64,000 bases of DNA, from positions 248,001 through 312,000 of the forward strand of contig QKMZ01000001.1 in NCBI GenBank assembly GCA_003242885.1. The letters are read 5' to 3'. Position numbers and translations under genes: made by a program. Below are positions 1 through 64,000 of this stretch, in pieces; positions within the stretch are counted from its first letter, which is position 1; every line of letters begins with the position of its first letter. The notes under the pieces are model-generated. The model did not search any database. It had not been told where the DNA came from and worked only from the letters and a program-made list of their open reading frames with translations. Source of the stretch: Candidatus Melainabacteria bacterium. Lineage in GTDB: Bacteria; Cyanobacteriota; Vampirovibrionia; Obscuribacterales; Obscuribacteraceae.

Positions 1-2
1 AA

Positions 3-1136
3 TGCAAGATTTTAGATCCGTCTCAGGCAGCATTAGCGATAACAGTAGGCTCAATTGTTCCAAGTACGACTGTGTTAACTGCAAGGTCTACACCTATTGC
101 AGAACAGTATCTTCCCTCCCCTTTCACGAGAGTAGGTCCTGGAATATTAGGTGAGATCAAGCCAGAACTCGTTGATTACGGTGGCAATTGGGTTGTTTTC
201 GGCGACAGTGACAGGGTTACTTCAAACGCTGGAACCAATTTGATAATGGCAAGCAACAAATTGTCTCCAGCAATCGCTCACGATGCTGGGACTAGCTTTG
301 CTGCCCCAAAAGTTAGCTACAAAATGGCGCAGATCTTGGCGGAGTTGAGAGCTCTCTTTCGCGAGCATATTTCATCTTCTTTGTTGAGAGCATTCTTGGT
401 TAACTCATCCTCGATTAGAAGAAGCAGTTACCCAAATGACGAAATTGATCAGTTTGCGGCTAGATTTGTCTCTGTTGGTTCTCTCGCACGTATATTGGGT
501 TATGGAACAGCTGATTTGTCTAAAGCAGTGATTAGCGATCAGTACAGTGCAATTTGCTATTACCAAGGTGTCTTAAGTCCTGACGACGTTGCATTTTTCA
601 AAATTCCTGTGCCTAAAGAACTGTCTAGATCTACAGGAAAGAAAAGAATTACTGTAACTGCTGCATTTTCTCCAGATGTAAGTCAAAACGGTCTAAGGGA
701 GTATCTTTCGGCACGTATGCAGTGGCGTTTATTTAGAGGCGATGCTACAGAAGGCGACGTGCTAGCGGCGATGTCGAAAGATGTGGAAGCCGATACTGAA
801 GCCGAAGGTACAGACGCGTTGGAAGAAGTAAGTCTCCTTGGCAACACTGAAGATGAAGAAACTGCTTCTAATACCAAAGAACTTAAGGCAGGTCGTTTCA
901 AACTTCGCCAGAGATCAAAAGGGACAATACAGCACGATGTTTTTGAGTGGAAGCAGCACAAAGAGGAATATAGCGACAACGACTACGTGCTAGCTGTTTC
1001 ACTGTTTAAGCGCTGGAGTAGCTCACCTATTCCGCTGGCTGTTGTGGTCAGAATCGAAGATGTTTCTTTGTCAGTCCCAATTTATTCGGCAATTAAAGTT
1101 CGGTTGTCGCAAATTCGTGTCCAGGCAAGAGTTTAG
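3..1136 (+). CDS. Subtilisin-like serine protease (S8), C-terminal part
   Basis: The frame is open to the left edge, so the start and the catalytic Asp/His region lie outside the window. The visible part has the segment around the oxyanion region, GPGILGEIKPELVDYGG, and the catalytic serine motif GTSFAAPK near position 290, both typical of S8 subtilases. About 250 residues follow the serine, including an acidic stretch, so this is longer than a minimal subtilase. The G-x-G-x-IKPELV-x-YGG wording recalls S8 peptidases paired with AAA ATPases in anti-phage contexts (IteS type). That pairing cannot be checked because the upstream gene is missing. A small membrane-like protein follows 20 bp later on the same strand. 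Protease fold is secure; the defence role is inference. Confidence 0.85.
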   Translation, partial: CKILDPSQAALAITVGSIVPSTTVLTARSTPIAEQYLPSPFTRVGPGILGEIKPELVDYGGNWVVFGDSDRVTSNAGTNLIMASNKLSPAIAHDAGTSFAAPKVSYKMAQILAELRALFREHISSSLLRAFLVNSSSIRRSSYPNDEIDQFAARFVSVGSLARILGYGTADLSKAVISDQYSAICYYQGVLSPDDVAFFKIPVPKELSRSTGKKRITVTAAFSPDVSQNGLREYLSARMQWRLFRGDATEGDVLAAMSKDVEADTEAEGTDALEEVSLLGNTEDEETASNTKELKAGRFKLRQRSKGTIQHDVFEWKQHKEEYSDNDYVLAVSLFKRWSSSPIPLAVVVRIEDVSLSVPIYSAIKVRLSQIRVQARV

Positions 1137-1156
1137 TTTCGAGGAATTGGAAACGC

Positions 1157-1711
1157 ATGAATTTTTCTAATGACGAGCTGTCAGATGGAATCACTCTGAT
1201 CACTAATGTCAGCAGACGCACCTACGACGAAGACTTTTCGGACTTACTCCAAAGAGTGAAAGCAGAGGACGCCGTGCTTGATGAAGTGGCGGTTGTCTTC
1301 GACGCTGTTCAAGAGGAGCAATCTGGTTGTCTACCACCCGTGCAGAGTAAGCATTTGGAAGACAGCGCTATTGGCGCTTCTGGTAGAAAATCTAAGTCTT
1401 GGTTCTTCTACATTGGCCGGTCCCTATGCAAATATTTGCAGCAAGATCCCGAGTTGTCCAAAAGAATTGATGATGTTTCTGAAAGTACAAAACAAACTGG
1501 TCAGAAATTGACTGCTGCATCCTTCACACAAGGTGTTGCAGTAACTGGTTTGGCTAGTTATCTTTCACAGCATGTGCCAGGCTTTTCTGACTTAGGTCCG
1601 GCTGGTGTTGCTGGAATTCTATTGGTAATACAAGCCGTGGGAACTGATGCGATTTGTTGCTGGGTGAGTGATCAAGTTCGCGAAGTGAATGGTGACACAG
1701 ACACGGACTAG
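1157..1711 (+). CDS. Hypothetical protein with C-terminal hydrophobic segment
   Basis: This 184-residue protein is not recognised. The first 100 residues are acidic and polar. Around residues 125-170 there is a hydrophobic, glycine-rich stretch (GLASYLSQHVPGFSDLGPAGVAGILLVIQAVG, described in part as GPAGVAGILLVIQAVG) that could be a membrane or membrane-active segment. It starts 20 bp after the S8 protease stop, with GAGGAATTGGA ahead of the ATG, so the two are probably co-transcribed. It could be a partner or substrate of the protease, but nothing in the sequence shows that. Confidence 0.6.
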   Translation: MNFSNDELSDGITLITNVSRRTYDEDFSDLLQRVKAEDAVLDEVAVVFDAVQEEQSGCLPPVQSKHLEDSAIGASGRKSKSWFFYIGRSLCKYLQQDPELSKRIDDVSESTKQTGQKLTAASFTQGVAVTGLASYLSQHVPGFSDLGPAGVAGILLVIQAVGTDAICCWVSDQVREVNGDTDTD

Positions 1712-1741
1712 ACCCTTTCATTGTATCTTCCGTAAGGAGCA

Positions 1742-2044
1742 CTAATAGTCTTCCATGATTTCGCGCATCAGCGATTCATAGCGACGCAAATTCTGTTCAT
1801 AGATCGATCGGTCTGAGGCTTTCGCAGAATCTTCGTTGAGTGATTGTCCGAGCCACGGCGCTTGTTCCACCAAGACCTCTTGCGCCACCCAACCACGAAC
1901 CGTAAGCGATTCCCAACTGGGAACGCCCATCGAGCTACAGTCGTAACGCACTACTTCCGCTTGCGCGGCTGTAATGATGTTTTTCTCCACCAGCGTTGCC
2001 AAAAGCGTTTCAGATTGCTTGTCTTGTTCTGAAGTTGTGCTCAT
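1742..2044 (-). CDS. Small hypothetical protein downstream of khpA
   Basis: A 100-residue soluble protein, last gene of the rpsP-khpA operon, beginning 9 bp after the khpA stop. Residues 12-30 (LLATLVEKNIITAAQAEVV) resemble the short L-x-x-x-L-V-x-x-x-x-I-x-x-x-Q pattern at the start of MshEN/GspE N-terminal domains, but the match is too short for a firm call. The C-terminus is helical and charged. The position suggests a housekeeping role, perhaps linked to RNA or ribosomes; function unknown. Confidence 0.7.
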   Translation of the reverse strand: MSTTSEQDKQSETLLATLVEKNIITAAQAEVVRYDCSSMGVPSWESLTVRGWVAQEVLVEQAPWLGQSLNEDSAKASDRSIYEQNLRRYESLMREIMEDY

Positions 2045-2053
2045 GCGGCGAGC

Positions 2054-2413
2054 TTATTGGATTTCTATGTCTACCCGTTTGCCATGGCGGCTGGCCGCCG
2101 CTCTGACCAGATTGCGCAAGGCGGTAATCGTCTTACCGTCTTTGCCTATCAACCGTCCGGTGATGGTTGGTTCGCAAGTGACGCCCAGACGGCAACGTCT
2201 GGAGCCCATCATCTTACGGTCGAATTGGAGCGCGTCTGGGTCGCGCGCTAACACGCGCAAAATATACTCGGCTAAATCTTCAGCCGCTGTCGAATTGCTG
2301 GGCGGACCCGAAGATCTGCCTACGCCGTAGCCGCCGGGGCGCCTGCCGCCGCCGCCGCCTTTCTTAAAAGGCTTGCCACCGTATCGCTTGGCTGGGCCCC
2401 GTTTTTCATCCAT
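2054..2413 (-). CDS. khpA: KH-domain RNA-binding protein (KhpA-like) with Gly/Arg-rich N-terminus
   Basis: The C-terminal 75 residues form a single KH domain of the KhpA (YlqC) family, with the RNA-binding loop [10 protein letters not shown] and a preceding [20 protein letters not shown] helix typical of the family start. KhpA usually has about 75-85 residues; this one has about 40 extra N-terminal residues rich in Gly, Arg and Lys, which may add nonspecific RNA binding. The ATG at 2413 lies inside rpsP, overlapping its 3' end by 94 bp in another frame. AGGAAG sits about 10 bp upstream, supporting this start and translational coupling. The rpsP-khpA pairing is common in bacteria. Confidence 0.88.
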
Positions 2414-2577
2414 CGTTGTACCGCTTCCTGGTCGAGTTTGAGTTCCTTAGACTGCGGATTGTAGTATCCGAGCTCTTCCAACGGCTTACCGTCACGACGG
2501 GTCCGACCATCAACTGCAACGACTCTGTAGTGCGGCGCTTTCTTGGAGCCAACTCTCTTAAGTCTGATCTTTACCAC
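2320..2577 (-). CDS. rpsP: 30S ribosomal protein S16
   Basis: Encodes bS16, an 85-residue small-subunit protein. The N-terminus [19 protein letters not shown] and the block [12 protein letters not shown] (here [12 protein letters not shown]) are diagnostic. I chose the GTG at 2577 because it begins the family's standard N-terminus and has AAAGGAAAG just upstream; the longer open frame to 2643 adds an untypical Lys/Arg-rich extension. The Ala-rich C-terminus overlaps the start of khpA by 94 bp. ffh lies upstream on the same strand, separated by about 160 bp, a common neighbourhood for rpsP. Confidence 0.95.
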
Positions 2578-2740
2578 TGAACTTTCCTTTGAACGATTGA
2601 AGTCGCAGGACTTCTTTTTGCGAACACGTTTATATAAAGGCACATATTATGCGAATGGATATTCTAGCAGGTGCTTCCGGCAGGCAAGGATTGCAAGAGC
2701 GTATATTTGCGCGATTGCAAAGAAGTCGGTAACACTTGCC

Positions 2741-4309
2741 CTATTTCTTCTTCTTTTTCTTGTAGTAGCCGCCGCCAATGCCGCCCGGATAGCCTGACGG
2801 GGGCTTCTTCTTGGGCATGCTACCCGGCAGTCCGCCAGGGAATCCAGGAGGTAATCCTCCGGGCATTCCGCCCGGCATAGGAGGAAGTCCTGGTTTTCCG
2901 CCGCCCATTCCTGGCAAACCTGCAAAGGGATTCGGCATTTCGGCACCAGTGCCGCCTGGAGAGCCTCCCGGCATGCCTGGGAAACCACCGCCAAATCCGC
3001 CCATTAACTTACGGAAATGCGACATCATGCCGCGCATCTGTTCAAACTCATTTAACATTTGCCCGACTTCGGAGTCCTTGAGTCCCGCACCAGCAGCGAT
3101 TCGGCGTCTGCGGCTCATGGTGATAATTTCGGGTTTGCGCTGCTCCTCGAGTGTCATAGAGCTAATAGCTGTCTCATAGAGCTTCATCATCTTGTCGCCA
3201 TGCTCTGCGATTTGCGCTTGCTGAGAGCTGTTTAAGCCGAACATTCCACCGACGCCCATCATCTTCATGAGGTCGCCCATGTTGCCCATCTTCTTCATCA
3301 TCTTCTGAGATTTGATGAACATCTCCAGGGTGAACTCGCCCTGGAGCATTTGCATTGCCACTTTTTCGGCTTCTTTCTCGTCGATGACTTGCTTCGCTTT
3401 TTCAACGAGAGATAGAACGTCGCCCATGTCGAGGATTCGGCTCGCCATGCGGTCCGGATAGAAGGCGTCAAGGTTGTCCAGCTTTTCACCGGTACTGATG
3501 TATTTGATCGGTTTGCCGACGATCTCACGAACTGATAGCGCGGCACCACCTCTGGCGTCACCATCGACCTTGGTCATGATGATGCCGGAAACATCTAGCT
3601 GGGTATTGAACGTTTCTGCCACGTTAACGGACTCTTGTCCGGTCATCGCGTCAATGACCAAGAGCTTTTCAGATGGCTCAAACGCGCGGTCGAGAATCAT
3701 GATTTCAGCCATCAATTCGGTATCGATTTGCAAGCGACCGGCCGTATCGATAATGACTGGTGAGTTGTTATTTGCTCTCGCTTGTGCGAGTGCGCGCTCG
3801 GCGATTTCGTGTACGTCTTTGCTTTCAAGATCGGCGAAAACGGGGACATCTATCTGTTTGCCGAGAGTTTGAAGCTGGAGAATCGCAGCCGGTCGCTGGA
3901 CGTCGCAAGCCACCATTAGTGGTGACATGCCCTCGTCCTTCAGTTTCTTCGCGAGCTTTCCGCAGGCGGTGGTTTTACCCGCACCCTGCAAGCCCAAGAG
4001 CATTACTACAGGCGGCTTGCCTTCAAGTGTAATCGGAACATTGTCAGTTCCTAAAATTTCAATCAATTCGTCGTGCACAACTTTGACGAATTGCTGTGCC
4101 GGCGAAACGGATTCAATAACTTCCGTTCCCAGCGCTTTTTGCCGGACGCGGCTGATGAAGAGTTTTACCACCTTCAAGCTGACGTCTGCTTCCAGCAGTG
4201 CGCGCCTGACTTCGCCAATTGCTTCTTCGATGTTTTCCGCGGTCAACTTGGTGTCGCCACCAAGATTGCGCATCGCATTTTTCAATCGATCGCTTAACTG
4301 GTCAAACAT
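2741..4309 (-). CDS. ffh: Signal recognition particle GTPase Ffh
   Basis: Ffh binds SRP RNA and signal sequences and delivers nascent membrane proteins to FtsY. The N domain (residues 1-85) is followed by the G domain with the P-loop GLQGAGKTT, DVQRPAA, the DTAGR motif and the TKVDGDARGG motif. The Met-rich M domain holds the RNA-binding SRRRRIAAGAG segment. The 522-residue length exceeds the usual 450 because of a C-terminal tail of about 80 residues made of Pro-Gly-Met repeats and ending in a run of lysines. The tail is low complexity and may be flexible or membrane-associating. Confidence 0.97.
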   Translation of the reverse strand: MFDQLSDRLKNAMRNLGGDTKLTAENIEEAIGEVRRALLEADVSLKVVKLFISRVRQKALGTEVIESVSPAQQFVKVVHDELIEILGTDNVPITLEGKPPVVMLLGLQGAGKTTACGKLAKKLKDEGMSPLMVACDVQRPAAILQLQTLGKQIDVPVFADLESKDVHEIAERALAQARANNNSPVIIDTAGRLQIDTELMAEIMILDRAFEPSEKLLVIDAMTGQESVNVAETFNTQLDVSGIIMTKVDGDARGGAALSVREIVGKPIKYISTGEKLDNLDAFYPDRMASRILDMGDVLSLVEKAKQVIDEKEAEKVAMQMLQGEFTLEMFIKSQKMMKKMGNMGDLMKMMGVGGMFGLNSSQQAQIAEHGDKMMKLYETAISSMTLEEQRKPEIITMSRRRRIAAGAGLKDSEVGQMLNEFEQMRGMMSHFRKLMGGFGGGFPGMPGGSPGGTGAEMPNPFAGLPGMGGGKPGLPPMPGGMPGGLPPGFPGGLPGSMPKKKPPSGYPGGIGGGYYKKKKKK

Positions 4310-4384
4310 GCTTCAAATTACCTCTCGTCGTTTTCTCTTTATTTGGCTCTGTAGAGCACATTCGGACTTTTGAACTTCGAATAA

Positions 4385-5752
4385 CTACTTCTTCTTTTCG
4401 GACTTAGTTTTGCGTTTTTCTTGCACTTCTTCGGGGTGCGCAAGCTCTTGGATGTCGATGACTTTCTCGTCGATTTCAGGCGGATAGATCAGCCAGAATG
4501 ACTCGTAATTGCCCCCGACAAGCGCTTTGACAGTTGGCGAAAGCTCTGACAATTCAGCAACTATTCCAGTGTCGGTTCTGACTACGATGTTAGTTTCCGG
4601 ATGCACAGATTCTGGTCTGTAGTAGTCGTATGGACGGAAGCCCGTGGACTCGACGGCTACGTAATACTCTGGATCCATACCATGCGCCTTCACCAGCTCC
4701 TTAGTGTGGTTTTGAACCTGCTCTATCAAGTTTTGGAACTTTCCGTTGCCGTTGCCACCAGCTGTTGGTGGCATGATACGCACTGATTTGAACAATCTGC
4801 GATCGAGAAAACGTCTGGCAAGGTCCTTCAAGACCGGGTCTTTGTCTTCAACCCAGCGCTTGATGTGATAGGTCATTTGAATGTCGTCGAGTGAAAGATA
4901 TTCATCGACTGTCAATTCTTCACCGTTCAACCACTTCTGAGTTGGCTCGTCCATAAAGCTGAATTTGTGATTTTGTTCCATCAAGTGTCTGACACGCTTA
5001 AGCAGTTTGGCTAGATGGGCTCGGGCTGCAAGATTTTTGCGATGGTAATAGACCTGCGCGTACATCGAATAGCGACCGAACAAATAATCTTCGACCGCAG
5101 TTTGTCCTTTTTCTCCAACTACTTCGATGCGGTCCTTTTCTTGATTGACTTCCATCGAGCGAAGAATGCGCTGCAGGGCGAGATGCCCATAGGCAGTGCC
5201 TGTCATATAGCTATCGCGAAGCAAGTAATCGAATCTGTCGCAATCAAGTTGGCTCGAAACAATGTGCGAGACATATTTTGGTAAGTGCTGTTTCTTCAGC
5301 AGTTTTACAATCTTTTCCGCGAGATTTGGAACTTCGGTGAACCCATCGAGAACTTTGCGTATCTCTGTATCTCCTGAGATGATGCGGCAAGACCATTCCT
5401 CGTGGTCGTAGTGAAGAATTTTTTCGGTGACGTGGCTGTATGGTCCATGACCGCAATCGTGCAAAAGTGCAGCTGCAAGAACAAGCGGTCTGTGCTCTTC
5501 GATTGACGGTGTTTTCTCCGCCAGCATGTCTATGAGCTGCGAAGCAATGTGCATGACGCCGACTGAATGAGTGAAGCGGGAGCCTTCAGCACCCTGAAAG
5601 GTGAAGAAAGAGACGCCCAATTGGTGAACGCGGCGCAGGCGCTGGAATTCGCGAGTGTCGATCAAATCCATAACCAGGCGCTCTGCTGGAATGCGCCGGT
5701 CCAGGACGATGTCCTGGTGGATCGGGTCGAGATAGGTGCGCTTGTTCGCCAT
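4385..5752 (-). CDS. HD-domain phosphohydrolase (dGTPase-like)
   Basis: A 455-residue member of the HD superfamily related to YwfO/dNTP triphosphohydrolase-like proteins (COG1078). It has the metal-binding pattern R-x-x-x-x-x-x-L-G with RFTHSVGVMH, the HD pair in LLHDCGHGPYSH, and a later SSQLDCDRFDYLLRDS motif typical of this subgroup. Such enzymes hydrolyse deoxynucleoside triphosphates or related phosphoesters; the substrate cannot be told. The C-terminus is Lys/Glu-rich. It is transcribed toward ffh with a 75-bp gap. Its likely minus-strand promoter lies in a region rich in inverted repeats. Confidence 0.9.
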   Translation of the reverse strand: MANKRTYLDPIHQDIVLDRRIPAERLVMDLIDTREFQRLRRVHQLGVSFFTFQGAEGSRFTHSVGVMHIASQLIDMLAEKTPSIEEHRPLVLAAALLHDCGHGPYSHVTEKILHYDHEEWSCRIISGDTEIRKVLDGFTEVPNLAEKIVKLLKKQHLPKYVSHIVSSQLDCDRFDYLLRDSYMTGTAYGHLALQRILRSMEVNQEKDRIEVVGEKGQTAVEDYLFGRYSMYAQVYYHRKNLAARAHLAKLLKRVRHLMEQNHKFSFMDEPTQKWLNGEELTVDEYLSLDDIQMTYHIKRWVEDKDPVLKDLARRFLDRRLFKSVRIMPPTAGGNGNGKFQNLIEQVQNHTKELVKAHGMDPEYYVAVESTGFRPYDYYRPESVHPETNIVVRTDTGIVAELSELSPTVKALVGGNYESFWLIYPPEIDEKVIDIQELAHPEEVQEKRKTKSEKKK

Positions 5753-5844
5753 GTTGAAAACCTGCTTCTTGAAAAACCTTACACCGCAACCGGAAACCCC
5801 GATTTTTCGGCAAAAGGAACAGCCCGCATACTGCGAGCAGCCTA

Positions 5845-5877
5845 ATTATACTGGGCTTAAGAGAAACAGTTTCTCTT
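5845..5877 (-). promoter_or_regulatory. Candidate promoter of the HD gene with dyad overlapping the -35 region
   Basis: On the minus strand a perfect TATAAT lies at 5850-5845. Just upstream, 5859-5877 is a 19-nt dyad, AAGAGAAAC-a-GTTTCTCTT, with 9-bp arms and a single central base. No good -35 hexamer is visible where the dyad sits, so it may be an operator or activator site. Assignment is inference. Confidence 0.4.
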
Positions 5878-5903
5878 TATGACAGCAAATGGAGTCTCTC
5901 AAA

Positions 5904-5928
5904 CCAATTGTTTAACCTTACCAATTGG
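5904..5928. promoter_or_regulatory. Inverted repeat CCAATTG-N11-CAATTGG
   Basis: Perfect 7-bp arms at 5904-5910 and 5922-5928 with an 11-bp spacer, in the divergent intergenic region between the HD gene and the membrane protein gene. The shape fits a dimeric regulator site; no function is shown. Confidence 0.35.
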
Positions 5929-5937
5929 AAAGATTTG

Positions 5938-5971
5938 GCTTCTGTCTGGGAATAATTTTCTAGACAGAAGC
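5938..5971. promoter_or_regulatory. 10-bp inverted repeat upstream of the membrane protein gene
   Basis: GCTTCTGTCT at 5938-5947 and AGACAGAAGC at 5962-5971 are exact reverse complements separated by 14 bp. It ends 22 bp before the ATG at 5994, so it could be an operator or a hairpin in the 5' leader. It is the third dyad within 115 bp. Confidence 0.4.
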
Positions 5972-5993
5972 TAGTTTTGAGGCTTTGGACTGC

Positions 5994-6926
5994 ATGATTC
6001 TAGAAAAGCAATGGTTTCCTGGTCCGGTTGCTCAGCCACTGGGAGTTTCAAGCATTGTTCAGCGGAGTCTCGGTACCTACGTTGCTAATTTAGGTTTTTG
6101 CTCGAAGCTGTTCTTGTTTCCGGCAGTTGTCTCAGTCGTCAGTGATTTGCCCTTTACACTTTTTTCGCATGCGGCGCATGCAAACAAAGACTATCTATCG
6201 ATTGCTCTGATATGGGGCTGGTTTTTGTTCATGCAGATACCGCTTTATTACAGCTGTGCAGTGCGCGGCACGATTATGCAGCGCTTAGCACTTTTGCCGA
6301 GTGAGGAGTTTGTGACTGCAGCGGCTTACGCAAATAGGTTTTGGTGGATGCGCTGCTCAGCTAGCGCGGCGAGAGATATTATTCAGATTGCTGGCATCAT
6401 ATTGCTTGGAGGACTTGGGATTGCCGGATGGTCCATTTTCGGCGCGTTTTCGCCTGCCTTCTTTGCACTTGCAGCAGTTCTTTCCGCGCTCATGTACTTC
6501 ACTTGGTTCTCATGCACATTCCTTCACATGTGCTTTTCCGTGTCTGTTGCAACAGAAGAAAAGCGATTTGGACAACATTGGCGCAGCGCGCTATCGCTTT
6601 TCCGCAGGGCATTCTGGCGAGGAAGTAACTTTCAGGTGCTGCTTTTCGTACCGTATGTCGTGATAAGCATGCTGTTTAATCCGGTAACCCTCTATTACCT
6701 TCCCCAGATTGGAGAACTTGGGTTGTGGGGTTGCATGTTTCCACAAAATCCCCCGCTTCTAGTGGCGTTATTTCGCGATTTGTTCAGTGTTTTCAACACT
6801 GTAGTGAGCTTTCCGTTTTTCTACATCTGCGCGGCATATTTTATTCACGATCTACGAGTGCGCAACAATTTACCGCTCTTGGTCGGAGAAAGTGGCCATG
6901 AGTATGAGCCCCTAATGCCATCATGA
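5994..6926 (+). CDS. Polytopic membrane protein, family unknown
   Basis: About 310 residues with roughly six hydrophobic segments (for example around SKLFLFPAVVSVV, LIWGWFLFMQIPLYY, IIQIAGIILLGGLGIAG, FALAAVLSALMYF, VLLFVPYVVISMLF and FPFFYICAAYF). It resembles small 'glycerophosphoryl diester phosphodiesterase membrane domain'-like proteins in layout, but I do not recognise the family. The ATG at 5994 is preferred to an in-frame TTG at 5985 because GAGG lies upstream of it. It stands alone, preceded by the dyads described above. Function unknown. Confidence 0.7.
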   Translation: MILEKQWFPGPVAQPLGVSSIVQRSLGTYVANLGFCSKLFLFPAVVSVVSDLPFTLFSHAAHANKDYLSIALIWGWFLFMQIPLYYSCAVRGTIMQRLALLPSEEFVTAAAYANRFWWMRCSASAARDIIQIAGIILLGGLGIAGWSIFGAFSPAFFALAAVLSALMYFTWFSCTFLHMCFSVSVATEEKRFGQHWRSALSLFRRAFWRGSNFQVLLFVPYVVISMLFNPVTLYYLPQIGELGLWGCMFPQNPPLLVALFRDLFSVFNTVVSFPFFYICAAYFIHDLRVRNNLPLLVGESGHEYEPLMPS

Positions 6927-6958
6927 AGTCTGGGGCGAGATACAGCCGCATATTGAAA

Positions 6959-7435
6959 CTAAGCCGCTTTCTTCTTTTTGCCGGACATCGCGATTGATGC
7001 GATTGCGAGGAGCATTGCTGTGCCCAGAACTGGTTGCGAGAGGTGATGCAGCTTGTCGAATTTTGCTCCAACTTCTGCGTCTGTCTTCATTTGCGGCAGC
7101 ATCTCCGCCATCGGTGCTGTTAGTCCGAGTGCGAACACGAGTACTAAAATCGCGCTGGCAATGCTGGTTCCATATCTTGCAAAAGTGCATTTGCTCTTTT
7201 CCGGATTCGTGAAGAAGTCGGCAACTTCGCTTACTATGAGTGCGATCGCAGCTCCTAGTGCCAGTTTGCTGAAGTGTATGAAGAGAGGAGCATTTGCCAG
7301 CCCGATGGTTGCTTTATCGAGTCCGGCTGCGTGACCTTCTTTAGCGATGTTTACTACGACAAAAACGATGGCAACCGATCCGCCGAAAATTATTGACAGG
7401 GCGAGAAGGCGCAATGTTTCTACGAGTTTGTTCAT
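6959..7435 (-). CDS. Small membrane protein, DUF4149-like
   Basis: A 158-residue protein with four hydrophobic helices; the pattern (KLVETLRLLALSIIFGGSVA, then LFIHFSKLALGAAIAL) resembles DUF4149/TMEM205-type proteins, a moderate match. The open frame extends upstream to 7684, but the ATG at 7435 has AGGT about 12 bp upstream, starts just ahead of the first helix, and leaves the upstream region free as regulatory DNA. The C-terminus ends in KKKKAA. Function unknown. Confidence 0.7.
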   Translation of the reverse strand: MNKLVETLRLLALSIIFGGSVAIVFVVVNIAKEGHAAGLDKATIGLANAPLFIHFSKLALGAAIALIVSEVADFFTNPEKSKCTFARYGTSIASAILVLVFALGLTAPMAEMLPQMKTDAEVGAKFDKLHHLSQPVLGTAMLLAIASIAMSGKKKKAA

Positions 7436-7651
7436 GAATTGATACCTGCTGGATTTGGTGGACTTGCTGGGATTGTCGGCTTCCTGCCAACATCGCTTCC
7501 GGTCATGCAAACGGCATGAAAGCTCGGCTTCAGTAACTTCAAGAAGTGCTACCATTGCCTTCTCGGTCCTCCTGGGACATTTTACATCCTTGGCAACGAG
7601 TGCAATTTCGCACAGGGGCGAGTTATGACACTGGTCTAACGATTGAGACCG

Positions 7652-8869
7652 ATGACCGACAAGTATCTCCACATTTTTCCGCAAGAGGCGACTGTTCGAT
7701 CTGGACAGATCACCTATTCTGCGATTGTGGAAAAACCTGATGGGGCGAGGGAAGCGCTCTGGTATCGCTTGCCTGAATCATATCGAAATTCAATTGATGA
7801 CAGCGCCGATTATCTTGCAGTAGCGAACATTTTCAAGGCTATGGAAACCGGTGTGAAATGTCACATTCACGGCCGGGTGTCGAGCACTTTGTTGCGAAAC
7901 TTGTCAGAGTTTCAAAGCCTCTGGGCAACCTGGTTTCCGGAGCGCTACAAGTGCGTGGATATTATTGCCGATGTTGAAGATGGTCCCAAGAATTGCGGAA
8001 ATGGTTCGAGTCACTCAGGTGGCGAAGATGGCGGAGCAGCTGTTTTGAACGAGGCAATTGCTGCGTATACAGGCGGCATCGACAGTTCTTACACTGTTAT
8101 GCGGCACCATCGAAAACTATGCGGACGAATGACTCAGCCTTTGCGCGCTTGTCTTTTCGTTCATGGATTTGACATACCGTTGCCAGAGGAGGAAGCGTTT
8201 CGGCGTGTCGAAGTACGGCTGAGAAAAACTCTCTCCGGCACGAAGCTAGAATTAATTCCAATGGCAAGCAATCACAAAGAATTAAATCCACAATGGGATC
8301 ACACTCACATTGCCGGCGTTGCATCATGCTTGATGTTACTGTGCAAACGCTTCGATAGAGCGCTCATCGGAAGCACATATACGTATCACGAAGCATCCAT
8401 GAAATGGGGCAGCAACCCTATTTCCGACCGGCTACTCTCCAGCCACAGAATGAGTTTCTTTCACGATGGTGCAGAAACAGGGCGTGGTGGAAAAATGGTG
8501 GCGCTGTGCGATTGGCCCGAAGCGTATGACGATTTGCGCATATGCTGGAGCGCTCCCAACAAGGATGAAAACTGCGGTACATGCGGCAAGTGCGCGCTGA
8601 GTCTGCTCGGCTTTCGGTATAAGAAACTTCCCTTACCGAAGTCCTTTCCTGCTGGACTTTCAGAAGCAGCGATCGAAAGTCTGCTTTTTGATGAATCACA
8701 TTTGAGTGCCGCTGAAACACTGCTCAAATTCGCTTTGCGAGAACCCGACCAGGCACCGTGGGTAGCGGCACTGAAAAGATGTGTGGAAACAAATCGAGAA
8801 CGACTGGGTCTTGCGAAGAGCGGTAATGACTCTTTTTATAGCCGTGTGAAACGTAGACTTGGACTATAG
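7652..8869 (+). CDS. PP-loop ATPase (QueC/asparagine-synthase-like), left arm of RiPP locus
   Basis: A 405-residue protein with the ATP pyrophosphatase loop TGGIDSS (residues 140-146) and a C-terminal cysteine motif C-G-T-C-G-K-C (Cys 308, 311, 314) that should bind a metal, as the cysteine motif of QueC-type enzymes does. PP-loop enzymes adenylate a carboxylate, carbonyl or similar group before amide, nitrile or sulfur transfer. The substrate here is unknown. Its 3' end overlaps the convergent SagB-1 gene by 6 bp. A homologue occupies the mirror position at 19774-20949, arguing for a conserved link with the azole-RiPP genes. ATG 7652 was chosen by alignment with that homologue; an in-frame TTG at 7643 is possible. 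Confidence 0.8.
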   Translation: MTDKYLHIFPQEATVRSGQITYSAIVEKPDGAREALWYRLPESYRNSIDDSADYLAVANIFKAMETGVKCHIHGRVSSTLLRNLSEFQSLWATWFPERYKCVDIIADVEDGPKNCGNGSSHSGGEDGGAAVLNEAIAAYTGGIDSSYTVMRHHRKLCGRMTQPLRACLFVHGFDIPLPEEEAFRRVEVRLRKTLSGTKLELIPMASNHKELNPQWDHTHIAGVASCLMLLCKRFDRALIGSTYTYHEASMKWGSNPISDRLLSSHRMSFFHDGAETGRGGKMVALCDWPEAYDDLRICWSAPNKDENCGTCGKCALSLLGFRYKKLPLPKSFPAGLSEAAIESLLFDESHLSAAETLLKFALREPDQAPWVAALKRCVETNRERLGLAKSGNDSFYSRVKRRLGL

Positions 8870-9664
8870 ACCGACGCCCAGAGCCAGCAAGGCGCATTTG
8901 TCCAAGCCATCAAAACCTAGAGCTGAATTGATTTCAGAGTCTACGAATCCTGCGGTTGCACAGACGCAAAGTCCGAGCGCGTTTGCCGTTAAGTAGATGT
9001 TTTCTGAGACGTGACCCGCATCCATCAATCCGAGTCTGTATGCTCTAATTGTGTATTTTTCTGCCAGGCGAGCCATATCGCAAGACAGAATCAACACAGC
9101 GCCTGCGTCGCCAAATTCGACTTGAAGGATGCCGAATTCCTTGAGCCAGGTTGAGAAGTTGCCTTTCTTCTTTAACACGAGTTCGTGTTTTCGCCGATCA
9201 AATCTATAGATACCCGGCTCAACTCCTTCGACGTTTAACACAAACACGTCTATTTGGGTCGAAGCAAGTCCCCCTGCGGAGGGGAAGTTGAAGCCAGCTC
9301 CGTAGTTGGAGTCCATATTTTCGGAAGCTTCAGCGACTTTCGTCCGTGCGCCATTTGCAAGATACAGTATCTTTGCTAAATGCGACATTGGAAGAGCATT
9401 GCAGGAAAAACTCTTCTTACTTGTTCGATTCGTGATTGCTGTTTCTACGGGCATATCTGCATTAACAGCATTTACATCGAGTTTGATTCGCAACTCTTGC
9501 GGAGCCCCTTCGACGGTCTCTTCGGCAGTCTCGCTGCCTAGAGGTGAGGCACTTGGTTCATAGTTCATCTCATAAGATGCGCGGTTCCATTTCGCAGCTT
9601 TCTTGTTGCAGCTTTCAGTGTGGTAGACGTCGGCACTTGAGCCGGAATTGTGGATTAGTTTCAT
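8864..9664 (-). CDS. SagB-type azoline dehydrogenase (nitroreductase fold), left arm
   Basis: A 266-residue FMN-dependent oxidoreductase of the SagB/ThcOx class, expected to oxidise thiazolines/oxazolines to aromatic azoles. Visible marks are the segment FPSAGGLASTQIDVFVL, followed by GIYRFD (the G-x-Y-x-[FY]-D block after the PSAG motif), and the C-terminal block AYRLGLMDAGHVSENIYL. It begins 2 bp after the YcaO stop, so translation is coupled, and is the last gene of the left operon. The first 60 residues are polar and poorly conserved with the right-arm copy. Confidence 0.9.
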   Translation of the reverse strand: MKLIHNSGSSADVYHTESCNKKAAKWNRASYEMNYEPSASPLGSETAEETVEGAPQELRIKLDVNAVNADMPVETAITNRTSKKSFSCNALPMSHLAKILYLANGARTKVAEASENMDSNYGAGFNFPSAGGLASTQIDVFVLNVEGVEPGIYRFDRRKHELVLKKKGNFSTWLKEFGILQVEFGDAGAVLILSCDMARLAEKYTIRAYRLGLMDAGHVSENIYLTANALGLCVCATAGFVDSEINSALGFDGLDKCALLALGVGL

Positions 9665-9666
9665 AT

Positions 9667-10974
9667 CTATGGAAATGGATGTGCGTCGTGGTTGAAGTCC
9701 TTTGCAGAACGTTGCGATGGATTATCATTGCGTAAACGTGGGCAAGCAAGCCACCGTACTTTGTGAGCGACGATCAAAGGCACCATTTCCGGTACCGTCA
9801 CTTTGACGCAGACGCCAAGGTCGCTGGCTTCAGTCGAGGTGAGATCGCTCCACATCACGGTCAATCCAATTTCTTCCAGGCGTCTTGCCACGTTTGCCAA
9901 ATCCTCCATGGAATTCGGTGCCTGAAGCCAATCTCTGTGCTTATAGTCTTGCAGTGAAATTTCATTCTGATTGTCTTTTAGAAGGAAGTCCAGCGCTGGA
10001 CTATTGGGCCAATTCGCATAGAGATTGGCGTGGTCAGAAAATGATTTGACCCAATCGAACTCGGCAAACGACTGAACCACCGCGTCGCTTCCAAATTTAT
10101 GTTGCGCAAAACGTATTGCCATCGCTTCGTCGATAGCGCCGGTGCAGGCGACTTCAGCATCTTCGTGGGCAGATGCTCCGGCAACATAGTACGGGAAACG
10201 TTCACTTTCTAAAATGCAGAATACTGCCGGTATGGGAAATTCTCGCGTCATACTGAATAAGTTTACTTTTGTCCCACTCTTTTCTATGAGCGAGATGCGC
10301 TGCCAAAGCTCTCGGCCGACAGATTCCTTTTCTATGCGCAATTTGGGAATTGAAACTTTATTGAGCCAAAAGATCATCATCTGATCTCTTTCAGCGAGTT
10401 CAAGAAGTCCTGACCAGATTGCTTGCACTTGGTTGCTGTAGAAAGATAATCCGGCAGAAGTGGGAAGAGCAATCAGCGGCTCTGGAGCTTTCGCCCAGAA
10501 AGACAGGTGCACTGCACCTGCGGGAATCCAATATGTGCTTCCGGCATTGCCGTCTTTCAAGCGCTTAGCCGGCGTGTGCGTGAGAAGTGTGTCGTCTGTG
10601 TAGCCAATGCCGAGACCTTTAAAACTATCGCTGCATGATTCGTCTGGCAAGCAAAAGGGAAACAGCTTCAAAAGCTCGCTATCTGCGGCTCTTATCTGCC
10701 GCACCTCTGCTGAATGCAATGAGTTGTATCCGGTATAGCGCTCGACCGCTTCACCGAGTGCACGCAACATTGCTTCGTTGGGGTCAAGCGAACAGCCCAA
10801 TGCATTGGGGGTGTCGGTAGTAAAAAACTTTCCGATCGTTCGAACCAGATCGCCTTGGTACAGCCACCACGGCGGTTCTGGTCGCTCCAGTCTCATTCCC
10901 CGAAAGCGTGTAATCGGTCCAAACCGCGGGTTGACCCAATTCAAAACCGGCGCGAGCGGTCCTGGATTATGCAT
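9667..10974 (-). CDS. YcaO cyclodehydratase, left arm
   Basis: A 435-residue YcaO-domain protein. These ATP-dependent enzymes activate a peptide backbone amide by phosphorylation and cyclise Cys, Ser or Thr to azolines. Signature elements are CSLDPNEAMLRALGEAVERY (ATP/Mg site), SGLLELAERDQMMIFW, and a Pro-containing C-terminus ending HPFP, a shortened form of the PxPxP tail of azole-forming YcaO proteins. The ATG at 10974 overlaps the E1-like gene stop by 8 bp (ATGCATAA) with AAAGAGA upstream; the longer frame to 11085 would overlap that gene by over 100 bp. It works with the adjacent E1-like protein, which should deliver the precursor. Confidence 0.93.
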   Translation of the reverse strand: MHNPGPLAPVLNWVNPRFGPITRFRGMRLERPEPPWWLYQGDLVRTIGKFFTTDTPNALGCSLDPNEAMLRALGEAVERYTGYNSLHSAEVRQIRAADSELLKLFPFCLPDESCSDSFKGLGIGYTDDTLLTHTPAKRLKDGNAGSTYWIPAGAVHLSFWAKAPEPLIALPTSAGLSFYSNQVQAIWSGLLELAERDQMMIFWLNKVSIPKLRIEKESVGRELWQRISLIEKSGTKVNLFSMTREFPIPAVFCILESERFPYYVAGASAHEDAEVACTGAIDEAMAIRFAQHKFGSDAVVQSFAEFDWVKSFSDHANLYANWPNSPALDFLLKDNQNEISLQDYKHRDWLQAPNSMEDLANVARRLEEIGLTVMWSDLTSTEASDLGVCVKVTVPEMVPLIVAHKVRWLACPRLRNDNPSQRSAKDFNHDAHPFP

Positions 10975-12106
10975 ATGCAGAGTCTCTTTCAGGCTGCACT
11001 TCGCCGCGGACATCAACCGCCCCACTGAAACAGTCAGGGCAGCGGGCAACCTTTTTGACTTTGAATTGCTCGGTGTGTCCATCAAAAGTGTTGAAGATCA
11101 CCGTTCCTAGTGTGACAGGCAAACTGATCTTGGTTATTGCTCTAATAACTTCCATTGAGATTTGCGCACCTGCTGCGGTGGCAAAGGCGAGTGATTCTCC
11201 CTGCATTGGTTTTTCGCTGTTTTGCAATGATTCCATGTGCTGCGAGTAGAGGGATTCTTCGATTGGGTGATCGCTCGCACTGCGCGTGCGCAAGACGTAG
11301 CACGTGTAGCAAGCGGTATCGCGAGGAACAACGAGTGGACCGATTTCTAGTTCTACCGCACTTTCATTTGCGCGCAGCCAGTCAATTGGCGTTTCGAGCG
11401 AGATCTGGTTGATGCGGTTGAAAAAACTTTGAGGCGCGTTTCGCGTAGCTGTGACCAAAATATCTGCTGTTTGTACTTTCGTTTCTATTAGTTCGGCAAG
11501 CGTGTCGAGGGTATCTGCTGGGGTATAGCTAGTCTGCACGCCATTGTTGTGCGCATCTTCAACTAATTTTTTCAAGTCTGTGCTTTTGAGCCTGTCGATC
11601 ACTTCAATTGTATTGATGCCGGATCGATGCAGAATATCGAACGTGCAGCAGCCTAAAAGACCGTCGGCGACAAGGACTATCTTTGCTCCTGTCAGTTTGC
11701 CTTCCACTTCTTCGGGAGATGTATTGTTGCGCGTAAAACCAAGCTTTCTGCCCCAGAATAAGCGTTGCTTCGCGTCCAGGCTGTGATTGGTTTTCTCAAC
11801 CGATACCCCTTTCGTCTCGGCATCTACCAGATAACCCTTCCTGACGAGCAGCAATAGCAGCTCCTCAATCTCGGACTCATGCGTGCCGGCTGGGCGACTT
11901 TTGATGATGTTTTCCAGTGTTGTCTTTTGCTTAAGTTCGCCAATCAACCAGGGCATAAGGCTGACAGCAAGCCGCCCGCGCACTACAAGATTTGTCGCGC
12001 CACCGCGCACTTGCATTCCCAACCCGTCAGGCATTTCGAAGACGTCGAGGTCATCAACTAGGGTTGGATTCTTGGGAAAGCGTAGGTTCGGGTCTTTGAT
12101 ACTCAT
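10967..12106 (-). CDS. RRE-containing E1/ThiF-like cyclodehydratase partner (C protein), left arm
   Basis: A 379-residue protein of the ocin-ThiF-like/TOMM C-protein type. Residues 14-95 look like a winged-helix RiPP recognition element that would bind the precursor leader. Residues 140-330 form an E1-like domain (AKIVLVADGLLG at the nucleotide-site position), and two CxxC pairs (Cys 266/269, 356/359) make a zinc site. It is separate from YcaO, not fused. The precursors lie upstream on the same strand with a hairpin-bearing 112-bp spacer; YcaO overlaps its 3' end. The homologue at 16537 shares MPDGLGMQ and the CxxC spacing. Confidence 0.88.
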   Translation of the reverse strand: MSIKDPNLRFPKNPTLVDDLDVFEMPDGLGMQVRGGATNLVVRGRLAVSLMPWLIGELKQKTTLENIIKSRPAGTHESEIEELLLLLVRKGYLVDAETKGVSVEKTNHSLDAKQRLFWGRKLGFTRNNTSPEEVEGKLTGAKIVLVADGLLGCCTFDILHRSGINTIEVIDRLKSTDLKKLVEDAHNNGVQTSYTPADTLDTLAELIETKVQTADILVTATRNAPQSFFNRINQISLETPIDWLRANESAVELEIGPLVVPRDTACYTCYVLRTRSASDHPIEESLYSQHMESLQNSEKPMQGESLAFATAAGAQISMEVIRAITKISLPVTLGTVIFNTFDGHTEQFKVKKVARCPDCFSGAVDVRGEVQPERDSAYA

Positions 12107-12160
12107 TTTGATTCTCTTGTAGATTGCCGATCTTACAAGCTTTTATGGGGTGTAAGAAGA

Positions 12161-12194
12161 AAAAATGATAGCCAGTTTAGTGACTATCATTTTT
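12161..12194 (-). terminator. Perfect 11-bp hairpin between precursor and enzyme genes
   Basis: AAAAATGATAG (12161-12171) and CTATCATTTTT (12184-12194) are exact reverse complements with a 12-nt loop, and each strand reads stem then T-tract. It lies between the left precursors and the E1-like gene, so it may act as a leaky terminator that keeps precursor mRNA more abundant than enzyme mRNA. The termination role is inference. Confidence 0.6.
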
Positions 12195-12218
12195 GAATGA
12201 TTGAATTTGTCTCAGCTT

Positions 12219-12422
12219 TTAGAATTGAAAATCTGGTGTTGGTGGTTGAAATTGGCAATTGTCGCATCCACATGGACCCGAAGGCTTCGCCATGCGCTGA
12301 TTGCGCTGAGAAATGGTTTCAACGACAAGCATTTTGTCTAGTTGTTCATTGGAATTCAGGTAGTTCAAATAATCCGATTCGAACTCGCTTATCTGGCTTG
12401 AAGATGGATTTTTGGCTGACAT
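12219..12422 (-). CDS. RiPP precursor peptide A1
   Basis: A 67-residue peptide with a leader containing F14-x-x-D17-Y18-x-x-Y21, then PSGP and a short core C-G-C-D-N-C, ending F-Q-P-P-T-P-D-F-Q-F. AAAGGG lies upstream of ATG 12422; the longer frame to 12500 enters the neighbouring gene and is rejected. It is adjacent to A2 (same length, same layout) and upstream of E1-like, YcaO and SagB genes. The cysteines are the expected azole sites; the tail may be a follower. It is recognised by context and by shared motifs, not by similarity to a known bacteriocin. Confidence 0.85.
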   Translation of the reverse strand: MSAKNPSSSQISEFESDYLNYLNSNEQLDKMLVVETISQRNQRMAKPSGPCGCDNCQFQPPTPDFQF

Positions 12423-12445
12423 TTTAAGGCCCTTTCTGCGTGTTT

Positions 12446-12649
12446 TTAGAAACTGAAATTGGGTTGTGGCGGTTGAAATGTGCAGTTGTCGCATGCACAT
12501 GGACCCGACGGTTTGCTAAGAGTTTGTTTCTGCTGAGAGAGAGTCTGAGCAACAAGTGTCTCGGACGAGTCTTGATTGCAATCGAGGTAGGTTTGGTAAT
12601 CTTGCAGAAACTCCGAAGCTTCAACGATTGATTGAAAATTGTTGGACAC
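12446..12649 (-). CDS. RiPP precursor peptide A2 (GTG start)
   Basis: A paralogue of A1. Starting at GTG 12649, which has a strong AGAGGGAAG ribosome-binding site, it is 67 residues, exactly the length of A1, and F14, D17, Y18 and Y21 fall at identical positions. The longer frame to an ATG at 12700 lacks a good ribosome-binding site. The core is C-A-C-D-N-C after PSGP, with the tail T-F-Q-P-P-Q-P-N-F-S-F. It is the first gene of the left operon, 23 bp before A1. The A1/A2 pair suggests a tandem duplication giving two related products or a two-peptide product. Confidence 0.85.
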   Translation of the reverse strand: MSNNFQSIVEASEFLQDYQTYLDCNQDSSETLVAQTLSQQKQTLSKPSGPCACDNCTFQPPQPNFSF

Positions 12650-12671
12650 GGCTTCCCTCTCTAGTAGACTC

Positions 12672-12689
12672 GGCCACTTATCGCTGGCC
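12672..12689. promoter_or_regulatory. GGCCA-N8-TGGCC dyad in divergent promoter region
   Basis: A short perfect inverted repeat sits in the 77-bp space between the A2 start (minus strand) and the probable HTTM gene start (plus strand). It could be a shared operator; no clear -10/-35 pair was found beside it. Confidence 0.3.
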
Positions 12690-12726
12690 ACCGAAAGCAT
12701 GTTATCTTATTGACAATCCTGGTGGC

Positions 12727-14142
12727 GTGACGGTGGACGCGGATGTCGGCGACAATGAGAAAAGTTACGAACCGGACAGCATCACTGTGAGTTCAGATTC
12801 TACTCCGGAGGCTAGAGCCTTTACGGGACAAAAAACGTCGGACCGGGAATCAGTTTCAGCCTTTGATTCGCTCTTTTCTTTCTTTCTGCTTTCGGAAGAG
12901 GGTTTGGATGTCTTGAGCCGAATTATGGGCTTGCTTTCGATTTATACGTGTTTTGAAATCTTTAAAAGGCTTAATTGGTTAAGAGAAGAGTATCAAGTTG
13001 AATCTTGGTGGTGGCGGGACCAGTGTCTTTCCTTGCCCGATTCTGAGACCCTTGCCATTATCTTGCTATGCATCTGTGCCATCACCGGTCTTGCGATGGC
13101 CTTTGGTGTCAAAGGAAAGATCGCTCCAGCAATAGTGGTGCTTTGCGTTGGCTATCTAACCTGCCTGGATGTTAACATCGCTTTTCCTCATAGCTTTTTT
13201 CTGACGATTTGGGTTTGTGTGGCGTTGCTCTTCAGGCGCGGCGGAAAGTCCGTGACCCGCCGCCTTATTCAGCTCGCTTTGTTCGCGTGTTATTCGCTTT
13301 CAGCTCTGCAAAAGGTTTTTACCCCGCAGTTTATTCAGGGGCATTCACTTGCGGCATTGAAATACGGACCCAACCTGGATACCTGGGTCTTGAAGGCTGT
13401 CAGCCAGCTTCCCAGTTCGTCGGAATTGTGGCAGCTTTTGGCAATCTTCGTCGTTGTTGTCGAACTCGCTCTTGCGCTCGGCCTGTGGCATTCGAAGTCT
13501 CGCAAGTTTGCTCTCATTGGCATTATTGTGTTTCAGTCGCTGATTCTTCTGACTATGGATCCGCGCATTCTGCCTCTTCACTTAATGATCTGTCTGTGCT
13601 GTTTGTCCTTCGTTAACCCAATTGCAATCGAAAGGAGATTTGGGTCGCTGCCAAAGCGAGTTGAAGCGCCTGCCTGTTCTGCTCCTGCTTCGGGAGTGCC
13701 GGACTATACGCCACCAGGGGTGGTGTACAAGACACTTACGATTCTCGCCACTGCGATCCTTTTTGCGATCCCCTTAAGGATCTATTTCTATCCAAATGCA
13801 TTCGAGCAAATGTCAATGATGGACAGGCGTCCCTGGACATTTTGCATGTTTGTTTGTTTAGAAGGCCGCTACAAGACAAGCATTGTTTTGAAACGAAAAG
13901 ACGGCGATCTCGTCTGGGTCAAACCACGCGGAAGAATGGCTTACTTGTCCAGTGATTCTGACTTGTTGGCGTTAGCGAAGTATTTGGAGAAAACTTACCC
14001 AGGAGTCTTGGAAATCAAAATCGAGTCGCAATATGACGTGAACATGACCAACACTGACCACAAGGTTTTAACGGCAAAGGCGGCCCAGAGCGGTAATTTT
14101 CTACATCACATAAGCTGGCGTCGCGAGCCAATTGGTAATTAG
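12727..14142 (+). CDS. HTTM/vitamin-K-dependent carboxylase-like membrane protein
   Basis: About 471 residues with many hydrophobic helices. The segment ACYSLSALQKVFTPQFIQG matches the Y-x-x-x-x-x-x-K-x-x-x-x-F/W-x-x-G feature of HTTM (horizontally transferred transmembrane) proteins, the fold shared with gamma-glutamyl carboxylase. A soluble C-terminal domain of about 110 residues follows. The open frame begins at 12556 but its first part is antisense to precursor A2; GTG 12727 is the first sensible start outside that gene, although it lacks a clear ribosome-binding site. It lies between the two RiPP arms, divergent from A2. It could be a membrane tailoring enzyme, an immunity protein or part of export. 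Confidence 0.68.
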   Translation: MTVDADVGDNEKSYEPDSITVSSDSTPEARAFTGQKTSDRESVSAFDSLFSFFLLSEEGLDVLSRIMGLLSIYTCFEIFKRLNWLREEYQVESWWWRDQCLSLPDSETLAIILLCICAITGLAMAFGVKGKIAPAIVVLCVGYLTCLDVNIAFPHSFFLTIWVCVALLFRRGGKSVTRRLIQLALFACYSLSALQKVFTPQFIQGHSLAALKYGPNLDTWVLKAVSQLPSSSELWQLLAIFVVVVELALALGLWHSKSRKFALIGIIVFQSLILLTMDPRILPLHLMICLCCLSFVNPIAIERRFGSLPKRVEAPACSAPASGVPDYTPPGVVYKTLTILATAILFAIPLRIYFYPNAFEQMSMMDRRPWTFCMFVCLEGRYKTSIVLKRKDGDLVWVKPRGRMAYLSSDSDLLALAKYLEKTYPGVLEIKIESQYDVNMTNTDHKVLTAKAAQSGNFLHHISWRREPIGN

Positions 14143-15074
14143 CTTTTCAAGCCAACCCTTTTAAGGGTGACGTACGAGAACTGTTTTATCAGTTGAGGCA
14201 AACTTCCAAGAATTTCTTCTGTTTTTTGAGCCTGTTTTTCCAGGTGTTCGTATTCACGCAGTAAGTCGTGAAACTCTTTGTGCAAGCGTTGATACTTCTG
14301 GTACTGACTTTCTGGTGCTTCGCGTAGTGCCAATTGATGATCAAACTCTTTGATTGATTTCTCTAGCATTCTAGGTACATGCTTTTTCGTGGTATCAAGA
14401 TGTCTGAGCAGAACATCATAAAATGCGGCGGTAAGCGCCGTGAACTGCCTGCACCAGGAGTCTGGATGGCGTCTGTAATGATAGAGAGGTTCGGGCAAGT
14501 GAGCGAATTTTGCTCCCGTTTCTAGAAGAGACATCCAGAAATCTGTATCGGTAATCGCTTTGATGTTCTTGTATCCTCCCACTTGATCAAAGAGTTCTCT
14601 TTTGAAGATGAGGGTATTATGCGGGTAGTGTCCGCACACAATGTCTCCAAGGTCCGCACTGGGGGTATAGATGTAACTGTGCATGCCGAAGATTTGAACA
14701 TCAGTGAATACCGCGGATGCGTCCTCCTTCTTTAACATATTGAGTGTTGCTTCAATGTAGTTTGGCGAGAGCAAATCATCGCTATCTAGAGGAATGAAAA
14801 ATCCTCCTCTGCTGTGTGAAGCGGCTGTATTGCGACCCGCAGAACAGCCGCGATTTTCATCATGGCGAAAAATCTTAACTCTCGGATCGTTTATTTCTGC
14901 TAGTACCGTTGTAGCTGGAAGGCTGGGAGAACAATCATCAACAATCAACAATTCCCAGTTTTGGTACGTTTGTGCTCTTACGCTATCAACTGCCTCAAGG
15001 AGGAATTCTCCAAGTTCATAATACGGCATCAGAATGCTGACGAGTTCATTCGTAGTACTAGATGCGGTGCTCAA
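14139..15074 (-). CDS. Family 2 glycosyltransferase with C-terminal coiled coil
   Basis: A 311-residue GT-A enzyme: N-terminal SILMPYYELGEFLLEAVDSV, the VDDCSP loop and the metal-binding DSDD motif, followed by GGYKNIKAITDTDFW in the acceptor region. It should transfer a sugar from a nucleotide donor. The last 80 residues are charged and helical and end EILGSLPQLIKQFSYVTLKR, a tail shared with the next gene. It uses a TTG start at 15074 with AGGATT ahead. Its 3' end overlaps the convergent HTTM gene by 4 bp. It is a tandem paralogue of the gene at 15101 and lies between the two RiPP arms. Confidence 0.9.
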   Translation of the reverse strand: MSTASSTTNELVSILMPYYELGEFLLEAVDSVRAQTYQNWELLIVDDCSPSLPATTVLAEINDPRVKIFRHDENRGCSAGRNTAASHSRGGFFIPLDSDDLLSPNYIEATLNMLKKEDASAVFTDVQIFGMHSYIYTPSADLGDIVCGHYPHNTLIFKRELFDQVGGYKNIKAITDTDFWMSLLETGAKFAHLPEPLYHYRRHPDSWCRQFTALTAAFYDVLLRHLDTTKKHVPRMLEKSIKEFDHQLALREAPESQYQKYQRLHKEFHDLLREYEHLEKQAQKTEEILGSLPQLIKQFSYVTLKRVGLKS

Positions 15075-15100
15075 GCCAATCCTGCCTTTGAATCTATTTA

Positions 15101-16051
15101 CTATCGTCCTAATTTTTTCAGCGCAATGAAAGCCATTTGTCGCGCAATCAGAGGTAGGCTTCCCAACATCTTTTCATTGCGTTGTACGCGCTGTGCAAGA
15201 CTTTCGTGTCTCGCTTTGAGGATTTCGAACTCCTTTTTAAGGTAAGCATACTCCGACTCTTCTTTAGCGTATTGCTCCGCACTTGATAAGAACTGCTGGG
15301 AATCTTGCTTTGTGTTGACACTGTATGAAAGCGCATGGTCCCGCCACTGCTCCAATACCCCCTGCAAATGCTCTGCAACGGATTGGTGGTGCATTAGTAA
15401 TGTGCGATAAAAATTAGGTAAAACGTACGGCTGCTGAGTGCTCATCAGCCCTTTTTCGTGGCTGCGGTAAAGGTAAATTGGTTCAGGCACAAATGCGAAT
15501 TTTGTTCCGGCTTCAATTATTCTGATCCAGAATTCGGTATCTTCGACTAACTTCAGATCTTTGTAACCACCTACAGAATCAAAAACTTCACGCTTTACTA
15601 AAAGAGTGTTGCATGGGAAATGGCCAGAGAATATTTTGCCTAAATCGGTACTCGGAATGTAGATGCGATTTGAATTTCCAAAATACTGTACTTGAGTGTA
15701 CGCGGCCCCGGTATCAGCTTCCTTTGATGCCCTCAAAGTTTTTTCAACGTAATCAGGCGCAATCTTGTCGTCTGAATCCAGTGGGATGAGATAGTCACCG
15801 CTGCTTTTTGACGCAGCAGTATTGCGTGCGGCCGCTGTACCTAAGTTGGAATCATGGCGGTAAACATGGATTCTCTCGTCACGTTCGTCCCGCAGTAAAT
15901 CTCTCGCCGGGTTTTCGGGTGAACAATCATCAACGATGATGAGTTCCCAGTTTGCATGAGTTTGTTTCTTAACAGAATCGACCGCCTCGAGAAGATAATC
16001 CCCTAGGCGGTAGTACGGCATTATGATACTGACGAGCGGTTCGTTTCCCAT
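15101..16051 (-). CDS. Family 2 glycosyltransferase, tandem paralogue
   Basis: A 316-residue GT-A enzyme closely related to the downstream gene: SIIMPYYRLGDYLLEAVDSV, VDDCSP, DSDD and GGYKDLKLVEDTEFW are all present, and the helical tail ends MLGSLPLIARQMAFIALKKLG. ATG 16051 is preferred to a GTG one codon upstream because GAAG precedes it closely. The gene is divergent from precursor B, with 159 bp between the two starts. A role in decorating the RiPP or a surface glycan is plausible from position only. Confidence 0.9.
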   Translation of the reverse strand: MGNEPLVSIIMPYYRLGDYLLEAVDSVKKQTHANWELIIVDDCSPENPARDLLRDERDERIHVYRHDSNLGTAAARNTAASKSSGDYLIPLDSDDKIAPDYVEKTLRASKEADTGAAYTQVQYFGNSNRIYIPSTDLGKIFSGHFPCNTLLVKREVFDSVGGYKDLKLVEDTEFWIRIIEAGTKFAFVPEPIYLYRSHEKGLMSTQQPYVLPNFYRTLLMHHQSVAEHLQGVLEQWRDHALSYSVNTKQDSQQFLSSAEQYAKEESEYAYLKKEFEILKARHESLAQRVQRNEKMLGSLPLIARQMAFIALKKLGR

Positions 16052-16210
16052 CACTTCAAACTGAAACCCGATACGTCACTAATTTAGTTAATAGAAGTTG
16101 TCCGGATAGTTAGTTGTATGTAATTTTGGTGTTCTAAATGTACACGAGGGCCCATAAATTCAGGCCAAGTTGTTAGTATTGCCCTGTGGGCATCTAAGTT
16201 GGAGAACAGT

Positions 16211-16465
16211 ATGAGTTTTCGAAAGGCATTCTCGGCAGATTATCTCGGATATGTGAAATCAAAAACACATAGCCGTTCAGAGAGCCTGCAGTCCTTTGAG
16301 TTCGGAAATTCCGGCAATGCTTTACAAGGGCTTGCTTCGGCTGGACCGTGTTCTTGTGCGTGCACCTGCCCTTGCGCCTGCGCCAGCAGCTGTTCTTGCG
16401 CTTGCACTTGCCCTTGTGCTTGCGGCAGCTCTTGCTTCATGCCACCTGCGCCCACTCAGTCGTAA
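16211..16465 (+). CDS. RiPP precursor peptide B, with duplicated CxCxC core
   Basis: An 84-residue peptide starting at ATG 16211 behind TTGGAGA; a TTG at 16199 lies inside that ribosome-binding site. The leader carries F7-x-x-D10-Y11-x-x-Y14, the motif also seen in A1 and A2. After ASAGP the core begins at residue 47 with C-S-C-A-C-T-C-P-C-A-C-A-S-S, repeated with one change (A to G), then a final Cys, giving 13 cysteines mostly alternating with small residues. The tail is F-M-P-P-A-P-T-Q-S. Full cyclisation would give runs of alternating thiazoles. It is upstream of its own E1-like, YcaO and SagB genes. Low complexity alone would be suspicious, but context and the shared leader make it convincing. 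Confidence 0.9.
   Translation: MSFRKAFSADYLGYVKSKTHSRSESLQSFEFGNSGNALQGLASAGPCSCACTCPCACASSCSCACTCPCACGSSCFMPPAPTQS
16349..16432 (+). repeat. 42-bp in-frame tandem repeat encoding the precursor core
   Basis: Two 42-bp units (16349-16390 and 16391-16432) encode the same 14 residues apart from one Ala/Gly change, followed by one more Cys codon. The units differ at several third positions, so the duplication is not fresh and the peptide sequence appears to be under selection. Confidence 0.9.
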
Positions 16466-16467
16466 GG

Positions 16468-16515
16468 CTCTTTTCACTTTAAGAGATAGCGCCGAGCATC
16501 GTAGAATGTCGCTCG
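16468..16515 (+). promoter_or_regulatory. Two small hairpins between precursor B and its E1-like gene
   Basis: CTCTT/AAGAG (16468-16472, 16481-16485) and CGAGC/GCTCG (16493-16497, 16511-16515) lie in the 71-bp spacer after the precursor stop. They sit where the strong hairpin lies in the left arm, so partial termination or mRNA processing is possible. The stems are short. Confidence 0.35.
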
Positions 16516-16536
16516 TTGCCTGATTGAGCATTTTTC

Positions 16537-17679
16537 ATGCCAGATAAGCATTATGAAGTGGCGCTTTCCTTCTTGCAGGAAGGCGGGACAAACTTCCCAA
16601 GGTTTCCGAAATTGGTGGAAGACCTAGTTGTCTTTGACATGCCGGATGGTCTTGGAATGCAGTTTCGCGGGTTGTCATGTCCGGTGGTCTTACGTGGAGC
16701 GCTTGCAGAGACGCTTCTTCCTAAATTGTTGCCGTTGCTCGATGGTGAGTGCGAAGTAGCAGAACTTTTTGAAAGGTTTTCCAAGGAGGCAAGCCCTGGT
16801 GAGATTGCTGCTCTTCTAAAGAACCTCTTTACAAGGGGTGCCATTGCAGATCCTGATAAGGCAGGCGCAGTCGGCAATATTGTCGATAGAAAGCATCAGC
16901 TGTTTTTCGGGCGTCGTCTTGGGGTTACCAGAAACAACAGGTGTTCTTCTGAGGTTGTTGAAAAGCTTGCTCGTGCGCGCGTCGTCGTGATTGCGGATGG
17001 TCTGCTCGGCGCAGCAGTAGTCGACCTTCTAAATAGATCTGGATTTGAAAACCTAATTGTCGCGGCCCTAAAAACGCAAGATGCATCGGAAGAATTATTT
17101 TCCGGTTTTCCTTCCGAAATAAACATTTTGCATTTTGAAGGTACTGATACGGCTGTAAAAACGTTCCTTCAACAAGAGGCAAATTCAGCGGATTTGGTTG
17201 TCGCAGCTCTGAGGACTGTGCCGCAGTCCGTGCACTTGGCTATTAATGAAACATGCATACAATCAGGGGCTCAATGGTTGCGGACATGCGACAACGGCAG
17301 CAATGTTGAAGTTGGACCGTATGTGAACCCTTATGATTCGGCATGCTTTGAATGCATGCTCGTTCGCCAGATTAGTGTGAGTGATTACGCTGTTGAAGAG
17401 GAGCTCTATCAGGAATTCCTAAAGGGCCAAGTATCCGTGTCTGGTCTTTTGGGAGAATCGTTAGGGCTGGCAACTCAGGCAGCATCATATATTGCGCAAG
17501 AAGCAGTGCGCATCGTCACTGCGATTGAAAAACCGCAATTGGATGGGACCGTTCTGACATTTCATTCGGACGGAACAATCGATCGCAATGGATTCAATCG
17601 CGTTCCTAGATGTGAGGTTTGCGCCAGAGGCGGTGCCATTTCCGTGCCGGAGAGAGACCATGCCAGTAAAGTCTCGTGA
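16537..17679 (+). CDS. RRE-containing E1/ThiF-like cyclodehydratase partner, right arm
   Basis: A 380-residue homologue of the left-arm protein. It has an N-terminal winged-helix-like recognition element (residues 24-105, with MPDGLGMQFRG), an E1-like domain beginning ARVVVIADGLLGAAVVDLL, and two CxxC pairs (Cys 270/273, 359/362) for zinc. It should bind the precursor B leader and stimulate YcaO. The YcaO start overlaps its 3' end by 20 bp. The two copies differ throughout, so the arms diverged long ago or were acquired separately. Confidence 0.88.
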   Translation: MPDKHYEVALSFLQEGGTNFPRFPKLVEDLVVFDMPDGLGMQFRGLSCPVVLRGALAETLLPKLLPLLDGECEVAELFERFSKEASPGEIAALLKNLFTRGAIADPDKAGAVGNIVDRKHQLFFGRRLGVTRNNRCSSEVVEKLARARVVVIADGLLGAAVVDLLNRSGFENLIVAALKTQDASEELFSGFPSEINILHFEGTDTAVKTFLQQEANSADLVVAALRTVPQSVHLAINETCIQSGAQWLRTCDNGSNVEVGPYVNPYDSACFECMLVRQISVSDYAVEEELYQEFLKGQVSVSGLLGESLGLATQAASYIAQEAVRIVTAIEKPQLDGTVLTFHSDGTIDRNGFNRVPRCEVCARGGAISVPERDHASKVS

Positions 17680-18979
17680 GAAATTAGGAAAACTCGCGCC
17701 TGTTTTGGAGCTAATTGATGAAAGATTTGGCCCTGTCAGAGACCTGATTGGCATAAAGGCGAAGGGTAATCAACCGCCGTTTTGGATTTATCACGCACAA
17801 CTTTCGCGACCACTGGGCTCTTATTTTGTGGAATACGACTGTGATGCTTGGGGTTCGTCAATCGACAAAGACGAAGCGCTATTTAAATGTTTGGGCGAAA
17901 CGCTTGAGCGTTATTGCATGTATAACACCTTCGCCACCGCTGAGTTTGCGCAGCTGCCGGCATCAAATTGCAAGTTGCTCGACGTTTTGCCACGCTGTGG
18001 CCCGCAAGAACCTTGTTCTGATACTTTCAAGGGAGTTTCGCCTGACTGGAATTTGACTATGGCGAGAATGACAGCCGTAGCCACTGATGAGTTACATTGG
18101 ATGCCTGCCGGCTTTGTCGATTTCACATATAACACTAGCGCCGATGAACCCAGAGTGACTTTGTCTCACTCTTCCGGTTCTGCATTTCACGAAAGCATCT
18201 ATCGTGCGATATGGGCAGGTCTTTGCGAAGTTGCGGAACGTGATGCCTTTTCGCTCTTCTGGTTGAATCAACTTCCTGCCAAAGAAATTGTTTTTGACAA
18301 GTTGGATCTCTTGAATGGAGGTGAAGACCTGCAAGCGCTTTCCACAAGAATTGAGTTGATCAAGGCTGCTGGACTGAGTATCCGTAGTTTTGACATTACG
18401 ACTGATTTTAACGTGCCGACTGTTTTTTCTGTTGTGCAAGGCGAAGAATTTCCGCTGGCGACTTTTGGTGCTGCATGTACTGGCGATCCTGTAAGAGCGA
18501 TTGTGAAATCAATAGACGAGGTCTTCCTCGTCCGCTTCGCGCAATTGAGTGGAAAGGAAACTGCGCATGTTCATTCATATACTGACTTCGATTGGGTCTC
18601 GTCCTTGCGCGATCATTCGGATCTTTATGCTCTGTGGAAAACCCCACCTGCTTTTGATTTTTTCATGAAAAATGCAGGGACAGTTTCACTTCAGGAGTTC
18701 AGGAGCAGAAGTTGGTGGCAAGAGCCGCAAAATTATTCGCAATTACAGGATGTTTGCCGCAAGCTGAAAGAGGAGCTGGGGATGACTGTCTTATACCTGG
18801 ATTGCACGTTAGATGATGTATCGCGTTTTGGCGCTGGTGTAAAAGTCGTAGTACCTGAAATGCTGCCCATCTCTGTACCCACTTCGATTAAATGGCTTGG
18901 CTGCCCGCGTCTTGCAAAACATGCGGAAAAGCATTCATTGCAATTTGCAAGCAACCCATTCCCCCATCCATTTCCATAG
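17660..18979 (+). CDS. YcaO cyclodehydratase, right arm
   Basis: A 439-residue YcaO protein with SSIDKDEALFKCLGETLERY, AGLCEVAERDAFSLFW and a full Pro-rich C-terminus NPFPHPFP, the PxPxP tail typical of azole-forming YcaO enzymes. It should use ATP to cyclise the many cysteines of precursor B. The start at ATG 17660 has GGAGAGAGACC immediately upstream; the longer frame to 17588 is not needed. It is followed 9 bp later by SagB. Confidence 0.95.
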   Translation: MPVKSREKLGKLAPVLELIDERFGPVRDLIGIKAKGNQPPFWIYHAQLSRPLGSYFVEYDCDAWGSSIDKDEALFKCLGETLERYCMYNTFATAEFAQLPASNCKLLDVLPRCGPQEPCSDTFKGVSPDWNLTMARMTAVATDELHWMPAGFVDFTYNTSADEPRVTLSHSSGSAFHESIYRAIWAGLCEVAERDAFSLFWLNQLPAKEIVFDKLDLLNGGEDLQALSTRIELIKAAGLSIRSFDITTDFNVPTVFSVVQGEEFPLATFGAACTGDPVRAIVKSIDEVFLVRFAQLSGKETAHVHSYTDFDWVSSLRDHSDLYALWKTPPAFDFFMKNAGTVSLQEFRSRSWWQEPQNYSQLQDVCRKLKEELGMTVLYLDCTLDDVSRFGAGVKVVVPEMLPISVPTSIKWLGCPRLAKHAEKHSLQFASNPFPHPFP

Positions 18980-18988
18980 GTCGCTCAG

Positions 18989-19777
18989 TTGAAAGCCTCG
19001 CATAAAAAATTGGCTGCCGAACTTGCTTGTGACTACCATGTCGCAAGCAACAATTCACCATGGCTTTTGAAGTTGCCTGTCATTAAGCAGGTCAATTTTA
19101 GTGAGCATGTGCAAGAGTTGATGGAAGAAGGCCCCAGACAAATCGACTCTGATACTGATACTCAAGCTTTCCAGTGCACTGGCAAGGCTTCTGACATGAC
19201 GCTTATTGACGCGCTTGCCCGCAGAAAGAGTTCGCGGGAATTTTCTAAATCTGCTTTGGATTTGCAGAAGTTCGGTCAATTACTCGGGCTTTCCAATGGA
19301 CTACGCAACAAAGTAGGCAATGCCAATGACAGTGGTAGAAACGCTCCCAGTGCCGGTAGTCTTTGCTCTTGTGAGATGTATGTGCTGGCATTGAACGTCG
19401 CTGATCTTGAAAAAGGCATTTACCATTATGATGTGGGCGCTCACGGATTAAAGCAGCTCAAGCTCGGCGACTTCAAAGAATGGTCGAAGCGTATGCTACT
19501 TCTGCAGTCGGAATTGTGCGACTCAGCGGCGTTTATTTTTCTTGCCAGCAATCAAGGACGCTTGCGCAGCAAGTATGGTCCACGCGCATACAGACTGGGT
19601 TTACTAGATGCCGGGCATGTCTCTGAAAACATCTATCTCGTGTCTGCTGCGCTCAATCTTGCAGTGACAGCTACGGGCGGCTTTATTGACGACGAACTAA
19701 ATAACGCACTTGGCTTAGACGGCGTAGATGATTGCGTCGTACTAGTTTTAGCTGTTGGCGAACCTGCCGGAGCCTAA
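18989..19777 (+). CDS. SagB-type azoline dehydrogenase, right arm
   Basis: A 262-residue nitroreductase-fold protein with the PSAGSLCSCEMYVLAL block, GIYHYD, and PRAYRLGLLDAGHVSENIYL, matching the left-arm copy in order. It should oxidise azolines to azoles with FMN. The start is a TTG 9 bp after the YcaO stop; no ATG is suitably placed. Its stop overlaps the convergent PP-loop gene by 4 bp, the same junction type as in the left arm. Confidence 0.9.
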   Translation: MKASHKKLAAELACDYHVASNNSPWLLKLPVIKQVNFSEHVQELMEEGPRQIDSDTDTQAFQCTGKASDMTLIDALARRKSSREFSKSALDLQKFGQLLGLSNGLRNKVGNANDSGRNAPSAGSLCSCEMYVLALNVADLEKGIYHYDVGAHGLKQLKLGDFKEWSKRMLLLQSELCDSAAFIFLASNQGRLRSKYGPRAYRLGLLDAGHVSENIYLVSAALNLAVTATGGFIDDELNNALGLDGVDDCVVLVLAVGEPAGA

Positions 19778-20949
19778 TAGGGCGGTTTTCCAAATAACGC
19801 TTTTATTCTCTCGCTGGTTTGTTTGAGCTCGTGATGAATTGTTTTCTTTGGTTTCAAACGCTGGCGATTGACTGCTATCAAATTGGTTAGTTGATGGCGG
19901 AAAGGCAGTCTGTTGCCTATCTTGAGAAGAGCCTCAAGCGCCTCGAGGTGTACTTCATCGAGTTCTTCAATGTCTTCAAAAACCTCTTCTGAGAGCGCTT
20001 GCGGAAATGAGCAAGGCGTCGGCAGTTGCAACATGCTGATGAGCATTAGCGTGACCAAACACTTTCCGCACCGACCGCAATTTTGGTCTTTCTTCGGATT
20101 CGAGTAACAAACGCGAATTCTCTCGTACGCTGTCTGCCACTCGCGCAAATGATAAAGCTTAGAGCCTCGATTCCAAATGGCACCATCGTGGAATATGGAA
20201 AAATTTCTGCTGGACATCAGATGATCGCTCGTCGGATTACTGCCCCAGAGCGGCGCTAGATCGTTGTAGCAGTATGTTCCGGGAATGATTCCTTCGGAAA
20301 ATGTGCGCTTGAAAAATGTCAAACAAGATGCAATTCCGGCTGCGTGCGTTTCATTCCAGTCAGGAAATAGAAGGCGGTGATTGGATTGAATTGGGTACAG
20401 TGGCACTCCGACTGACTTGAGCGTATCTTGATTCGTCCTGAATGCTCGTTTGTAAGCCTCTTCATCTTCCAGAGGAATGTCAAAGCCATGCACAAAGAGC
20501 GCCGCTCCCAAATTGCGCTTTAGCCGACCGCATATACCCGACGCGTGTCGATAAATTGTAAAACTGCTGTCCAGTCCGCCGGAGAAAGCGCATATAGACC
20601 GATCAAGGTCTGGAAAAACATCTGTCTCTGCTTCAGTTTCGGCAGTAATTTCTACGCGATTGTATTTACCAGGCAGGTTGGCGTACCAATAAGCCTGGAA
20701 TTCCATCAAGTTGCGAATGAGAAATGGCGAGACTGTGCCATGAACATGCACATTGGCTTTAGTAGTCATCGCGGCGAATATGGCCGCAATGAGGTAAGGC
20801 TCGGCACTCCCCGTCAGATTCTGAGCAAGCTCTTCCGGCACCCTGTACCAGAGCTGCTTGCGTTCTGCGTTTGGAAATTCGATTTCCGCCGAAAGCTCGA
20901 CTTTTCCGTCAACCAGCTTAGGCTCTAATGGGTAAATATTGCTGCGCAT
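19774..20949 (-). CDS. PP-loop ATPase (QueC/asparagine-synthase-like), right arm
   Basis: A 391-residue homologue of the protein at 7652. It has SGGLDSS (about residues 123-129), VHGFDIPLEDEEAYKR matching VHGFDIPLPEEEAFRR of the left copy, WGSNP-x-SD, and the cysteine motif C-G-R-C-G-K-C. The predicted activity is ATP-dependent adenylation of an unknown group. ATG 20949 aligns with the left copy; upstream ATGs at 20979 and 20985 are also in frame, and none has a strong ribosome-binding site. Its position, convergent on SagB-2, mirrors the left arm. Confidence 0.8.
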   Translation of the reverse strand: MRSNIYPLEPKLVDGKVELSAEIEFPNAERKQLWYRVPEELAQNLTGSAEPYLIAAIFAAMTTKANVHVHGTVSPFLIRNLMEFQAYWYANLPGKYNRVEITAETEAETDVFPDLDRSICAFSGGLDSSFTIYRHASGICGRLKRNLGAALFVHGFDIPLEDEEAYKRAFRTNQDTLKSVGVPLYPIQSNHRLLFPDWNETHAAGIASCLTFFKRTFSEGIIPGTYCYNDLAPLWGSNPTSDHLMSSRNFSIFHDGAIWNRGSKLYHLREWQTAYERIRVCYSNPKKDQNCGRCGKCLVTLMLISMLQLPTPCSFPQALSEEVFEDIEELDEVHLEALEALLKIGNRLPFRHQLTNLIAVNRQRLKPKKTIHHELKQTSERIKALFGKPPY

Positions 20950-21050
20950 ACTGCATTTGTATAACAATGCCGAATGCATAATCATGAGATGGTTGTCATG
21001 TTGCTTTCGGCTGAGCTAGTAGACTGATAGAAAAACGCAGTCCTCTGACC

Positions 21051-22064
21051 ATGCAAAAACCGCCGCTGATCTCGATTGTCATCACTTACTACAGCTATGC
21101 CGACTATCTGTTGGAAGCCGTGGCGAGCATAAACGCGCAGACATATCGCAATTTCGAAGTAATCATCGTCGATGATGGCTCGCCCGAAAAGCATGTGTAT
21201 GAGTTGGATTTTGGTCCTGTTGAGTTTCCTCTCAAGATTGTTACGCACGAGTCAAATAAGGGACTGCCAGAAGCCAGAAACACTGGTGTTAAACAGGCAT
21301 CAGGTGAGTTTCTCGTAATAATGGACTCCGACGATCTCATTGAGCCAACGTTCTTGCAGGATACGCTGGCTGTCCTCCAAGACTCCGAGAATGACGGCGT
21401 TTACACGCATATGCAGTTGTTCGGTGCGCGCGACTATCTATGGAAAGAAGAGGTTTCTCTCATTTCTCTTCTTGCTGGCGAACCAGGCCCCGTGACATTC
21501 TTGATGAAGCGAAGGGTTTTTGAAGAAGTGGGCGGCTATAACCAGCATCTGTCTCTCAACAGCGATCACGAATTTTGGGTAGCGGCTTTGGGTTGTGGCA
21601 TGAAGTTTGCCCGCCTTGAGAAAACTCTGTTCAAGTACCGTAAACACGAACAAAGTATGTCCAGCGTCAATCGAGACCAATGGTGGCAATCAATTCCTGT
21701 TCTCTTAGAACACCACAAGGAGTTGTACGACCGCCATTATCCAGAGATCCTGGCTTTCAAAGAAAGACAGTTCAGAAAGCTCGAGGATCAATACGATACG
21801 CTATATCAAGAGTGGCTCGAAGTTGATGCTGAATCCAGGCGTGTTCATCAAATCCACAAGGAAGCGCTGAAGCGCATGTCCTTTGCCGATCAAGTGTTTC
21901 AGAACCCAGTTTTGCGAGCACTATTTTTTCTTTTCAGGCGCAGTCCAAACAGCACCATCGATTCCGCCGTTGACTCCGCGCTCACTGTCTCGGCGAAAAC
22001 GGCGCCTGACAGCAATGCCAAAGTCACAGCTATAGGCGACACTCGCAGAGTTGCGTCGCGTTAG
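21051..22064 (+). CDS. Family 2 glycosyltransferase
   Basis: A 337-residue GT-A enzyme, third family-2 transferase in the region: SIVITYYSYADYLLEAVASI, VDDGSP, MDSDDL and a GGYNQHLSLNSDHEFW acceptor block. It shares the YLLEAV-S-x-x-x-QT feature of the other two but has a different C-terminal tail rich in Ser and Ala. It is divergent from PP-loop-2 with about 100 bp between starts. Substrate unknown. Confidence 0.9.
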   Translation: MQKPPLISIVITYYSYADYLLEAVASINAQTYRNFEVIIVDDGSPEKHVYELDFGPVEFPLKIVTHESNKGLPEARNTGVKQASGEFLVIMDSDDLIEPTFLQDTLAVLQDSENDGVYTHMQLFGARDYLWKEEVSLISLLAGEPGPVTFLMKRRVFEEVGGYNQHLSLNSDHEFWVAALGCGMKFARLEKTLFKYRKHEQSMSSVNRDQWWQSIPVLLEHHKELYDRHYPEILAFKERQFRKLEDQYDTLYQEWLEVDAESRRVHQIHKEALKRMSFADQVFQNPVLRALFFLFRRSPNSTIDSAVDSALTVSAKTAPDSNAKVTAIGDTRRVASR

Positions 22065-22113
22065 TCAATTCGACCAGGTTAGAACTCATGCGAAATAGTT
22101 TGAATGAGTTCAA

Positions 22114-23229
22114 TTAGTTTGTGGCGGATCTAATAAACTGACTTATCTGAGATTCGTCAGCTAGAAAAGTGCAATTCTTGTTTTGCATTTTCCAGGTGGA
22201 AAAGAACTGTTCATTCTTGTGGTAAGAGTTGGATGCCAAGCCGTTTTTGACGCCCAGTATGCATGAGGTCAAATGCGCGTGCAGTCGATCTGTTATGACC
22301 AAAACGCATTCGGAAATCTGTCTTATCGCATCAAAAGCAATCATCCACGAAAAAAGAGTTTGCTCTTTGTTCGGCATGGCTTCAAGGATTGGAGTAAATC
22401 TCTTTAAACAGCGCCACTTGATTCGATCGGGAAGGCGATGCGGTTTTGAAAGTCCTCTTTGCCAAAGTTCGCGAACCGCATATACCGATCCTGGTAGTTT
22501 CTTATAAATTTCAGCAGGCTCGGAAAGCTTGCCGCGCCCGTCATAGACCCATTTATAAGTCTCCCAGTCTTCTACAGGTATGCTGAATTGACTGGCGATT
22601 TTTGAAAGCTGTTTGTTCGATGATTCTTTATCCGCTCGAATGAGAAACTTTGTTTTTCCGTTTTTGCGTTTTTTGAAAAACGTTTGAATTACCGGTGCAA
22701 GCATGAAAACCATGTCGGGTGCGAGAATGACGCGCGCCTTCGAGAAATGTTCTTTGGCAAAATCAAAGCTTTTTTGGTCGCGTGTAAAAATTGTCAGGTT
22801 GGGATGTGAGTTGAAAACATGTTTGGCCGCTTTCAGTGCTTCGTCATCAGAGAAGAGAATTGATTGCGGCATGATGTAAATTGGGCAATCATGATTGTCG
22901 GCGATTACGCGTTCGCGGAACTTTTGGCTATCCGGCCAGATATCACCCAAGTTACCTCCGCCTTGCAAGAATATCGGCGCCGTGCCGTTTTTCTCTCTCA
23001 ACGTCTTTTGATCGAAATCAACAAGCGATGAGGTATAGGTGACTCGCGCCTTCCTCTTCTCGATAAGGAAGAAACATGTGCCGAGCCAGATCAAATGATC
23101 TCCCGAATTGAGATGATCCGGGTAGTCGAGAAATGCGCACTGCTGGAAGCTCTCGATTTGTGCGAGAGCCTCCGATAGCTGCGTTTCCAGAGGCAGATCT
23201 TTCAGATGTTGTGCCTCTGATTTTTCCAT
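22114..23229 (-). CDS. Polysaccharide pyruvyl transferase family protein
   Basis: A 371-residue protein with the family's GGGNLGDIWP loop, an IMPQSILF segment and the C-terminal VITDRLHAHLTSCILG block with H-x-H. Family members add ketal-pyruvate from PEP to sugars of surface polymers. It is convergent with the glycosyltransferase at 21051, suggesting a small glycan-assembly group beside the RiPP locus, although the target is unknown. Confidence 0.88.
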   Translation of the reverse strand: MEKSEAQHLKDLPLETQLSEALAQIESFQQCAFLDYPDHLNSGDHLIWLGTCFFLIEKRKARVTYTSSLVDFDQKTLREKNGTAPIFLQGGGNLGDIWPDSQKFRERVIADNHDCPIYIMPQSILFSDDEALKAAKHVFNSHPNLTIFTRDQKSFDFAKEHFSKARVILAPDMVFMLAPVIQTFFKKRKNGKTKFLIRADKESSNKQLSKIASQFSIPVEDWETYKWVYDGRGKLSEPAEIYKKLPGSVYAVRELWQRGLSKPHRLPDRIKWRCLKRFTPILEAMPNKEQTLFSWMIAFDAIRQISECVLVITDRLHAHLTSCILGVKNGLASNSYHKNEQFFSTWKMQNKNCTFLADESQISQFIRSATN

Positions 23230-23250
23230 TTTTGTGACTTGTCTCGAAGC

Positions 23251-24924
23251 TTATTCTACTTTGAGGTCACCAGCGGCGATGGCAAATTCGGCCGTTGGTT
23301 TTCCTTGAGTATTAGAAGCGTTGAGTATCTGCAATTTACGCTTTGTGTCGACGTCGACAACGGATACAAACACGGAATACTTGCCTGGCTTGAGGGGCGG
23401 CATTTTGAGCTCTTCAGACCAGGTGATCGGTTTTCCGGCTTGCCATTGATTGGTCGGTGGCTGCGGTGTGTGAAGCGATTGACCAATCGGTCTGCCTGTT
23501 TCATCGCGGAATTCCATTTGCAGTTTGTAGCTGCCCGCCACGTCTTTATCGAACTCTCTTGATGGACGCAACGGTGTTGCGGCGCCCAGGTTGAGGAATT
23601 CGAAAGATGCCTTCAACTTTTCGCCTTGCTTCAGCTTTTCGTCAAAAGAGATTTTTTGCGAGACCAACTGATAGCCGAGTTTTGAGCGAAGCTCTTCGAG
23701 AGACTTCGACAACACTTCATCTTTGCCGGCGCTTTCAAGTGTCGAGAGTGGGATTTCAACAAAGCTGATGCCGTCGACAGGAGCGTTTTTCGCGATCTTT
23801 TCCAGACCTTCGGCATCAACCTTTTCAGTCAACTGATAGCCGGTGAATGTATCGGGGTGGAATTTGATGATGACTCGATATTGATCGAACCCGTGCTTTC
23901 CGTCATTGACGTTCTGGCGGGTGATGTAAACCCGCTGTCCATAACGGTAAATGAGGTAGTCGGAGATTTCATCGAGCGTATCTTGTCCAGGGCGATTTTG
24001 AGTCGGCGGGTCAACGTCGAAGTTCAATCTTGCTGTCGGAAAGGCTTTCGGGAAAATGTCGGCTACGTACTTCCAGTGCGTCACCAGTTGCCTTTGGCTC
24101 ATGCCGTGATCTTTGATGAGCGCTGTTTCTAGCTTGCTGTAATTGCCCTTCTCTCCGGTCACATCCGGTACAACCAGCGTACTACCGCCGACGCCACCAC
24201 CGGTGATGCCGATGGAATGGATGTTGGGATTTTTGTCATACTTCTCACCCATTTCGGTAATGAAATTTGACCATTTCGCTAAATAGTTGGTATCCCAGAA
24301 GATCGGCATCAAATGCTGCTTGCCGTCCTTGCCGGTGTATTCCATTGTCTTGACGTCGCCATTGAAAACCCAGCTTGGTGTATCGGAATCAAGTGCCACT
24401 TTTTTGTCGCCTTCTTCCGCCTTCGGAGCAACGTAGCCTTCCGGTACAGTGTCGATGCCGCAGGTAGAAACGCGCAGGATCAATGTTTTGCCCGACGGCT
24501 TCAAGAGTTCCAAAAGACTGTCCAGTGGTTGCCAGTTGAACTCGTCTTCTTTCGGTTCCAAAACCTTCCATGGAATGGTTACTGAAAGTCCGCTGATATT
24601 GGGTCGATTCAGAATTTCGGTGATCGCTTGGGTCTGTCCGATTTTGTCAGTTGGAATAAGAGCGAACAAACCAATTTCCTTGTTGAAAACCGGCTGCGCT
24701 CCCTCTATCGCTACTGCCTTGAATTTCTTGGTCTTGATCAGGCGATCTTGACCTTCATTCAAGTAGTGCTTTTTCTCTGGAATCGGATTGAAATACTTGA
24801 CAAATTCGCCTGGCGTATTTTTTGCTTCGGCCTTCTGAAGAGGAAGACCTATCCCTGAAAATGCAGAGACGCCAAAGGTTACCGCCAGCGAAAGTGATAT
24901 TGATCTAAACGCGAAATCCTTCAT
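23251..24924 (-). CDS. Secreted TIM-barrel glycosidase-like protein
   Basis: A 557-residue exported protein. Residues 1-35 are a signal peptide (FRSISLSLAVTFGVSAF, ending near AEA). The middle resembles beta-galactosidase/DUF4832-type barrels: LSVTIPWKVLEPKEDEFNW, a strand ending ILRVSTCG, and IHSIGITGGGVGG. A C-terminal beta-sandwich region (LKASFEFLNLGAA, then KPGKYSVFVSVVDVD) looks like a DUF4832 or Ig-like module. ATG 24924 has GAGGAG upstream and places the signal peptide correctly; a start at 24954 is possible. Catalytic acids were not assigned, so activity is not certain. Confidence 0.7.
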   Translation of the reverse strand: MKDFAFRSISLSLAVTFGVSAFSGIGLPLQKAEAKNTPGEFVKYFNPIPEKKHYLNEGQDRLIKTKKFKAVAIEGAQPVFNKEIGLFALIPTDKIGQTQAITEILNRPNISGLSVTIPWKVLEPKEDEFNWQPLDSLLELLKPSGKTLILRVSTCGIDTVPEGYVAPKAEEGDKKVALDSDTPSWVFNGDVKTMEYTGKDGKQHLMPIFWDTNYLAKWSNFITEMGEKYDKNPNIHSIGITGGGVGGSTLVVPDVTGEKGNYSKLETALIKDHGMSQRQLVTHWKYVADIFPKAFPTARLNFDVDPPTQNRPGQDTLDEISDYLIYRYGQRVYITRQNVNDGKHGFDQYRVIIKFHPDTFTGYQLTEKVDAEGLEKIAKNAPVDGISFVEIPLSTLESAGKDEVLSKSLEELRSKLGYQLVSQKISFDEKLKQGEKLKASFEFLNLGAATPLRPSREFDKDVAGSYKLQMEFRDETGRPIGQSLHTPQPPTNQWQAGKPITWSEELKMPPLKPGKYSVFVSVVDVDTKRKLQILNASNTQGKPTAEFAIAAGDLKVE

Positions 24925-25094
24925 AGCGCTCCTCACATTCCCTCCATCAGACATTTTTCAAGTTCGCCGGAGTATATTCTATAAGCAATCAGCCATTTTT
25001 TCCCTTTTGAATCGCATGGCTGCCTGCATAAAGCTGTCTGCTCAAATGTGATAACCTTTCACGACGATTCAAATGAACGAAGCGGAGGCGTTTC

Positions 25095-25835
25095 GTGAGT
25101 CTTTCTTACCTGGGCCACAGCGCAGTAAGGTTCACTGTTTCTGGGGTCAACGTTTACGTCGATCCTTATCTCAAGGACCCTATCGACTGGACGAAATTGC
25201 CAAAAGGCGATCTCGTCCTTTTCAGTCATGGTCACTTCGATCATGGCGTCCTTATGGCGCTAAAACTTTATGAGGCGTGGGGCTGCAAATTTGCTGGACC
25301 GCGCGTTTTGATGCGTTGGATGGCACGCAAATACAGAAAGCGTATTCCGAACGAGGCGCTGATCAGTATCGACCATCACGAAACGATAACTTTCAACTCG
25401 CTTAATGTCCGCGCGATACCCGCGCACCATCCTGTCAACCGACTCGGCAAAACTATTCTCCATTTGCATGGTCGCACGCGGGCGCCGGGAAAGCCTGTCA
25501 ATGGCTACTATTTCGATGGCTTCTATCACGCTGGCGATACCATTTATACGCAAACTATTCGCGACAGCCTCAAGGGTTTTCCGGTACATACCGCTTGTCT
25601 GCCAATCGGCGGAAAGTATGGAGTAGCCTCGCCTGATGAGGCTTTGAAAATTGCCGAGGAAATTGGAGCCAAACGTGTAATTCCGCTTCACTTCCAAGCG
25701 CTGGTTGAGCGCGTTCCATTTCGTTACCAATCGTCAGATTTGGTCAAACATGCAAAATCAACCGGTACCTCCATTGAAATTTGCCCACTGGCCATAGGCG
25801 AGGTTCTGGAAATCACGGCAAAAGCTTCCCGCTAG
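25095..25835 (+). CDS. Metallo-beta-lactamase-fold hydrolase (UPF0173/UlaG-like)
   Basis: A 246-residue MBL-fold protein. It opens LSYLGHSAVRF, has the metal motif SHGHFDHG, then IPAHHP and FYHAGDT, followed by LPIGGKYGVASPDEA and IPLHFQ, the order expected for metal-dependent hydrolases of the UPF0173 type. GTG 25095 has GCGGAGG 7 bp upstream. The substrate is unknown; it is a single-gene unit. Confidence 0.9.
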   Translation: MSLSYLGHSAVRFTVSGVNVYVDPYLKDPIDWTKLPKGDLVLFSHGHFDHGVLMALKLYEAWGCKFAGPRVLMRWMARKYRKRIPNEALISIDHHETITFNSLNVRAIPAHHPVNRLGKTILHLHGRTRAPGKPVNGYYFDGFYHAGDTIYTQTIRDSLKGFPVHTACLPIGGKYGVASPDEALKIAEEIGAKRVIPLHFQALVERVPFRYQSSDLVKHAKSTGTSIEICPLAIGEVLEITAKASR

Positions 25836-25941
25836 ATGACATAAGTCACTTACCTAAAAGATTCGGGCCGGAAGCCAATCGGCTATAAACTAAAACTCTG
25901 GGTACAAACAATTTTAGGTATGACTTAACGGTCTGATAAAG

Positions 25942-28626
25942 TTGGCTGAAGAAAATTCGAGTACAGACGCCAAGACCATTCGCTTGATGAAGTATCCCAG
26001 GCCGCCTGCGGAAGCTCAAATCGAGGAATTGCTTACGACTGCGCGCAATAATTTGCGCGTTACAGTTGAGATGCCGTTCAACGAATCTCAAGAGCCTTAC
26101 ATGCTCAGCAGCTTTGTCGAGTCCGCCAAGTCTGAGTGTTTCTGGATGTTCTACCGGGGTGTCGGACCTGATTCTTCGCTGCTATGGAACATGATGACCG
26201 ATGATCCTGGTTTGATTCACCATTTGATGACCTCGCAGTTCCCCGCCTTGGAGACTGGGTTTTCGAGTATCCCGAAGTCGAAGGAAGTGGCGCGTGCGGT
26301 TGCGAATTACAAAGACGTGAAAGACGCACAACTGCCTGAAGACTCCGAATTCGAAATGACGGATTCGCCGAACCCTCCAGCTTATTCGGCTGCGCAAAAC
26401 TTTCCGAAGAGCACGAAGCCCGAACACGATTTGCTGACTCTGCCTGATGAGCCGACGAAAGCCAAGAATGGTCCGGCGTCAAACGAAGCGGTGATGACCC
26501 CCGCTCCGATTCCAGGTGCGCCGCCTCCGGTAATGCCTGTTTTTCCGCACACCCCTTCGATGCCGAATTCCAGCCCTGGCGCTGGTTCTGCTTCCAATCA
26601 AGTAGCCCAAGCACCTGTAGCTCCTGTGTTTCAACAGCCTGCCGTTCCGTTTCCACAAGGGCCGGGAGTGGCTTCAGCTGTCGATGTTGCACAGGCAGCA
26701 GCCCACGCCGCTGCGCAAGCGGCCATTAATGCAGCCGTACAAGCTGCTGCTCAAGCTGCTGCCCAGGCTGCTGCACAAGCGGCGATGGCGCATCAACCTG
26801 CGGCACCATTGGTCTCGCCACCTGCGGTTGCAACCGCTCCGCAGCCAGTCTCAGATCCATCTGTGACGCCAGCTGCCACAGTCACGCCAGCAGCAGATGC
26901 CACTCAGCCTTCATCATCGGCGGCTGGACAGCCGGCTTTTTCTGCGCCCGCGCCAGCTCAGTCGAATACAGCTGAAGCGTCTGTTGTTCCTCAGATTTTG
27001 CAGCCACAACCGCAGCCGGCTGCGCAACAGCCGCCGCCCTTGCCTTTTGCGGCACCTGGCGCCAATCCTAACCGCCAAAACCTGGAGCCACCACCGGGTT
27101 ATACTCCTCTAAATCTGGCACAGGGAGCGCCTCTTGCACATACGCCTCAGATACCGCTTTCGCAAGTGGTTCCTCTTTCTCCACAGCCGCCCGGGTCGGT
27201 TGCCTCCGAGTCTCCGGAAATACCTTCCTTCTTGAAGTCTTCTAGCAGCGCCCCTGCGCCAGCCCCCACTTCCGATACTGCGCCAGCATCACCTGCTGCC
27301 GATGCTGCGCCAGGAGCTGCCGCGCCCAATGCTCCGAAGGCAGCTCGGGGTACCGCGGATAAGACATTGAAGTTAGAAGCAAATGCGCACACCGCGCCCG
27401 GTCGCGGCTGGCTCAAGGATGATAGGGGCACGAGCATGGTCGTCGAGCCTGTTTTAGATTCCGACTCTCCTTTCGTACAGCCGAAAAAGTCTCCGCGTCA
27501 GACAAGCCAGAAGATGAAGGCTCGCCCGATGTTGGAGGGCGACCTGACCAATTTGCAGATGCCCACGCTCTTGCAGTCGATTAACATGGGCAAAATGACC
27601 GGTCGTCTTGACTTGCAGTCAGGCGGAGAGCTGGCAGTGATCTACTTCAAAGAAGGCGTGCCGGTGCATTGTCAGTTGCGAAATTCCGAAGGCGAGAACG
27701 CCATCATCGAGGCAATAGGCTGGGATGAAGGCGAATTCAAATTCTTTATGGAATCACCTCATCACAGAGAAACCATCAAAAAGCGTCTTGACCACTTGCT
27801 TATGGAAGGTGCAGCGCTTATTGACCAGAGCAAATTCCTCAAGGAAATCGGCGTTAACCTTGATTCGTACTTGGTTCGCAACCACGCAGATATCACAGAA
27901 CAGTTGTTCGAAGAGATGGTGGCTCGCGGCGCCGCTGCCGAGATGAATTTGCAAAAGATGCTCTATCAGTTGATTGACAACGAGAGCACACTTGAAGACT
28001 TGCTGCGCTTGCGACCTATGCCCAAACCGCGTTGGGTGCCGGTTATATTCAATCTTGTCACGTGCAGTCTTGTTTCATTTTCCGATCGTCCGTTGCATGA
28101 AGGCGGCGAAGAAGCTGTAACGGAAGACATTGACTGGCCGGCAATTCAGGCTTTCGAAGACTCGATAAAAATTGCAGAAACAGGTTTTCTCACATATCCA
28201 GCATTTGTCTATTATCTCGAGCGAGAATACGAGCGTTTTGAACGTTTCCAACACCCGTTCACTTTGATCATTCTTGAAGTGTCGATCAAAGAAGAATTAT
28301 CGGAAACCAAAGATCCTAAGGTTCTTCAGGACAGGGCGGTGCTTGGACAATTGTCCACAAGAATTGAAAAGCTCAAGAGAAAAACCGATATAGCCGGGCA
28401 TTTTGGTGAGAATCAATTTGCATTGCTCTTGCTGGAAACGGAAGGGGAGGCTGGGCGCAATTTTGCCAGCCGCTTGGCAGAAGCCATCGCTATGAATCCA
28501 TTCACCACCGATCGGGTGGAAGTTGTGCGCCTGACCGTCAGCCTGGGGGTAGCCTCGGTGCCTGAGACTTGCAGAGATCTGGGACGATTGATTTCGCTTG
28601 CTCGTCCGCAAAATTCTCAAAAATAG
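25942..28626 (+). CDS. DUF4388 protein with long linker and degenerate GGDEF domain
   Basis: An 894-residue cytoplasmic protein. Residues 1-110 form an unknown N-terminal domain; about 110-510 is a low-complexity Pro/Ala/Gln linker with an Ala-rich stretch near residue 255. Residues 529-635 carry a DUF4388-type module (MLEGDLTNLQMPTLLQSINMG and GKMTGRLDLQSGGE). The last 150 residues have the GGDEF fold (REYERFERFQHPFTLIIL, VSLGVAS) but the signature is FGENQF instead of GGDEF, so cyclase activity is unlikely. It is probably a signalling or scaffold protein. The start is a TTG with a weak ribosome-binding site; the residue-16 ATG is an alternative. Confidence 0.75.
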   Translation: MAEENSSTDAKTIRLMKYPRPPAEAQIEELLTTARNNLRVTVEMPFNESQEPYMLSSFVESAKSECFWMFYRGVGPDSSLLWNMMTDDPGLIHHLMTSQFPALETGFSSIPKSKEVARAVANYKDVKDAQLPEDSEFEMTDSPNPPAYSAAQNFPKSTKPEHDLLTLPDEPTKAKNGPASNEAVMTPAPIPGAPPPVMPVFPHTPSMPNSSPGAGSASNQVAQAPVAPVFQQPAVPFPQGPGVASAVDVAQAAAHAAAQAAINAAVQAAAQAAAQAAAQAAMAHQPAAPLVSPPAVATAPQPVSDPSVTPAATVTPAADATQPSSSAAGQPAFSAPAPAQSNTAEASVVPQILQPQPQPAAQQPPPLPFAAPGANPNRQNLEPPPGYTPLNLAQGAPLAHTPQIPLSQVVPLSPQPPGSVASESPEIPSFLKSSSSAPAPAPTSDTAPASPAADAAPGAAAPNAPKAARGTADKTLKLEANAHTAPGRGWLKDDRGTSMVVEPVLDSDSPFVQPKKSPRQTSQKMKARPMLEGDLTNLQMPTLLQSINMGKMTGRLDLQSGGELAVIYFKEGVPVHCQLRNSEGENAIIEAIGWDEGEFKFFMESPHHRETIKKRLDHLLMEGAALIDQSKFLKEIGVNLDSYLVRNHADITEQLFEEMVARGAAAEMNLQKMLYQLIDNESTLEDLLRLRPMPKPRWVPVIFNLVTCSLVSFSDRPLHEGGEEAVTEDIDWPAIQAFEDSIKIAETGFLTYPAFVYYLEREYERFERFQHPFTLIILEVSIKEELSETKDPKVLQDRAVLGQLSTRIEKLKRKTDIAGHFGENQFALLLLETEGEAGRNFASRLAEAIAMNPFTTDRVEVVRLTVSLGVASVPETCRDLGRLISLARPQNSQK

Positions 28627-28979
28627 TCGTTCCGATTTTTCGGATTTCAGTTGATTCTTCTATTTAGGTGGTAAATAAGAGCTAACGGCCAGCTCGGTGG
28701 AAATTTCTTTTTCAGCGACGAATGTCTGCGATAGCGCATGACAAGCCAAGCTTGACAGGAGGATGAATTGCTAAGGGTGCGGCTTTTATAAAGCTTTGTA
28801 TAGGTTTTTTAATCTGCTTACTAATATGCGGCCATCATTAGAGCAAGGCCCATAAGCATTTTTGGAGTTCGCGGCGCGCGATTGAGGAAACGGCGGTTTG
28901 AACTGCCCGTTTCACGGGGCGCAGCAAAGTATAATTCCGGGGGGAAACTCCATCTAAAGGAGTAAAGGGAGTTTAAAAG
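28627..28979 (+). promoter_or_regulatory. dnaK upstream region with dyad and -10-like box
   Basis: This 353-bp gap has no credible gene. Near dnaK, GAAACGG (28887-28893) and CCGTTTC (28907-28913) form a 7-bp inverted repeat with a 13-nt loop, and TATAAT lies at 28930-28935 without a good -35. AAAGGAG and AAGGGAG follow before the ATG. The consensus CIRCE element (TTAGCACTC-N9-GAGTGCTAA) is absent, so HrcA control is not supported. Confidence 0.4.
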
Positions 28980-30950
28980 ATGGGAAAAGCAGTAGGCATC
29001 GACTTGGGAACGACCAACTCTTGTGTTGCCGTTATGGAAGGTGGTCAACCGGCAGTGGTTTCCAACTCTGAGGGCGGTAGAACGACGCCTTCGGTAGTAG
29101 CCTTTACCAAGTCCGGTGAACGGCTTGTCGGGCAGTTGGCAAGACGCCAAGCGGTTCTTAACCCAGAAAACACCGTTTATTCGATCAAGAGATTTGTCGG
29201 ACGTCGCTTCTCGGAAGTGCAGTCTGAGCAAAAGATTGTGTCCTATAAAGTCAAAGAAGGCGCCGACGGCGGTTGCAAAGTCGCTATCCAAGGCAAAGAT
29301 TATTCGCCGGAAGAAATCTCCGCGATGATTCTTCGCAAATTGAAGGAAGACGCCGAGAAGTATTTGGGCGAAAAGGTCACGTCAGCAGTAATCACTGTTC
29401 CTGCTTACTTCAACGACTCACAGCGCCAGTCCACCAAAAACGCCGGGACAATCGCCGGTTTGGACGTTCTTCGTATCATCAACGAGCCGACCGCAGCAGC
29501 GCTTGCATACGGTCTCGATAAGAAAGACAACGAAATCATCCTTGTATTCGACCTGGGCGGCGGTACTTTCGACGTATCCATTCTCGAAGTAGGCGACGGT
29601 GTATTCGAAGTTAAGTCCACCTCGGGCGACACGCACCTTGGCGGTGATGACTTCGACCACCAGGTAGTCACCTGGGTTGCCGATGAATTCATGAACCTTG
29701 AAGGCATCGACCTGCGTAAAGACAGACAAGCTCTGCAAAGACTTACTGAAGCTGCGGAAAAGGCGAAGATCGAACTTTCGTCCGTAACTGAAACCAACAT
29801 CTCGCTCCCGTTCATCACCGCTGATGCAACCGGTCCGAAGCACTTGGAGATCAAGTTGACCCGCGCTCGTTTCAACGAGCTCACTCGCAGTCTGGTTGAG
29901 CGTTGCCGCAATCCTATGGAGCAAGCATTGAAAGATGCCAAGCTCGGCTACGAACAACTCGACGAAGTTGTATTGGTAGGTGGTTCGACCAGAATTCCTG
30001 CAGTACAAGAACTCGTCAAACAAGTCACTGGCGGCAAAGAGCCCAACCAATCCGTAAATCCGGACGAAGTTGTGGCTGTGGGAGCTGCCATTCAAGCAGG
30101 CGTACTGGGCGGCGAAGTCAAAGGGGTCGTGCTCCTCGACGTTACTCCGCTGTCTCTAGGTATCGAGACTATGGGTGGTGTGTTCACCAAATTGGTTGAT
30201 CGCAACACCACAATTCCGACCAGAAAAGCGGAAGTTTTCTCAACCGCAGACGACAACCAGACCGCCGTCGATATTTATGTATTCCAGGGCGAACGTCCAA
30301 TGGCTCGCGACAACAAGCTGTTGGGTAACTTCCGTCTCGACGGTATTCCGCCGGCATCCAGAGGAACGCCGAAAGTCGAAGTAACTTTCGACATCGACGC
30401 CAACGGCATCATGAACGTCACTGCACGTGACCAAATGACCGGCAAAGAACAGAAGATTACAATCACCGCTTCGACCAATATGTCCAAAGAGGACATCGAA
30501 AGAGCGATGCGCGATGCCGAAAATTACTCGGCAGACGACCGCAAACGCAAAGAAGAAGCAGATGTCCGCAACGAAGCAGACAGCATCTGCTACGCAGTCG
30601 AAAGACAAGTTCGCGACCTTGGCGACAAGGTATCGTCCGGGGAAAAGGCAAGAGCAGAAATGTTGGTTGCCGACCTCAGGCAAAAGCTCAAAGACGAAGC
30701 AGATCTCGAGTCCGTCAAACAAATCATGAACGAACTCAGAGGTGCACTCGTTCTCTTGCAACAGGCAGCTTCGCGCGGCGGTGGTGAAGAGGGTGGTGCC
30801 GGAATGGAAGACTACACGACCGGTGGCGGTGCTGATGGTGGCGCCGGCGGTGGCTACGATTACGGCAATGGTGGTGACGGCGGAAATGCCGGATACAGCC
30901 AACCCGGTGAAGACGTAGTCGATGCTGAATTCAGAGCATCCGACGACTAG
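28980..30950 (+). CDS. dnaK: Chaperone DnaK (Hsp70)
   Basis: A 656-residue Hsp70 chaperone with ATP-dependent binding of unfolded protein. The ATPase domain opens [17 protein letters not shown] and includes [11 protein letters not shown] and [10 protein letters not shown]; the substrate-binding domain starts near [17 protein letters not shown]. The C-terminal lid is followed by a Gly-rich region and ends [12 protein letters not shown], close to the classical EEVKD-type tail. No grpE or dnaJ is adjacent, so this may be one of several dnaK copies. A terminator follows. Confidence 0.98.
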
Positions 30951-30975
30951 TCATTCTGATTCGTTGGTTTTGTGG

Positions 30976-31007
30976 GGGCGGCGCTAAGCGTCGCCCTTGC
31001 TGTTTTT
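30976..31007 (+). terminator. Terminator after dnaK
   Basis: GGGCGGCGC (30976-30984), loop TAA, and GCGTCGCCC (30988-30996) pair over 9 bp with one wobble, followed by TTGCTGTTTTT. This is a typical intrinsic terminator shape. Confidence 0.75.
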
Positions 31008-31207
31008 GGCTGTTGCTTTTGCTGTCAGGAAGCGAATTCTCTTTCAAACTGGTTTCACCTAAGAAGCCGCTGAGGTTCGGAACAAAAAATTCGAAGGTGA
31101 TGTCTATTGACAAATAGGCGGATTAGGTTTTTTGTGTAAGGTATATATTGCAATCGCAGATTGCTTCGTGACCTCGGTCGTAACTTCGTTTTGGTGAGTT
31201 TGAGGCA

Positions 31208-32203
31208 ATGAAAAAGGCAAATCAGTCGCTCAGGCAGCTCATTTCTAGGTCGCTTTCGCTGGGACTTTGTCTTGGTGTTTCGCTTAGCCTCTGTACTGCG
31301 GCTTTTGCACAGCCTGGTCCAGGTGATGGCGGTCCGAATAACGCCGAGCTGGAGAAGCTGGAAAATAAGATGTTCTCCCGTCTTTATCCCAATGACCCTC
31401 CAGAAAAACGTGTAGAGCGACTCGAGCTTTTAGTCTTCGGAGCCACACAGGCAGGCGGTCTCGATGACCGCTGGGCGAGGATCAACAAAGCCGTAAAAGA
31501 CAGGCAAAACCCAGAATCCACAGTTGTGCAGCCGAAGTCCGGCGAGTCTCCTGCCTCGCCGAGCCCTAGTGCAGCCCCCTTGAAAGGCAACTACCCTGCC
31601 GTAGATTCCCTCGAATGGCGTGTTTTAAAGAAAACATTCAAAGGAGAGCCTATCAGTCAGAGGCTTTCCAGGCTCGAGACGAAATTGCTTGGGCAGGCCA
31701 GCCCCGGTATGGCGCTCTTTGACAGAGTCGAGCGCTTGAAGAAAATCGCCGCATCGGTAGCTGCTGGCAGTCAGCCAGCCAATCCAGGAACAGCGGTGGT
31801 GCCACCTGGGATGCTCGGACCAATGCCAAAAGCCTATCCACGCGGAAATCCCTTTTCTTTTGCCGACCCTTCAGACCCGTTGATGCCCGGCCCGTTTTCG
31901 ATGCAGCCGTTGCCCCTGCAGCCTTTCGCCGGAACCGAAGACCTGTCTTCCATCAATCGCTTGATGTCCGAGATGTTTTCTCAAATGAACCGCCAGATGC
32001 GTGACTTGAAGAGTATGCCGCCCGGTGTGTATCAGTACAAGATTGAGCCTGGCGCCCCAGGCTCTATGGGTATCACGCCTTTTAAGATTCAACCCGGCAA
32101 ACCTGGACAGGGCGGTCAGCTAAACCCATTCCAGCCGTTGGCGCCCAAGATGCCGGCAGTTCAAGACAGCCTGCCACCTTACGCCGATCCGAATTCCATC
32201 TAA
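31208..32203 (+). CDS. Secreted Pro-rich protein with two LE-rich repeats
   Basis: A 331-residue exported protein of unknown family. The signal peptide spans residues 1-34 (LSLGLCLGVSLSLCTAAFA). Two similar repeats follow, LENKMFSRLYPNDPPEKRVERLELLVFG and a second with LKKTFKGEPISQRLSRLETKLLG (each partly quoted: PEKRVERLELLVFG and PISQRLSRLETKLLG). The C-terminal half is rich in Pro, Gly and Met. It may be a cell-envelope structural or adhesion protein; function unknown. Confidence 0.75.
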   Translation: MKKANQSLRQLISRSLSLGLCLGVSLSLCTAAFAQPGPGDGGPNNAELEKLENKMFSRLYPNDPPEKRVERLELLVFGATQAGGLDDRWARINKAVKDRQNPESTVVQPKSGESPASPSPSAAPLKGNYPAVDSLEWRVLKKTFKGEPISQRLSRLETKLLGQASPGMALFDRVERLKKIAASVAAGSQPANPGTAVVPPGMLGPMPKAYPRGNPFSFADPSDPLMPGPFSMQPLPLQPFAGTEDLSSINRLMSEMFSQMNRQMRDLKSMPPGVYQYKIEPGAPGSMGITPFKIQPGKPGQGGQLNPFQPLAPKMPAVQDSLPPYADPNSI

Positions 32204-32295
32204 GTTACACTCTTCTTGACATTAACCGTCTCTAGCTTGTTTGCCTCGATTATTCACTAAAATAGTCAAGTGCTATTGGTCGGGAGAGGTTAGTT

Positions 32296-33492
32296 TTGCC
32301 CGCGACAGTCGAGACGGTAAAGAAGCCTGAGATCAAACCAGGCGGAGCATCTACCGGTTCAGCCAGTGAGAAATCGAGCAAGCGCAAGGGCGTTGTAACC
32401 CGTGTGCTCTGGTCGCTGGCGCTTTTCGGCGCCATAAATGCAGGACTTTGGACCTTTGTCGGGGATGGTAAGAAAAGTTCCAGCGACGCCAACTGTTGGA
32501 ATAGCGGCGCATCGGTAGAAGAAACGATCAGAGGCTTTGAAGCTCTGAAGCAAAAACCCGATGTTATCTTGCTCGGCTCTTCGCTCGTGATGTTTCCCTT
32601 CTGGGCAATGGATGCTGCAGAGAAGAAAAACATCGATGATATCTTTCATTATCACGGTTCTGAAGCTTTGAAAAAACAACTCAAAGCAGCAGGATGTGGA
32701 CAGGAAAACATCTATAGCCTGGCAGTGTTTGGACAAATGGCTTCTGATGCCTATTTGATGACGAGCGAATTCGTCAAAGGAGATAAAACTCCCAAGGTCA
32801 TCATATACGGTATCGCACCCAGAGACTTCCACGACCACAGTTTGTCATCTCCGATGGCAACCTTCTCGTTTCAAAAGATCGTCAATCTTTCCAATTTTCC
32901 CAACTATGCAAGTGCGTTTTTGCCAGACTTTGAAAAGAAGGCAGACTGGCTCGCTATGCACCTTTGCTATTTCTATGGCAAAAGATGGCGCCTGCAAATG
33001 GAAACCGATAAAGCAATCAACAAAGTTTATTCAACGCTCGGAATTGCCAATCCTCTCGATTCATCTGGCACCAAATCTGATACCGCAGCGCAAGGTGGCG
33101 GATTCAATCTGGAAGGTTCGACAGAAGATCGTTGGAACAATAGCGTAAAGGAATACCAAGGCCGCTACAAGGAAATCACAGAGAAAGACCACTCGTTGCA
33201 AATGAGTTTTCTTGCTCGCACGCTGAATAACTTGCGCGAGCGCGGTGTGAAAGTTGTTCTGGTCAACATGCCTCTGACGAAGAGAAACCTGGAGATTCTC
33301 CCGCCAGGATTCTATGCGAGCTACCAAAAAGAAATCGCGAAGGTTGCCGATATGCCTGGCGTGAAGCTCGTTGATTTGGGCGATAGCAAAGACTTTGACG
33401 ACAATGACTATTGGGATACGACACACTTGAATCACGTCGGTGGACACAAGTTGCTGAATCACGTAGTGCCGGCAGTAAAAGAACTATTGTAA
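32296..33492 (+). CDS. Membrane-anchored SGNH-hydrolase-like protein
   Basis: A 398-residue protein with one N-terminal transmembrane helix (VLWSLALFGAINAGLWTFV) and an extracytoplasmic domain resembling SGNH/DUF1574-type proteins. PDVILLGSSLV could supply the nucleophile Ser, and YWDTTHLNHVGG the D-x-x-H pair. Such proteins often modify exported polysaccharides. TTG 32296 is chosen because GGGAGAGG lies 8 bp upstream. The exact substrate cannot be inferred. Confidence 0.7.
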   Translation: MPATVETVKKPEIKPGGASTGSASEKSSKRKGVVTRVLWSLALFGAINAGLWTFVGDGKKSSSDANCWNSGASVEETIRGFEALKQKPDVILLGSSLVMFPFWAMDAAEKKNIDDIFHYHGSEALKKQLKAAGCGQENIYSLAVFGQMASDAYLMTSEFVKGDKTPKVIIYGIAPRDFHDHSLSSPMATFSFQKIVNLSNFPNYASAFLPDFEKKADWLAMHLCYFYGKRWRLQMETDKAINKVYSTLGIANPLDSSGTKSDTAAQGGGFNLEGSTEDRWNNSVKEYQGRYKEITEKDHSLQMSFLARTLNNLRERGVKVVLVNMPLTKRNLEILPPGFYASYQKEIAKVADMPGVKLVDLGDSKDFDDNDYWDTTHLNHVGGHKLLNHVVPAVKELL

Positions 33493-33507
33493 TAAAAAAC
33501 TACTGCA

Positions 33508-33560
33508 GGGGCGACGCTATGCGTAGACCGCATTAAAGCGTCAACTAGTTGTGTGGGTCG
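33508..33560. repeat. Dispersed intergenic repeat, copy 1
   Basis: Starts GGGGCGACGCTATGCG and later has GTGTGGGTCG; the copy at 37153 matches most of these positions. Both lie just after a stop codon, so this looks like a small repetitive extragenic element. Confidence 0.5.
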
Positions 33561-33618
33561 GCTAATCAATTCGTTTATGCGTCCACCGCACAGATTCAAA
33601 TGCGCGAAGAATCTAAAC

Positions 33619-34281
33619 TTAGTACGCGCGGTATCTGAACATCGCAGGTCGAAAGGCGCTTGCCTTGCGCATTGGCTCGCGTAAGAATACCGAGTCTTTT
33701 TTGCGAGAAATCGAAGAAACACCGGAAAGATCGAAGACGATCTTGTCGCCGTTGTTGAAAACGATTGTGGTGATGCCTGAAAATTCAATTGCTTGGGCGA
33801 TTACTTCACCGCCCCTGTCCAAGCCAAATGTAGAAGAGTCGCCATCGGGTCCAAACTGTCTGGTGATCGGATTTCCTTTGCCGTCTTCCATGATCCAACC
33901 AAGTGTCTTGTAGATGATCAGCCTATCTTTGTTCTTCATCTCGAGAATTTCTTGATCGGGCAACTGCCTGAGCGTGTCGCCTGTCTTCAATCTCTCTGTG
34001 CGTCTTTGCGAATCCGCTTCGTCGGACTCTTCTTCCGATTCGATTTTTTCGCCGTCGATAGTCGTTACGGTTCTTTCATCGAAAGCAAATGAAGCACTCA
34101 AGCCGAAGCGCGATTGTCCCGGCATTTGAAAGCTGGTGCGCAGGTTGCGCGGCATAGGTATGTAGGACGAACGTAAATTGTCCAGAAACGCAGCAGACTG
34201 TTCTTCTGTGCCAGGCAATTGTTCAGCCCCTTCGTTGGAGCTGAATGTCTCGTTAGCGTCGTCTTCTTGCGGGTCAGCCAT
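33619..34281 (-). CDS. Hypothetical soluble protein
   Basis: A 220-residue protein I do not recognise. The N-terminal half is acidic and disordered-looking; the C-terminal half has beta-rich stretches (TIVFNNGDKIVFDLSGVSSI). ATG 34281 with CAGGT upstream is preferred to a start at 34380, which would add a Ser-rich stretch. No functional clue from the neighbours. Confidence 0.65.
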   Translation of the reverse strand: MADPQEDDANETFSSNEGAEQLPGTEEQSAAFLDNLRSSYIPMPRNLRTSFQMPGQSRFGLSASFAFDERTVTTIDGEKIESEEESDEADSQRRTERLKTGDTLRQLPDQEILEMKNKDRLIIYKTLGWIMEDGKGNPITRQFGPDGDSSTFGLDRGGEVIAQAIEFSGITTIVFNNGDKIVFDLSGVSSISRKKDSVFLREPMRKASAFRPAMFRYRAY

Positions 34282-34492
34282 GTTTTGACCTGTGCAGTGA
34301 GAGCTTATCGGCGAAGGAATTAGAAAAGGACTTAGAGAAGAACTTAGAAAAGACTGGCGGTTAGAAACACGCCTGCGCACGTGCTGGAAATCTCGGCAGC
34401 AGTTCTCTTAATATACACCTTATCGCCTTACGGCGGGCATAGGACTCTTACACCATAAGGTGAAAGTCGCACCAGTAGCCGTTTTGTAAAGA

Positions 34493-35344
34493 TTATTGCT
34501 CTCTCAGGCTGACTGAGAGAATCTTGTCGCCTTTCTGAATTCTCTGAACGACGTCCAAACCATTGATCACGCCTCCAAATATCGAATACTGATGATCGAG
34601 GCGCGGTTGTGGCTGCAGCGTGATGTAAAACTGGCAGCTGGCGGAATTGGGATTTTTCGGAAAGCGAGCCATCGCCACAACTCCAGGCGCATTGTGGCTG
34701 AGTTGAGTGGTGGTTTCGAGTGGCAACATCTTCGGCTTGCCGGTCTTCGGATCGCTATAGAGTCCGGAGCCGTCACCATTCGGACAGCCTCCTTGAATGA
34801 CGAAGCCTGGCTCGACGCGATGGAAAGTGAGTCCGTTATAAAAACCTGTTTGCACCATTTCCATAAATGCTGCCACCGTCTTTGGTGCCTGTTTGCGGAA
34901 CAGTCTGATCATGATGACGCCTTTCTGTGTTTCTAAAACGCAGATCGGATCAGGTCTTGTTTCGCTGGATGCTGCCGCGGGCGGTTGTCCGCCTGGGTAT
35001 ACCGGCGGGCGCTGATTGATTGGGACTCTGGGATTACCTTGATTTGCCGATGCAGGTGGCTGCATTATGCCGGCTTGTGCCGGGTTAAATTGAGGCTGCT
35101 GTGCGCCACCGCTTCCCTGTCCCGGTGCGGGTGTCTCAGGCTGTGATGGAGTTGCAGCGGTTGGAGACACAGCGGATGCTGTTGATGTTGCGGCACTGGA
35201 AGAAGTTTGCGGAGCGCCGGGGGACGGAAAGGTTACATCCGGCGGAATCATGTCCGGGTTGGTTCTTTCAGCCATGGACGGCAACCACGCGCAAGCGACC
35301 AAGCCGGTCGCGACAGCGGCAGTTAGAAATTTAGCTTTCAACAT
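34493..35344 (-). CDS. Exported cyclophilin-type peptidyl-prolyl isomerase
   Basis: A 283-residue protein with a signal peptide (LTAAVATGLVACAWLPSMA), a Pro/Ala/Gln-rich linker of about 100 residues, and a C-terminal cyclophilin domain. The domain shows TVAAFMEMVQTGFYNGLTFHRV, partly quoted, then FVIQGGCPNGDG, PGVVAMARF and SASCQFYITL, which carry the catalytic Arg, Gln and Phe positions. It should act in the periplasm or at the surface on proline bonds of exported proteins. Confidence 0.9.
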   Translation of the reverse strand: MLKAKFLTAAVATGLVACAWLPSMAERTNPDMIPPDVTFPSPGAPQTSSSAATSTASAVSPTAATPSQPETPAPGQGSGGAQQPQFNPAQAGIMQPPASANQGNPRVPINQRPPVYPGGQPPAAASSETRPDPICVLETQKGVIMIRLFRKQAPKTVAAFMEMVQTGFYNGLTFHRVEPGFVIQGGCPNGDGSGLYSDPKTGKPKMLPLETTTQLSHNAPGVVAMARFPKNPNSASCQFYITLQPQPRLDHQYSIFGGVINGLDVVQRIQKGDKILSVSLREQ

Positions 35345-35426
35345 CCCGTTTATCCTTTCTTCCTGCTATGAAAGCGCACAGCTTCGCTTTCCATTCTAAA
35401 CACTTGTAGCCAAAAAGCGCCTGCAA

Positions 35427-36098
35427 TTACATCTCGAAGTCGCGGAAAACCCTGACTGCAGGGTGCAAGGCTAGGAAGGAGGCTGGTATTTGAGATGTTA
35501 TTTCTCCTGAAAGTGCTTTTGAAAGAGCCGCTTTCTTCTTTTCTCCGCTGGCAATCAGGATAATCTGACGACTGGCGAGAATCGTCTCAATCCCAATTGT
35601 TATGGCTCTTGTCGGCACTTTATCGGCGCCGCCGAAAGCGGCGGCATTAGCTTCCCTGGTCGATTGGGTGAGCCAGTGGCAATGAGTCCAGCTCAGCTGC
35701 GGCGTACCGGGCTCATTAAAAGCTATATGACCGTTCGTTCCCAGTCCCAGAACGCACATGTCCAGTCCGCCCTGGTCGGCAATCACTTGGTCGTAATTGT
35801 TCTGATTCCTCGGAGTGAAACGGTTTTCAGGCGGCAGGTTCGTCTGTTTATAGAGATTTGACTCCAGGAAATAGTGAAACGATTGCTCCTCGTCCACATC
35901 CAGGTAGTCATCCAGAGCAAAGCACTTACTCTTTGACCAATCCAGCGCCCCCTGCTGGGACCACTCTGAAAGTATCTGATAACACCCTACAGGCGACCGC
36001 CCGGTGGGCATCCCGAACCTGCTTTCTGGCTTGATTTTTAGTTGCCTGGCAATCGCCTCGGCGACATTGAGGCTCATTGCGTCGTATAAATTGGACAC
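35427..36098 (-). CDS. nagB: Glucosamine-6-phosphate deaminase
   Basis: A 223-residue NagB/6-phosphogluconolactonase-fold enzyme converting glucosamine-6-phosphate to fructose-6-phosphate and ammonia. It has the phosphate loop GMPTGRSP, the catalytic FALDDYLDVD segment (Asp-Asp at the usual Asp-Glu site) and LGLGTNGHIAFNEPG with the catalytic His. It is shorter than E. coli NagB (266), lacking the C-terminal allosteric part, as in many bacterial forms. No nagA is adjacent. Confidence 0.9.
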   Translation of the reverse strand: MSNLYDAMSLNVAEAIARQLKIKPESRFGMPTGRSPVGCYQILSEWSQQGALDWSKSKCFALDDYLDVDEEQSFHYFLESNLYKQTNLPPENRFTPRNQNNYDQVIADQGGLDMCVLGLGTNGHIAFNEPGTPQLSWTHCHWLTQSTREANAAAFGGADKVPTRAITIGIETILASRQIILIASGEKKKAALSKALSGEITSQIPASFLALHPAVRVFRDFEM

Positions 36099-36206
36099 CT
36101 TATATCCTGACTATTGATTGGATTCCTTGCTCTTCAATATTAGACTGAGAGCAGGAATTTGCTTCTTGTCGTTAAAATAAAACCAGTACTTAAATTTCAC
36201 AACCAC

Positions 36207-37142
36207 ATGAATTTGCCGACCCTGCAGAAGTTTCTTGCGACCCTAATAGCTGTTACCGTTCTGGCGCCATGCGTTTGGTATGGTCCGGCGGATGCTCAGG
36301 TAGTCAAACGCAAGCTGCCGAAAGCCGGGTTTCAATCTTTGATGCGTCCGGGTCCAGGAGCCGCCGGGGTGGGCTATAGCGGTCAGCAAATGGTGCCGGG
36401 AAGCTCGCAGGGAATGCACCTTGTCCCCGGTCTCGACAGAGGCAATCGAGCCAGCGCGGGCGATTGGTATGACCCGGGAGAGCCCGATCTCAAAATGCAA
36501 TGGGTGCGCTGGGAGCCCCGAAAGATGCCGCTCAAAGTCTGGATCAGCCCCGGACTCGAATTGCCTGCCTTGCCATTTCAGGAATTGAAGGCAACTCGCG
36601 TAGACACCGTTGCCCAGATGTGTTTTTCCGGCGGAGATGCTAATCCATTTGGGAGTTTGGCGCGCGTAAACGGCTGGTCAGACGAAATGGGTGAAGCTGT
36701 TTGTGCCGGTATCGAGATGTGGAAGCCGTTCGAACAAGAGGGGCTCTTTTCCTTTGACTTCACAGGGAATCCAAGGGAAGCAAATATTCTTGTTTTCTTT
36801 AACGACAACTTCGCTGGTGCCACCGAACCTGGTGGCATATCGACCGGCGGATACACCTGCGCGCAAGCCATTCCTTATGCCAAAATAGCTGAGGCGCTTA
36901 AGCAAGGAAAGAATCCGCGCACACCTCCTGTCGTGATGGAGTTGTCTCTCGGCGTTAACAGCACGCTGGAAAAGTTGAAGGCTGCCACTGCTCACGAATT
37001 TGGTCACGCCTTAGGCATTAAGGCGCACTCGCCGTATAGAGATGACATTATGCATGAAAACCGAGTGGTTGAGCAGTTGTCGCAAGCCGACAAAAACACA
37101 ATTCGACGCCTTTATCGCTCTCGCACGCAGTGGGTTCTTTAG
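36207..37142 (+). CDS. Exported matrixin-like zinc metalloprotease
   Basis: A 311-residue exported protein. The signal peptide spans about residues 1-31 (KFLATLIAVTVLAPCVW, cut near ADA). The C-terminal domain carries HEFGHALGIKAH, the HExGHxLGxxH zinc site of metzincins, with a Met-turn-like IMHEN after it. ATG 36207 is chosen because it gives a clean signal peptide; the frame extends to a TTG at 36159. It probably cleaves extracellular proteins. The partner gene on the opposite strand is convergent. Confidence 0.85.
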   Translation: MNLPTLQKFLATLIAVTVLAPCVWYGPADAQVVKRKLPKAGFQSLMRPGPGAAGVGYSGQQMVPGSSQGMHLVPGLDRGNRASAGDWYDPGEPDLKMQWVRWEPRKMPLKVWISPGLELPALPFQELKATRVDTVAQMCFSGGDANPFGSLARVNGWSDEMGEAVCAGIEMWKPFEQEGLFSFDFTGNPREANILVFFNDNFAGATEPGGISTGGYTCAQAIPYAKIAEALKQGKNPRTPPVVMELSLGVNSTLEKLKAATAHEFGHALGIKAHSPYRDDIMHENRVVEQLSQADKNTIRRLYRSRTQWVL

Positions 37143-37152
37143 TTCTAAAATA

Positions 37153-37232
37153 GGGGCGACGCCATGCGGCGACCGCTGCATTGAACGCAGATTTCAACAG
37201 TCGAAACCAGGCGTCGACCACTGTATGGGTCG
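37153..37232. repeat. Dispersed intergenic repeat, copy 2
   Basis: GGGGCGACGCCATGCG followed by a variable stretch and TGTATGGGTCG, similar to the copy at 33508. It begins 11 bp after the metalloprotease stop. Confidence 0.5.
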
Positions 37233-37241
37233 CACGTTTCG

Positions 37242-37265
37242 ACGGGCGATGCAGGCATCGCCCGT
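37242..37265. terminator. 11-bp perfect hairpin between convergent genes
   Basis: ACGGGCGATGC (37242-37252) and GCATCGCCCGT (37255-37265) are exact reverse complements with only two bases between. It lies between convergent genes and could stop transcription both ways, although no T-tract follows. Confidence 0.55.
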
Positions 37266-37348
37266 TATGGAGCCACTAAGCCGAAAGGGCAGCATGTCTG
37301 CCGCCCAGTCAGTTAGCCGTGTTCGGCTTCCCCAAAATCTGTAGTTGT

Positions 37349-38554
37349 TTAGCGTCCGCGTATTTGTTGGTCTAGAACTTCTGCATTCAGATTTGCATCG
37401 AGATACTCTTGGATTTTTTCGTACGATTCCAATCGTTGTGAAGCCTTCCAAGCGTCGTCGCGTACTTGAATGCGTTGTCCCGGATGAATTGAGCGCACCT
37501 TCGGATCGTATGTGTTGCGGTCAAATCCATTCAGTTGCGCGATGTCGCTGGAGAAATCAACGACGTCGTGTTCACTCGGTGTTTGTCCGCTTTCTTTCTT
37601 CAGAACTCCTCTGGCGATGCGATCGAAGCCTTCGCCTTTTTGAACGGTGTGCTGAGCGCGATCTTCGATGGCCTGTAAGTTCTCTTTGTTCATGCGTCTT
37701 GCTTCTTGCAAAACGGTCATGTTGGTCTCTTCTGTTTGGCACTTGTTCACGACTGCATCTCTCAGATAGCCACTCTTAGCATTGGCTGCTGCGTGGATCT
37801 CTTCCGAGCTTTCGAAACCGGCACCTTTAGCGACCGTGTCGTAGTTCAAAATGCCGTCGCAACCCATGTCATCGCCTTGTCCGCGATGTTCTACGCGGCG
37901 CATGTCCGAGCTGCCCCACTTCTTGTAGAGAGTGTCGATAGCTGCTCTTTCTTCGTCGCTGTAAACTTTATCGCCTTTTGCACGGGCTCTGTCATCAGCT
38001 TTTCTAGCGTCTTTCAGATCCCAGTATGTAACTCCCCACTGTCCGTTGTGGTCTTCTGCCAGCTTGCTGAATAACTCGCCGTTGTTGGCAAACAGTGGAT
38101 TGACGATGTCGAGAGAGCGTCTTTGATTCTCAATTTTCTTCAGCGTTTTATCGAGATCTTTTCCTGAGAGTTCATCCTTTTCGCGTGAGCCGATGCCGAT
38201 GAATCCACCTTCTCTGTCGGCCTTCGCGTGCTTGATGGTGTCAAACTGTTTAAGCGCGCTATCTGCCATAAGTGTGTCAAACTTCGTCGTCGCGCTGTTT
38301 TCGATATCTTCTCGCGTGATGCTACGGCCCAGTTCTTTATACTTGTCCGCGAGCCAGACAACTGCCATTTTGTCGACGGTAGAGTCGGCGACAGTGCCGA
38401 TGCGACCTGTTTGTCTGTCGCTCATGCTGCCTCTGATTGCGCAGCCTGCCGAATTTTCATAGTCTTCTCTAAAGCGGGAGTAGGCTTCAAATGCAGGAGT
38501 TGTGACCTCTACACTGAGTGGTTCGAACGATTGCGATTCAATATCTCGTGCCAT
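37349..38554 (-). CDS. LysM-like domain protein of unknown function
   Basis: A 401-residue charged protein without a clear signal peptide. The C-terminal part contains a LysM-like module, HTVQKGEGFDRIARGVL ... IHPGQRIQV, enlarged by an insert between its two halves. The N-terminal 280 residues are helical and charged and not recognised. LysM folds bind peptidoglycan or chitin-like glycans, so cell-wall association is possible if it is exported by a non-Sec route. Confidence 0.7.
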   Translation of the reverse strand: MARDIESQSFEPLSVEVTTPAFEAYSRFREDYENSAGCAIRGSMSDRQTGRIGTVADSTVDKMAVVWLADKYKELGRSITREDIENSATTKFDTLMADSALKQFDTIKHAKADREGGFIGIGSREKDELSGKDLDKTLKKIENQRRSLDIVNPLFANNGELFSKLAEDHNGQWGVTYWDLKDARKADDRARAKGDKVYSDEERAAIDTLYKKWGSSDMRRVEHRGQGDDMGCDGILNYDTVAKGAGFESSEEIHAAANAKSGYLRDAVVNKCQTEETNMTVLQEARRMNKENLQAIEDRAQHTVQKGEGFDRIARGVLKKESGQTPSEHDVVDFSSDIAQLNGFDRNTYDPKVRSIHPGQRIQVRDDAWKASQRLESYEKIQEYLDANLNAEVLDQQIRGR

Positions 38555-38917
38555 TATTGATTCTCCGTTAGAAGCTTAAATAGTTGTCCAACCCTGCCAC
38601 CGCCAACCTTCGTTGGTGTACTCGTATGCGAACCGGGGGTTCGACATCAAAGGTACGATTCGAATGTGTTAGCAACGTGGCAGTCGTGGGAAAACTACGC
38701 ACCCATGCGCTTCCTTGGTCGTAGCGTATGGAATGCAAGCCTTCCGTGCCAACCTGAATGAGGGATTGCTTAGAGAATAGACTTCAATTTGGAAATTTAT
38801 CGGGAGCGCCGAGCTTATTGGTCCTGACCTAAAAAATCGGACTAGCTAATAGGCTGCAACCTATTGCGACTGCGGCTCAATGCGACGGCGGCTCGGTTTT
38901 GCCGTGATGTAATTGGA
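38555..38917. other. Intergenic region, 363 bp
   Basis: No gene or RNA is supported. GGTTCGA-like words near 38640 were examined as tRNA T-arms but no acceptor or anticodon stem fits. It should hold the promoter of the LysM-like gene. Confidence 0.4.
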
Positions 38918-41848
38918 TTAAAGCTTGGAGATTGGAACAGTCAGATGGACGTCGCGGTACTGTTCTGATGGCGGCAGGAAGTTGGGTAAGAAAACATCTG
39001 CTGATGCATTGAGATCTCTGCCTGGGACTTTGATAGTCCCGTGAATGGCGCCGTGCGGGTTGATCTTCTTCTCACTGAATTCGACTTTGGCGATTTGTTC
39101 GGGTTTGCCGGGCATTTGTATCTTCGCTGAGATGTTTGATGGCAGCTCCATCGGGAAGTCGCGGTCGTTTTTCAAAACTACCTTCAGCTTAATTTGAGAC
39201 TTAGACGGGACGACTCCCTCGAGTTCAAAACGCACTGAACCTTGAGCATTGCTGGCATTGGCTGCCATTGTTTGCTTAATAGAATTGATTTGTTCTGGCG
39301 ATAAACCTTTGACCTTTGCCGATTGTGCGTTTGCGGGCATCTGCGGCATAGTGTTAAGCATGTCCGGGTGCACCATCGACTGTGCTTTCTGGCGAATGTA
39401 ATCAGGCGCTGCTTGTGGCGGCGGTGAGATTTCCGGCAAGAGCTGCGGTTTTACAGCCTCGGAAGGCTGTGCCGCAGATGGTGATGGAACGAGATCTCTT
39501 GGAGCGCTTTGCTGAATGGCCACAGGTGTTTGGGCATAAGTCTGTGGCGCAGCGGATAGTGCATAACTTGGCTGTGCTGCTGGTTGAGCATAGTTCGGTG
39601 CTGCCTGTGGCATCATGCCGTTCATCAATCCTGGGAGCGCCTGAGCTGCTGCCTGAATGTTGGCGCTGGAAATGCCGTTCGGGAAAGCTTTCATTGCTAA
39701 TGCGGAAAGCGTATTGCCGTCAATTGCTGAAGTTGCTCCTGGTATCGCTGTTATAGCTGAAGCTAGAGAGGTGGCTGCTGGCGCTGCGGTTGCGGCTATT
39801 GCTGTTGCACCTGGTGCTGGAGCTGCCGAAGCGATAGCGCTTGCCGTAACAGGTGTCTCAGTGGTCAGGACAGGCGGAAGTGGCGGAAGCGGAGGCAAGG
39901 GTGGTAGCCCGAGGCTTGAACCGGCGGACGAACCTGAAGTGCCTCCCATAGCCTTTTGAGTCGCATCCTCGATCTTAGCCATGCGATCTTTTTCGCTCTG
40001 CTGAAATCCTCTGAGTTGTCCGAGAAATCCACCCAAACTGTTGACGTGATTGTCGGTTGTGAGAGCTGAATCGGCTGTGGACGCCGCGGCGGCTCCTGCC
40101 ACAGTTGGAATTGCTCTCGGAATGCTGGGTGCCGGCGGCAATTCGCCAGGTTGGACTTGCGAGCTCAATTGCGACAACAATGACGGTTGAACGCCCTGTT
40201 GTTGATTCAAGAACGTCATAACTTGTGGCGACGCCATTCCGACTCCATTCTGCGGCGTAAGCATCGTCGTTGCCTGCATCTTCGCATTCAGCTCCTGGAG
40301 CTTCTTGGCGGCGATGGTGTTTTTGGGATCCTCTCGAATGACTGTCATATAGGCATCGTGCGCTTGCGAATAAAGTCCCAGCCGTGTTGCCAAGTCTCCT
40401 TCATACAAGCGGATCTTCACATCCGTCGGTGCGATTCCTGCCGCTTCGATAATCTTCGAATGGGCATCTCTAACGGCGCCGCTTTGATCTAGCGTTTGTG
40501 CTGCCTGATAGGCTTTCATCGCTTCCTGACGGGCAAGAGCGAGTTTAAAACTTTGACGCGCGGCCGGAAGATTTGGATTGTCCGGCTCCAGCCTTACGAC
40601 TTGCTTGTACTCGTTTTGCGACGATTTGAGGTCGCCGGAGAGCTGGTAGGCTCTTGCAAGTCCGAGGTGCTGACCAGCGTCGCGAGGGTTTTTCGCTACC
40701 TGTCTGTGCCACAGATCGATAAGTGTTCTGGATGCAACTTTGTCTTCTGGGTTGATGATGAGCGCGCGGCTGAGGTCGTTGTTCGCTCCAATCACATCAC
40801 CCTGTGTGTAGCGCAAACTGCCCAGGTGCCTCAAAGCGGCGCCGGAATTGGGATCGAGCTCAAGAGCTTTTTGAAACTCGCCTTTGGCTGTTTCCTTCTT
40901 TCCTTCCTTAAAGAGCATAGAGCCGACACCGATGTGACCATCTGCCGATGGTTTGATCTTGAGCGCTGCTCTGTATTCGACTAATGCTTCGTTGTATTTG
41001 CCTTCGCGAGCCAGCGTATCTGCCATCTTCAGGCGAGCGACATCACTTGTGTGATCTACACCCTTCTTTTTGAGCCAGTCATTAAGGGCTGTTGTGGCAG
41101 GTGTGCTGCCCGGCTCAAGAGTCAATGCTTCGCGAGCGAGTTTTACAGCTTCATCATAATCATTCGCTGCAACCTGCGCTTTGCCGTTGTTCAAAAGAGT
41201 CTTAACGAACTCATCTTTGAGAACTTTGTCTTTTGGAAATGCTTTGGTGTAGTTCTTAATCAGTGATTGCGCTTCAGTGAACTTTCTTTCCTTAAGGAGA
41301 GTGTTGAGCTGCGCAGCAGCCTGAGCAGCATGAGGTGGGCTTGCCTGATTTTGTGCCGCGCTCATAGCGTCATAACGAGAAGATGTCGTCTGAGACATCG
41401 GTGACATCATGCCCATTTGCGGAGTCACGATCGATGGCGTAACTGCGGGAGGCGGTGGAATCAAACCGTTTTTAGACTTGGCAGAACTGCTGCTCGAATA
41501 GCTCGGCGCAGAAATGTTGTAAGGCATCGGCGCAGGACTTAGACCACCGCCGGAATAGTAGCTATCCATCGAGGAGCCGTTGTTTGGGTTCATCGAATAC
41601 GAAGAAGTCTCGCGCACCTCAGAGTCGTAGCGCCTTCTGATTCTGGTAGATGGGACGATAATCTGTTTAGGGTGCGCGAAGTCGGCTGCCTGAGCCGGAG
41701 GCGCAAAAACCAGCGGGGCAGACAAAATACCGAGCGTTTCGGCTACCAGGCAAGAGCCCGGGAGTATGAAGAATAGAAACGCTGTTTTTAGTCTATCGCT
41801 GGTCACAGTGGTTGTTTTGTCAGAGCCGGAAGACCCATATACGAGCAA
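38918..41848 (-). CDS. Large secreted TPR protein
   Basis: A 976-residue protein. The N-terminus has a long signal/anchor segment (LKTAFLFFILPGSCLVAE) ending near AQA. Residues about 170-530 contain tandem TPR units (for example GKYNEALVEYRAALKIKPSA, GEFQKALELDPNSGAALRHLG). A Pro/Ala/Gln-rich region of about 300 residues follows, then a C-terminal beta-sandwich-like domain (VKLKVVLKND-like, IHGTIKVPGRDL). It is probably a periplasmic or surface scaffold. Function unknown. Confidence 0.8.
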   Translation of the reverse strand: MLVYGSSGSDKTTTVTSDRLKTAFLFFILPGSCLVAETLGILSAPLVFAPPAQAADFAHPKQIIVPSTRIRRRYDSEVRETSSYSMNPNNGSSMDSYYSGGGLSPAPMPYNISAPSYSSSSSAKSKNGLIPPPPAVTPSIVTPQMGMMSPMSQTTSSRYDAMSAAQNQASPPHAAQAAAQLNTLLKERKFTEAQSLIKNYTKAFPKDKVLKDEFVKTLLNNGKAQVAANDYDEAVKLAREALTLEPGSTPATTALNDWLKKKGVDHTSDVARLKMADTLAREGKYNEALVEYRAALKIKPSADGHIGVGSMLFKEGKKETAKGEFQKALELDPNSGAALRHLGSLRYTQGDVIGANNDLSRALIINPEDKVASRTLIDLWHRQVAKNPRDAGQHLGLARAYQLSGDLKSSQNEYKQVVRLEPDNPNLPAARQSFKLALARQEAMKAYQAAQTLDQSGAVRDAHSKIIEAAGIAPTDVKIRLYEGDLATRLGLYSQAHDAYMTVIREDPKNTIAAKKLQELNAKMQATTMLTPQNGVGMASPQVMTFLNQQQGVQPSLLSQLSSQVQPGELPPAPSIPRAIPTVAGAAAASTADSALTTDNHVNSLGGFLGQLRGFQQSEKDRMAKIEDATQKAMGGTSGSSAGSSLGLPPLPPLPPLPPVLTTETPVTASAIASAAPAPGATAIAATAAPAATSLASAITAIPGATSAIDGNTLSALAMKAFPNGISSANIQAAAQALPGLMNGMMPQAAPNYAQPAAQPSYALSAAPQTYAQTPVAIQQSAPRDLVPSPSAAQPSEAVKPQLLPEISPPPQAAPDYIRQKAQSMVHPDMLNTMPQMPANAQSAKVKGLSPEQINSIKQTMAANASNAQGSVRFELEGVVPSKSQIKLKVVLKNDRDFPMELPSNISAKIQMPGKPEQIAKVEFSEKKINPHGAIHGTIKVPGRDLNASADVFLPNFLPPSEQYRDVHLTVPISKL

Positions 41849-42265
41849 GCGGCAAACCTTCAGTTCGCCATGCCGGTTAAGGTGTCGCCTTCGCTTTTTG
41901 GTGATAGCGGCAACGCCAACGATATTCTAGTGACAACCTTTCAATCTATAAAGTGGGAAATTACGAGGTAAAGCAAAGTTTTGTTCGGTTTTTAACCAGC
42001 CCAGCCGGCAAAATTGCCCAAAATGGCGTTTGTTTCGGCTTCTTGGCTTTGGTAAGGTCGGAAAAGTCCGATTTTTGGCAACCGAGCTTTGTAAAAGGTT
42101 TCGGAACACCCATCTATAAATGTGAGTCTGTAACTTACACTTGGAAAGGTTGCCGGGTGCCCGGGGCAAAGAGGAAAATCCTTTCCTGCTTTGTGTCTGG
42201 GGCGCCGTTCGCTGACCAGCGGCAAATTTCAAGTCTGGGTTTTCATAAACAGAAGGGCTTTATAA
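41849..42265 (+). promoter_or_regulatory. Structured 5' region of adhE
   Basis: No gene is supported in this 417-bp gap. A strong hairpin lies at 42167-42193: CAAAG-AGGAAA pairs with TTTCCT-g-CTTTG around the tetraloop ATCC, with one bulged G. A CCGG/CCGG hairpin lies just upstream, and CGCT/AGCG downstream. AGAAGGG precedes the adhE ATG. The stacked stems suggest an mRNA leader with a regulatory fold; no known riboswitch class was recognised. Confidence 0.4.
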
Positions 42266-44908
42266 ATGACGACAGCAGTCAAAGACAACGACACCAGTTT
42301 GATGGAAAGGGTGAATCACCTGACCCGACAAGCGAGACTGGCAGCGGCTGTCTTCACGCAGTACTCGCAGGAAGATGTCGACCGCATCGTCAAAGCGATG
42401 ACTGCAGCCGCAATTGAGAATGTGGAAAAGTTGGCGCGTGCGGCCTGTGATGAGACCCGCATGGGGCTTTTCGAGGACAAGATGCTGAAGAATTTCGTCG
42501 CCTCGGAATTCCACTATCACCAGATTAAAGACAAAAAGACCGTTGGCATCATCAGAGAATTTCCTGAAGACAACATGGTCGAAATTGCCGAGCCGGTTGG
42601 GGTTATCTTGGCTTTGTCACCGGTCACCAACCCGACTTCTACCGTCATCTTCAAGGCTATGGCTGCTGCCAAAACCAGAAACTCCATCATCTTCAGCCCT
42701 CACTTAATGGCTGCTGATGCGAGCAACATGGCGGCAAGAGTCGTGTATGAAGCCGCTATTGCAGCGGGCGCCCCCAAAGGTTTTATCGGCTGGGTGGAAA
42801 AATCTTCTCGTTTGAGAAGAGAAACCGAGCTGATGATGGTGCATCCGGAAGTCGATTTGATTTTCGCCACCGGTGGAACCGGAATGGTCAAGGCCGCCTG
42901 CAGCTCCGGGAAACCCGTTCTGGGTGTGGGTTCGGGCAACACTCCGGTTTATGTCCACAAGAGCACGAACGTTCGTCAGGCGGCGATGGACATCATCATC
43001 TCTAAAACGTTCGACAATGGAACTGAGTGCCCATCAGAGCAAACCCTGGTTGTCGACCGCGAAATAGCTGAATCGCTTATTGAGCAGTTCAAAGAATATG
43101 GCTGCCATGACTGCAACGAAGAAGAAACAGCCAAGATTACAGAGACCATCATCGATGCGCGCACAGGTGGAATGAACTACCGCATGGTCGGTCAGCCTGC
43201 CAATCTCATCGCCGAGAAAGCAGGAATTACAGTTCCGCCAGAAACCAAAATTATTCTCTGCGAGATGAAGGGTGATTTGCGTGGCAACAAATTGGCAGTA
43301 GAAAAACTGATGCCGGTTTTGAGCTATGTTGTTGTCGACTCTGTCGAAGAAGGGCTCAACCGTGCGCTCGACATCAACTACGGTGGTGGAACTGGACACA
43401 CTGCAGGCATCTTCTCTGAAGACGAAGATGTTATCGAACAGTTCGGAACCTTCATCAACGCCGGACGTATCATTGTCAACTCACCGACATCGATCGGTGG
43501 ATTGGGCGGCATCTACAACAACTTGAACACGACCCTCAGCTTCGGCTGCGGTACCGGTGGCGGCAACATCACTACCGATAACGTCGGTATCAAGAACCTG
43601 CTCAACTACAAGCGTGTTCCGCGCCGCAAGCATTTCACTCTTTCGTTTCAAACAACGAAGAACATCTATATCAACCCAGGTTCCATCGACCATCTGAGAA
43701 ACATCAAGACGAAGCGAGCTTTCGTCGTTACTTCCAGATCTGCTGCTCGCAGAGGGCACCTCTCGATGGTGTTGGAGCGCTTGCCGCAAGATTGCCGTGT
43801 AGACGTTTTCTCGGAGGTGTGCGAGGAGCCGGAATGGCATACGATTGAAGCGGCACTGCAAGTAATGAAGCAGAGCCAGCCAGATACCGTCATCGCTCTG
43901 GGCGGCGGATCTGTTCTCGACGCTTCGAAAGTAATGCGTCTCTTCCATGACTATCCTGATCTAAAACTGCAAGAAATCGCTTTCAACTTCCTGGATTTCC
44001 GTCATCGTATGGCAGAGTTTCCGAAGGGCGTGAAAACCCAACTGGTCGCCATTCCAACGACTTCCGGAACCGGTTCGGAAGTGACACCATTTGCGGTTTT
44101 GAAAGACAGCAAGTCGCAGAGAAAACTTTCGCTCATCGACGAGACGCTATTGCCGACGGTGGCAATCATTGATGCCAATCTCACCAAGACATTGCCGCGT
44201 GATATCACTGCCGACACCGCGTTTGACGCGCTGACTCACGCCCTGGAAGCGCTTGTTTCCACGGTTGCATCCGACTACACGGACGGTCTGGCATTCGAAG
44301 CTATGCGCCTCATATTTGAAGCGCTGCCGGAAGTTTTGAAAAACCCGACCAATGTTGTGTGGCGTCACAAGCTGCACAATGCCTCGTGCTTGGCAGGCAT
44401 GGCGATCGGTAACGCATCTGTCGGCGTCAACCACGCACTGGCTCACAGTCTCGGCGGACACTACGATGTGCCGCATGGTAGAGCTAATGGTGTATTCCTG
44501 GTCTCGACTCTGGAATACAATGCTCAGATTCCACACAAATTCATGGTGCAATCTTGCTATCCGCTCTGGGTTGCCGATGAGAAATATGCTCGCGCTGCTC
44601 AATTCCTTGGGTTAGACGAAGATGGCAAACTGGCTGCAGTTGGTAAAGGTGAAAAGCCGCACAAAGGCAATATCAAACAGTTGAACTTGGCTCTGCGCCG
44701 TGCAATTTACGACTTGTCCGCACAGTGTGGTCAACCGATGTCGATTGCAGAGCTTGGAATTTCGCAAGAAGATTTCGCAGCAGCGATGCCTGATCTGGTG
44801 CGTGGTGCATTCGAAGACATGGCTGTAAAAACCAACCCGGCTGTGCCGCTGTTTGAAGACATCAAGGATCTCTTCATCAATGCTTATCCACCCAGACAGC
44901 GTCCCTAA
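42266..44908 (+). CDS. adhE: Bifunctional acetaldehyde-CoA/alcohol dehydrogenase
   Basis: An 880-residue AdhE that reduces acetyl-CoA to ethanol via acetaldehyde with NADH. The N-terminal aldehyde dehydrogenase part has GVGSGNTPVYV and the catalytic Cys about residue 255 in DNGTECPSEQ. The C-terminal iron-dependent alcohol dehydrogenase has GGGSVLDASK, DALTHALEAL and HALAHSLGGHYDVPHGRAN, which carry the metal-binding Asp and His residues. Full length, so both halves should work. It implies mixed-acid or ethanol fermentation. Confidence 0.97.
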   Translation: MTTAVKDNDTSLMERVNHLTRQARLAAAVFTQYSQEDVDRIVKAMTAAAIENVEKLARAACDETRMGLFEDKMLKNFVASEFHYHQIKDKKTVGIIREFPEDNMVEIAEPVGVILALSPVTNPTSTVIFKAMAAAKTRNSIIFSPHLMAADASNMAARVVYEAAIAAGAPKGFIGWVEKSSRLRRETELMMVHPEVDLIFATGGTGMVKAACSSGKPVLGVGSGNTPVYVHKSTNVRQAAMDIIISKTFDNGTECPSEQTLVVDREIAESLIEQFKEYGCHDCNEEETAKITETIIDARTGGMNYRMVGQPANLIAEKAGITVPPETKIILCEMKGDLRGNKLAVEKLMPVLSYVVVDSVEEGLNRALDINYGGGTGHTAGIFSEDEDVIEQFGTFINAGRIIVNSPTSIGGLGGIYNNLNTTLSFGCGTGGGNITTDNVGIKNLLNYKRVPRRKHFTLSFQTTKNIYINPGSIDHLRNIKTKRAFVVTSRSAARRGHLSMVLERLPQDCRVDVFSEVCEEPEWHTIEAALQVMKQSQPDTVIALGGGSVLDASKVMRLFHDYPDLKLQEIAFNFLDFRHRMAEFPKGVKTQLVAIPTTSGTGSEVTPFAVLKDSKSQRKLSLIDETLLPTVAIIDANLTKTLPRDITADTAFDALTHALEALVSTVASDYTDGLAFEAMRLIFEALPEVLKNPTNVVWRHKLHNASCLAGMAIGNASVGVNHALAHSLGGHYDVPHGRANGVFLVSTLEYNAQIPHKFMVQSCYPLWVADEKYARAAQFLGLDEDGKLAAVGKGEKPHKGNIKQLNLALRRAIYDLSAQCGQPMSIAELGISQEDFAAAMPDLVRGAFEDMAVKTNPAVPLFEDIKDLFINAYPPRQRP

Positions 44909-44913
44909 GCGTG

Positions 44914-44932
44914 GGGCGCGTTGCACGCGCCC
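44914..44932 (+). terminator. Hairpin after adhE
   Basis: GGGCGCG (44914-44920), loop TTGCA, CGCGCCC (44926-44932), then TTGAAACATTT. A stable stem with a weak T-tract; it may be a terminator or attenuator before the STAS gene. Confidence 0.55.
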
Positions 44933-44968
44933 TTGAAACATTTGAATAACTGACTCGGAGTAAGGCTC

Positions 44969-45301
44969 GTGACAGAAAAGAAAAAATCCAAAGATTCATC
45001 GATAGCAACGAAAGATGTAGCGCAATTTCGTCTGCCTGGTCCTTTGGTGAAAAGTCTTGATGAAGTCGATAAGCTGCTCGCCGCTGGTTCTGGCGATTTG
45101 AACTTGGACTTCTCTGATTGCACGTTTATCTCGGTTGAAGGACTCGAATGGCTTGAAGAAATGCTGCTTCGCGCTCAGTCGAAGGGCGTTTCGATCAGCT
45201 TCTCCAACGTGACACCAAGCGTCTACAAAGTCTTCAAAGTCGCGCACATTGATTCAGTCATGGGCGCTTGCGGACTGCCAATCTCAGGACCTGTTTGCTA
45301 A
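44969..45301 (+). CDS. STAS-domain protein
   Basis: A 110-residue STAS domain like anti-sigma-factor antagonists: LNLDFSDCTFISVEGLEWLEEML is the strand-helix around the usual phosphorylatable position (Asp-Cys-Thr-Phe-Ile-Ser here), partly quoted. The usual D-S/T-x-G motif is altered (FISVEG), so regulation by phosphorylation is uncertain. GTG 44969 has GGAGTAAGG upstream. It follows adhE after the hairpin. Confidence 0.8.
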   Translation: MTEKKKSKDSSIATKDVAQFRLPGPLVKSLDEVDKLLAAGSGDLNLDFSDCTFISVEGLEWLEEMLLRAQSKGVSISFSNVTPSVYKVFKVAHIDSVMGACGLPISGPVC

Positions 45302-45314
45302 GAATTCTGGGAGC

Positions 45315-45392
45315 GCCGGCCTCCAGCCGGCTTCGGGCGGCATGTATGCCTCTCGCATAAAACAGCCATAGGGGCGATGCTGTGCATCCCCC
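45315..45392. repeat. Intergenic palindromic repeats
   Basis: GCCGGC-CTCCA-GCCGGC (45315-45331) and GGGGCGATGC-TGT-GCATCCCCC (45371-45392) are two hairpins in the gap before the ABC genes. The first recurs in near-inverted form at 47533; the second resembles the GGGGCGACGC repeats at 33508 and 37153. Confidence 0.5.
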
Positions 45393-45443
45393 TTCCCAGC
45401 CGGTGGACGCTTAAAGGGCTGGAAGCTGCTAAGATTGCAGGCG

Positions 45444-46457
45444 ATGAGTGAAACGCCGTCGATTAAGGTAACCCAGCTCACGAAGGTTTTCGGAAAGAGA
45501 ACAGTCGTTGATAAGCTTGACTTGGAAGTACGTCCTGGCGAGCTTTACGCGCTTTTGGGCGATAATGGCGCGGGCAAAACGACCACCATCAGTATGTTGA
45601 CGACGCTTTTGAAGCCCACGTCCGGAACGTTTAGTATTTCGGGCTTTGATGGTGTTTCTAATCCCGAAAAGGCAAAATCTAAGTTTGCCGTCGTTTCCCA
45701 GGAAGTCTCGCTGTATCAAGAGCTTACGGCCTTCGAGAATTTGTTGTTCGTTTCCCGGTTGTATGGTCTTCCGAAAGAAGGCGCGATCGAGCGCATTGAA
45801 CATCATCTAAATCAATGGGATTTGCTTTCACGACGTGATGACTATGTCGGTGACTTTTCCGGCGGAATGCAAAGAAAGCTGTCGATTGCGGGAGCGTTGC
45901 TGCGTTCGCCTCGTGTATTGTTTTTGGACGAACCGACTGTGGGTTTGGATCCAGGATCTCGTCAGCACATCTGGGAGATTCTTACGGGCTTAAAGCATGA
46001 AGGCGTGACGATTTTTCTCACGACTCATTATTTGGAAGAAGCGGAACTTTTATCGGATCGAGTCGGTATCATCGTGCGCGGGAAGCTTATCGCAGAAGGA
46101 ACGATCGATGATCTTCGTGGACGTCTAAATCATATGAAGTCCATCTGTGTGAGAATGGCTCGCCGTCCAAATCCCGGGGAGCTTCAATCAAGCTTGAGTC
46201 GTTTGCGTAACTTCGCGTTCGGAGAAGTGACGTACGACGAACTTCGCAATACATTTTCGATAGCTCTCACAAGTGAAGGCCATTTATCTGAGACACTACG
46301 GGCGGTGACTGACTGGATTGAGACGGAGCACATTCCAATTACTGGTGTTTCTACAAGCGAGCCCAGTCTGGAAGAAATCTACTTGGCACTCTCGCACGAA
46401 AAAACTCCACTGCCAAAGCTGGAGCAGTCCGTTGTTCCAGCTAGCAAGGAAAATTAA
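45444..46457 (+). CDS. ABC transporter ATP-binding protein (ABC-2 exporter type)
   Basis: A 337-residue ATPase. Walker A is GDNGAGKTT, the Q-loop is VVSQEVSLY, the signature is FSGGMQRK and Walker B is VLFLDEPTVGLDP, with the H-loop TTHYLEEAE. This DrrA/NodI-like class powers drug, lipid or polysaccharide export. A C-terminal extension of about 100 residues follows. ATG 45444 is preferred to TTG 45435. The permease begins 2 bp after the stop. Confidence 0.93.
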   Translation: MSETPSIKVTQLTKVFGKRTVVDKLDLEVRPGELYALLGDNGAGKTTTISMLTTLLKPTSGTFSISGFDGVSNPEKAKSKFAVVSQEVSLYQELTAFENLLFVSRLYGLPKEGAIERIEHHLNQWDLLSRRDDYVGDFSGGMQRKLSIAGALLRSPRVLFLDEPTVGLDPGSRQHIWEILTGLKHEGVTIFLTTHYLEEAELLSDRVGIIVRGKLIAEGTIDDLRGRLNHMKSICVRMARRPNPGELQSSLSRLRNFAFGEVTYDELRNTFSIALTSEGHLSETLRAVTDWIETEHIPITGVSTSEPSLEEIYLALSHEKTPLPKLEQSVVPASKEN

Positions 46458-46459
46458 AA

Positions 46460-47506
46460 TTGGATCAAGTCATTGCCATCATGCGAAAAGACCTGCGTCA
46501 ATGGATCAGGCGACCTGCTTATCTGATTGCTAGTTTGATCATGGCGATCTTAATTGTTGCCGTTGTTGGTGACACCTTATCTGGTGCCAGACATATTCCT
46601 TTTGGTTTGTATGATCCGAGCAACGTTAGTGACTTGAAGAAGAAGCTAGCTCCCAGTGAGCGCTTCGATGTCCTTGAATATAAAAATCTGGAAGAGGCAA
46701 AGCGCGACTTAGTCAGCGGCAAGATTGTAGCTTTCGCCAAAGTAGATGAAGATCCATTGGGAGACACTGTGGAGATTGTTACCGAAGGACACAATCCTTT
46801 TGTAGATGATCAAATCTCCATGGGGCTTTTGCGAGGACTGACTGGTCCAGGCAATCGCAATATCGAAACAGGGATTAAGACGTCTTCGCTTTCCAATTTT
46901 GAATATGAACTGCGCGATTTTATAACACCCGGACTGGCGGCTTATCTTTGTTATGTCCTCGCCTCGATGAATCTCGGATTCTCCTGGATTTATGAATGGA
47001 TGGAGAAAACCTACCGGCAGATTATTCTCGCGCCACATGGGTTGCGCTCCGCGATTATCGCTAAAACGCTCACAGTGACTTTGCAGGCATCTGCCGTTTT
47101 GTGGCTGGCTCTGACACTTACAGCGCCGTTTGTGCACTTCACGTTAGGTACAAATCCGCTTGGTCTAATTGGTATCACGCTATTGAGCGTTTTCTGTTTC
47201 GCGTCAATTGGTCTTTCTTTTGCATGCTGGCTGCGCACCATCAGGGTCTATACAATGACCGTGTCAATTCTCGGGGTCGCGTTGATGTTTGTCTCAGGCA
47301 TTATCGTGCCTTTGGAAGCCATGCCTGCTTGGGAGCAGTTGATTGCACGTTGCATGCCGCTGTACTATGCTGCCGATGCCTTTAAGGGGGTTTTTCTGGA
47401 TACCCCGGCGCGCTATGGGCAGGACGTATTCGTGCTGCTCGCCTGGAGTGTTTCCGGTCTTTTGATGGCAGCTTATCTTTTGACGAAAAGGCAAGCGGCT
47501 CTCTAA
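46460..47506 (+). CDS. ABC-2 type permease
   Basis: A 348-residue membrane permease with an N-terminal helix, an extracytoplasmic domain of about 130 residues, and five C-terminal helices (LAAYLCYVLASMNLGF, ASAVLWLALTLTAP, LLSVFCFASIGLSF, VSILGVALMFVSGIIVPLEAMP, DVFVLLAWSVSGLLMAAYLL). The P-L-E-A-M-P segment is typical of ABC-2 permeases. It starts at a TTG with AAGGAAAA upstream, coupled to the ATPase gene. Confidence 0.9.
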   Translation: MDQVIAIMRKDLRQWIRRPAYLIASLIMAILIVAVVGDTLSGARHIPFGLYDPSNVSDLKKKLAPSERFDVLEYKNLEEAKRDLVSGKIVAFAKVDEDPLGDTVEIVTEGHNPFVDDQISMGLLRGLTGPGNRNIETGIKTSSLSNFEYELRDFITPGLAAYLCYVLASMNLGFSWIYEWMEKTYRQIILAPHGLRSAIIAKTLTVTLQASAVLWLALTLTAPFVHFTLGTNPLGLIGITLLSVFCFASIGLSFACWLRTIRVYTMTVSILGVALMFVSGIIVPLEAMPAWEQLIARCMPLYYAADAFKGVFLDTPARYGQDVFVLLAWSVSGLLMAAYLLTKRQAAL

Positions 47507-47532
47507 GAAGCGCGTGAAAAATAATGCTCGAT

Positions 47533-47605
47533 GCCGGCTGGAAGCCGGCGATCCGGCCAGGTTCTGCGATAAAAGCCGGCGATCCGTCCAGGTTCTGCGA
47601 TAAAA
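47533..47605. repeat. GCCGGC palindrome plus 31-bp tandem repeat
   Basis: GCCGGC-TGGAA-GCCGGC lies at 47533-47549. Two 31-bp units follow at 47544-47574 and 47575-47605, each GCCGGCGATCCG then a variable base, CCAGGTTCTGCG and ATAAAA, with one mismatch; a decayed third unit may begin at 47606. Confidence 0.7.
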
Positions 47606-47688
47606 GGCGAAGATCTGGTCTGGCGATGTTCGCCATCGCGCCTACAAGAACATACGCTACAATGCGCTACTACGCAGAGGAAACACCG

Positions 47689-48408
47689 GTGTCCACACGA
47701 TGCAACCCTAAAGCGGTAATGGGCCTGGCTGCCCTCGCGTTTGCTTTGTCGATTTCAGGGGGGGATGCGACGGCAAAGTCTGGTCATACATCAAAGAAAA
47801 ACTCTGCGTCGAAAAACAGCACCCCTGCGAAGAATAATTCGTCCGTCAACAAAGACAGTTCTGAAAAGGAGATGGTCGAAGGCTTTATTGCCGCTGTAAC
47901 TAGACCTGATGCTGACAAAAATGCTAAATCTGGTTTTGATGAAGCGGCGCAATTGATGGCGTTTGACGAAATGGCAAAGCGCGCTTTTGGCGAGGCAGGC
48001 TGGCCGAAATTCACTCCTGCCGAGCAAAAGGAGATTGTGGTTCTGTTTCGACGCTTAATCGAAATTCGTTTCTACCCGCGCTGGCGCCGTGTTTTTCAGA
48101 GTGGCAAGTTCGAAGTGGCGGACGTCCAAAAAGGTGCTGACTCAATCGTCTCAGGAAATTTGAACACTGATGGCAGGAAATCAGCTTTGTCGTTTCGACT
48201 TACCAAAACGCCAGAAGGATACAAATTCGTGAGCATGTCGGTCAAAGATAAGGACATGCTGGAGCGCACGTCGGTCCGTCTGAAGCGCGGTCTTGCTAAC
48301 AAAGGCGCTGCTGGGCTAATTGCACATTTGAGAAAACGGACACAAGAGGCGCAAAAAGATTCGAATTATAAGCCGCCACTGGAAGAGTTAATCTCGGGTG
48401 GTAAGTAG
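47689..48408 (+). CDS. MlaC/Ttg2D-like exported protein
   Basis: A 239-residue exported protein resembling MlaC, the periplasmic phospholipid carrier: a signal peptide (VMGLAALAFALSISGG), then F-D-E-A-A-Q-L-M-A-F-D-E-M-A-K-R-A-F-G and LTPAEQKEIV-like FTPAEQKEIVVLFRRLIEIRFYP (short forms PAEQKEIVVLFRRLIE). GTG 47689 has GAGGAAA 8 bp upstream and leads straight into the signal peptide; the longer frame runs through the tandem repeat. The adjacent ABC-2 genes are not MlaEF-type, so a Mla system is not shown here. Confidence 0.75.
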   Translation: MSTRCNPKAVMGLAALAFALSISGGDATAKSGHTSKKNSASKNSTPAKNNSSVNKDSSEKEMVEGFIAAVTRPDADKNAKSGFDEAAQLMAFDEMAKRAFGEAGWPKFTPAEQKEIVVLFRRLIEIRFYPRWRRVFQSGKFEVADVQKGADSIVSGNLNTDGRKSALSFRLTKTPEGYKFVSMSVKDKDMLERTSVRLKRGLANKGAAGLIAHLRKRTQEAQKDSNYKPPLEELISGGK

Positions 48409-48602
48409 CGTTTCTCGATCGTAGGGCTGGGCCTTGTTTCTAGGCGCCGTAAAGTAACCTTTCGGCGGCATGCGCGGTCTTGACCGGTTTGAGTGGCCCT
48501 ACTAGAATTATTATTGAGAGTTAATGATATGCGCTTAGTGAGGTCAGACCTCGCCATAGATGCTTCACGAAGTGCTTCCGTTGGGCTATGAGGAGTTTTC
48601 CT

Positions 48603-50456
48603 ATGCTGCTGTGCGGTTGTGAGTTTTGTCGTGGTGGAAAACGACGAAAAGTAGGATGTTGTCGAATGCGCGGACAGCGCGGCAACATGCTGGTTCTTAT
48701 CCTTGCCATTCTGATGGGAATCTTGATGCTTCTGTTGGGATTCGCGCTTAGCTATGTTCGTATGCTCGGTTCGAATGCCGAACAGAAGACAGCGATTGAA
48801 GCGGCTTCTTTGGCTGCGGCGAAAGACCTGGCGCGCATCGTCATCGAGGATCCCAATTTTGGGTTTATCTCACTGTCTGATGCAGCGCCATCAACGCCGA
48901 ACACCAAGGCGGAAGATGGTTTTTCGATGCCTGTTGTCGGCATCAACACACTTCTCGGCACCATTCGTTTGGACATGATCGTTGCGAGTGAGTTGGGTGA
49001 CAATACGATGTCCACACTTGCTCAGACTGATTACACCAATGCTATGCAGGCCAAAGATTTTCTGGTCAGCAACTTGCAACAGGCGATGCTGCCGGGCAAC
49101 GGTGGGTCTAATTTGCGTGACGTCGACGGTAACGTCGTCAGTCCATACCAAGCTGCTGTTGAAGCCTACCAGCAAAACGTAGTGCGCATTGCTGGTGGTA
49201 ATTCGCGCATGGTCAACGGCTCGATGAAGTTGACACTTGGTGCGCTGACAACACCTGCAACTACCAGCACCCCGATACCAAACCCGCAGGCGCTTTCGAA
49301 CACCAGCGGAGCGCAAGCTAATCAAGGCTTTTACACCTCCTATAACGACATTCCATTCGCAGGAAAGAGCTTTGTGTTTGCAGGTATCGGCAAGGACGTC
49401 AAACTTGTCGACCTGAAGAATTTCACGACGAGTCTTGGTAGTGTTCCGTATTTCATCCCGACCATTGTAAAAGCCGAAGCGGACCACATGGTTGTCTCCG
49501 CAGGGCAAGGCGGTGCCAATATCGTTCACTCCGTTGCGTGTGCTCAGCCCGCATCGGTGCACGACCCTAGACCGGCGCCCGGAGCTATTACTCTCTCAAT
49601 GCTGCCTGGAAAGGTTGATGACCTTCCGCAACCAGGCAGTATGACGTTAGATCCGCAACTGTCTAATACCCCTCTAGAAATCAAAACCTCGGTTGGTGGC
49701 GATACTCCGGGTGGCGGCACACTCGCACCTACACCCGTCACTGGGTTCGGCAGTTCAATGACTTTAGGTCAAGCGTTTAGCATGGGCTTTTACGACTGGC
49801 TGAGGCGCGCAGGCACTAAAGCGGACGTTAAGGCTGTGAAGGCGTTCATGAGCACACCATTTGGTCCTGGCATTACCAGCACCGTTGGTGGTGTCAACTG
49901 CTACACCTGGAATGAGGATGGCACGATCCGTTATGCTCAAATGTCAGGGCTGACGGCTCGAAATGTCACAGTAAGTCAGTATCAAGGACGAGTAGTCAGC
50001 TCCGGTACATTCACAAGCTCAACTGGAAAAACTTACAAGGTAATCGGTACGGACGAAAGTCGCCAACCGGGCAGAATGCGCGGCGGGCAGCACGGCGGCG
50101 AACCTTTGGAAGATCCGGTTGTACAGGCTTGTGCCGGCTTACCTGCGACAACAATTTCCTCTGCTGATACTGGATCCGATATTGCTGGTCTGTTTGCCTT
50201 GTTGCTGATGGTTGCAGTTCCCTCGGGACTATTTGTCGCCGGTACACAACGCAATAGCAAAGTGATGCGTCAGGTCGGAGCGGCAATGCTTCTTGCAGGC
50301 ACAGCGGCGTCGACACTCGGGCTCCTCACCGCTTGCGGTGGAGGCTCGCCTCCGCCACCGGTGGTGGTGACGACGACTGTAACTGGTCCGCGTGTCAACC
50401 GACCAACTTACACATCCAATGGCATCGTGGTCGATCTGACTTTCATCAGACAGTAA
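48603..50456 (+). CDS. TadE/TadG-like pilus-assembly-type protein
   Basis: A 617-residue protein. The N-terminal part RGQRGNMLVLILAILMGILML and the following alanine-rich helix EAASLAAAKDLARI match TadE/TadG pseudopilin-like anchors. A long extracytoplasmic Pro/Thr/Ser region follows, and near the C-terminus are two hydrophobic helices (IAGLFALLLMVAVPSGLFVAG, QVGAAMLLAGTAASTLGLL, with a Cys after). ATG 48603 has GAGGAG 7 bp upstream. No other tad genes are in the window. Confidence 0.72.
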   Translation: MLLCGCEFCRGGKRRKVGCCRMRGQRGNMLVLILAILMGILMLLLGFALSYVRMLGSNAEQKTAIEAASLAAAKDLARIVIEDPNFGFISLSDAAPSTPNTKAEDGFSMPVVGINTLLGTIRLDMIVASELGDNTMSTLAQTDYTNAMQAKDFLVSNLQQAMLPGNGGSNLRDVDGNVVSPYQAAVEAYQQNVVRIAGGNSRMVNGSMKLTLGALTTPATTSTPIPNPQALSNTSGAQANQGFYTSYNDIPFAGKSFVFAGIGKDVKLVDLKNFTTSLGSVPYFIPTIVKAEADHMVVSAGQGGANIVHSVACAQPASVHDPRPAPGAITLSMLPGKVDDLPQPGSMTLDPQLSNTPLEIKTSVGGDTPGGGTLAPTPVTGFGSSMTLGQAFSMGFYDWLRRAGTKADVKAVKAFMSTPFGPGITSTVGGVNCYTWNEDGTIRYAQMSGLTARNVTVSQYQGRVVSSGTFTSSTGKTYKVIGTDESRQPGRMRGGQHGGEPLEDPVVQACAGLPATTISSADTGSDIAGLFALLLMVAVPSGLFVAGTQRNSKVMRQVGAAMLLAGTAASTLGLLTACGGGSPPPPVVVTTTVTGPRVNRPTYTSNGIVVDLTFIRQ

Positions 50457-50485
50457 GTCTTAGATCAACAGCCCAAATCAGGCAA

Positions 50486-50513
50486 GGGTGGCTCTCAGGA
50501 GTCACCCTTTCTT
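50486..50513. terminator. Terminator between convergent genes
   Basis: GGGTGGCT (50486-50493), loop CTCAGG, AGTCACCC (50500-50507), with one wobble, then TTTCTT. It overlaps the last codons of the convergent methyltransferase gene, so it may serve both sides. Confidence 0.65.
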
Positions 50514-52795
50514 GTACTTGAGGGTACGGCAAAAACGCTTTTCTGCCCTCTTACCACCCATGGATCATCCAGAATTTGTTTTTGCAGCTTTGATGGAATC
50601 TTGTATAGAGCAAAAATCAATCGGTCGATTTCGTTTTGTATGACGCTTTCTTTTGATTTCGCCCAGGCGACAAAGCTGATATCGACCAGGTTTCCTTCCA
50701 TGCTCTCGACACGCCGCGCTAAATCGACAGCCTCTTCAGCAAGCTTTGAAACTTCGAATTGAGTCATCGAATCAGGTTGTGCGAACGGCAATCTTCTTAA
50801 ATCGCCGATTTGAAAATTGATAGTCGGGTTGAGAACACCCATGAGATAGCGCACCAGAGACGAGTTCATAAAGCCCAGCATGTACATTCGCAAAGGCTCA
50901 GGGGTAAACACCGAAGAGCTGGCTATATCGAATATGGAATCAGGGCTGAGAAGTCTCGCCTTGAAACCTTGCGTTCCTATATATGAGTACGTGATGCCAG
51001 GCTTGAAGTAATAGTCCTCACCTGGCAGGCTGCGCGATTGACCTCTTGATACTCGATATTCGCGTATAACATCTCCGCCCTTTTGCCAGTGAAGAAGATA
51101 CGGCGTTGAGTGAAACCATTTTTTGCCGCCGCCTTTGTCATAGGGGACGTACTCGTGGCGCTCGTCTTCAGAAACCTCGTCGAATTTACGCACGAACATT
51201 TTGTTGTTGCAAGTGAACAAGCCATTGACGACTACAATTCCAGATTTGTTGTCTTGTAATGGTGGATGTTTTTCGAAGAGGGCTGTAATCAGTGGCGGAC
51301 ACCATGGGGCGATAGTTGGCTTTTGAGGTGATGTTGAATTGAGAGATTCCACGTCGCGCATTTCTAATGCGGACCTTATGCCGAAAGCTTCTGCCCGTCT
51401 TTTCTCTTCCGGGTAAAGAATGCGAGCGAACTGCAATTTTCTAGAACAATTAGTGCGGCTTGTTTCAGCTCTTTTGCGCAATGTGATAATCGCATTGTTG
51501 ACTTTCTCGCCTGCGCGCGTTGGAAAACTTCCAGAGCCGAGTTGAACTATCGTTTCGATACTGCTTTCTTGTTCGATAAACTCTCTCAATGGTTTGAATC
51601 GCGATATCGAAAGCACGCTCTGTTGGCAGATTAGACTGGCACGAGCATTTTTTTCAAGCATCGAGATGGATAGTTCTAAAAAGGCAGTATAGAGATCATA
51701 TTTTGAAAGCGGATAGTGTTGTTTCAAAAAATCGGAGAGCTTTTCAGGCATGTTGCGCATGCTCATGTATGGCGGATTTGCTGCCAGAGCCTCGAACTTG
51801 CTTGGTAATTTCGCAGCAGGAGCATACGCTTCACCTTCAATAGACAAAAGGACTTTCTTGTCATTGTTGTTGTCCTTGAGTAGGAGAGATCCTCCAATAT
51901 CACGAATCACGAACACGTTCGCCGCAGGCAGAGCCACATTTGCGTCGAAATCTCGACTGGCTAAATATAGGTTGAAATTGGCCGACGCTGTTAACTGTTC
52001 GTCAATTTCCAATCCAAATATAAGTTTCTCGATTGTTTTTCTGACAGCCTCGTCTGTCGTTGTGCCCGACTGTTCAAGCAGTCTCACAGTTCTTTGAAAA
52101 GCTGGAACAAGAATGTGACCCGCGCCACAAGCAGGATCAATGAACGTTTGTTCCGAAGAACCTATTGCTTCTTCTACGAGAAACTCAGCGATCCACGAAG
52201 GCGTAAACCATTTCGTGTAAAACGGCGAATGACCGTCAGAGCGCAGATGTTTCTTGAGCTGTTTTTCGCTTTGATGAAGCAGATATTGATAGACCCAGCC
52301 TGAAAAAAGCGGGTCGCCCATAGCCTTTGTATAGCCACTTTCACTCTTCACCATCCACTTGCGCAGGCACTCAATTGTTCGAATGGTGGCATCCTCAAGA
52401 GAGCCCGCATTTGCGTTCGCTGCTATCTGTTTCACCATCTGCCCGGCAGCTATCGCCATAGGGCAGTCATCAAAATTTAGTTTTGGGAAACCGAAAATAT
52501 CTAGCGAGATTTTTGCAATCGCTGCTTCAAGCGACGTGCCTGCCAGATTTTGTGGAAGGAGCTGTCTCTTCGAAAGGCTAATTAGGCAAGCGAATAACCA
52601 TGTCAATTGCAGGCTTGGCTCGAATTCGTATTGGCTGGCAGAGTGTTTGGAGCTGCCGGCCAGAGGGGGATTATTGCTCACATGCGCGCCCGCGGACGCT
52701 GGTTTGGTTTTCGCCAAAGCTTTGCATAGCCTGTCTGTGAGTAGCTTTATGCTGGAAAGTTCTAATTGCTGATCGTTCTGATTTTGCATACTCAA
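50495..52795 (-). CDS. Adenine-specific DNA methyltransferase, PglX/type IIG-like
   Basis: A 766-residue class I N6-adenine methyltransferase. Motif I is FIDPACGAGHIL, and motif IV is ANPPYMSM (NPPY). The C-terminal half looks like a target-recognition region: KWFHSTPYLLHWQKGG, YYFKPGITYSYIGTQGFKARL and IFDIASSSVF, the wording seen in BREX PglX and type IIG enzymes. No nuclease motif, BREX partner or restriction subunit is nearby, so it appears to be an orphan. It lies next to an IS remnant. Confidence 0.88.
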   Translation of the reverse strand: MSMQNQNDQQLELSSIKLLTDRLCKALAKTKPASAGAHVSNNPPLAGSSKHSASQYEFEPSLQLTWLFACLISLSKRQLLPQNLAGTSLEAAIAKISLDIFGFPKLNFDDCPMAIAAGQMVKQIAANANAGSLEDATIRTIECLRKWMVKSESGYTKAMGDPLFSGWVYQYLLHQSEKQLKKHLRSDGHSPFYTKWFTPSWIAEFLVEEAIGSSEQTFIDPACGAGHILVPAFQRTVRLLEQSGTTTDEAVRKTIEKLIFGLEIDEQLTASANFNLYLASRDFDANVALPAANVFVIRDIGGSLLLKDNNNDKKVLLSIEGEAYAPAAKLPSKFEALAANPPYMSMRNMPEKLSDFLKQHYPLSKYDLYTAFLELSISMLEKNARASLICQQSVLSISRFKPLREFIEQESSIETIVQLGSGSFPTRAGEKVNNAIITLRKRAETSRTNCSRKLQFARILYPEEKRRAEAFGIRSALEMRDVESLNSTSPQKPTIAPWCPPLITALFEKHPPLQDNKSGIVVVNGLFTCNNKMFVRKFDEVSEDERHEYVPYDKGGGKKWFHSTPYLLHWQKGGDVIREYRVSRGQSRSLPGEDYYFKPGITYSYIGTQGFKARLLSPDSIFDIASSSVFTPEPLRMYMLGFMNSSLVRYLMGVLNPTINFQIGDLRRLPFAQPDSMTQFEVSKLAEEAVDLARRVESMEGNLVDISFVAWAKSKESVIQNEIDRLIFALYKIPSKLQKQILDDPWVVRGQKSVFAVPSSTRKGDS

Positions 52796-53099
52796 AACTG
52801 GAAAAATAATGTTAGAGTCGGACGGGTGTTAGATAACGTTTGATGTATGGATCCGAACTTCATATGCTCATCGGTAGTATTGGTTTGGTCAACTCCTCGC
52901 GTGGAGACATCGTAGCTGGTTCATTCATTGTTGTGAATGTCAATCTATTGGCTTCGAAATTATCTGCGCGTCCTGACGCGTGTTTATCATCGGGGCGGTA
53001 ACGTTGCTTTTGGAATGCTTCGTGAACTTCGCGGCTGCGAAGTTGGAAAACGGTAATGCTTTGGGAGTGCTTGCCGACACGAAGCGAACTCTTATGCTG
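52796..53099. other. Intergenic region, 304 bp
   Basis: No convincing gene. CGCGTC-CT-GACGCG at 52967-52980 is a small palindrome. A plus-strand open frame from 52980 runs into the antisense of the next gene and is not supported. Confidence 0.4.
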
Positions 53100-54017
53100 C
53101 TATTTACCTCGAGTCCATTTTTGAATAAGTGCGCCCGCTCGATTGTGGCGAGCCGTTTCGTTCACATCGGAGAACATTCTTTGCTGGTCCTTCAAAAATT
53201 TGAGTACAAATTTCGTATGACCCTTATTCACGAGCATCTCTGCTAGCTCATATCCCTGACAGATTGGGTGCCTGAGTGTTTTCCTCAGATACATCTTAGC
53301 TTGCTCTTCATTGCCGGATTCAAGCGAAAGCCTACCTAGGCGATGATATATCTCAGAATGAAAAATACTCATTTCATTGGCGATTCTCATTTGAATATGA
53401 CACATTTTTTGTGCATACTTCAGTTCTCCCTGCCGCAGCGCAAACTCGAAAAGCTTCGTAGCAAACTGGTATTTTTTGACGCGGTGTTTTTCAAGACGAA
53501 GAGCGTGCTTCCCTTGAGTCAAAGCCATTTTAGAATACTCGTCATTTTTGACGTTAGGTTGAAGAGCTGCATCAATATATAGTTTGGTAAGTGCCATTGC
53601 ATATTCAGCTTCGGAGGGATGCAAACCTATTAGGCGTTTCCAAAGAAGTTCTCCAGTCTCCAAGTCGATTGCACCAAGCAATTTTGCGGCATTTTTGAGT
53701 ACTACAACATCTTCTTTGAATAAAGAAACCGCATTCAACCACTCCATTTTTAAGCTGTTGAATTCCTTTGAAGACAGGGCACTCGGTATATTAACTTGTC
53801 CAAAGCGCACTTCGTCAGGTCTGTTTTTGGCAAACCAGATCGCATGCTGATTCCATTTAGCCAAGTTTGAAGGACTTTCAAAGTAAAACCCCAATAGTTG
53901 AAGGCGCGCTGAGACATCGTGGATGTTGATCTCCAAGTGTAGTTCTAAAGCTGCCGACTGTTTATCATCTAAGTTTTTTCCTCTGTTAAAGTCGATAAAA
54001 TCATCTTTGTCGTTCAT
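53100..54017 (-). CDS. TPR-like hypothetical protein
   Basis: A 305-residue soluble helical protein. Residues about 180-265 read as TPR-like pairs (QFATKLFEFALRQGELKYAQKMC, quoted in part as FEFALRQGELKYAQKM; EIYHRLGRLSLESGNEEQAKMYLRK in part as LGRLSLESGNEEQAKMYL). No enzyme motif. It is AT-richer in look than its neighbours and next to the IS remnant, so recent arrival is possible but not shown. Function unknown. Confidence 0.65.
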   Translation of the reverse strand: MNDKDDFIDFNRGKNLDDKQSAALELHLEINIHDVSARLQLLGFYFESPSNLAKWNQHAIWFAKNRPDEVRFGQVNIPSALSSKEFNSLKMEWLNAVSLFKEDVVVLKNAAKLLGAIDLETGELLWKRLIGLHPSEAEYAMALTKLYIDAALQPNVKNDEYSKMALTQGKHALRLEKHRVKKYQFATKLFEFALRQGELKYAQKMCHIQMRIANEMSIFHSEIYHRLGRLSLESGNEEQAKMYLRKTLRHPICQGYELAEMLVNKGHTKFVLKFLKDQQRMFSDVNETARHNRAGALIQKWTRGK

Positions 54018-54348
54018 CCTCTTTTTTCCATTTTGGGAAGGAACATACTGCTTAAAAGTGGAAATGACACTAAAATCCTTCTCAGGACGGCCGATTTTGA
54101 ATCTCCAAGCTAAACATTACAGGGCTGTCAATCTTTCAAGAAACATCTGCAGTTTAGTTGATTTGCTAACTTTCCGACTGATCTAATGTCTTTCAGTGCG
54201 TCACGATAAGGCTGCTTGACACTGTTATTAATTACAACGGTTAAGCTTCTGGTTATTGTTGAGCCATTTGTTCCATTGATCTTTTGAGAAACCTTCTCTC
54301 TTGATCTCGCCCCCGAATTAACCGGAAACTCCTAGGCGTAATCTTAGG
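54018..54348. other. Intergenic region left of IS remnant, 331 bp
   Basis: No gene is supported. It should contain the left end of the IS3-family element; I could not find a convincing terminal inverted repeat matching the right side. A TTGACA occurs near 54217 without a good -10. Confidence 0.35.
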
Positions 54349-54801
54349 ATGATTAACGATGGAGAGCGGCGCCAGGGCGAGCCGGTCAACCTGCGACCGC
54401 GTATCGAGGTATTTGATACTGTGGAAAAACGACGTCGATGGAAACCTGAGGAAAAACAGGCCTTATTGCGTGACGCGCAGCAACTCGGCAATAGCATTTC
54501 ATCAGTGGCAAGGAAATATGGTGTTTCCCCGAGCCAGGTTTTTAACTGGAGAAAGCAGTTTCAAAAAGGTGGAATAGTTGCTGTTCGGGCAAATGATGAA
54601 GTTGTTCCAGCTGCTCACCACAAGGCTGCGTTGAGTCGAATTCGCGAGCTTGAAAGGCAACTCGGCAAAAAGACCATGGAAGCCGAGATTTTGAAAGAAG
54701 CAATTCAAATAGCGCGGGAAAAAAAACTGTTGTCGCGCGCGCAATTACAAAAAGCGGAAGATATAAGTAATCACGTGGCTGGCTACGACTGCCGGCATTA
54801 A
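54349..54801 (+). CDS. IS3-family transposase OrfA (IS2-like)
   Basis: A 150-residue helix-turn-helix protein: KRRRWKPEEKQALLRDA, SSVARKYGVSPSQVFNWRKQF, VVPAAH, and LERQLGKKTMEAEILKEA, the leucine-zipper end of IS2-type OrfA. The last 15 or so residues (SNHVAGYDCRH) are read out of frame from orfB sequence after the deletion, so the normal C-terminus is altered. Confidence 0.85.
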   Translation: MINDGERRQGEPVNLRPRIEVFDTVEKRRRWKPEEKQALLRDAQQLGNSISSVARKYGVSPSQVFNWRKQFQKGGIVAVRANDEVVPAAHHKAALSRIRELERQLGKKTMEAEILKEAIQIAREKKLLSRAQLQKAEDISNHVAGYDCRH

Positions 54802-55174
54802 CGGCGCTATGATTCGAGATTTGATGGCCGAAGTTGTCGAAAATCGATTTGGCCGTGTTTCGCAACTGCCACACAGAATCGAGTGGCTTAGCGACAATGG
54901 ATCGATCTACCGAGCGCACAAAACGAGGCAATTTGCGAAGATGGTTAGTCTGGAGCCGTGCACAACACCGGTCTGCAGCCCAGAAAGCAACGGCATGGCG
55001 TAGTCGTTTGTCAAAACATTTAAGAGGGACTACGATCTAGTAAAAGACCTGACGTCCGCTGTGGACGTTCTAGAGAAGTTGCATGATTGGATTGAAGATC
55101 TACAATGAAAATCATCCGCACAAGGGGCTTAAAATGAAATCGCCAAGGGAATTTAGGCAGTTACAGCAAGTCTA
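54776..55174 (+). pseudogene. IS3-family transposase OrfB remnant
   Basis: From about 54776 the reading WLATTAGINGAMIRDLMAEV joins the C-terminal half of an IS2-type OrfB: HRIEWLSDNGS, PCTTPVCSPESNGMA, then a TAG stop where the family has E-A-F, then VKTFKRDYDLVKDL. A one-base insertion near 55103 shifts the end (NENHPHKGLKMKSPREF). The N-terminal half, with part of the DDE site, is missing. Confidence 0.85.
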
Positions 55175-55214
55175 GGGCTGGTTGTGTCCGCTTTGCGAGC
55201 GCTGAGCTATTTCT

Positions 55215-55991
55215 CTAGGTCAATGCACGCGTGCGGTACGCCTGACTCAAACTCTCCAAATATTCTTCAGCGCTTTTTGTGCTGTTGTCTGACAATTTTT
55301 CCTTGAAGTGTTCCATCAATTTGGCTGCCACCACTGGGCGCTGTTTTTTACCCATCGTTTTGCGGCGTTTCAAAAAGCTCGACAAGATCTCGTACTCTTG
55401 CGGCGTTATGCGCCCGATGTCCAGCATGTCCGCTTCGACTAGTTTTGCGTTGTCTAAATCAATGTCATCTTTCACTGTTGTCAGAAGTTCGGAATCACGT
55501 TCGCGCACAACGACTGTGCCAGCAGCCAAATCTCCAAAGCGCCGCTCGTTGTTGTCGACAAGAATTGCCAGCACACCAATTAACATCAGTCCTGTGTCAA
55601 TGACACGGACAAGATTGCGGATGATAACAGCGGGCCACGTAACAGGCTGTCCATTCTGCTCGATGACTCGAATATGCGCCACGCGTTTGCCGGGAGTCTG
55701 CCCCTGCCATGTCCCTTCGAAGAACATGTGATAGCCAAAGTGGATGATGAAGCTGCCGAAAATCATCACCATGATGATGAAACCGTAGCCTATTCCCTTT
55801 ACATGTGAGGGAATTGAGCTCATCGATACGAGGGTGAAAACGCCCCAGGCGGCTAGACCCATAATAGTGATCACAACCAGGCTAATCGTCTGATCGATTA
55901 AACCTGCGAGGATACGATTGCCAAGCCCTGCCAACTCGAGGTGTAGGTCAACATTTTCTGGGGTAGAGATAGAGTAGTCGGGGTTGTGCAT
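55215..55991 (-). CDS. RDD-family membrane protein
   Basis: A 258-residue protein with the RDD domain: AGLGNRILAGLIDQTISLVV, then a second and third helix, WQGQTPGKRVAHIRVI and IIRNLVRVIDTGL, DNNERRFGDLAAGTVVV. The C-terminal 80 residues are a charged cytoplasmic tail. It is divergent from the SpoIIM-like gene with an 81-bp gap; RDD, SpoIIM, DUF58 and MoxR genes often cluster. Function of RDD proteins is poorly known. Confidence 0.9.
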   Translation of the reverse strand: MHNPDYSISTPENVDLHLELAGLGNRILAGLIDQTISLVVITIMGLAAWGVFTLVSMSSIPSHVKGIGYGFIIMVMIFGSFIIHFGYHMFFEGTWQGQTPGKRVAHIRVIEQNGQPVTWPAVIIRNLVRVIDTGLMLIGVLAILVDNNERRFGDLAAGTVVVRERDSELLTTVKDDIDLDNAKLVEADMLDIGRITPQEYEILSSFLKRRKTMGKKQRPVVAAKLMEHFKEKLSDNSTKSAEEYLESLSQAYRTRALT

Positions 55992-56072
55992 TGGCTTTTA
56001 AACTGCGATTTGCGCTTAAATTAAGTATGACCGAAAATCGCCTGTGATGATGCACCATTATGCGTTATTTGA

Positions 56073-57089
56073 ATGAACGTAGAGCGTTGGCTTAAAACCA
56101 GAAAACCGGCATGGGAGAAGTTGGACGCTCTCATAAAGCGTATTGAGAAATCCGGTATGCATAGGCTTGACCGCTCCGAGCTCCAGGAGTTGGGTCGCCT
56201 GTACCGAATGACGTCCGCAGACCTGTCAAGGGCTCGTTCGCTCAAGCTCCCCCAGGACGTACAGGTTTATCTGAACAACCTGGTTGTGAAAGCGCACAAC
56301 CAAGTCTATCAAACTCGAAGAAACCGCTGGGCTGACCTCGGAAACTTCCTCTGGCTGACTTTTCCGCGCCTGGTCAAAGAGAAGATTCTCTATATCATGG
56401 TCTCCTTTCTGCTCTTTGCCGGACCTGGTGTGCTTGCTTATTGCATGACGGTCAAAGATCCTCATTTTGCGCAACTGGAAATAATGAAAAACCACCCCCT
56501 CGTGAGTGAGGAGATGTGGAACATGATCGAGAACAAGAAAATGTGGACTGATTCGGTTCAGGGATATAGCCAAACCGCATCCAGCATGATCGCTACCAAC
56601 AATATTCGAGTCTGCATAATGTCATTTGTGTTTGGTATCACATTTGGTTTTGGAACAGCCTTTGTCCTTTTGAACAATGGGTTGAACATCGGCACTGTTC
56701 TTGGACTGTGTAAGGCTTACGGCATGGTGGATAAGCCGCTGGCGTTTATAGCAGGGCATGGAGTTTTGGAGCTGACGGCGATATTCATCAGTGGTGGAGC
56801 AGGTCTATTAATTGGCCGCGCGCTTTTGTTTCCAGGGCAATATAGACGGGTAGACGCTTTCAAGATGGTTGCACGTGACGCGGCTGGACTTTTTGGAGGT
56901 TGTGTGCCTCTGCTGCTGGTGGCAGGCATGATTGAAGGTTTTATCTCTCCGCGTACCGATATCTCGGCAGAGACGAAATTTGCTGTGAGCCTGGCCACGC
57001 TGGTCTTGCTCATGCTTTATCTGTTTGCTCCAAGAGCTTCGATAGAAGAAATTGCTAAAGAAACTACAAAATTGGATAATCAAAATTGA
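56073..57089 (+). CDS. SpoIIM/DUF95-family membrane protein
   Basis: A 338-residue protein. A cytoplasmic helical N-terminus (residues 1-100, LGRLYRMTSADLSRARSL) is followed by helices including ILYIMVSFLLFAGPGVLAY, ICIMSFVFGITFGFGTAFVLL-like stretch (MSFVFGITFGFGTAFVLL) with LNNGLNIG, HGVLELTAIFISGGAGLLIG and a final helix. The N-N-x-x-x-x-G and H-G-x-x-E motifs are characteristic of the stage II sporulation protein M family, found widely in non-sporulating bacteria. It pairs with the divergent RDD gene. Confidence 0.9.
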   Translation: MNVERWLKTRKPAWEKLDALIKRIEKSGMHRLDRSELQELGRLYRMTSADLSRARSLKLPQDVQVYLNNLVVKAHNQVYQTRRNRWADLGNFLWLTFPRLVKEKILYIMVSFLLFAGPGVLAYCMTVKDPHFAQLEIMKNHPLVSEEMWNMIENKKMWTDSVQGYSQTASSMIATNNIRVCIMSFVFGITFGFGTAFVLLNNGLNIGTVLGLCKAYGMVDKPLAFIAGHGVLELTAIFISGGAGLLIGRALLFPGQYRRVDAFKMVARDAAGLFGGCVPLLLVAGMIEGFISPRTDISAETKFAVSLATLVLLMLYLFAPRASIEEIAKETTKLDNQN

Positions 57090-57168
57090 TAACTTGTCGT
57101 TAAAATAGTGGTATCAAATTCGAACCAGTTGATGTGATACCAAAGACGGAGCAAGTGTCGCAAGCCTG

Positions 57169-58251
57169 ATGACTCAAGCAACAGCAGTCGCGCCACAAAC
57201 AAAGGCGCCCAAACTTACGGTTAGAAAAGTAAAGGGCAAGAAAAAACTGCCGCCAGGTCAGCGATTGCTTTTGTATATGTTTTTGGCTGCGTTCGTATCG
57301 CTGATTACAGCCAATCTCATTCCGCATGGCAAGACAGATGCGGTTCCTCAGGTCACTACCGTGATTGAGGTAATGCCATTTCCTCTCACCAGTCGTCTCA
57401 CGTCACTCGAAGACGAGCTAGAAAAACTGAGCGATAAGAAAAAGCTGCGCACAGGATTGTTTGTCGTAGAACCAGCAACTGGGCGCTACGCAGAGATGAA
57501 TGGTCGCCAGCCATTTATGGCTGCGAGCATGATCAAGGTGCCTGTACTCGTCAGTTTGTTGGCGGCGCTGGATCGCAAATCAGTATCACTCACTGAAAAA
57601 TTGACTATCAGAAAAGACCTCATCACTGGGGGGTCTGGCTATTTGCAGTGGCGTCCAGTGGACTCCAAAATTACGGTCAAGGAAGCAGCCGAATTGATGA
57701 TCATCATTTCGGACAACACAGCCACCAATTTGCTGATCGACAGATTAGGTGGGCTGGAAAAACTCAACAAACAGTACTCCAGCTGGGGGTTGAAGAACAC
57801 CAAGCTGAACAACCTTCTTGCTGATTTGGATGGCACCAACACAACCAGCCCTTACGACCTCTGCTACATGATGGGTCGGATCGAACGTGGTGAATTGATT
57901 TCTCAATCGAGCCGTGACTGGATGTATTCGATCATGCATCGCACGCGCATCAAAACATTGCTTCCCCAAGGTCTGAATCCTGGCGATCGCATTTTCCATA
58001 AGACCGGTGACATCGGGAAAATGGTTGGTGACGTAGGTCTTGTGCACACCAAAGACGGCAAGCGTTATCTGGTTGCGGTCCAAGTGGAACGTCCGCACAA
58101 TGACCGCCGCGCCAATGAGCTTATTCGTACATTGTCCCGTGCAATTCACAGCAGCATTATCAAACCTGCCGATGGAGTTGTCGACGAAACCATCGCCGGA
58201 ACCGACTCGACTATTCGCGCTGCCGCCGATCAAACCAGCCGCCATCCGTAG
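57169..58251 (+). CDS. Beta-lactamase-fold serine hydrolase (class A-like)
   Basis: A 360-residue protein with an N-terminal transmembrane anchor (LLLYMFLAAFVSLITANLI) and a class A-like domain: S-x-x-K in AASMIKVPV, the SDN triad in IISDNTATN, and KTG in FHKTGDIGK. The omega loop reads NLLADLDGTNTTSP and lacks the Glu of the E-x-x-L-N motif needed for deacylation, so a true beta-lactamase is unlikely; it may be a peptidoglycan peptidase-like or inactive protein. The start is an ATG 79 bp after the SpoIIM-like stop. Confidence 0.85.
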   Translation: MTQATAVAPQTKAPKLTVRKVKGKKKLPPGQRLLLYMFLAAFVSLITANLIPHGKTDAVPQVTTVIEVMPFPLTSRLTSLEDELEKLSDKKKLRTGLFVVEPATGRYAEMNGRQPFMAASMIKVPVLVSLLAALDRKSVSLTEKLTIRKDLITGGSGYLQWRPVDSKITVKEAAELMIIISDNTATNLLIDRLGGLEKLNKQYSSWGLKNTKLNNLLADLDGTNTTSPYDLCYMMGRIERGELISQSSRDWMYSIMHRTRIKTLLPQGLNPGDRIFHKTGDIGKMVGDVGLVHTKDGKRYLVAVQVERPHNDRRANELIRTLSRAIHSSIIKPADGVVDETIAGTDSTIRAAADQTSRHP

Positions 58252-58302
58252 ACCTGCCATTTTTGGGTATGGGCAGCCCGGGCTATCTGGGTAAATTGAG
58301 AC

Positions 58303-58755
58303 ATGCGGTCCTTGTCGATTTTCAAATTGACGCTGCTAATCGCTCCAGCATTTGTCTGGAGTCTTTGCCTCGGCTCCCCGGGCGTGGCCGCTAAAGATGA
58401 TGCCACCAAGATCAGTGCTGGTCAGCGGGCGGCGTCCGCGATAGAACAGCGAGATGCCGAAACAGAAATTCGCCAGCATATGCCAATTATGGCGCTGGAG
58501 CGGCGTTCTGAAACGGCGACGGCAAACAATCGCCACAATCTCAGCGTGATCGATAATGTTCTCGGCAAGGCTCTCGAGATTTTATCGCTAGCTTTCGGAG
58601 TGGCAATCATCGGGTTGTCGGTCGCGGAGCAGAAGGAAAAGAGAGAAGCGATTGTAAGTATTGCGGTCGGTACGGGTTTTGTTCTTTTCGGTTTGTTTTG
58701 CCCACCGATAATTCACGCCCTTTGTGAATGGGTTTCTCGCAGCCTATTTCATTAA
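58303..58755 (+). CDS. Small exported/membrane protein
   Basis: A 150-residue protein with a signal peptide (LTLLIAPAFVWSLCLGSPGVAA), a polar middle and two C-terminal hydrophobic helices (ILSLAFGVAIIGLSVA, AVGTGFVLFGLFCPPIIHAL). I do not recognise it. It is 51 bp after the hydrolase gene and may be co-transcribed. Confidence 0.65.
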   Translation: MRSLSIFKLTLLIAPAFVWSLCLGSPGVAAKDDATKISAGQRAASAIEQRDAETEIRQHMPIMALERRSETATANNRHNLSVIDNVLGKALEILSLAFGVAIIGLSVAEQKEKREAIVSIAVGTGFVLFGLFCPPIIHALCEWVSRSLFH

Positions 58756-58774
58756 ACGCTTCAGGTTAGTCATG

Positions 58775-58803
58775 GCCGGCAAGGTGAGATGCGCCTTGCC
58801 GGC
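58775..58803 (+). terminator. Perfect 10-bp hairpin downstream of the small membrane gene
   Basis: GCCGGCAAGG (58775-58784), a 9-nt loop, and CCTTGCCGGC (58794-58803) are exact reverse complements. No strong T-tract follows, so it is a candidate terminator or palindromic repeat. Confidence 0.55.
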
Positions 58804-59020
58804 ATTGAATCTGGCATTTAATCTTCAGCTGTTGAAAGTTTCAAAACCCGCAAAGCTAAGCGGGCTGGACATTTGGGTTTTAACCTATGCCCTTAATGGG
58901 TATCTCTATCTATATACAGCGTAGCCATTCACGTTAATTTCACGTTCGCACAATCAATATAGGGTATCCCTGTCTTCCCGACACACATCAGTTTCTAGCT
59001 CCCGCGCTTGGGACTTACTA

Positions 59021-62000
59021 ATGACAGTTGAAGTTGCTGAAAATCCAAAGGTCAAGCCAAAGGACGTTGCCGTCCCAGAGGAGCGCTCGCCTGTAGCCTG
59101 CGAGACGGACCTTTCGAAGAATCAGACAACCAAGAAAGAAGAAGTTTGCACGGCACCTCTGCCGGCGATGACCCTCATGGATTCGGCCAATCCGGCTAAG
59201 CCTGCCCTGACCGATGCAGCGGTTGCAACAGCCACCAATGAGGCAAGAGATGCGCTCAACCCCGGATTTCTAGGCTCCAGAAAACCGGAAGTTTTGAAAA
59301 ACATCCTTGGCCCGATGAACGCTAGCGACATGCAGCGCTTCGAACGTGCTTATGACAAACCAGGCGAAGCGCCCGGTCAGTTCAGAAGAGAGTTGCGTGA
59401 AAAGCTGCCCGCGGATCAGTTTCGTGCAATTGAAGCTTTGCTCGACAGACGTGACGGCAAAGCCAATGTGATTGGAACCATCGCTACTTCACTTGAAGTT
59501 GCTCGCACTGGATCTGGTTTGCCAACTGAAAATCAGGAGAGAGCCGGAAGCATGTTGCGTGCGGCGGTTGGAACCTTGAACTCGACCGAGCTTGCCCAGA
59601 TGAAGAAGGACTGGGATGCTCGCTACGGCAAAGAGTATGGAACTTTCGACCAAGCAGTCGCTAACTCTAATTTGTCTGACCGTGACAAGGCTTTGATGGG
59701 CGGCATTTATTCCAAAGGCGTCGAACAACGAACTGCTCAAGACATTCAAGACGCTGCGAAGCTAATCATCAACAGCTACAACCAGGAGTACACGAGCGAT
59801 AGCAAAGGTCAGGTTTTGCACCAGCTGGCTGATGTTCTTGGCGGCGATACGCCGCAGGCGATTGAAGCTCGCCGCGCTCTTCGCGACGATCCTGAGTTTG
59901 TCAAAAACTATCAGAATGCTTTTGAAAACAGCTGGGGCGCTAGCAAGACTGAAGTCAAAGTAGCCAAAGACTTGCTTCAAGAGGGCAGGATTTCACTGTC
60001 GACAATTCTTGAGGGTGATACCCAGACTCTCGGTCGCTTCTTTGAGAATCCTGAGAATATCAGTTCTGCACTCATGCGCGCGACGCCCAGAGAGCGTCAA
60101 CAATTCATAGATGGACAGAAGCTAGTAGCGGACAAAGTTGATCCGTCTAAGCTGACACCCGCGCAGAGAGAAGCGGTCGATTTCTATAATAAGCTGGACT
60201 CGACCTTCAAAGACAGAGGCGATGCCCGCCAGCAAGCGATGTGGAAAGAACAGCTGCAGAGCGGTGAGAAGGGCTTGATTTCCAGGCTCGGCGAACAGCA
60301 TTCCAAGCCGGGGTGGTGGCAAGTCTTTTCCAGTGAGTCCAACAACATGCAGCGAATGGGCTCGACAATCGAGAACATGACCAGCAAAGATTGGGACATG
60401 ATTGCCAGGAAGCCCGGTCAGCCAGATACCGAATACATGCGGAAGCTCAAGGAATCTATCTCCACTTACGCATCCGGCCCCGAGCAAGAACGGCTCTTCA
60501 AACTTCTCGACGCCAAAGCGACAGCTCCATCATTCGACGCTTCCACGAAAGTGCAAAGAAGCCTGGGCGAAGTTGCGGCAGACAATGCGATTCCTTCAGC
60601 TGAAGGTCGCACCGCGATTCTTAACCGCCTTAACACGATGACTGCAGCAGACGCGCAGGAGTTGAAGAACAATCCGGAATTGCGCAGGCAAACCGATGCA
60701 GCGATCGGTCAAGTCAGCAGCGACGATCCGCAAGACGCAGCAAGAGCCGTGCTAGCTCAAGCTATGGTTAAACAGATGTCGGAAACCGGACAGCTAAATG
60801 GCAAACTACCGCCCGAGGCTCAATTTGCTAAGGACGTTTTGGATGGAAAATTCGACACGCCCGCCAAGAGAATGGCGGCGGCCGAGAAACTCATGCTGGA
60901 GAATCCAGAACTGCGAGCACGCCTTGGTAGTTTGAGAGAGCAAGACAACGTCAACACCATGCTTGTTGGAGCTGCTGGCCGTGGCTGGCAAAATCTGCTG
61001 CGAGGCGAGCAGATTCCGATTATGCTCAGAGCACAAGTCGAGGCTGAGTCAGGAACGCTGAATAGTTGGTTCAAAGGACAGTACGGACATATCGCTGGTT
61101 TGCCTGAATCTGAACGCACGCGTTTGGGCGAGATGCTCAATCCTGAGCAGAAGAAGATTTTGGAAAACGTGGTGCAGCAGAATGGCAAAACTGATTTGGC
61201 CGATGATGTTCAGTCTTACCTGATTGGCGACGGCGGTTCGTACAAGGACTTTATGCAAAGACTTGGTCAAATGAATGACCAGCAGCGCAATGAGTTTTAT
61301 GCCAATTTCAAAAACAAGTACGGGACAGACTTCAAAGAAGCCTTTGTTAACGGTGCTGCAAGCAGAGATGGTCTTGATGAAGCCAATCAAAAAGTTCTTG
61401 CAAATGTCGTGAAGCAAGACTTCAAACCCACACTCGCCGACGAACTTCGCGCTTTCACTCTTGATGGAAAAGGTTTGTACAAAGACTTCGAAGCACGTCT
61501 TGCATCGCTCGACTTTGCACAGCGCCAAAAGTTGAAATCAGAATTTGACGCGAAGTATGGCGTCAATCTCGATGCAGCCTTCTTGCCCAAAGTTGAAGCC
61601 GGCGACAAGCAAAAATACAACAACTTGCTCACCGCCGCTGAGACAGACCCGCTTTCTGACTACCTCAACCGTGTCACCAATTTTGACAACACTGGTGTTA
61701 CTCCAGATGGCACGCGCGAAAACGTTGAGCGCTCGCTGCAATTAAACCGCGAGATGCTCACCCAGTACTCCGCTGCCAGAGAGAAGCTGCCGCCCAACGT
61801 GCGTCAAGCTCTCGATAATTACTATGCAGAAGCAGTCAAGCAAAACCTTGATTCCCGTGACAAAGCCGCGAGAGCTGCAGAAGTAGCAATTGAGGTGACA
61901 GTTTTGGCTGCTGCTCTTGCCTCAGCGCCTTTTACCGGAGGCACAAGCTTGGGCGCGCTGTCTTTGACTGAAGCAGGTGCCCTTATCACCAGTGCGTCGC

Positions 62001-63400
62001 TGGCTACCGGCACTATGCGAATGGGCTTGATCTCTGGCATTCGCGGCGAAGGCCGAATGACTGATTCCGATAAATTTGACCAGTTCAAGGCAGGCATGAT
62101 CGATGGAATGATTCTTGCTTCGCCTCTTCTCTTCGGCAGAACCGCGGCTACGGCAGAAGGTGCACCAATTGTTCGTGCAGAGTACACGGCTGGAAAAGAA
62201 ATAATACCTGTTGTACCGGGTCGCGTTGTCCAAGCCGAAACGACTGTAGGGCGCGAGGTGGTTCAAGCCGAGGTAACGGCAGGAAAAGAAGTGGCTCAAG
62301 TGGTTCCACGCCCAGTCGTTCAGGCGGATGTGACCGCCGGTCGTGAGGTTGTGGGAGCTGAAGTAACAGCGGGTCGCGAGGTTGCAGTTCGACCTGTTGA
62401 AGTGAAGAAACCGGTGGTCCCTGAAGTAGTTGACGACGCAGCAGGATTCCGAGTTACAGAAAACGGCAGAGAGCTAAAGATCAGCTCAGTCGATACTCCG
62501 GCACAGAGACTTGCCGCTCAGAGAGAAGAAGCTCTCCGACGTGCTACTGCTGAGAGAGAAGCTCTTGCACAGCGAGAAGCACTCGCAGAAAAGGCTGCTG
62601 CAGAAAGAGCCGCTGCTGAAAGAGCCGCTGCAGAGAGAGCTGCTGCGGAAAGAGCTGCTGCGGAGAGGGAGGCAACAGAAAGAGCCGCCGCGGAGAGAGA
62701 GGCGACAGAGAGAGCTGCTGCTGAAAGGGCTGCTGCAGAAAGAGCCGCTGCAGAGAGAGCTGCTGCAGAGAGAGCTGCTGCAGAGAGAGCTGCTGCAGAG
62801 AAAGCTGCTGCAGAAAGAGCTGCTGCAGAAAGAGCCGCTGCAGAAAAAGCCGCTGCAGAAAGAGCCGCTGCAGAAAAAGCAGCTGCAGAGAAGGCTGCGG
62901 CCGAGAGAGCTGCCGCAGAAAGATTGGCCATGGAAAGGGCTGCAACTGTGGAGAAGCCTGCTGTCGCCGGAATTACGGCGGATGCTGCACGAGGTCTTGG
63001 TATTCCGGAGGTCGCCATCGCGGCTGCCGCCGGGCGCGTTGTCGACAGGGTAGTAACACCTGACGTGCAGGCAGCAGAACCTGTCGCTGCTGCTACAGCC
63101 TACAAGCCTTCCGCCAAAGTTGCCGAGCTGGCTAGTGTTCGTCGTGGCGAGGGCCCTTGGCAAACAGCCGAAAGAATTCTTGCGTCAGACGGGAAACGTC
63201 ATGGAGTTGATGAAGTTCGTGCTCTCACTAAGGCAATTCAGGCGGCCTACAAAGCTGACAACAACAGCACAGATATGAGTGGTCTGAAGGTTAAGTACAA
63301 CTTCGCGACCAAGTCAGAGCAAACCTTCAACAACATCATCAACAACTGTCAGGACGCCAAAGTTCGAGCCTTGTTGATTTCTCTAGCTGAGAAAGGCTAG
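59021..63400 (+). CDS. Giant helical repeat protein with coiled coil and LysM-like end
   Basis: A 1459-residue protein. Residues about 80-950 are helical repeats of the form Y-x-x-K-Y-G-x-x-x-x-x-A, for example YKDFMQRLGQMNDQQRNEFY (partly) with KNKYGTDFKEAFV, and FDAKYGVNLDAAFL, weakly recalling annexin-like repeats. A hydrophobic region lies near residues 950-1010 (VLAAALASAPFTGGTSLGAL). Next are V-T-A-G-R-E-V repeats, then a long (R/K)-A-A-A-E coiled coil (about residues 1190-1305), and a C-terminal LysM-like RRGEGPWQTAERIL domain. Probably a surface, stalk or envelope-spanning structural protein. A paralogue starts 260 bp downstream. Confidence 0.75.
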   Translation: MTVEVAENPKVKPKDVAVPEERSPVACETDLSKNQTTKKEEVCTAPLPAMTLMDSANPAKPALTDAAVATATNEARDALNPGFLGSRKPEVLKNILGPMNASDMQRFERAYDKPGEAPGQFRRELREKLPADQFRAIEALLDRRDGKANVIGTIATSLEVARTGSGLPTENQERAGSMLRAAVGTLNSTELAQMKKDWDARYGKEYGTFDQAVANSNLSDRDKALMGGIYSKGVEQRTAQDIQDAAKLIINSYNQEYTSDSKGQVLHQLADVLGGDTPQAIEARRALRDDPEFVKNYQNAFENSWGASKTEVKVAKDLLQEGRISLSTILEGDTQTLGRFFENPENISSALMRATPRERQQFIDGQKLVADKVDPSKLTPAQREAVDFYNKLDSTFKDRGDARQQAMWKEQLQSGEKGLISRLGEQHSKPGWWQVFSSESNNMQRMGSTIENMTSKDWDMIARKPGQPDTEYMRKLKESISTYASGPEQERLFKLLDAKATAPSFDASTKVQRSLGEVAADNAIPSAEGRTAILNRLNTMTAADAQELKNNPELRRQTDAAIGQVSSDDPQDAARAVLAQAMVKQMSETGQLNGKLPPEAQFAKDVLDGKFDTPAKRMAAAEKLMLENPELRARLGSLREQDNVNTMLVGAAGRGWQNLLRGEQIPIMLRAQVEAESGTLNSWFKGQYGHIAGLPESERTRLGEMLNPEQKKILENVVQQNGKTDLADDVQSYLIGDGGSYKDFMQRLGQMNDQQRNEFYANFKNKYGTDFKEAFVNGAASRDGLDEANQKVLANVVKQDFKPTLADELRAFTLDGKGLYKDFEARLASLDFAQRQKLKSEFDAKYGVNLDAAFLPKVEAGDKQKYNNLLTAAETDPLSDYLNRVTNFDNTGVTPDGTRENVERSLQLNREMLTQYSAAREKLPPNVRQALDNYYAEAVKQNLDSRDKAARAAEVAIEVTVLAAALASAPFTGGTSLGALSLTEAGALITSASLATGTMRMGLISGIRGEGRMTDSDKFDQFKAGMIDGMILASPLLFGRTAATAEGAPIVRAEYTAGKEIIPVVPGRVVQAETTVGREVVQAEVTAGKEVAQVVPRPVVQADVTAGREVVGAEVTAGREVAVRPVEVKKPVVPEVVDDAAGFRVTENGRELKISSVDTPAQRLAAQREEALRRATAEREALAQREALAEKAAAERAAAERAAAERAAAERAAAEREATERAAAEREATERAAAERAAAERAAAERAAAERAAAERAAAEKAAAERAAAERAAAEKAAAERAAAEKAAAEKAAAERAAAERLAMERAATVEKPAVAGITADAARGLGIPEVAIAAAAGRVVDRVVTPDVQAAEPVAAATAYKPSAKVAELASVRRGEGPWQTAERILASDGKRHGVDEVRALTKAIQAAYKADNNSTDMSGLKVKYNFATKSEQTFNNIINNCQDAKVRALLISLAEKG
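62590..62940 (+). repeat. RAAAE-encoding 15-bp repeat tract
   Basis: About 22 near-tandem copies of a 15-bp unit encode A-A-A-E-R/K, some replaced by E-A-T-E-R. The pentad periodicity predicts a single alpha helix or coiled coil. Copy number is likely to vary between strains by slippage. Confidence 0.85.
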
Positions 63401-63531
63401 TCGTTTCCTGCTGAATCGAACATTAAACAACTCAGTTGTTGACGTGCATGCGTTGAGCCGGGAGTCCCGCAACAATGCCAGGCATCAGATAGGGCATCCG
63501 CTTTGGGACCAACTGGCTAGGGTTTCCCGCT

Positions 63532-63548
63532 TTTGACACTTCGTCAAA
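63532..63548 (+). promoter_or_regulatory. Candidate -35 within a dyad upstream of the last gene
   Basis: TTTGAC-ACTTC-GTCAAA forms a 6-bp dyad and contains TTGACA at 63533-63538. The -10 position 17 bp on reads CATACC, a weak match. It lies about 110 bp before the start of the last gene, after which a C9 run occurs at about 63606. Confidence 0.3.
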
Positions 63549-63659
63549 CGAATGTCATACCGCCTTGATACTTTATTGTGGCGAACAGCAGAACAGTGTT
63601 CGCGACCCCCCCCCTTGCAATAAAGCTTTTAGCTCCCCCTCCCCAGGAGCCTATTTACT

Positions 63660-64000
63660 ATGGCCGACGTTTCAACAGTAAATCCTGAAGTAAGCGAAAG
63701 CAGCGAGCGCAACAAGGCAGCGTGTGATGCGCTTCGTAGTGATGCATCACTCGAAAGCCCAGCTGCACCAACGACAGATACTTCGTCCGAACATCTGCCG
63801 GCACTCTCCTTGGAAGACTGCTCCGCTGCTGACCCGATGCTCCAAGCAAAGGCGCTGGCCCTCAAAGAGTATTTGCATCCTGGTCACGTTTTTGGTCTCG
63901 GAATACTCCCAGAAAACGGCATAGAATTCACTGATGTCCAAAACATCTTCAGAAGTATGTCACCCGCTCAAATGCAAGATTTTGAGGCTGCGTACAACAA
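63660..64000 (+). CDS. Paralogue of the giant helical repeat protein, N-terminal part
   Basis: The frame starts at ATG 63660 with AGGAG upstream and runs off the window, so it is 3' partial (about 113 residues seen). The end of the visible part, TDVQNIFRSMSPAQMQDFEAAYNK (in part MSPAQMQDFEAAYNK), aligns with MNASDMQRFERAYDK in the upstream 1459-residue protein, and both have a polar, Ala/Ser/Pro-rich first 70 residues. This is a tandem gene family. Confidence 0.8.
   Translation, partial: MADVSTVNPEVSESSERNKAACDALRSDASLESPAAPTTDTSSEHLPALSLEDCSAADPMLQAKALALKEYLHPGHVFGLGILPENGIEFTDVQNIFRSMSPAQMQDFEAAYN

What the first reader, a model, noticed from the sequence alone, without database searches (positions are those of the whole stretch)
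7652..20949. Mirror-image double azole-RiPP locus
Two arms carry the same five-part set in inverted order: PP-loop ATPase, SagB, YcaO, E1/ThiF-like with RRE, precursor(s), then precursor, E1/ThiF-like, YcaO, SagB, PP-loop ATPase. Even the junctions match: convergent PP-loop/SagB stop overlaps (6 bp and 4 bp) and E1/YcaO overlaps. The paralogues are clearly diverged, so this is an old inverted duplication or two related cassettes kept together. I know of no described azole-RiPP system with this palindromic layout. Enzyme families are established knowledge; the combined pathway is inference.
Basis: partly seen in the sequence, partly recalled or inferred. Interest (0 to 1): 0.95.

Follow-up and report, generated by a model that had tools for sequence, protein, structure and literature searches.

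The report
Mirrored twin azole-peptide factory
A relative of cyanobacteria carries two diverged, mirror-image gene sets that likely each turn a cysteine-rich peptide into an azole-containing product, and each set ends in a gene for an enzyme of predicted QueC-like fold that would add a further, still unknown, change to the peptide.

The parts
7652..8869 (+). PP_L, PP-loop ATPase of the same family as PP_R, left arm (405 aa; a TTG start at 7643 is also open)
   Evidence: 42% identical to PP_R, sharing the GG-D loop and C-x9-C-x2-C-x2-C motif; low pN/pS
8864..9664 (-). SagB_L, predicted azoline dehydrogenase
   Evidence: TIGR03605 105.8 bits, cut-off 78.4; SagB profile matches 3eo7, CyaGox, McbC
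9667..11085 (-). YcaO_L, predicted cyclodehydratase (true start probably near 10974)
   Evidence: PF02624 145.4 bits; YcaO profile matches MusD, TruD, LynD, McbD
10967..12106 (-). E1_L, ThiF-like partner
   Evidence: TIGR03882 39.3 bits, cut-off 36.9; the R homologue was folded
12219..12425 (-). precursor L2, core GPCGCDNCQFQPPTPDFQF
   Evidence: orthologues in L010 and L011; shared motif
12446..12700 (-). precursor L1, core GPCACDNCTFQPPQPNFSF
   Evidence: the G002 orthologue lacks the GPC core
12556..14142 (+). predicted membrane protein of unknown family between the arms (true start probably downstream of the overlap with precursor L1)
   Evidence: only MauE at E 0.041; conserved in L010 and L011; remnant in G006
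14139..15074 (-). GT_a, family 2 glycosyltransferase
   Evidence: PF00535 101.5 bits
15101..16054 (-). GT_b, family 2 glycosyltransferase
16211..16465 (+). precursor R, core with 13 Cys (GPCSCACTCPCACASSCSCACTCPCACGSSCFMPPAPTQS)
   Evidence: orthologues with 12-15 Cys in G002, G005, G006
16537..17679 (+). E1_R, ThiF-like partner with predicted RRE
   Evidence: TIGR03882 41.2 bits; AF2 pLDDT 85.8, N-terminal three strands then three helices; fold matches MccB, LynD, PaaA, TruD
17588..18979 (+). YcaO_R, predicted cyclodehydratase ending PHPFP (true start probably near 17660)
   Evidence: PF02624 153.9 bits
18989..19777 (+). SagB_R, predicted azoline dehydrogenase
   Evidence: TIGR03605 130.3 bits
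19774..20985 (-). PP_R, PP-loop ATPase of predicted QueC/QatC-like fold, right arm
21051..22064 (+). GT_c, family 2 glycosyltransferase beside PP_R (flank; stays with PP_R in G003 without azole genes)
22114..23229 (-). polysaccharide pyruvyl transferase (flank)
   Evidence: PF04230 99.2 bits; homologues neighbour PP-loop genes in other phyla too

Best explanation
The locus holds two homologous sets of azole-RiPP gene families in mirror order, and in each the E1/RRE protein likely binds the precursor leader, the YcaO likely cyclises core cysteines (and perhaps serines or threonines) to azolines, SagB likely oxidises them to azoles, and the PP-loop protein of predicted QueC/QatC-like fold would spend ATP on a further change to the peptide. 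Shown: gene families, order, intact frames, the palindrome in three genomes, low pN/pS in both arms, shared precursor motifs. Predicted: the PP-loop fold and the RRE. Inferred from the families: leader binding, cyclodehydration, oxidation. Least certain: the PP-loop step. My committed guess is that it adenylates a carboxylate and forms an amide-type bond on the peptide, most likely at or near the conserved GPC start of the core after leader removal, because GPC is kept in left, right and YcaO-less precursors that share this enzyme family, and because Cap9 is described, and QatC proposed, to act on an N-terminal glycine. The SFGEGG precursors of the radical-SAM loci lack GPC, so the site cannot be GPC itself there. 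The left arm would make a short three-cysteine peptide and the right arm a poly-cysteine one: two products from one locus. The central glycosyltransferases may decorate the peptides.
For: Families and order. Conserved palindrome: L010 (G002) and L011 (G005) show the same order of both arms and centre; the eight arm enzymes are 63-91% identical to the window's, the three central proteins 54-62%. Selection: 28 of 28 gene comparisons (14 genes including two precursors, two relatives) have pN/pS 0.08-0.38 with pS 0.57-0.85; no formal test. Precursors: F-x3-Y-x2-Y plus [AS]GPC hits 11 of 5690 short stop-to-stop frames in the window and 21 related loci, all 11 the listed precursors (the motif was drawn from these peptides, so this shows rarity only). 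PP-loop. Recurrence with peptide loci: of 17 close PP-loop genes in this family, 8 sit in azole arms, 5 beside a radical-SAM gene, 2 beside a GT2 and a GPC precursor, 1 without a RiPP gene, 1 cut by a contig end.
Against: No product, mass or activity is known. The PP-loop family is far wider than RiPPs: in 55 of 65 loci across bacteria neither the YcaO nor the radical-SAM references hit the flanking frames of 100 aa or more, and in Psychrobacter and Symploca it lies among glycosyltransferases and pyruvyl transferases. In G003 the right PP-loop gene stays with GT_c and the pyruvyl transferase without azole genes. Foldseek's TM-scores to QatC are modest (0.46 and 0.44), and PADLOC's QatC model does not hit the window's proteins. 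Contig lengths 86320 and 19721 each carry a right-type YcaO and E1, but no PP-loop protein of that length is among the 120 listed of 142. No exporter or peptidase was recognised among the genes at 7.6-21 kb.
Confidence: 0.72

Rival explanations
1. The PP-loop genes belong to a glycan module (GT2 plus pyruvyl transferase) and not to peptide maturation; the azole gene sets settled beside them.
For: G003 keeps PP_R with GT_c and the pyruvyl transferase but no azole gene. In Psychrobacter and Symploca relatives lie near GT2 and pyruvyl-transferase genes. A neighbour in Symploca is an Asn-synthase-like protein.
Against: PP_L keeps the same tight convergent junction with SagB_L, and no glycosyltransferase was recognised next to its outer side in the window, L010 or L011. 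Five PP-loop genes sit beside radical-SAM genes with no GT2 reference hit next to them. Metagenomic right-type PP-loop and E1 or YcaO share longest-contig lengths (24883, 52296, 6814, 288962), a hint of linkage.
Confidence: 0.25
2. The two arms are the product of one old inverted duplication of the whole gene set inside this lineage.
For: Same gene content, order and junction types; homologous precursors with leader, GPC and PP-rich tail; both YcaOs in one 30-row clade with 99/85 support; L and R as one clade not rejected (p 0.152 and 0.128; groups named after seeing the trees).
Against: The best YcaO tree joins L with P0148, P0137, P0141, P0142 and P0151 (94/81), and the best PP-loop tree joins L with the radical-SAM-linked PP-loops (95/48). 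E1 is only 34% identical between arms.
Confidence: 0.4
3. Two related cassettes with separate histories were brought together, the left one being inserted beside the right one.
For: L joins other lineages in the best trees; G006 has only the right arm in the same chromosomal place.
Against: G006 keeps a remnant of the central membrane gene (residues 110-171, 35%, E 1.7e-8), which points to loss of the left part there. G006-type right-arm proteins and left-type E1 share longest-contig lengths 109251 and 16220.
Confidence: 0.4
4. The PP-loop protein conjugates a 7-deazaguanine to the N-terminal glycine of the core, as Cap9 does to its CD-NTase.
For: QueC-family fold with a QatC-like extension; zinc-type Cys4 motif; GPC would leave a terminal glycine after leader removal.
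Against: No PTPS/QueD match and only three partial QueC matches (21-25 bits around the 22-bit cut-off, 61-116 of 210 positions, in frames of 356-605 aa) in a genome of 93% estimated completeness, so no evident supply of the base; salvage is not excluded. QatC's own reaction is unresolved (PMC13279940, parts 1-2 of 6 read).
Confidence: 0.05

Closest known systems
Azole RiPPs of the LAP/TOMM kind with separate E1, YcaO and SagB (streptolysin S and microcin B17 type, recalled; Hymenobacter plasmid NZ_CP141187 locus)
   Same: E1 then YcaO then SagB gene order, matching families and folds; leader-bearing Cys-rich precursors here
   Different: Here the set is doubled in mirror order, with a PP-loop gene at each outer end and no recognised ABC exporter beside it; the Hymenobacter locus has an ABC exporter and no PP-loop gene in 16.4 kb
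QatC of qatABCD and Cap9 of type IV CBASS (PMC13279940; PMC13329287)
   Same: QueC-fold PP-loop core with an N-terminal extension; best fold match over residues 11-372
   Different: 14% identity in the structural alignment, no PADLOC QatC hit; zinc-type motif C-x9-C-x2-C-x2-C rather than the C(x)19CGxC form given for QatC in PMC13329287; no qat search was run
Nitrilobacillin AS-like nitrile synthetase PesC (PMC13060819)
   Same: An ATP-dependent enzyme that modifies a RiPP carboxylate
   Different: PesC is asparagine-synthetase-like; the present protein is QueC/QatC-like and sits in an azole locus
FxsB-type cyclophane radical-SAM RiPP loci
   Same: Relatives of the PP-loop gene sit beside such a maturase (the one scanned, in L041: 350.9 bits to TIGR04269, cut-off 370)
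   Different: No YcaO reference hit, different leader and SFGEGG cores

Membership tests
LAP/TOMM azole RiPP | SagD-type YcaO cyclodehydratase | tested here: met
   PF02624 145.4 and 153.9 bits, cut-off 25.7; TIGR03604 is the best NCBIfam match but below its 219.25 cut-off
LAP/TOMM azole RiPP | E1/ThiF-like partner with leader-binding RRE | tested here: met
   TIGR03882 over cut-off in both arms; predicted strand-helix N-terminus and MccB/LynD/TruD fold for E1_R only; leader binding itself untested
LAP/TOMM azole RiPP | SagB-type dehydrogenase | tested here: met
   TIGR03605 over cut-off in both arms
LAP/TOMM azole RiPP | short precursor with leader and Cys/Ser/Thr core next to the enzymes | tested here: met
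LAP/TOMM azole RiPP | azol(in)e heterocycles in the product | not testable with these tools
   No product data
QueC superfamily (PF06508) | SGGxDS loop and Cys4 zinc motif | tested here: met
   G136, G137, D139 in 65 of 65 rows, S135 in 52, S140 in 58; each of the four Cys in 64 of 65
QueC superfamily (PF06508) | Pfam profile over its cut-off | tested here: not met
   PP_R 16.2 bits, E 0.0079, cut-off 22; PP_L no hit
QatC | QueC core with N- and C-terminal extensions | tested here: met
QatC | match to the QatC profile | tested here: not met
   No hit for either window protein in PADLOC; one distant relative (P0046) at E 0.056
QatC | QatB partner with MGTS N-terminus | not tested
   No qatA, qatB or qatD search was run
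Cap9-type deazaguanylation | own supply of 7-carboxy-7-deazaguanine | tested here: not met
   0 PTPS/QueD matches; three partial QueC-family matches around the cut-off; QueE was not searched; genome 93% complete

The most novel reading that the evidence does not exclude
A branch of QatC-like QueC-fold enzymes is a general RiPP tailoring tool: in one bacterial family it serves azole peptides, radical-SAM cyclophane peptides and GPC/GT2 peptides, installing one and the same ATP-driven peptide modification that anti-phage QatC would have borrowed or shared.
Probability: 0.3. Interest if true: 0.88.

Novelty: new variant of a known kind. Interest (0 to 1): 0.62.

Why it matters
QatC's reaction is called unresolved in the paper read here (PMC13279940). 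Relatives with a QatC-like predicted fold beside short, genetically encoded peptides in three settings would give a simple way to learn what this fold does to a peptide: the likely substrate is written next to the enzyme. The mirrored pair is also a natural experiment in how one locus keeps a three-cysteine and a poly-cysteine precursor with a common leader.

Tried and rejected
Recent inverted duplication: rejected, since the arms share only 34-42% protein identity and no long DNA inverted repeat was found. Chance adjacency in one genome: rejected by the two other palindromes. PP_R as canonical QueC: PF06508 is below cut-off, and hhalign of the family profile with E. coli QueC aligned only the zinc-motif region (25 columns, probability 25.9, E 7.3e-4). 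Whether QueC's substrate-binding Tyr/Asp pair is kept: inconclusive; Tyr240 is kept in 61 of 65 rows and position 242 is not conserved, but no residue-level structural alignment was available. Search of solved structures by sequence for the PP-loop profile gave a pentatricopeptide repeat protein, taken as chance, and weak GMP synthetases. The AU test printed is not usable, because close metagenomic orthologues were left outside the group; one search replaces it. Rows dropped before trees: 79 of 96 YcaO hits kept (350-520 aa), 91 of P0001-P0094 kept for the PP-loop tree (of 120 listed, 142 found), 39 of 41 E1 hits. E1 tree: 7 outgroup rows and a midpoint root, so it cannot decide sisterhood. 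Promoter scan: 13 found against 13.9 expected, no use; terminators 24 against 16.2. Literature: no paper seen on a mirrored double azole cassette or on QatC/QueC-fold enzymes in azole RiPPs; searches were made, open-access texts only. Papers: PMC13060819 outline, abstract, introduction and part 1 of 2 of the discussion; PMC13329287 outline, abstract and three result sections; PMC13279940 parts 1-2 of 6; others only as search listings.
Full report
What is there. The stretch 7652-20985 has two arms of the same gene set in mirror order. Reading outward from the centre, each arm has precursor(s), an E1/ThiF-like protein, a YcaO and a SagB dehydrogenase on one strand and, convergent to SagB, a PP-loop gene. 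The PP-loop/SagB stop codons overlap by 6 bp on the left and 4 bp on the right. Between the arms lie a predicted membrane protein without a family (only MauE at E 0.041) and two family-2 glycosyltransferases. HMM searches name the azole enzymes in both arms; YcaO falls below the NCBIfam SagD cut-off but far above the Pfam one. Solved relatives by profile include MusD, TruD, LynD and McbD for YcaO, 3eo7, CyaGox and McbC for SagB, MccB, TruD and LynD for E1 (by fold). The AlphaFold model of E1_R (pLDDT 85.8) begins with three strands and three helices, the arrangement expected of an RRE (recalled).

Host. The window lies in a 6.73 Mb assembly in 17 contigs, 93% complete. Five genus mates correspond, by contig coordinates, to MAGs deposited as Candidatus Melainabacteria, Candidatus Obscuribacterales or Cyanobacteria bacterium. 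The genome has two YcaO matches, both here. In the sampled class 5 of 382 genomes have this YcaO, all in this genus; in the sampled phylum 16 of 386 match, own genome included, the other 15 far weaker (best E 2.2e-36) and all in one other family.

Conservation. L010 (G002) and L011 (G005) keep the full palindrome with the same centre; arm enzymes are 63-91% and central proteins 54-62% identical to the window's. The G002 copy of precursor L1 has lost its GPC core. L012 (G006) has only the right arm, at the same place (ffh, HD, membrane gene and glucan phosphorylase on the left, GT_c and pyruvyl transferase on the right); a remnant of residues 110-171 of the central membrane protein survives, which suggests loss of the left part. 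L013 (G001) is a 4.4 kb contig with a diverged right-type arm. G003 has no azole gene but keeps PP_R, read from two contig ends that overlap by 127 identical bases; an assembly branch at that point is not excluded. G004 and G007 gave neither YcaO nor PP-loop matches. So of 8 genus genomes, 3 have two arms, 1 one arm, 1 an arm on a fragment, 1 the PP-loop only, 2 nothing; the seven relatives are 64-90% complete. Metagenomic proteins of left and right type share longest-contig lengths (55482, 84429, 109251, 16220, 16915, 36752), which hints at further two-arm loci; equal length is a hint, not proof of one contig.

Age and selection. For 14 genes against two relatives, all 28 comparisons show pN/pS of 0.08-0.38 with synonymous differences of 0.57-0.85 per site, near or at saturation; simple counting, no formal test. 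Precursor R (0.30, 0.25) and L2 (0.20, 0.18) are included. Both arms therefore look long kept by selection.

Origin of the two arms. Between arms identity is 42% (PP-loop), 41% (SagB), 38% (YcaO), 34% (E1). In the YcaO tree of 87 rows, L and R lie in one 30-row clade (99/85); the R side of 21 rows (100/99) includes P0131-P0136 and P0138; L joins P0130 closely and then P0148, P0137, P0141, P0142 and P0151 (94/81). In the PP-loop tree of 104 rows, L lies nearest the radical-SAM-linked PP-loops, weakly (95/48). Forcing L plus R together is not rejected (p 0.128 and 0.152; groups named after seeing the trees). An old duplication and two related cassettes brought together are both open.

Precursors. 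Right-arm cores have 12-15 cysteines, mostly in CxC runs, and a CF-x-PP-x-P-like tail; left-arm cores have three cysteines (GPCxCDxCxFQPPxPxxxF). All 11 peptides compared share a leader F-x3-Y-x2-Y and [AS]GPC. This pattern hits 11 of 5690 short frames in the window and 21 related loci, all 11 being these precursors (pattern and set are not independent). Two of the 11 lie in loci where no YcaO reference hit was found (L044, L045); these have a PP-loop gene and a GT2 related to GT_a/GT_b (36-38%). Precursor, PP-loop and GT2 may thus be an older core to which azole enzymes were added (inference).

What it probably does. Azole formation follows from the families. For the PP-loop step the literature offers N-terminal glycine modification by Cap9 and, proposed, by QatC (PMC13279940, PMC13329287), and C-terminal nitrile formation by an AS-like enzyme in another RiPP (PMC13060819). 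The genome lacks a QueD match and has only three partial QueC matches around the cut-off, so a deazaguanine donor is not evident. I commit to ATP-dependent acylation or amidation of the peptide, near GPC in these precursors, at modest confidence, with the glycan module as the main rival, since G003 keeps PP_R with GT_c and the pyruvyl transferase alone.

Verdict. A real, conserved arrangement of known enzyme families, not found described in the searches listed, with an unexpected QueC-fold partner: a new variant of a known kind.

Noticed in passing
L043:1536-2027 (G006:C78): A 163-aa precursor beside an FxsB-like radical-SAM gene and a PP-loop gene carries a tandem array of eight SFGEGG-type motifs, i.e. 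a likely multi-core peptide.
   Followed up: partly
L044:6938-7219 and L045:4970-5224: Loci without a YcaO reference hit, with a PP-loop gene, a GT2 and a precursor with three (L044) or one (L045) GPC motifs and the same leader as the azole precursors.
   Followed up: partly
window 12161-12194: A 14-pair terminator-like stem lies between precursor L2 and E1_L and could keep precursor transcripts above enzyme transcripts.
   Followed up: no
L010:5467-5637: The G002 orthologue of precursor L1 keeps leader and tail but has lost the GPC/Cys core.
   Followed up: no
window 5985-7650: A glucan phosphorylase gene flanks the left side of the locus in G003 and, by sequence, likely in G006, G002 and G005, but is not at this place in the window.
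   Followed up: no
window 45435-47506: An ABC ATPase and permease pair by eye, 24 kb from the arms; whether it exports the peptides is unknown.
   Followed up: no
G000:C13 (L048, L053), L049, L051, L052, L145: Remote PP-loop paralogues at 20-30% identity, some in tandem pairs, without YcaO or radical-SAM reference hits nearby; L145 has a weak SagB-like neighbour (23% over 142 aa).
   Followed up: partly
L076-L086, L088-L091, L110, L115 (Psychrobacter): The PP-loop family recurs in what looks like a polysaccharide locus, next to a GT2 and usually a pyruvyl transferase.
   Followed up: partly
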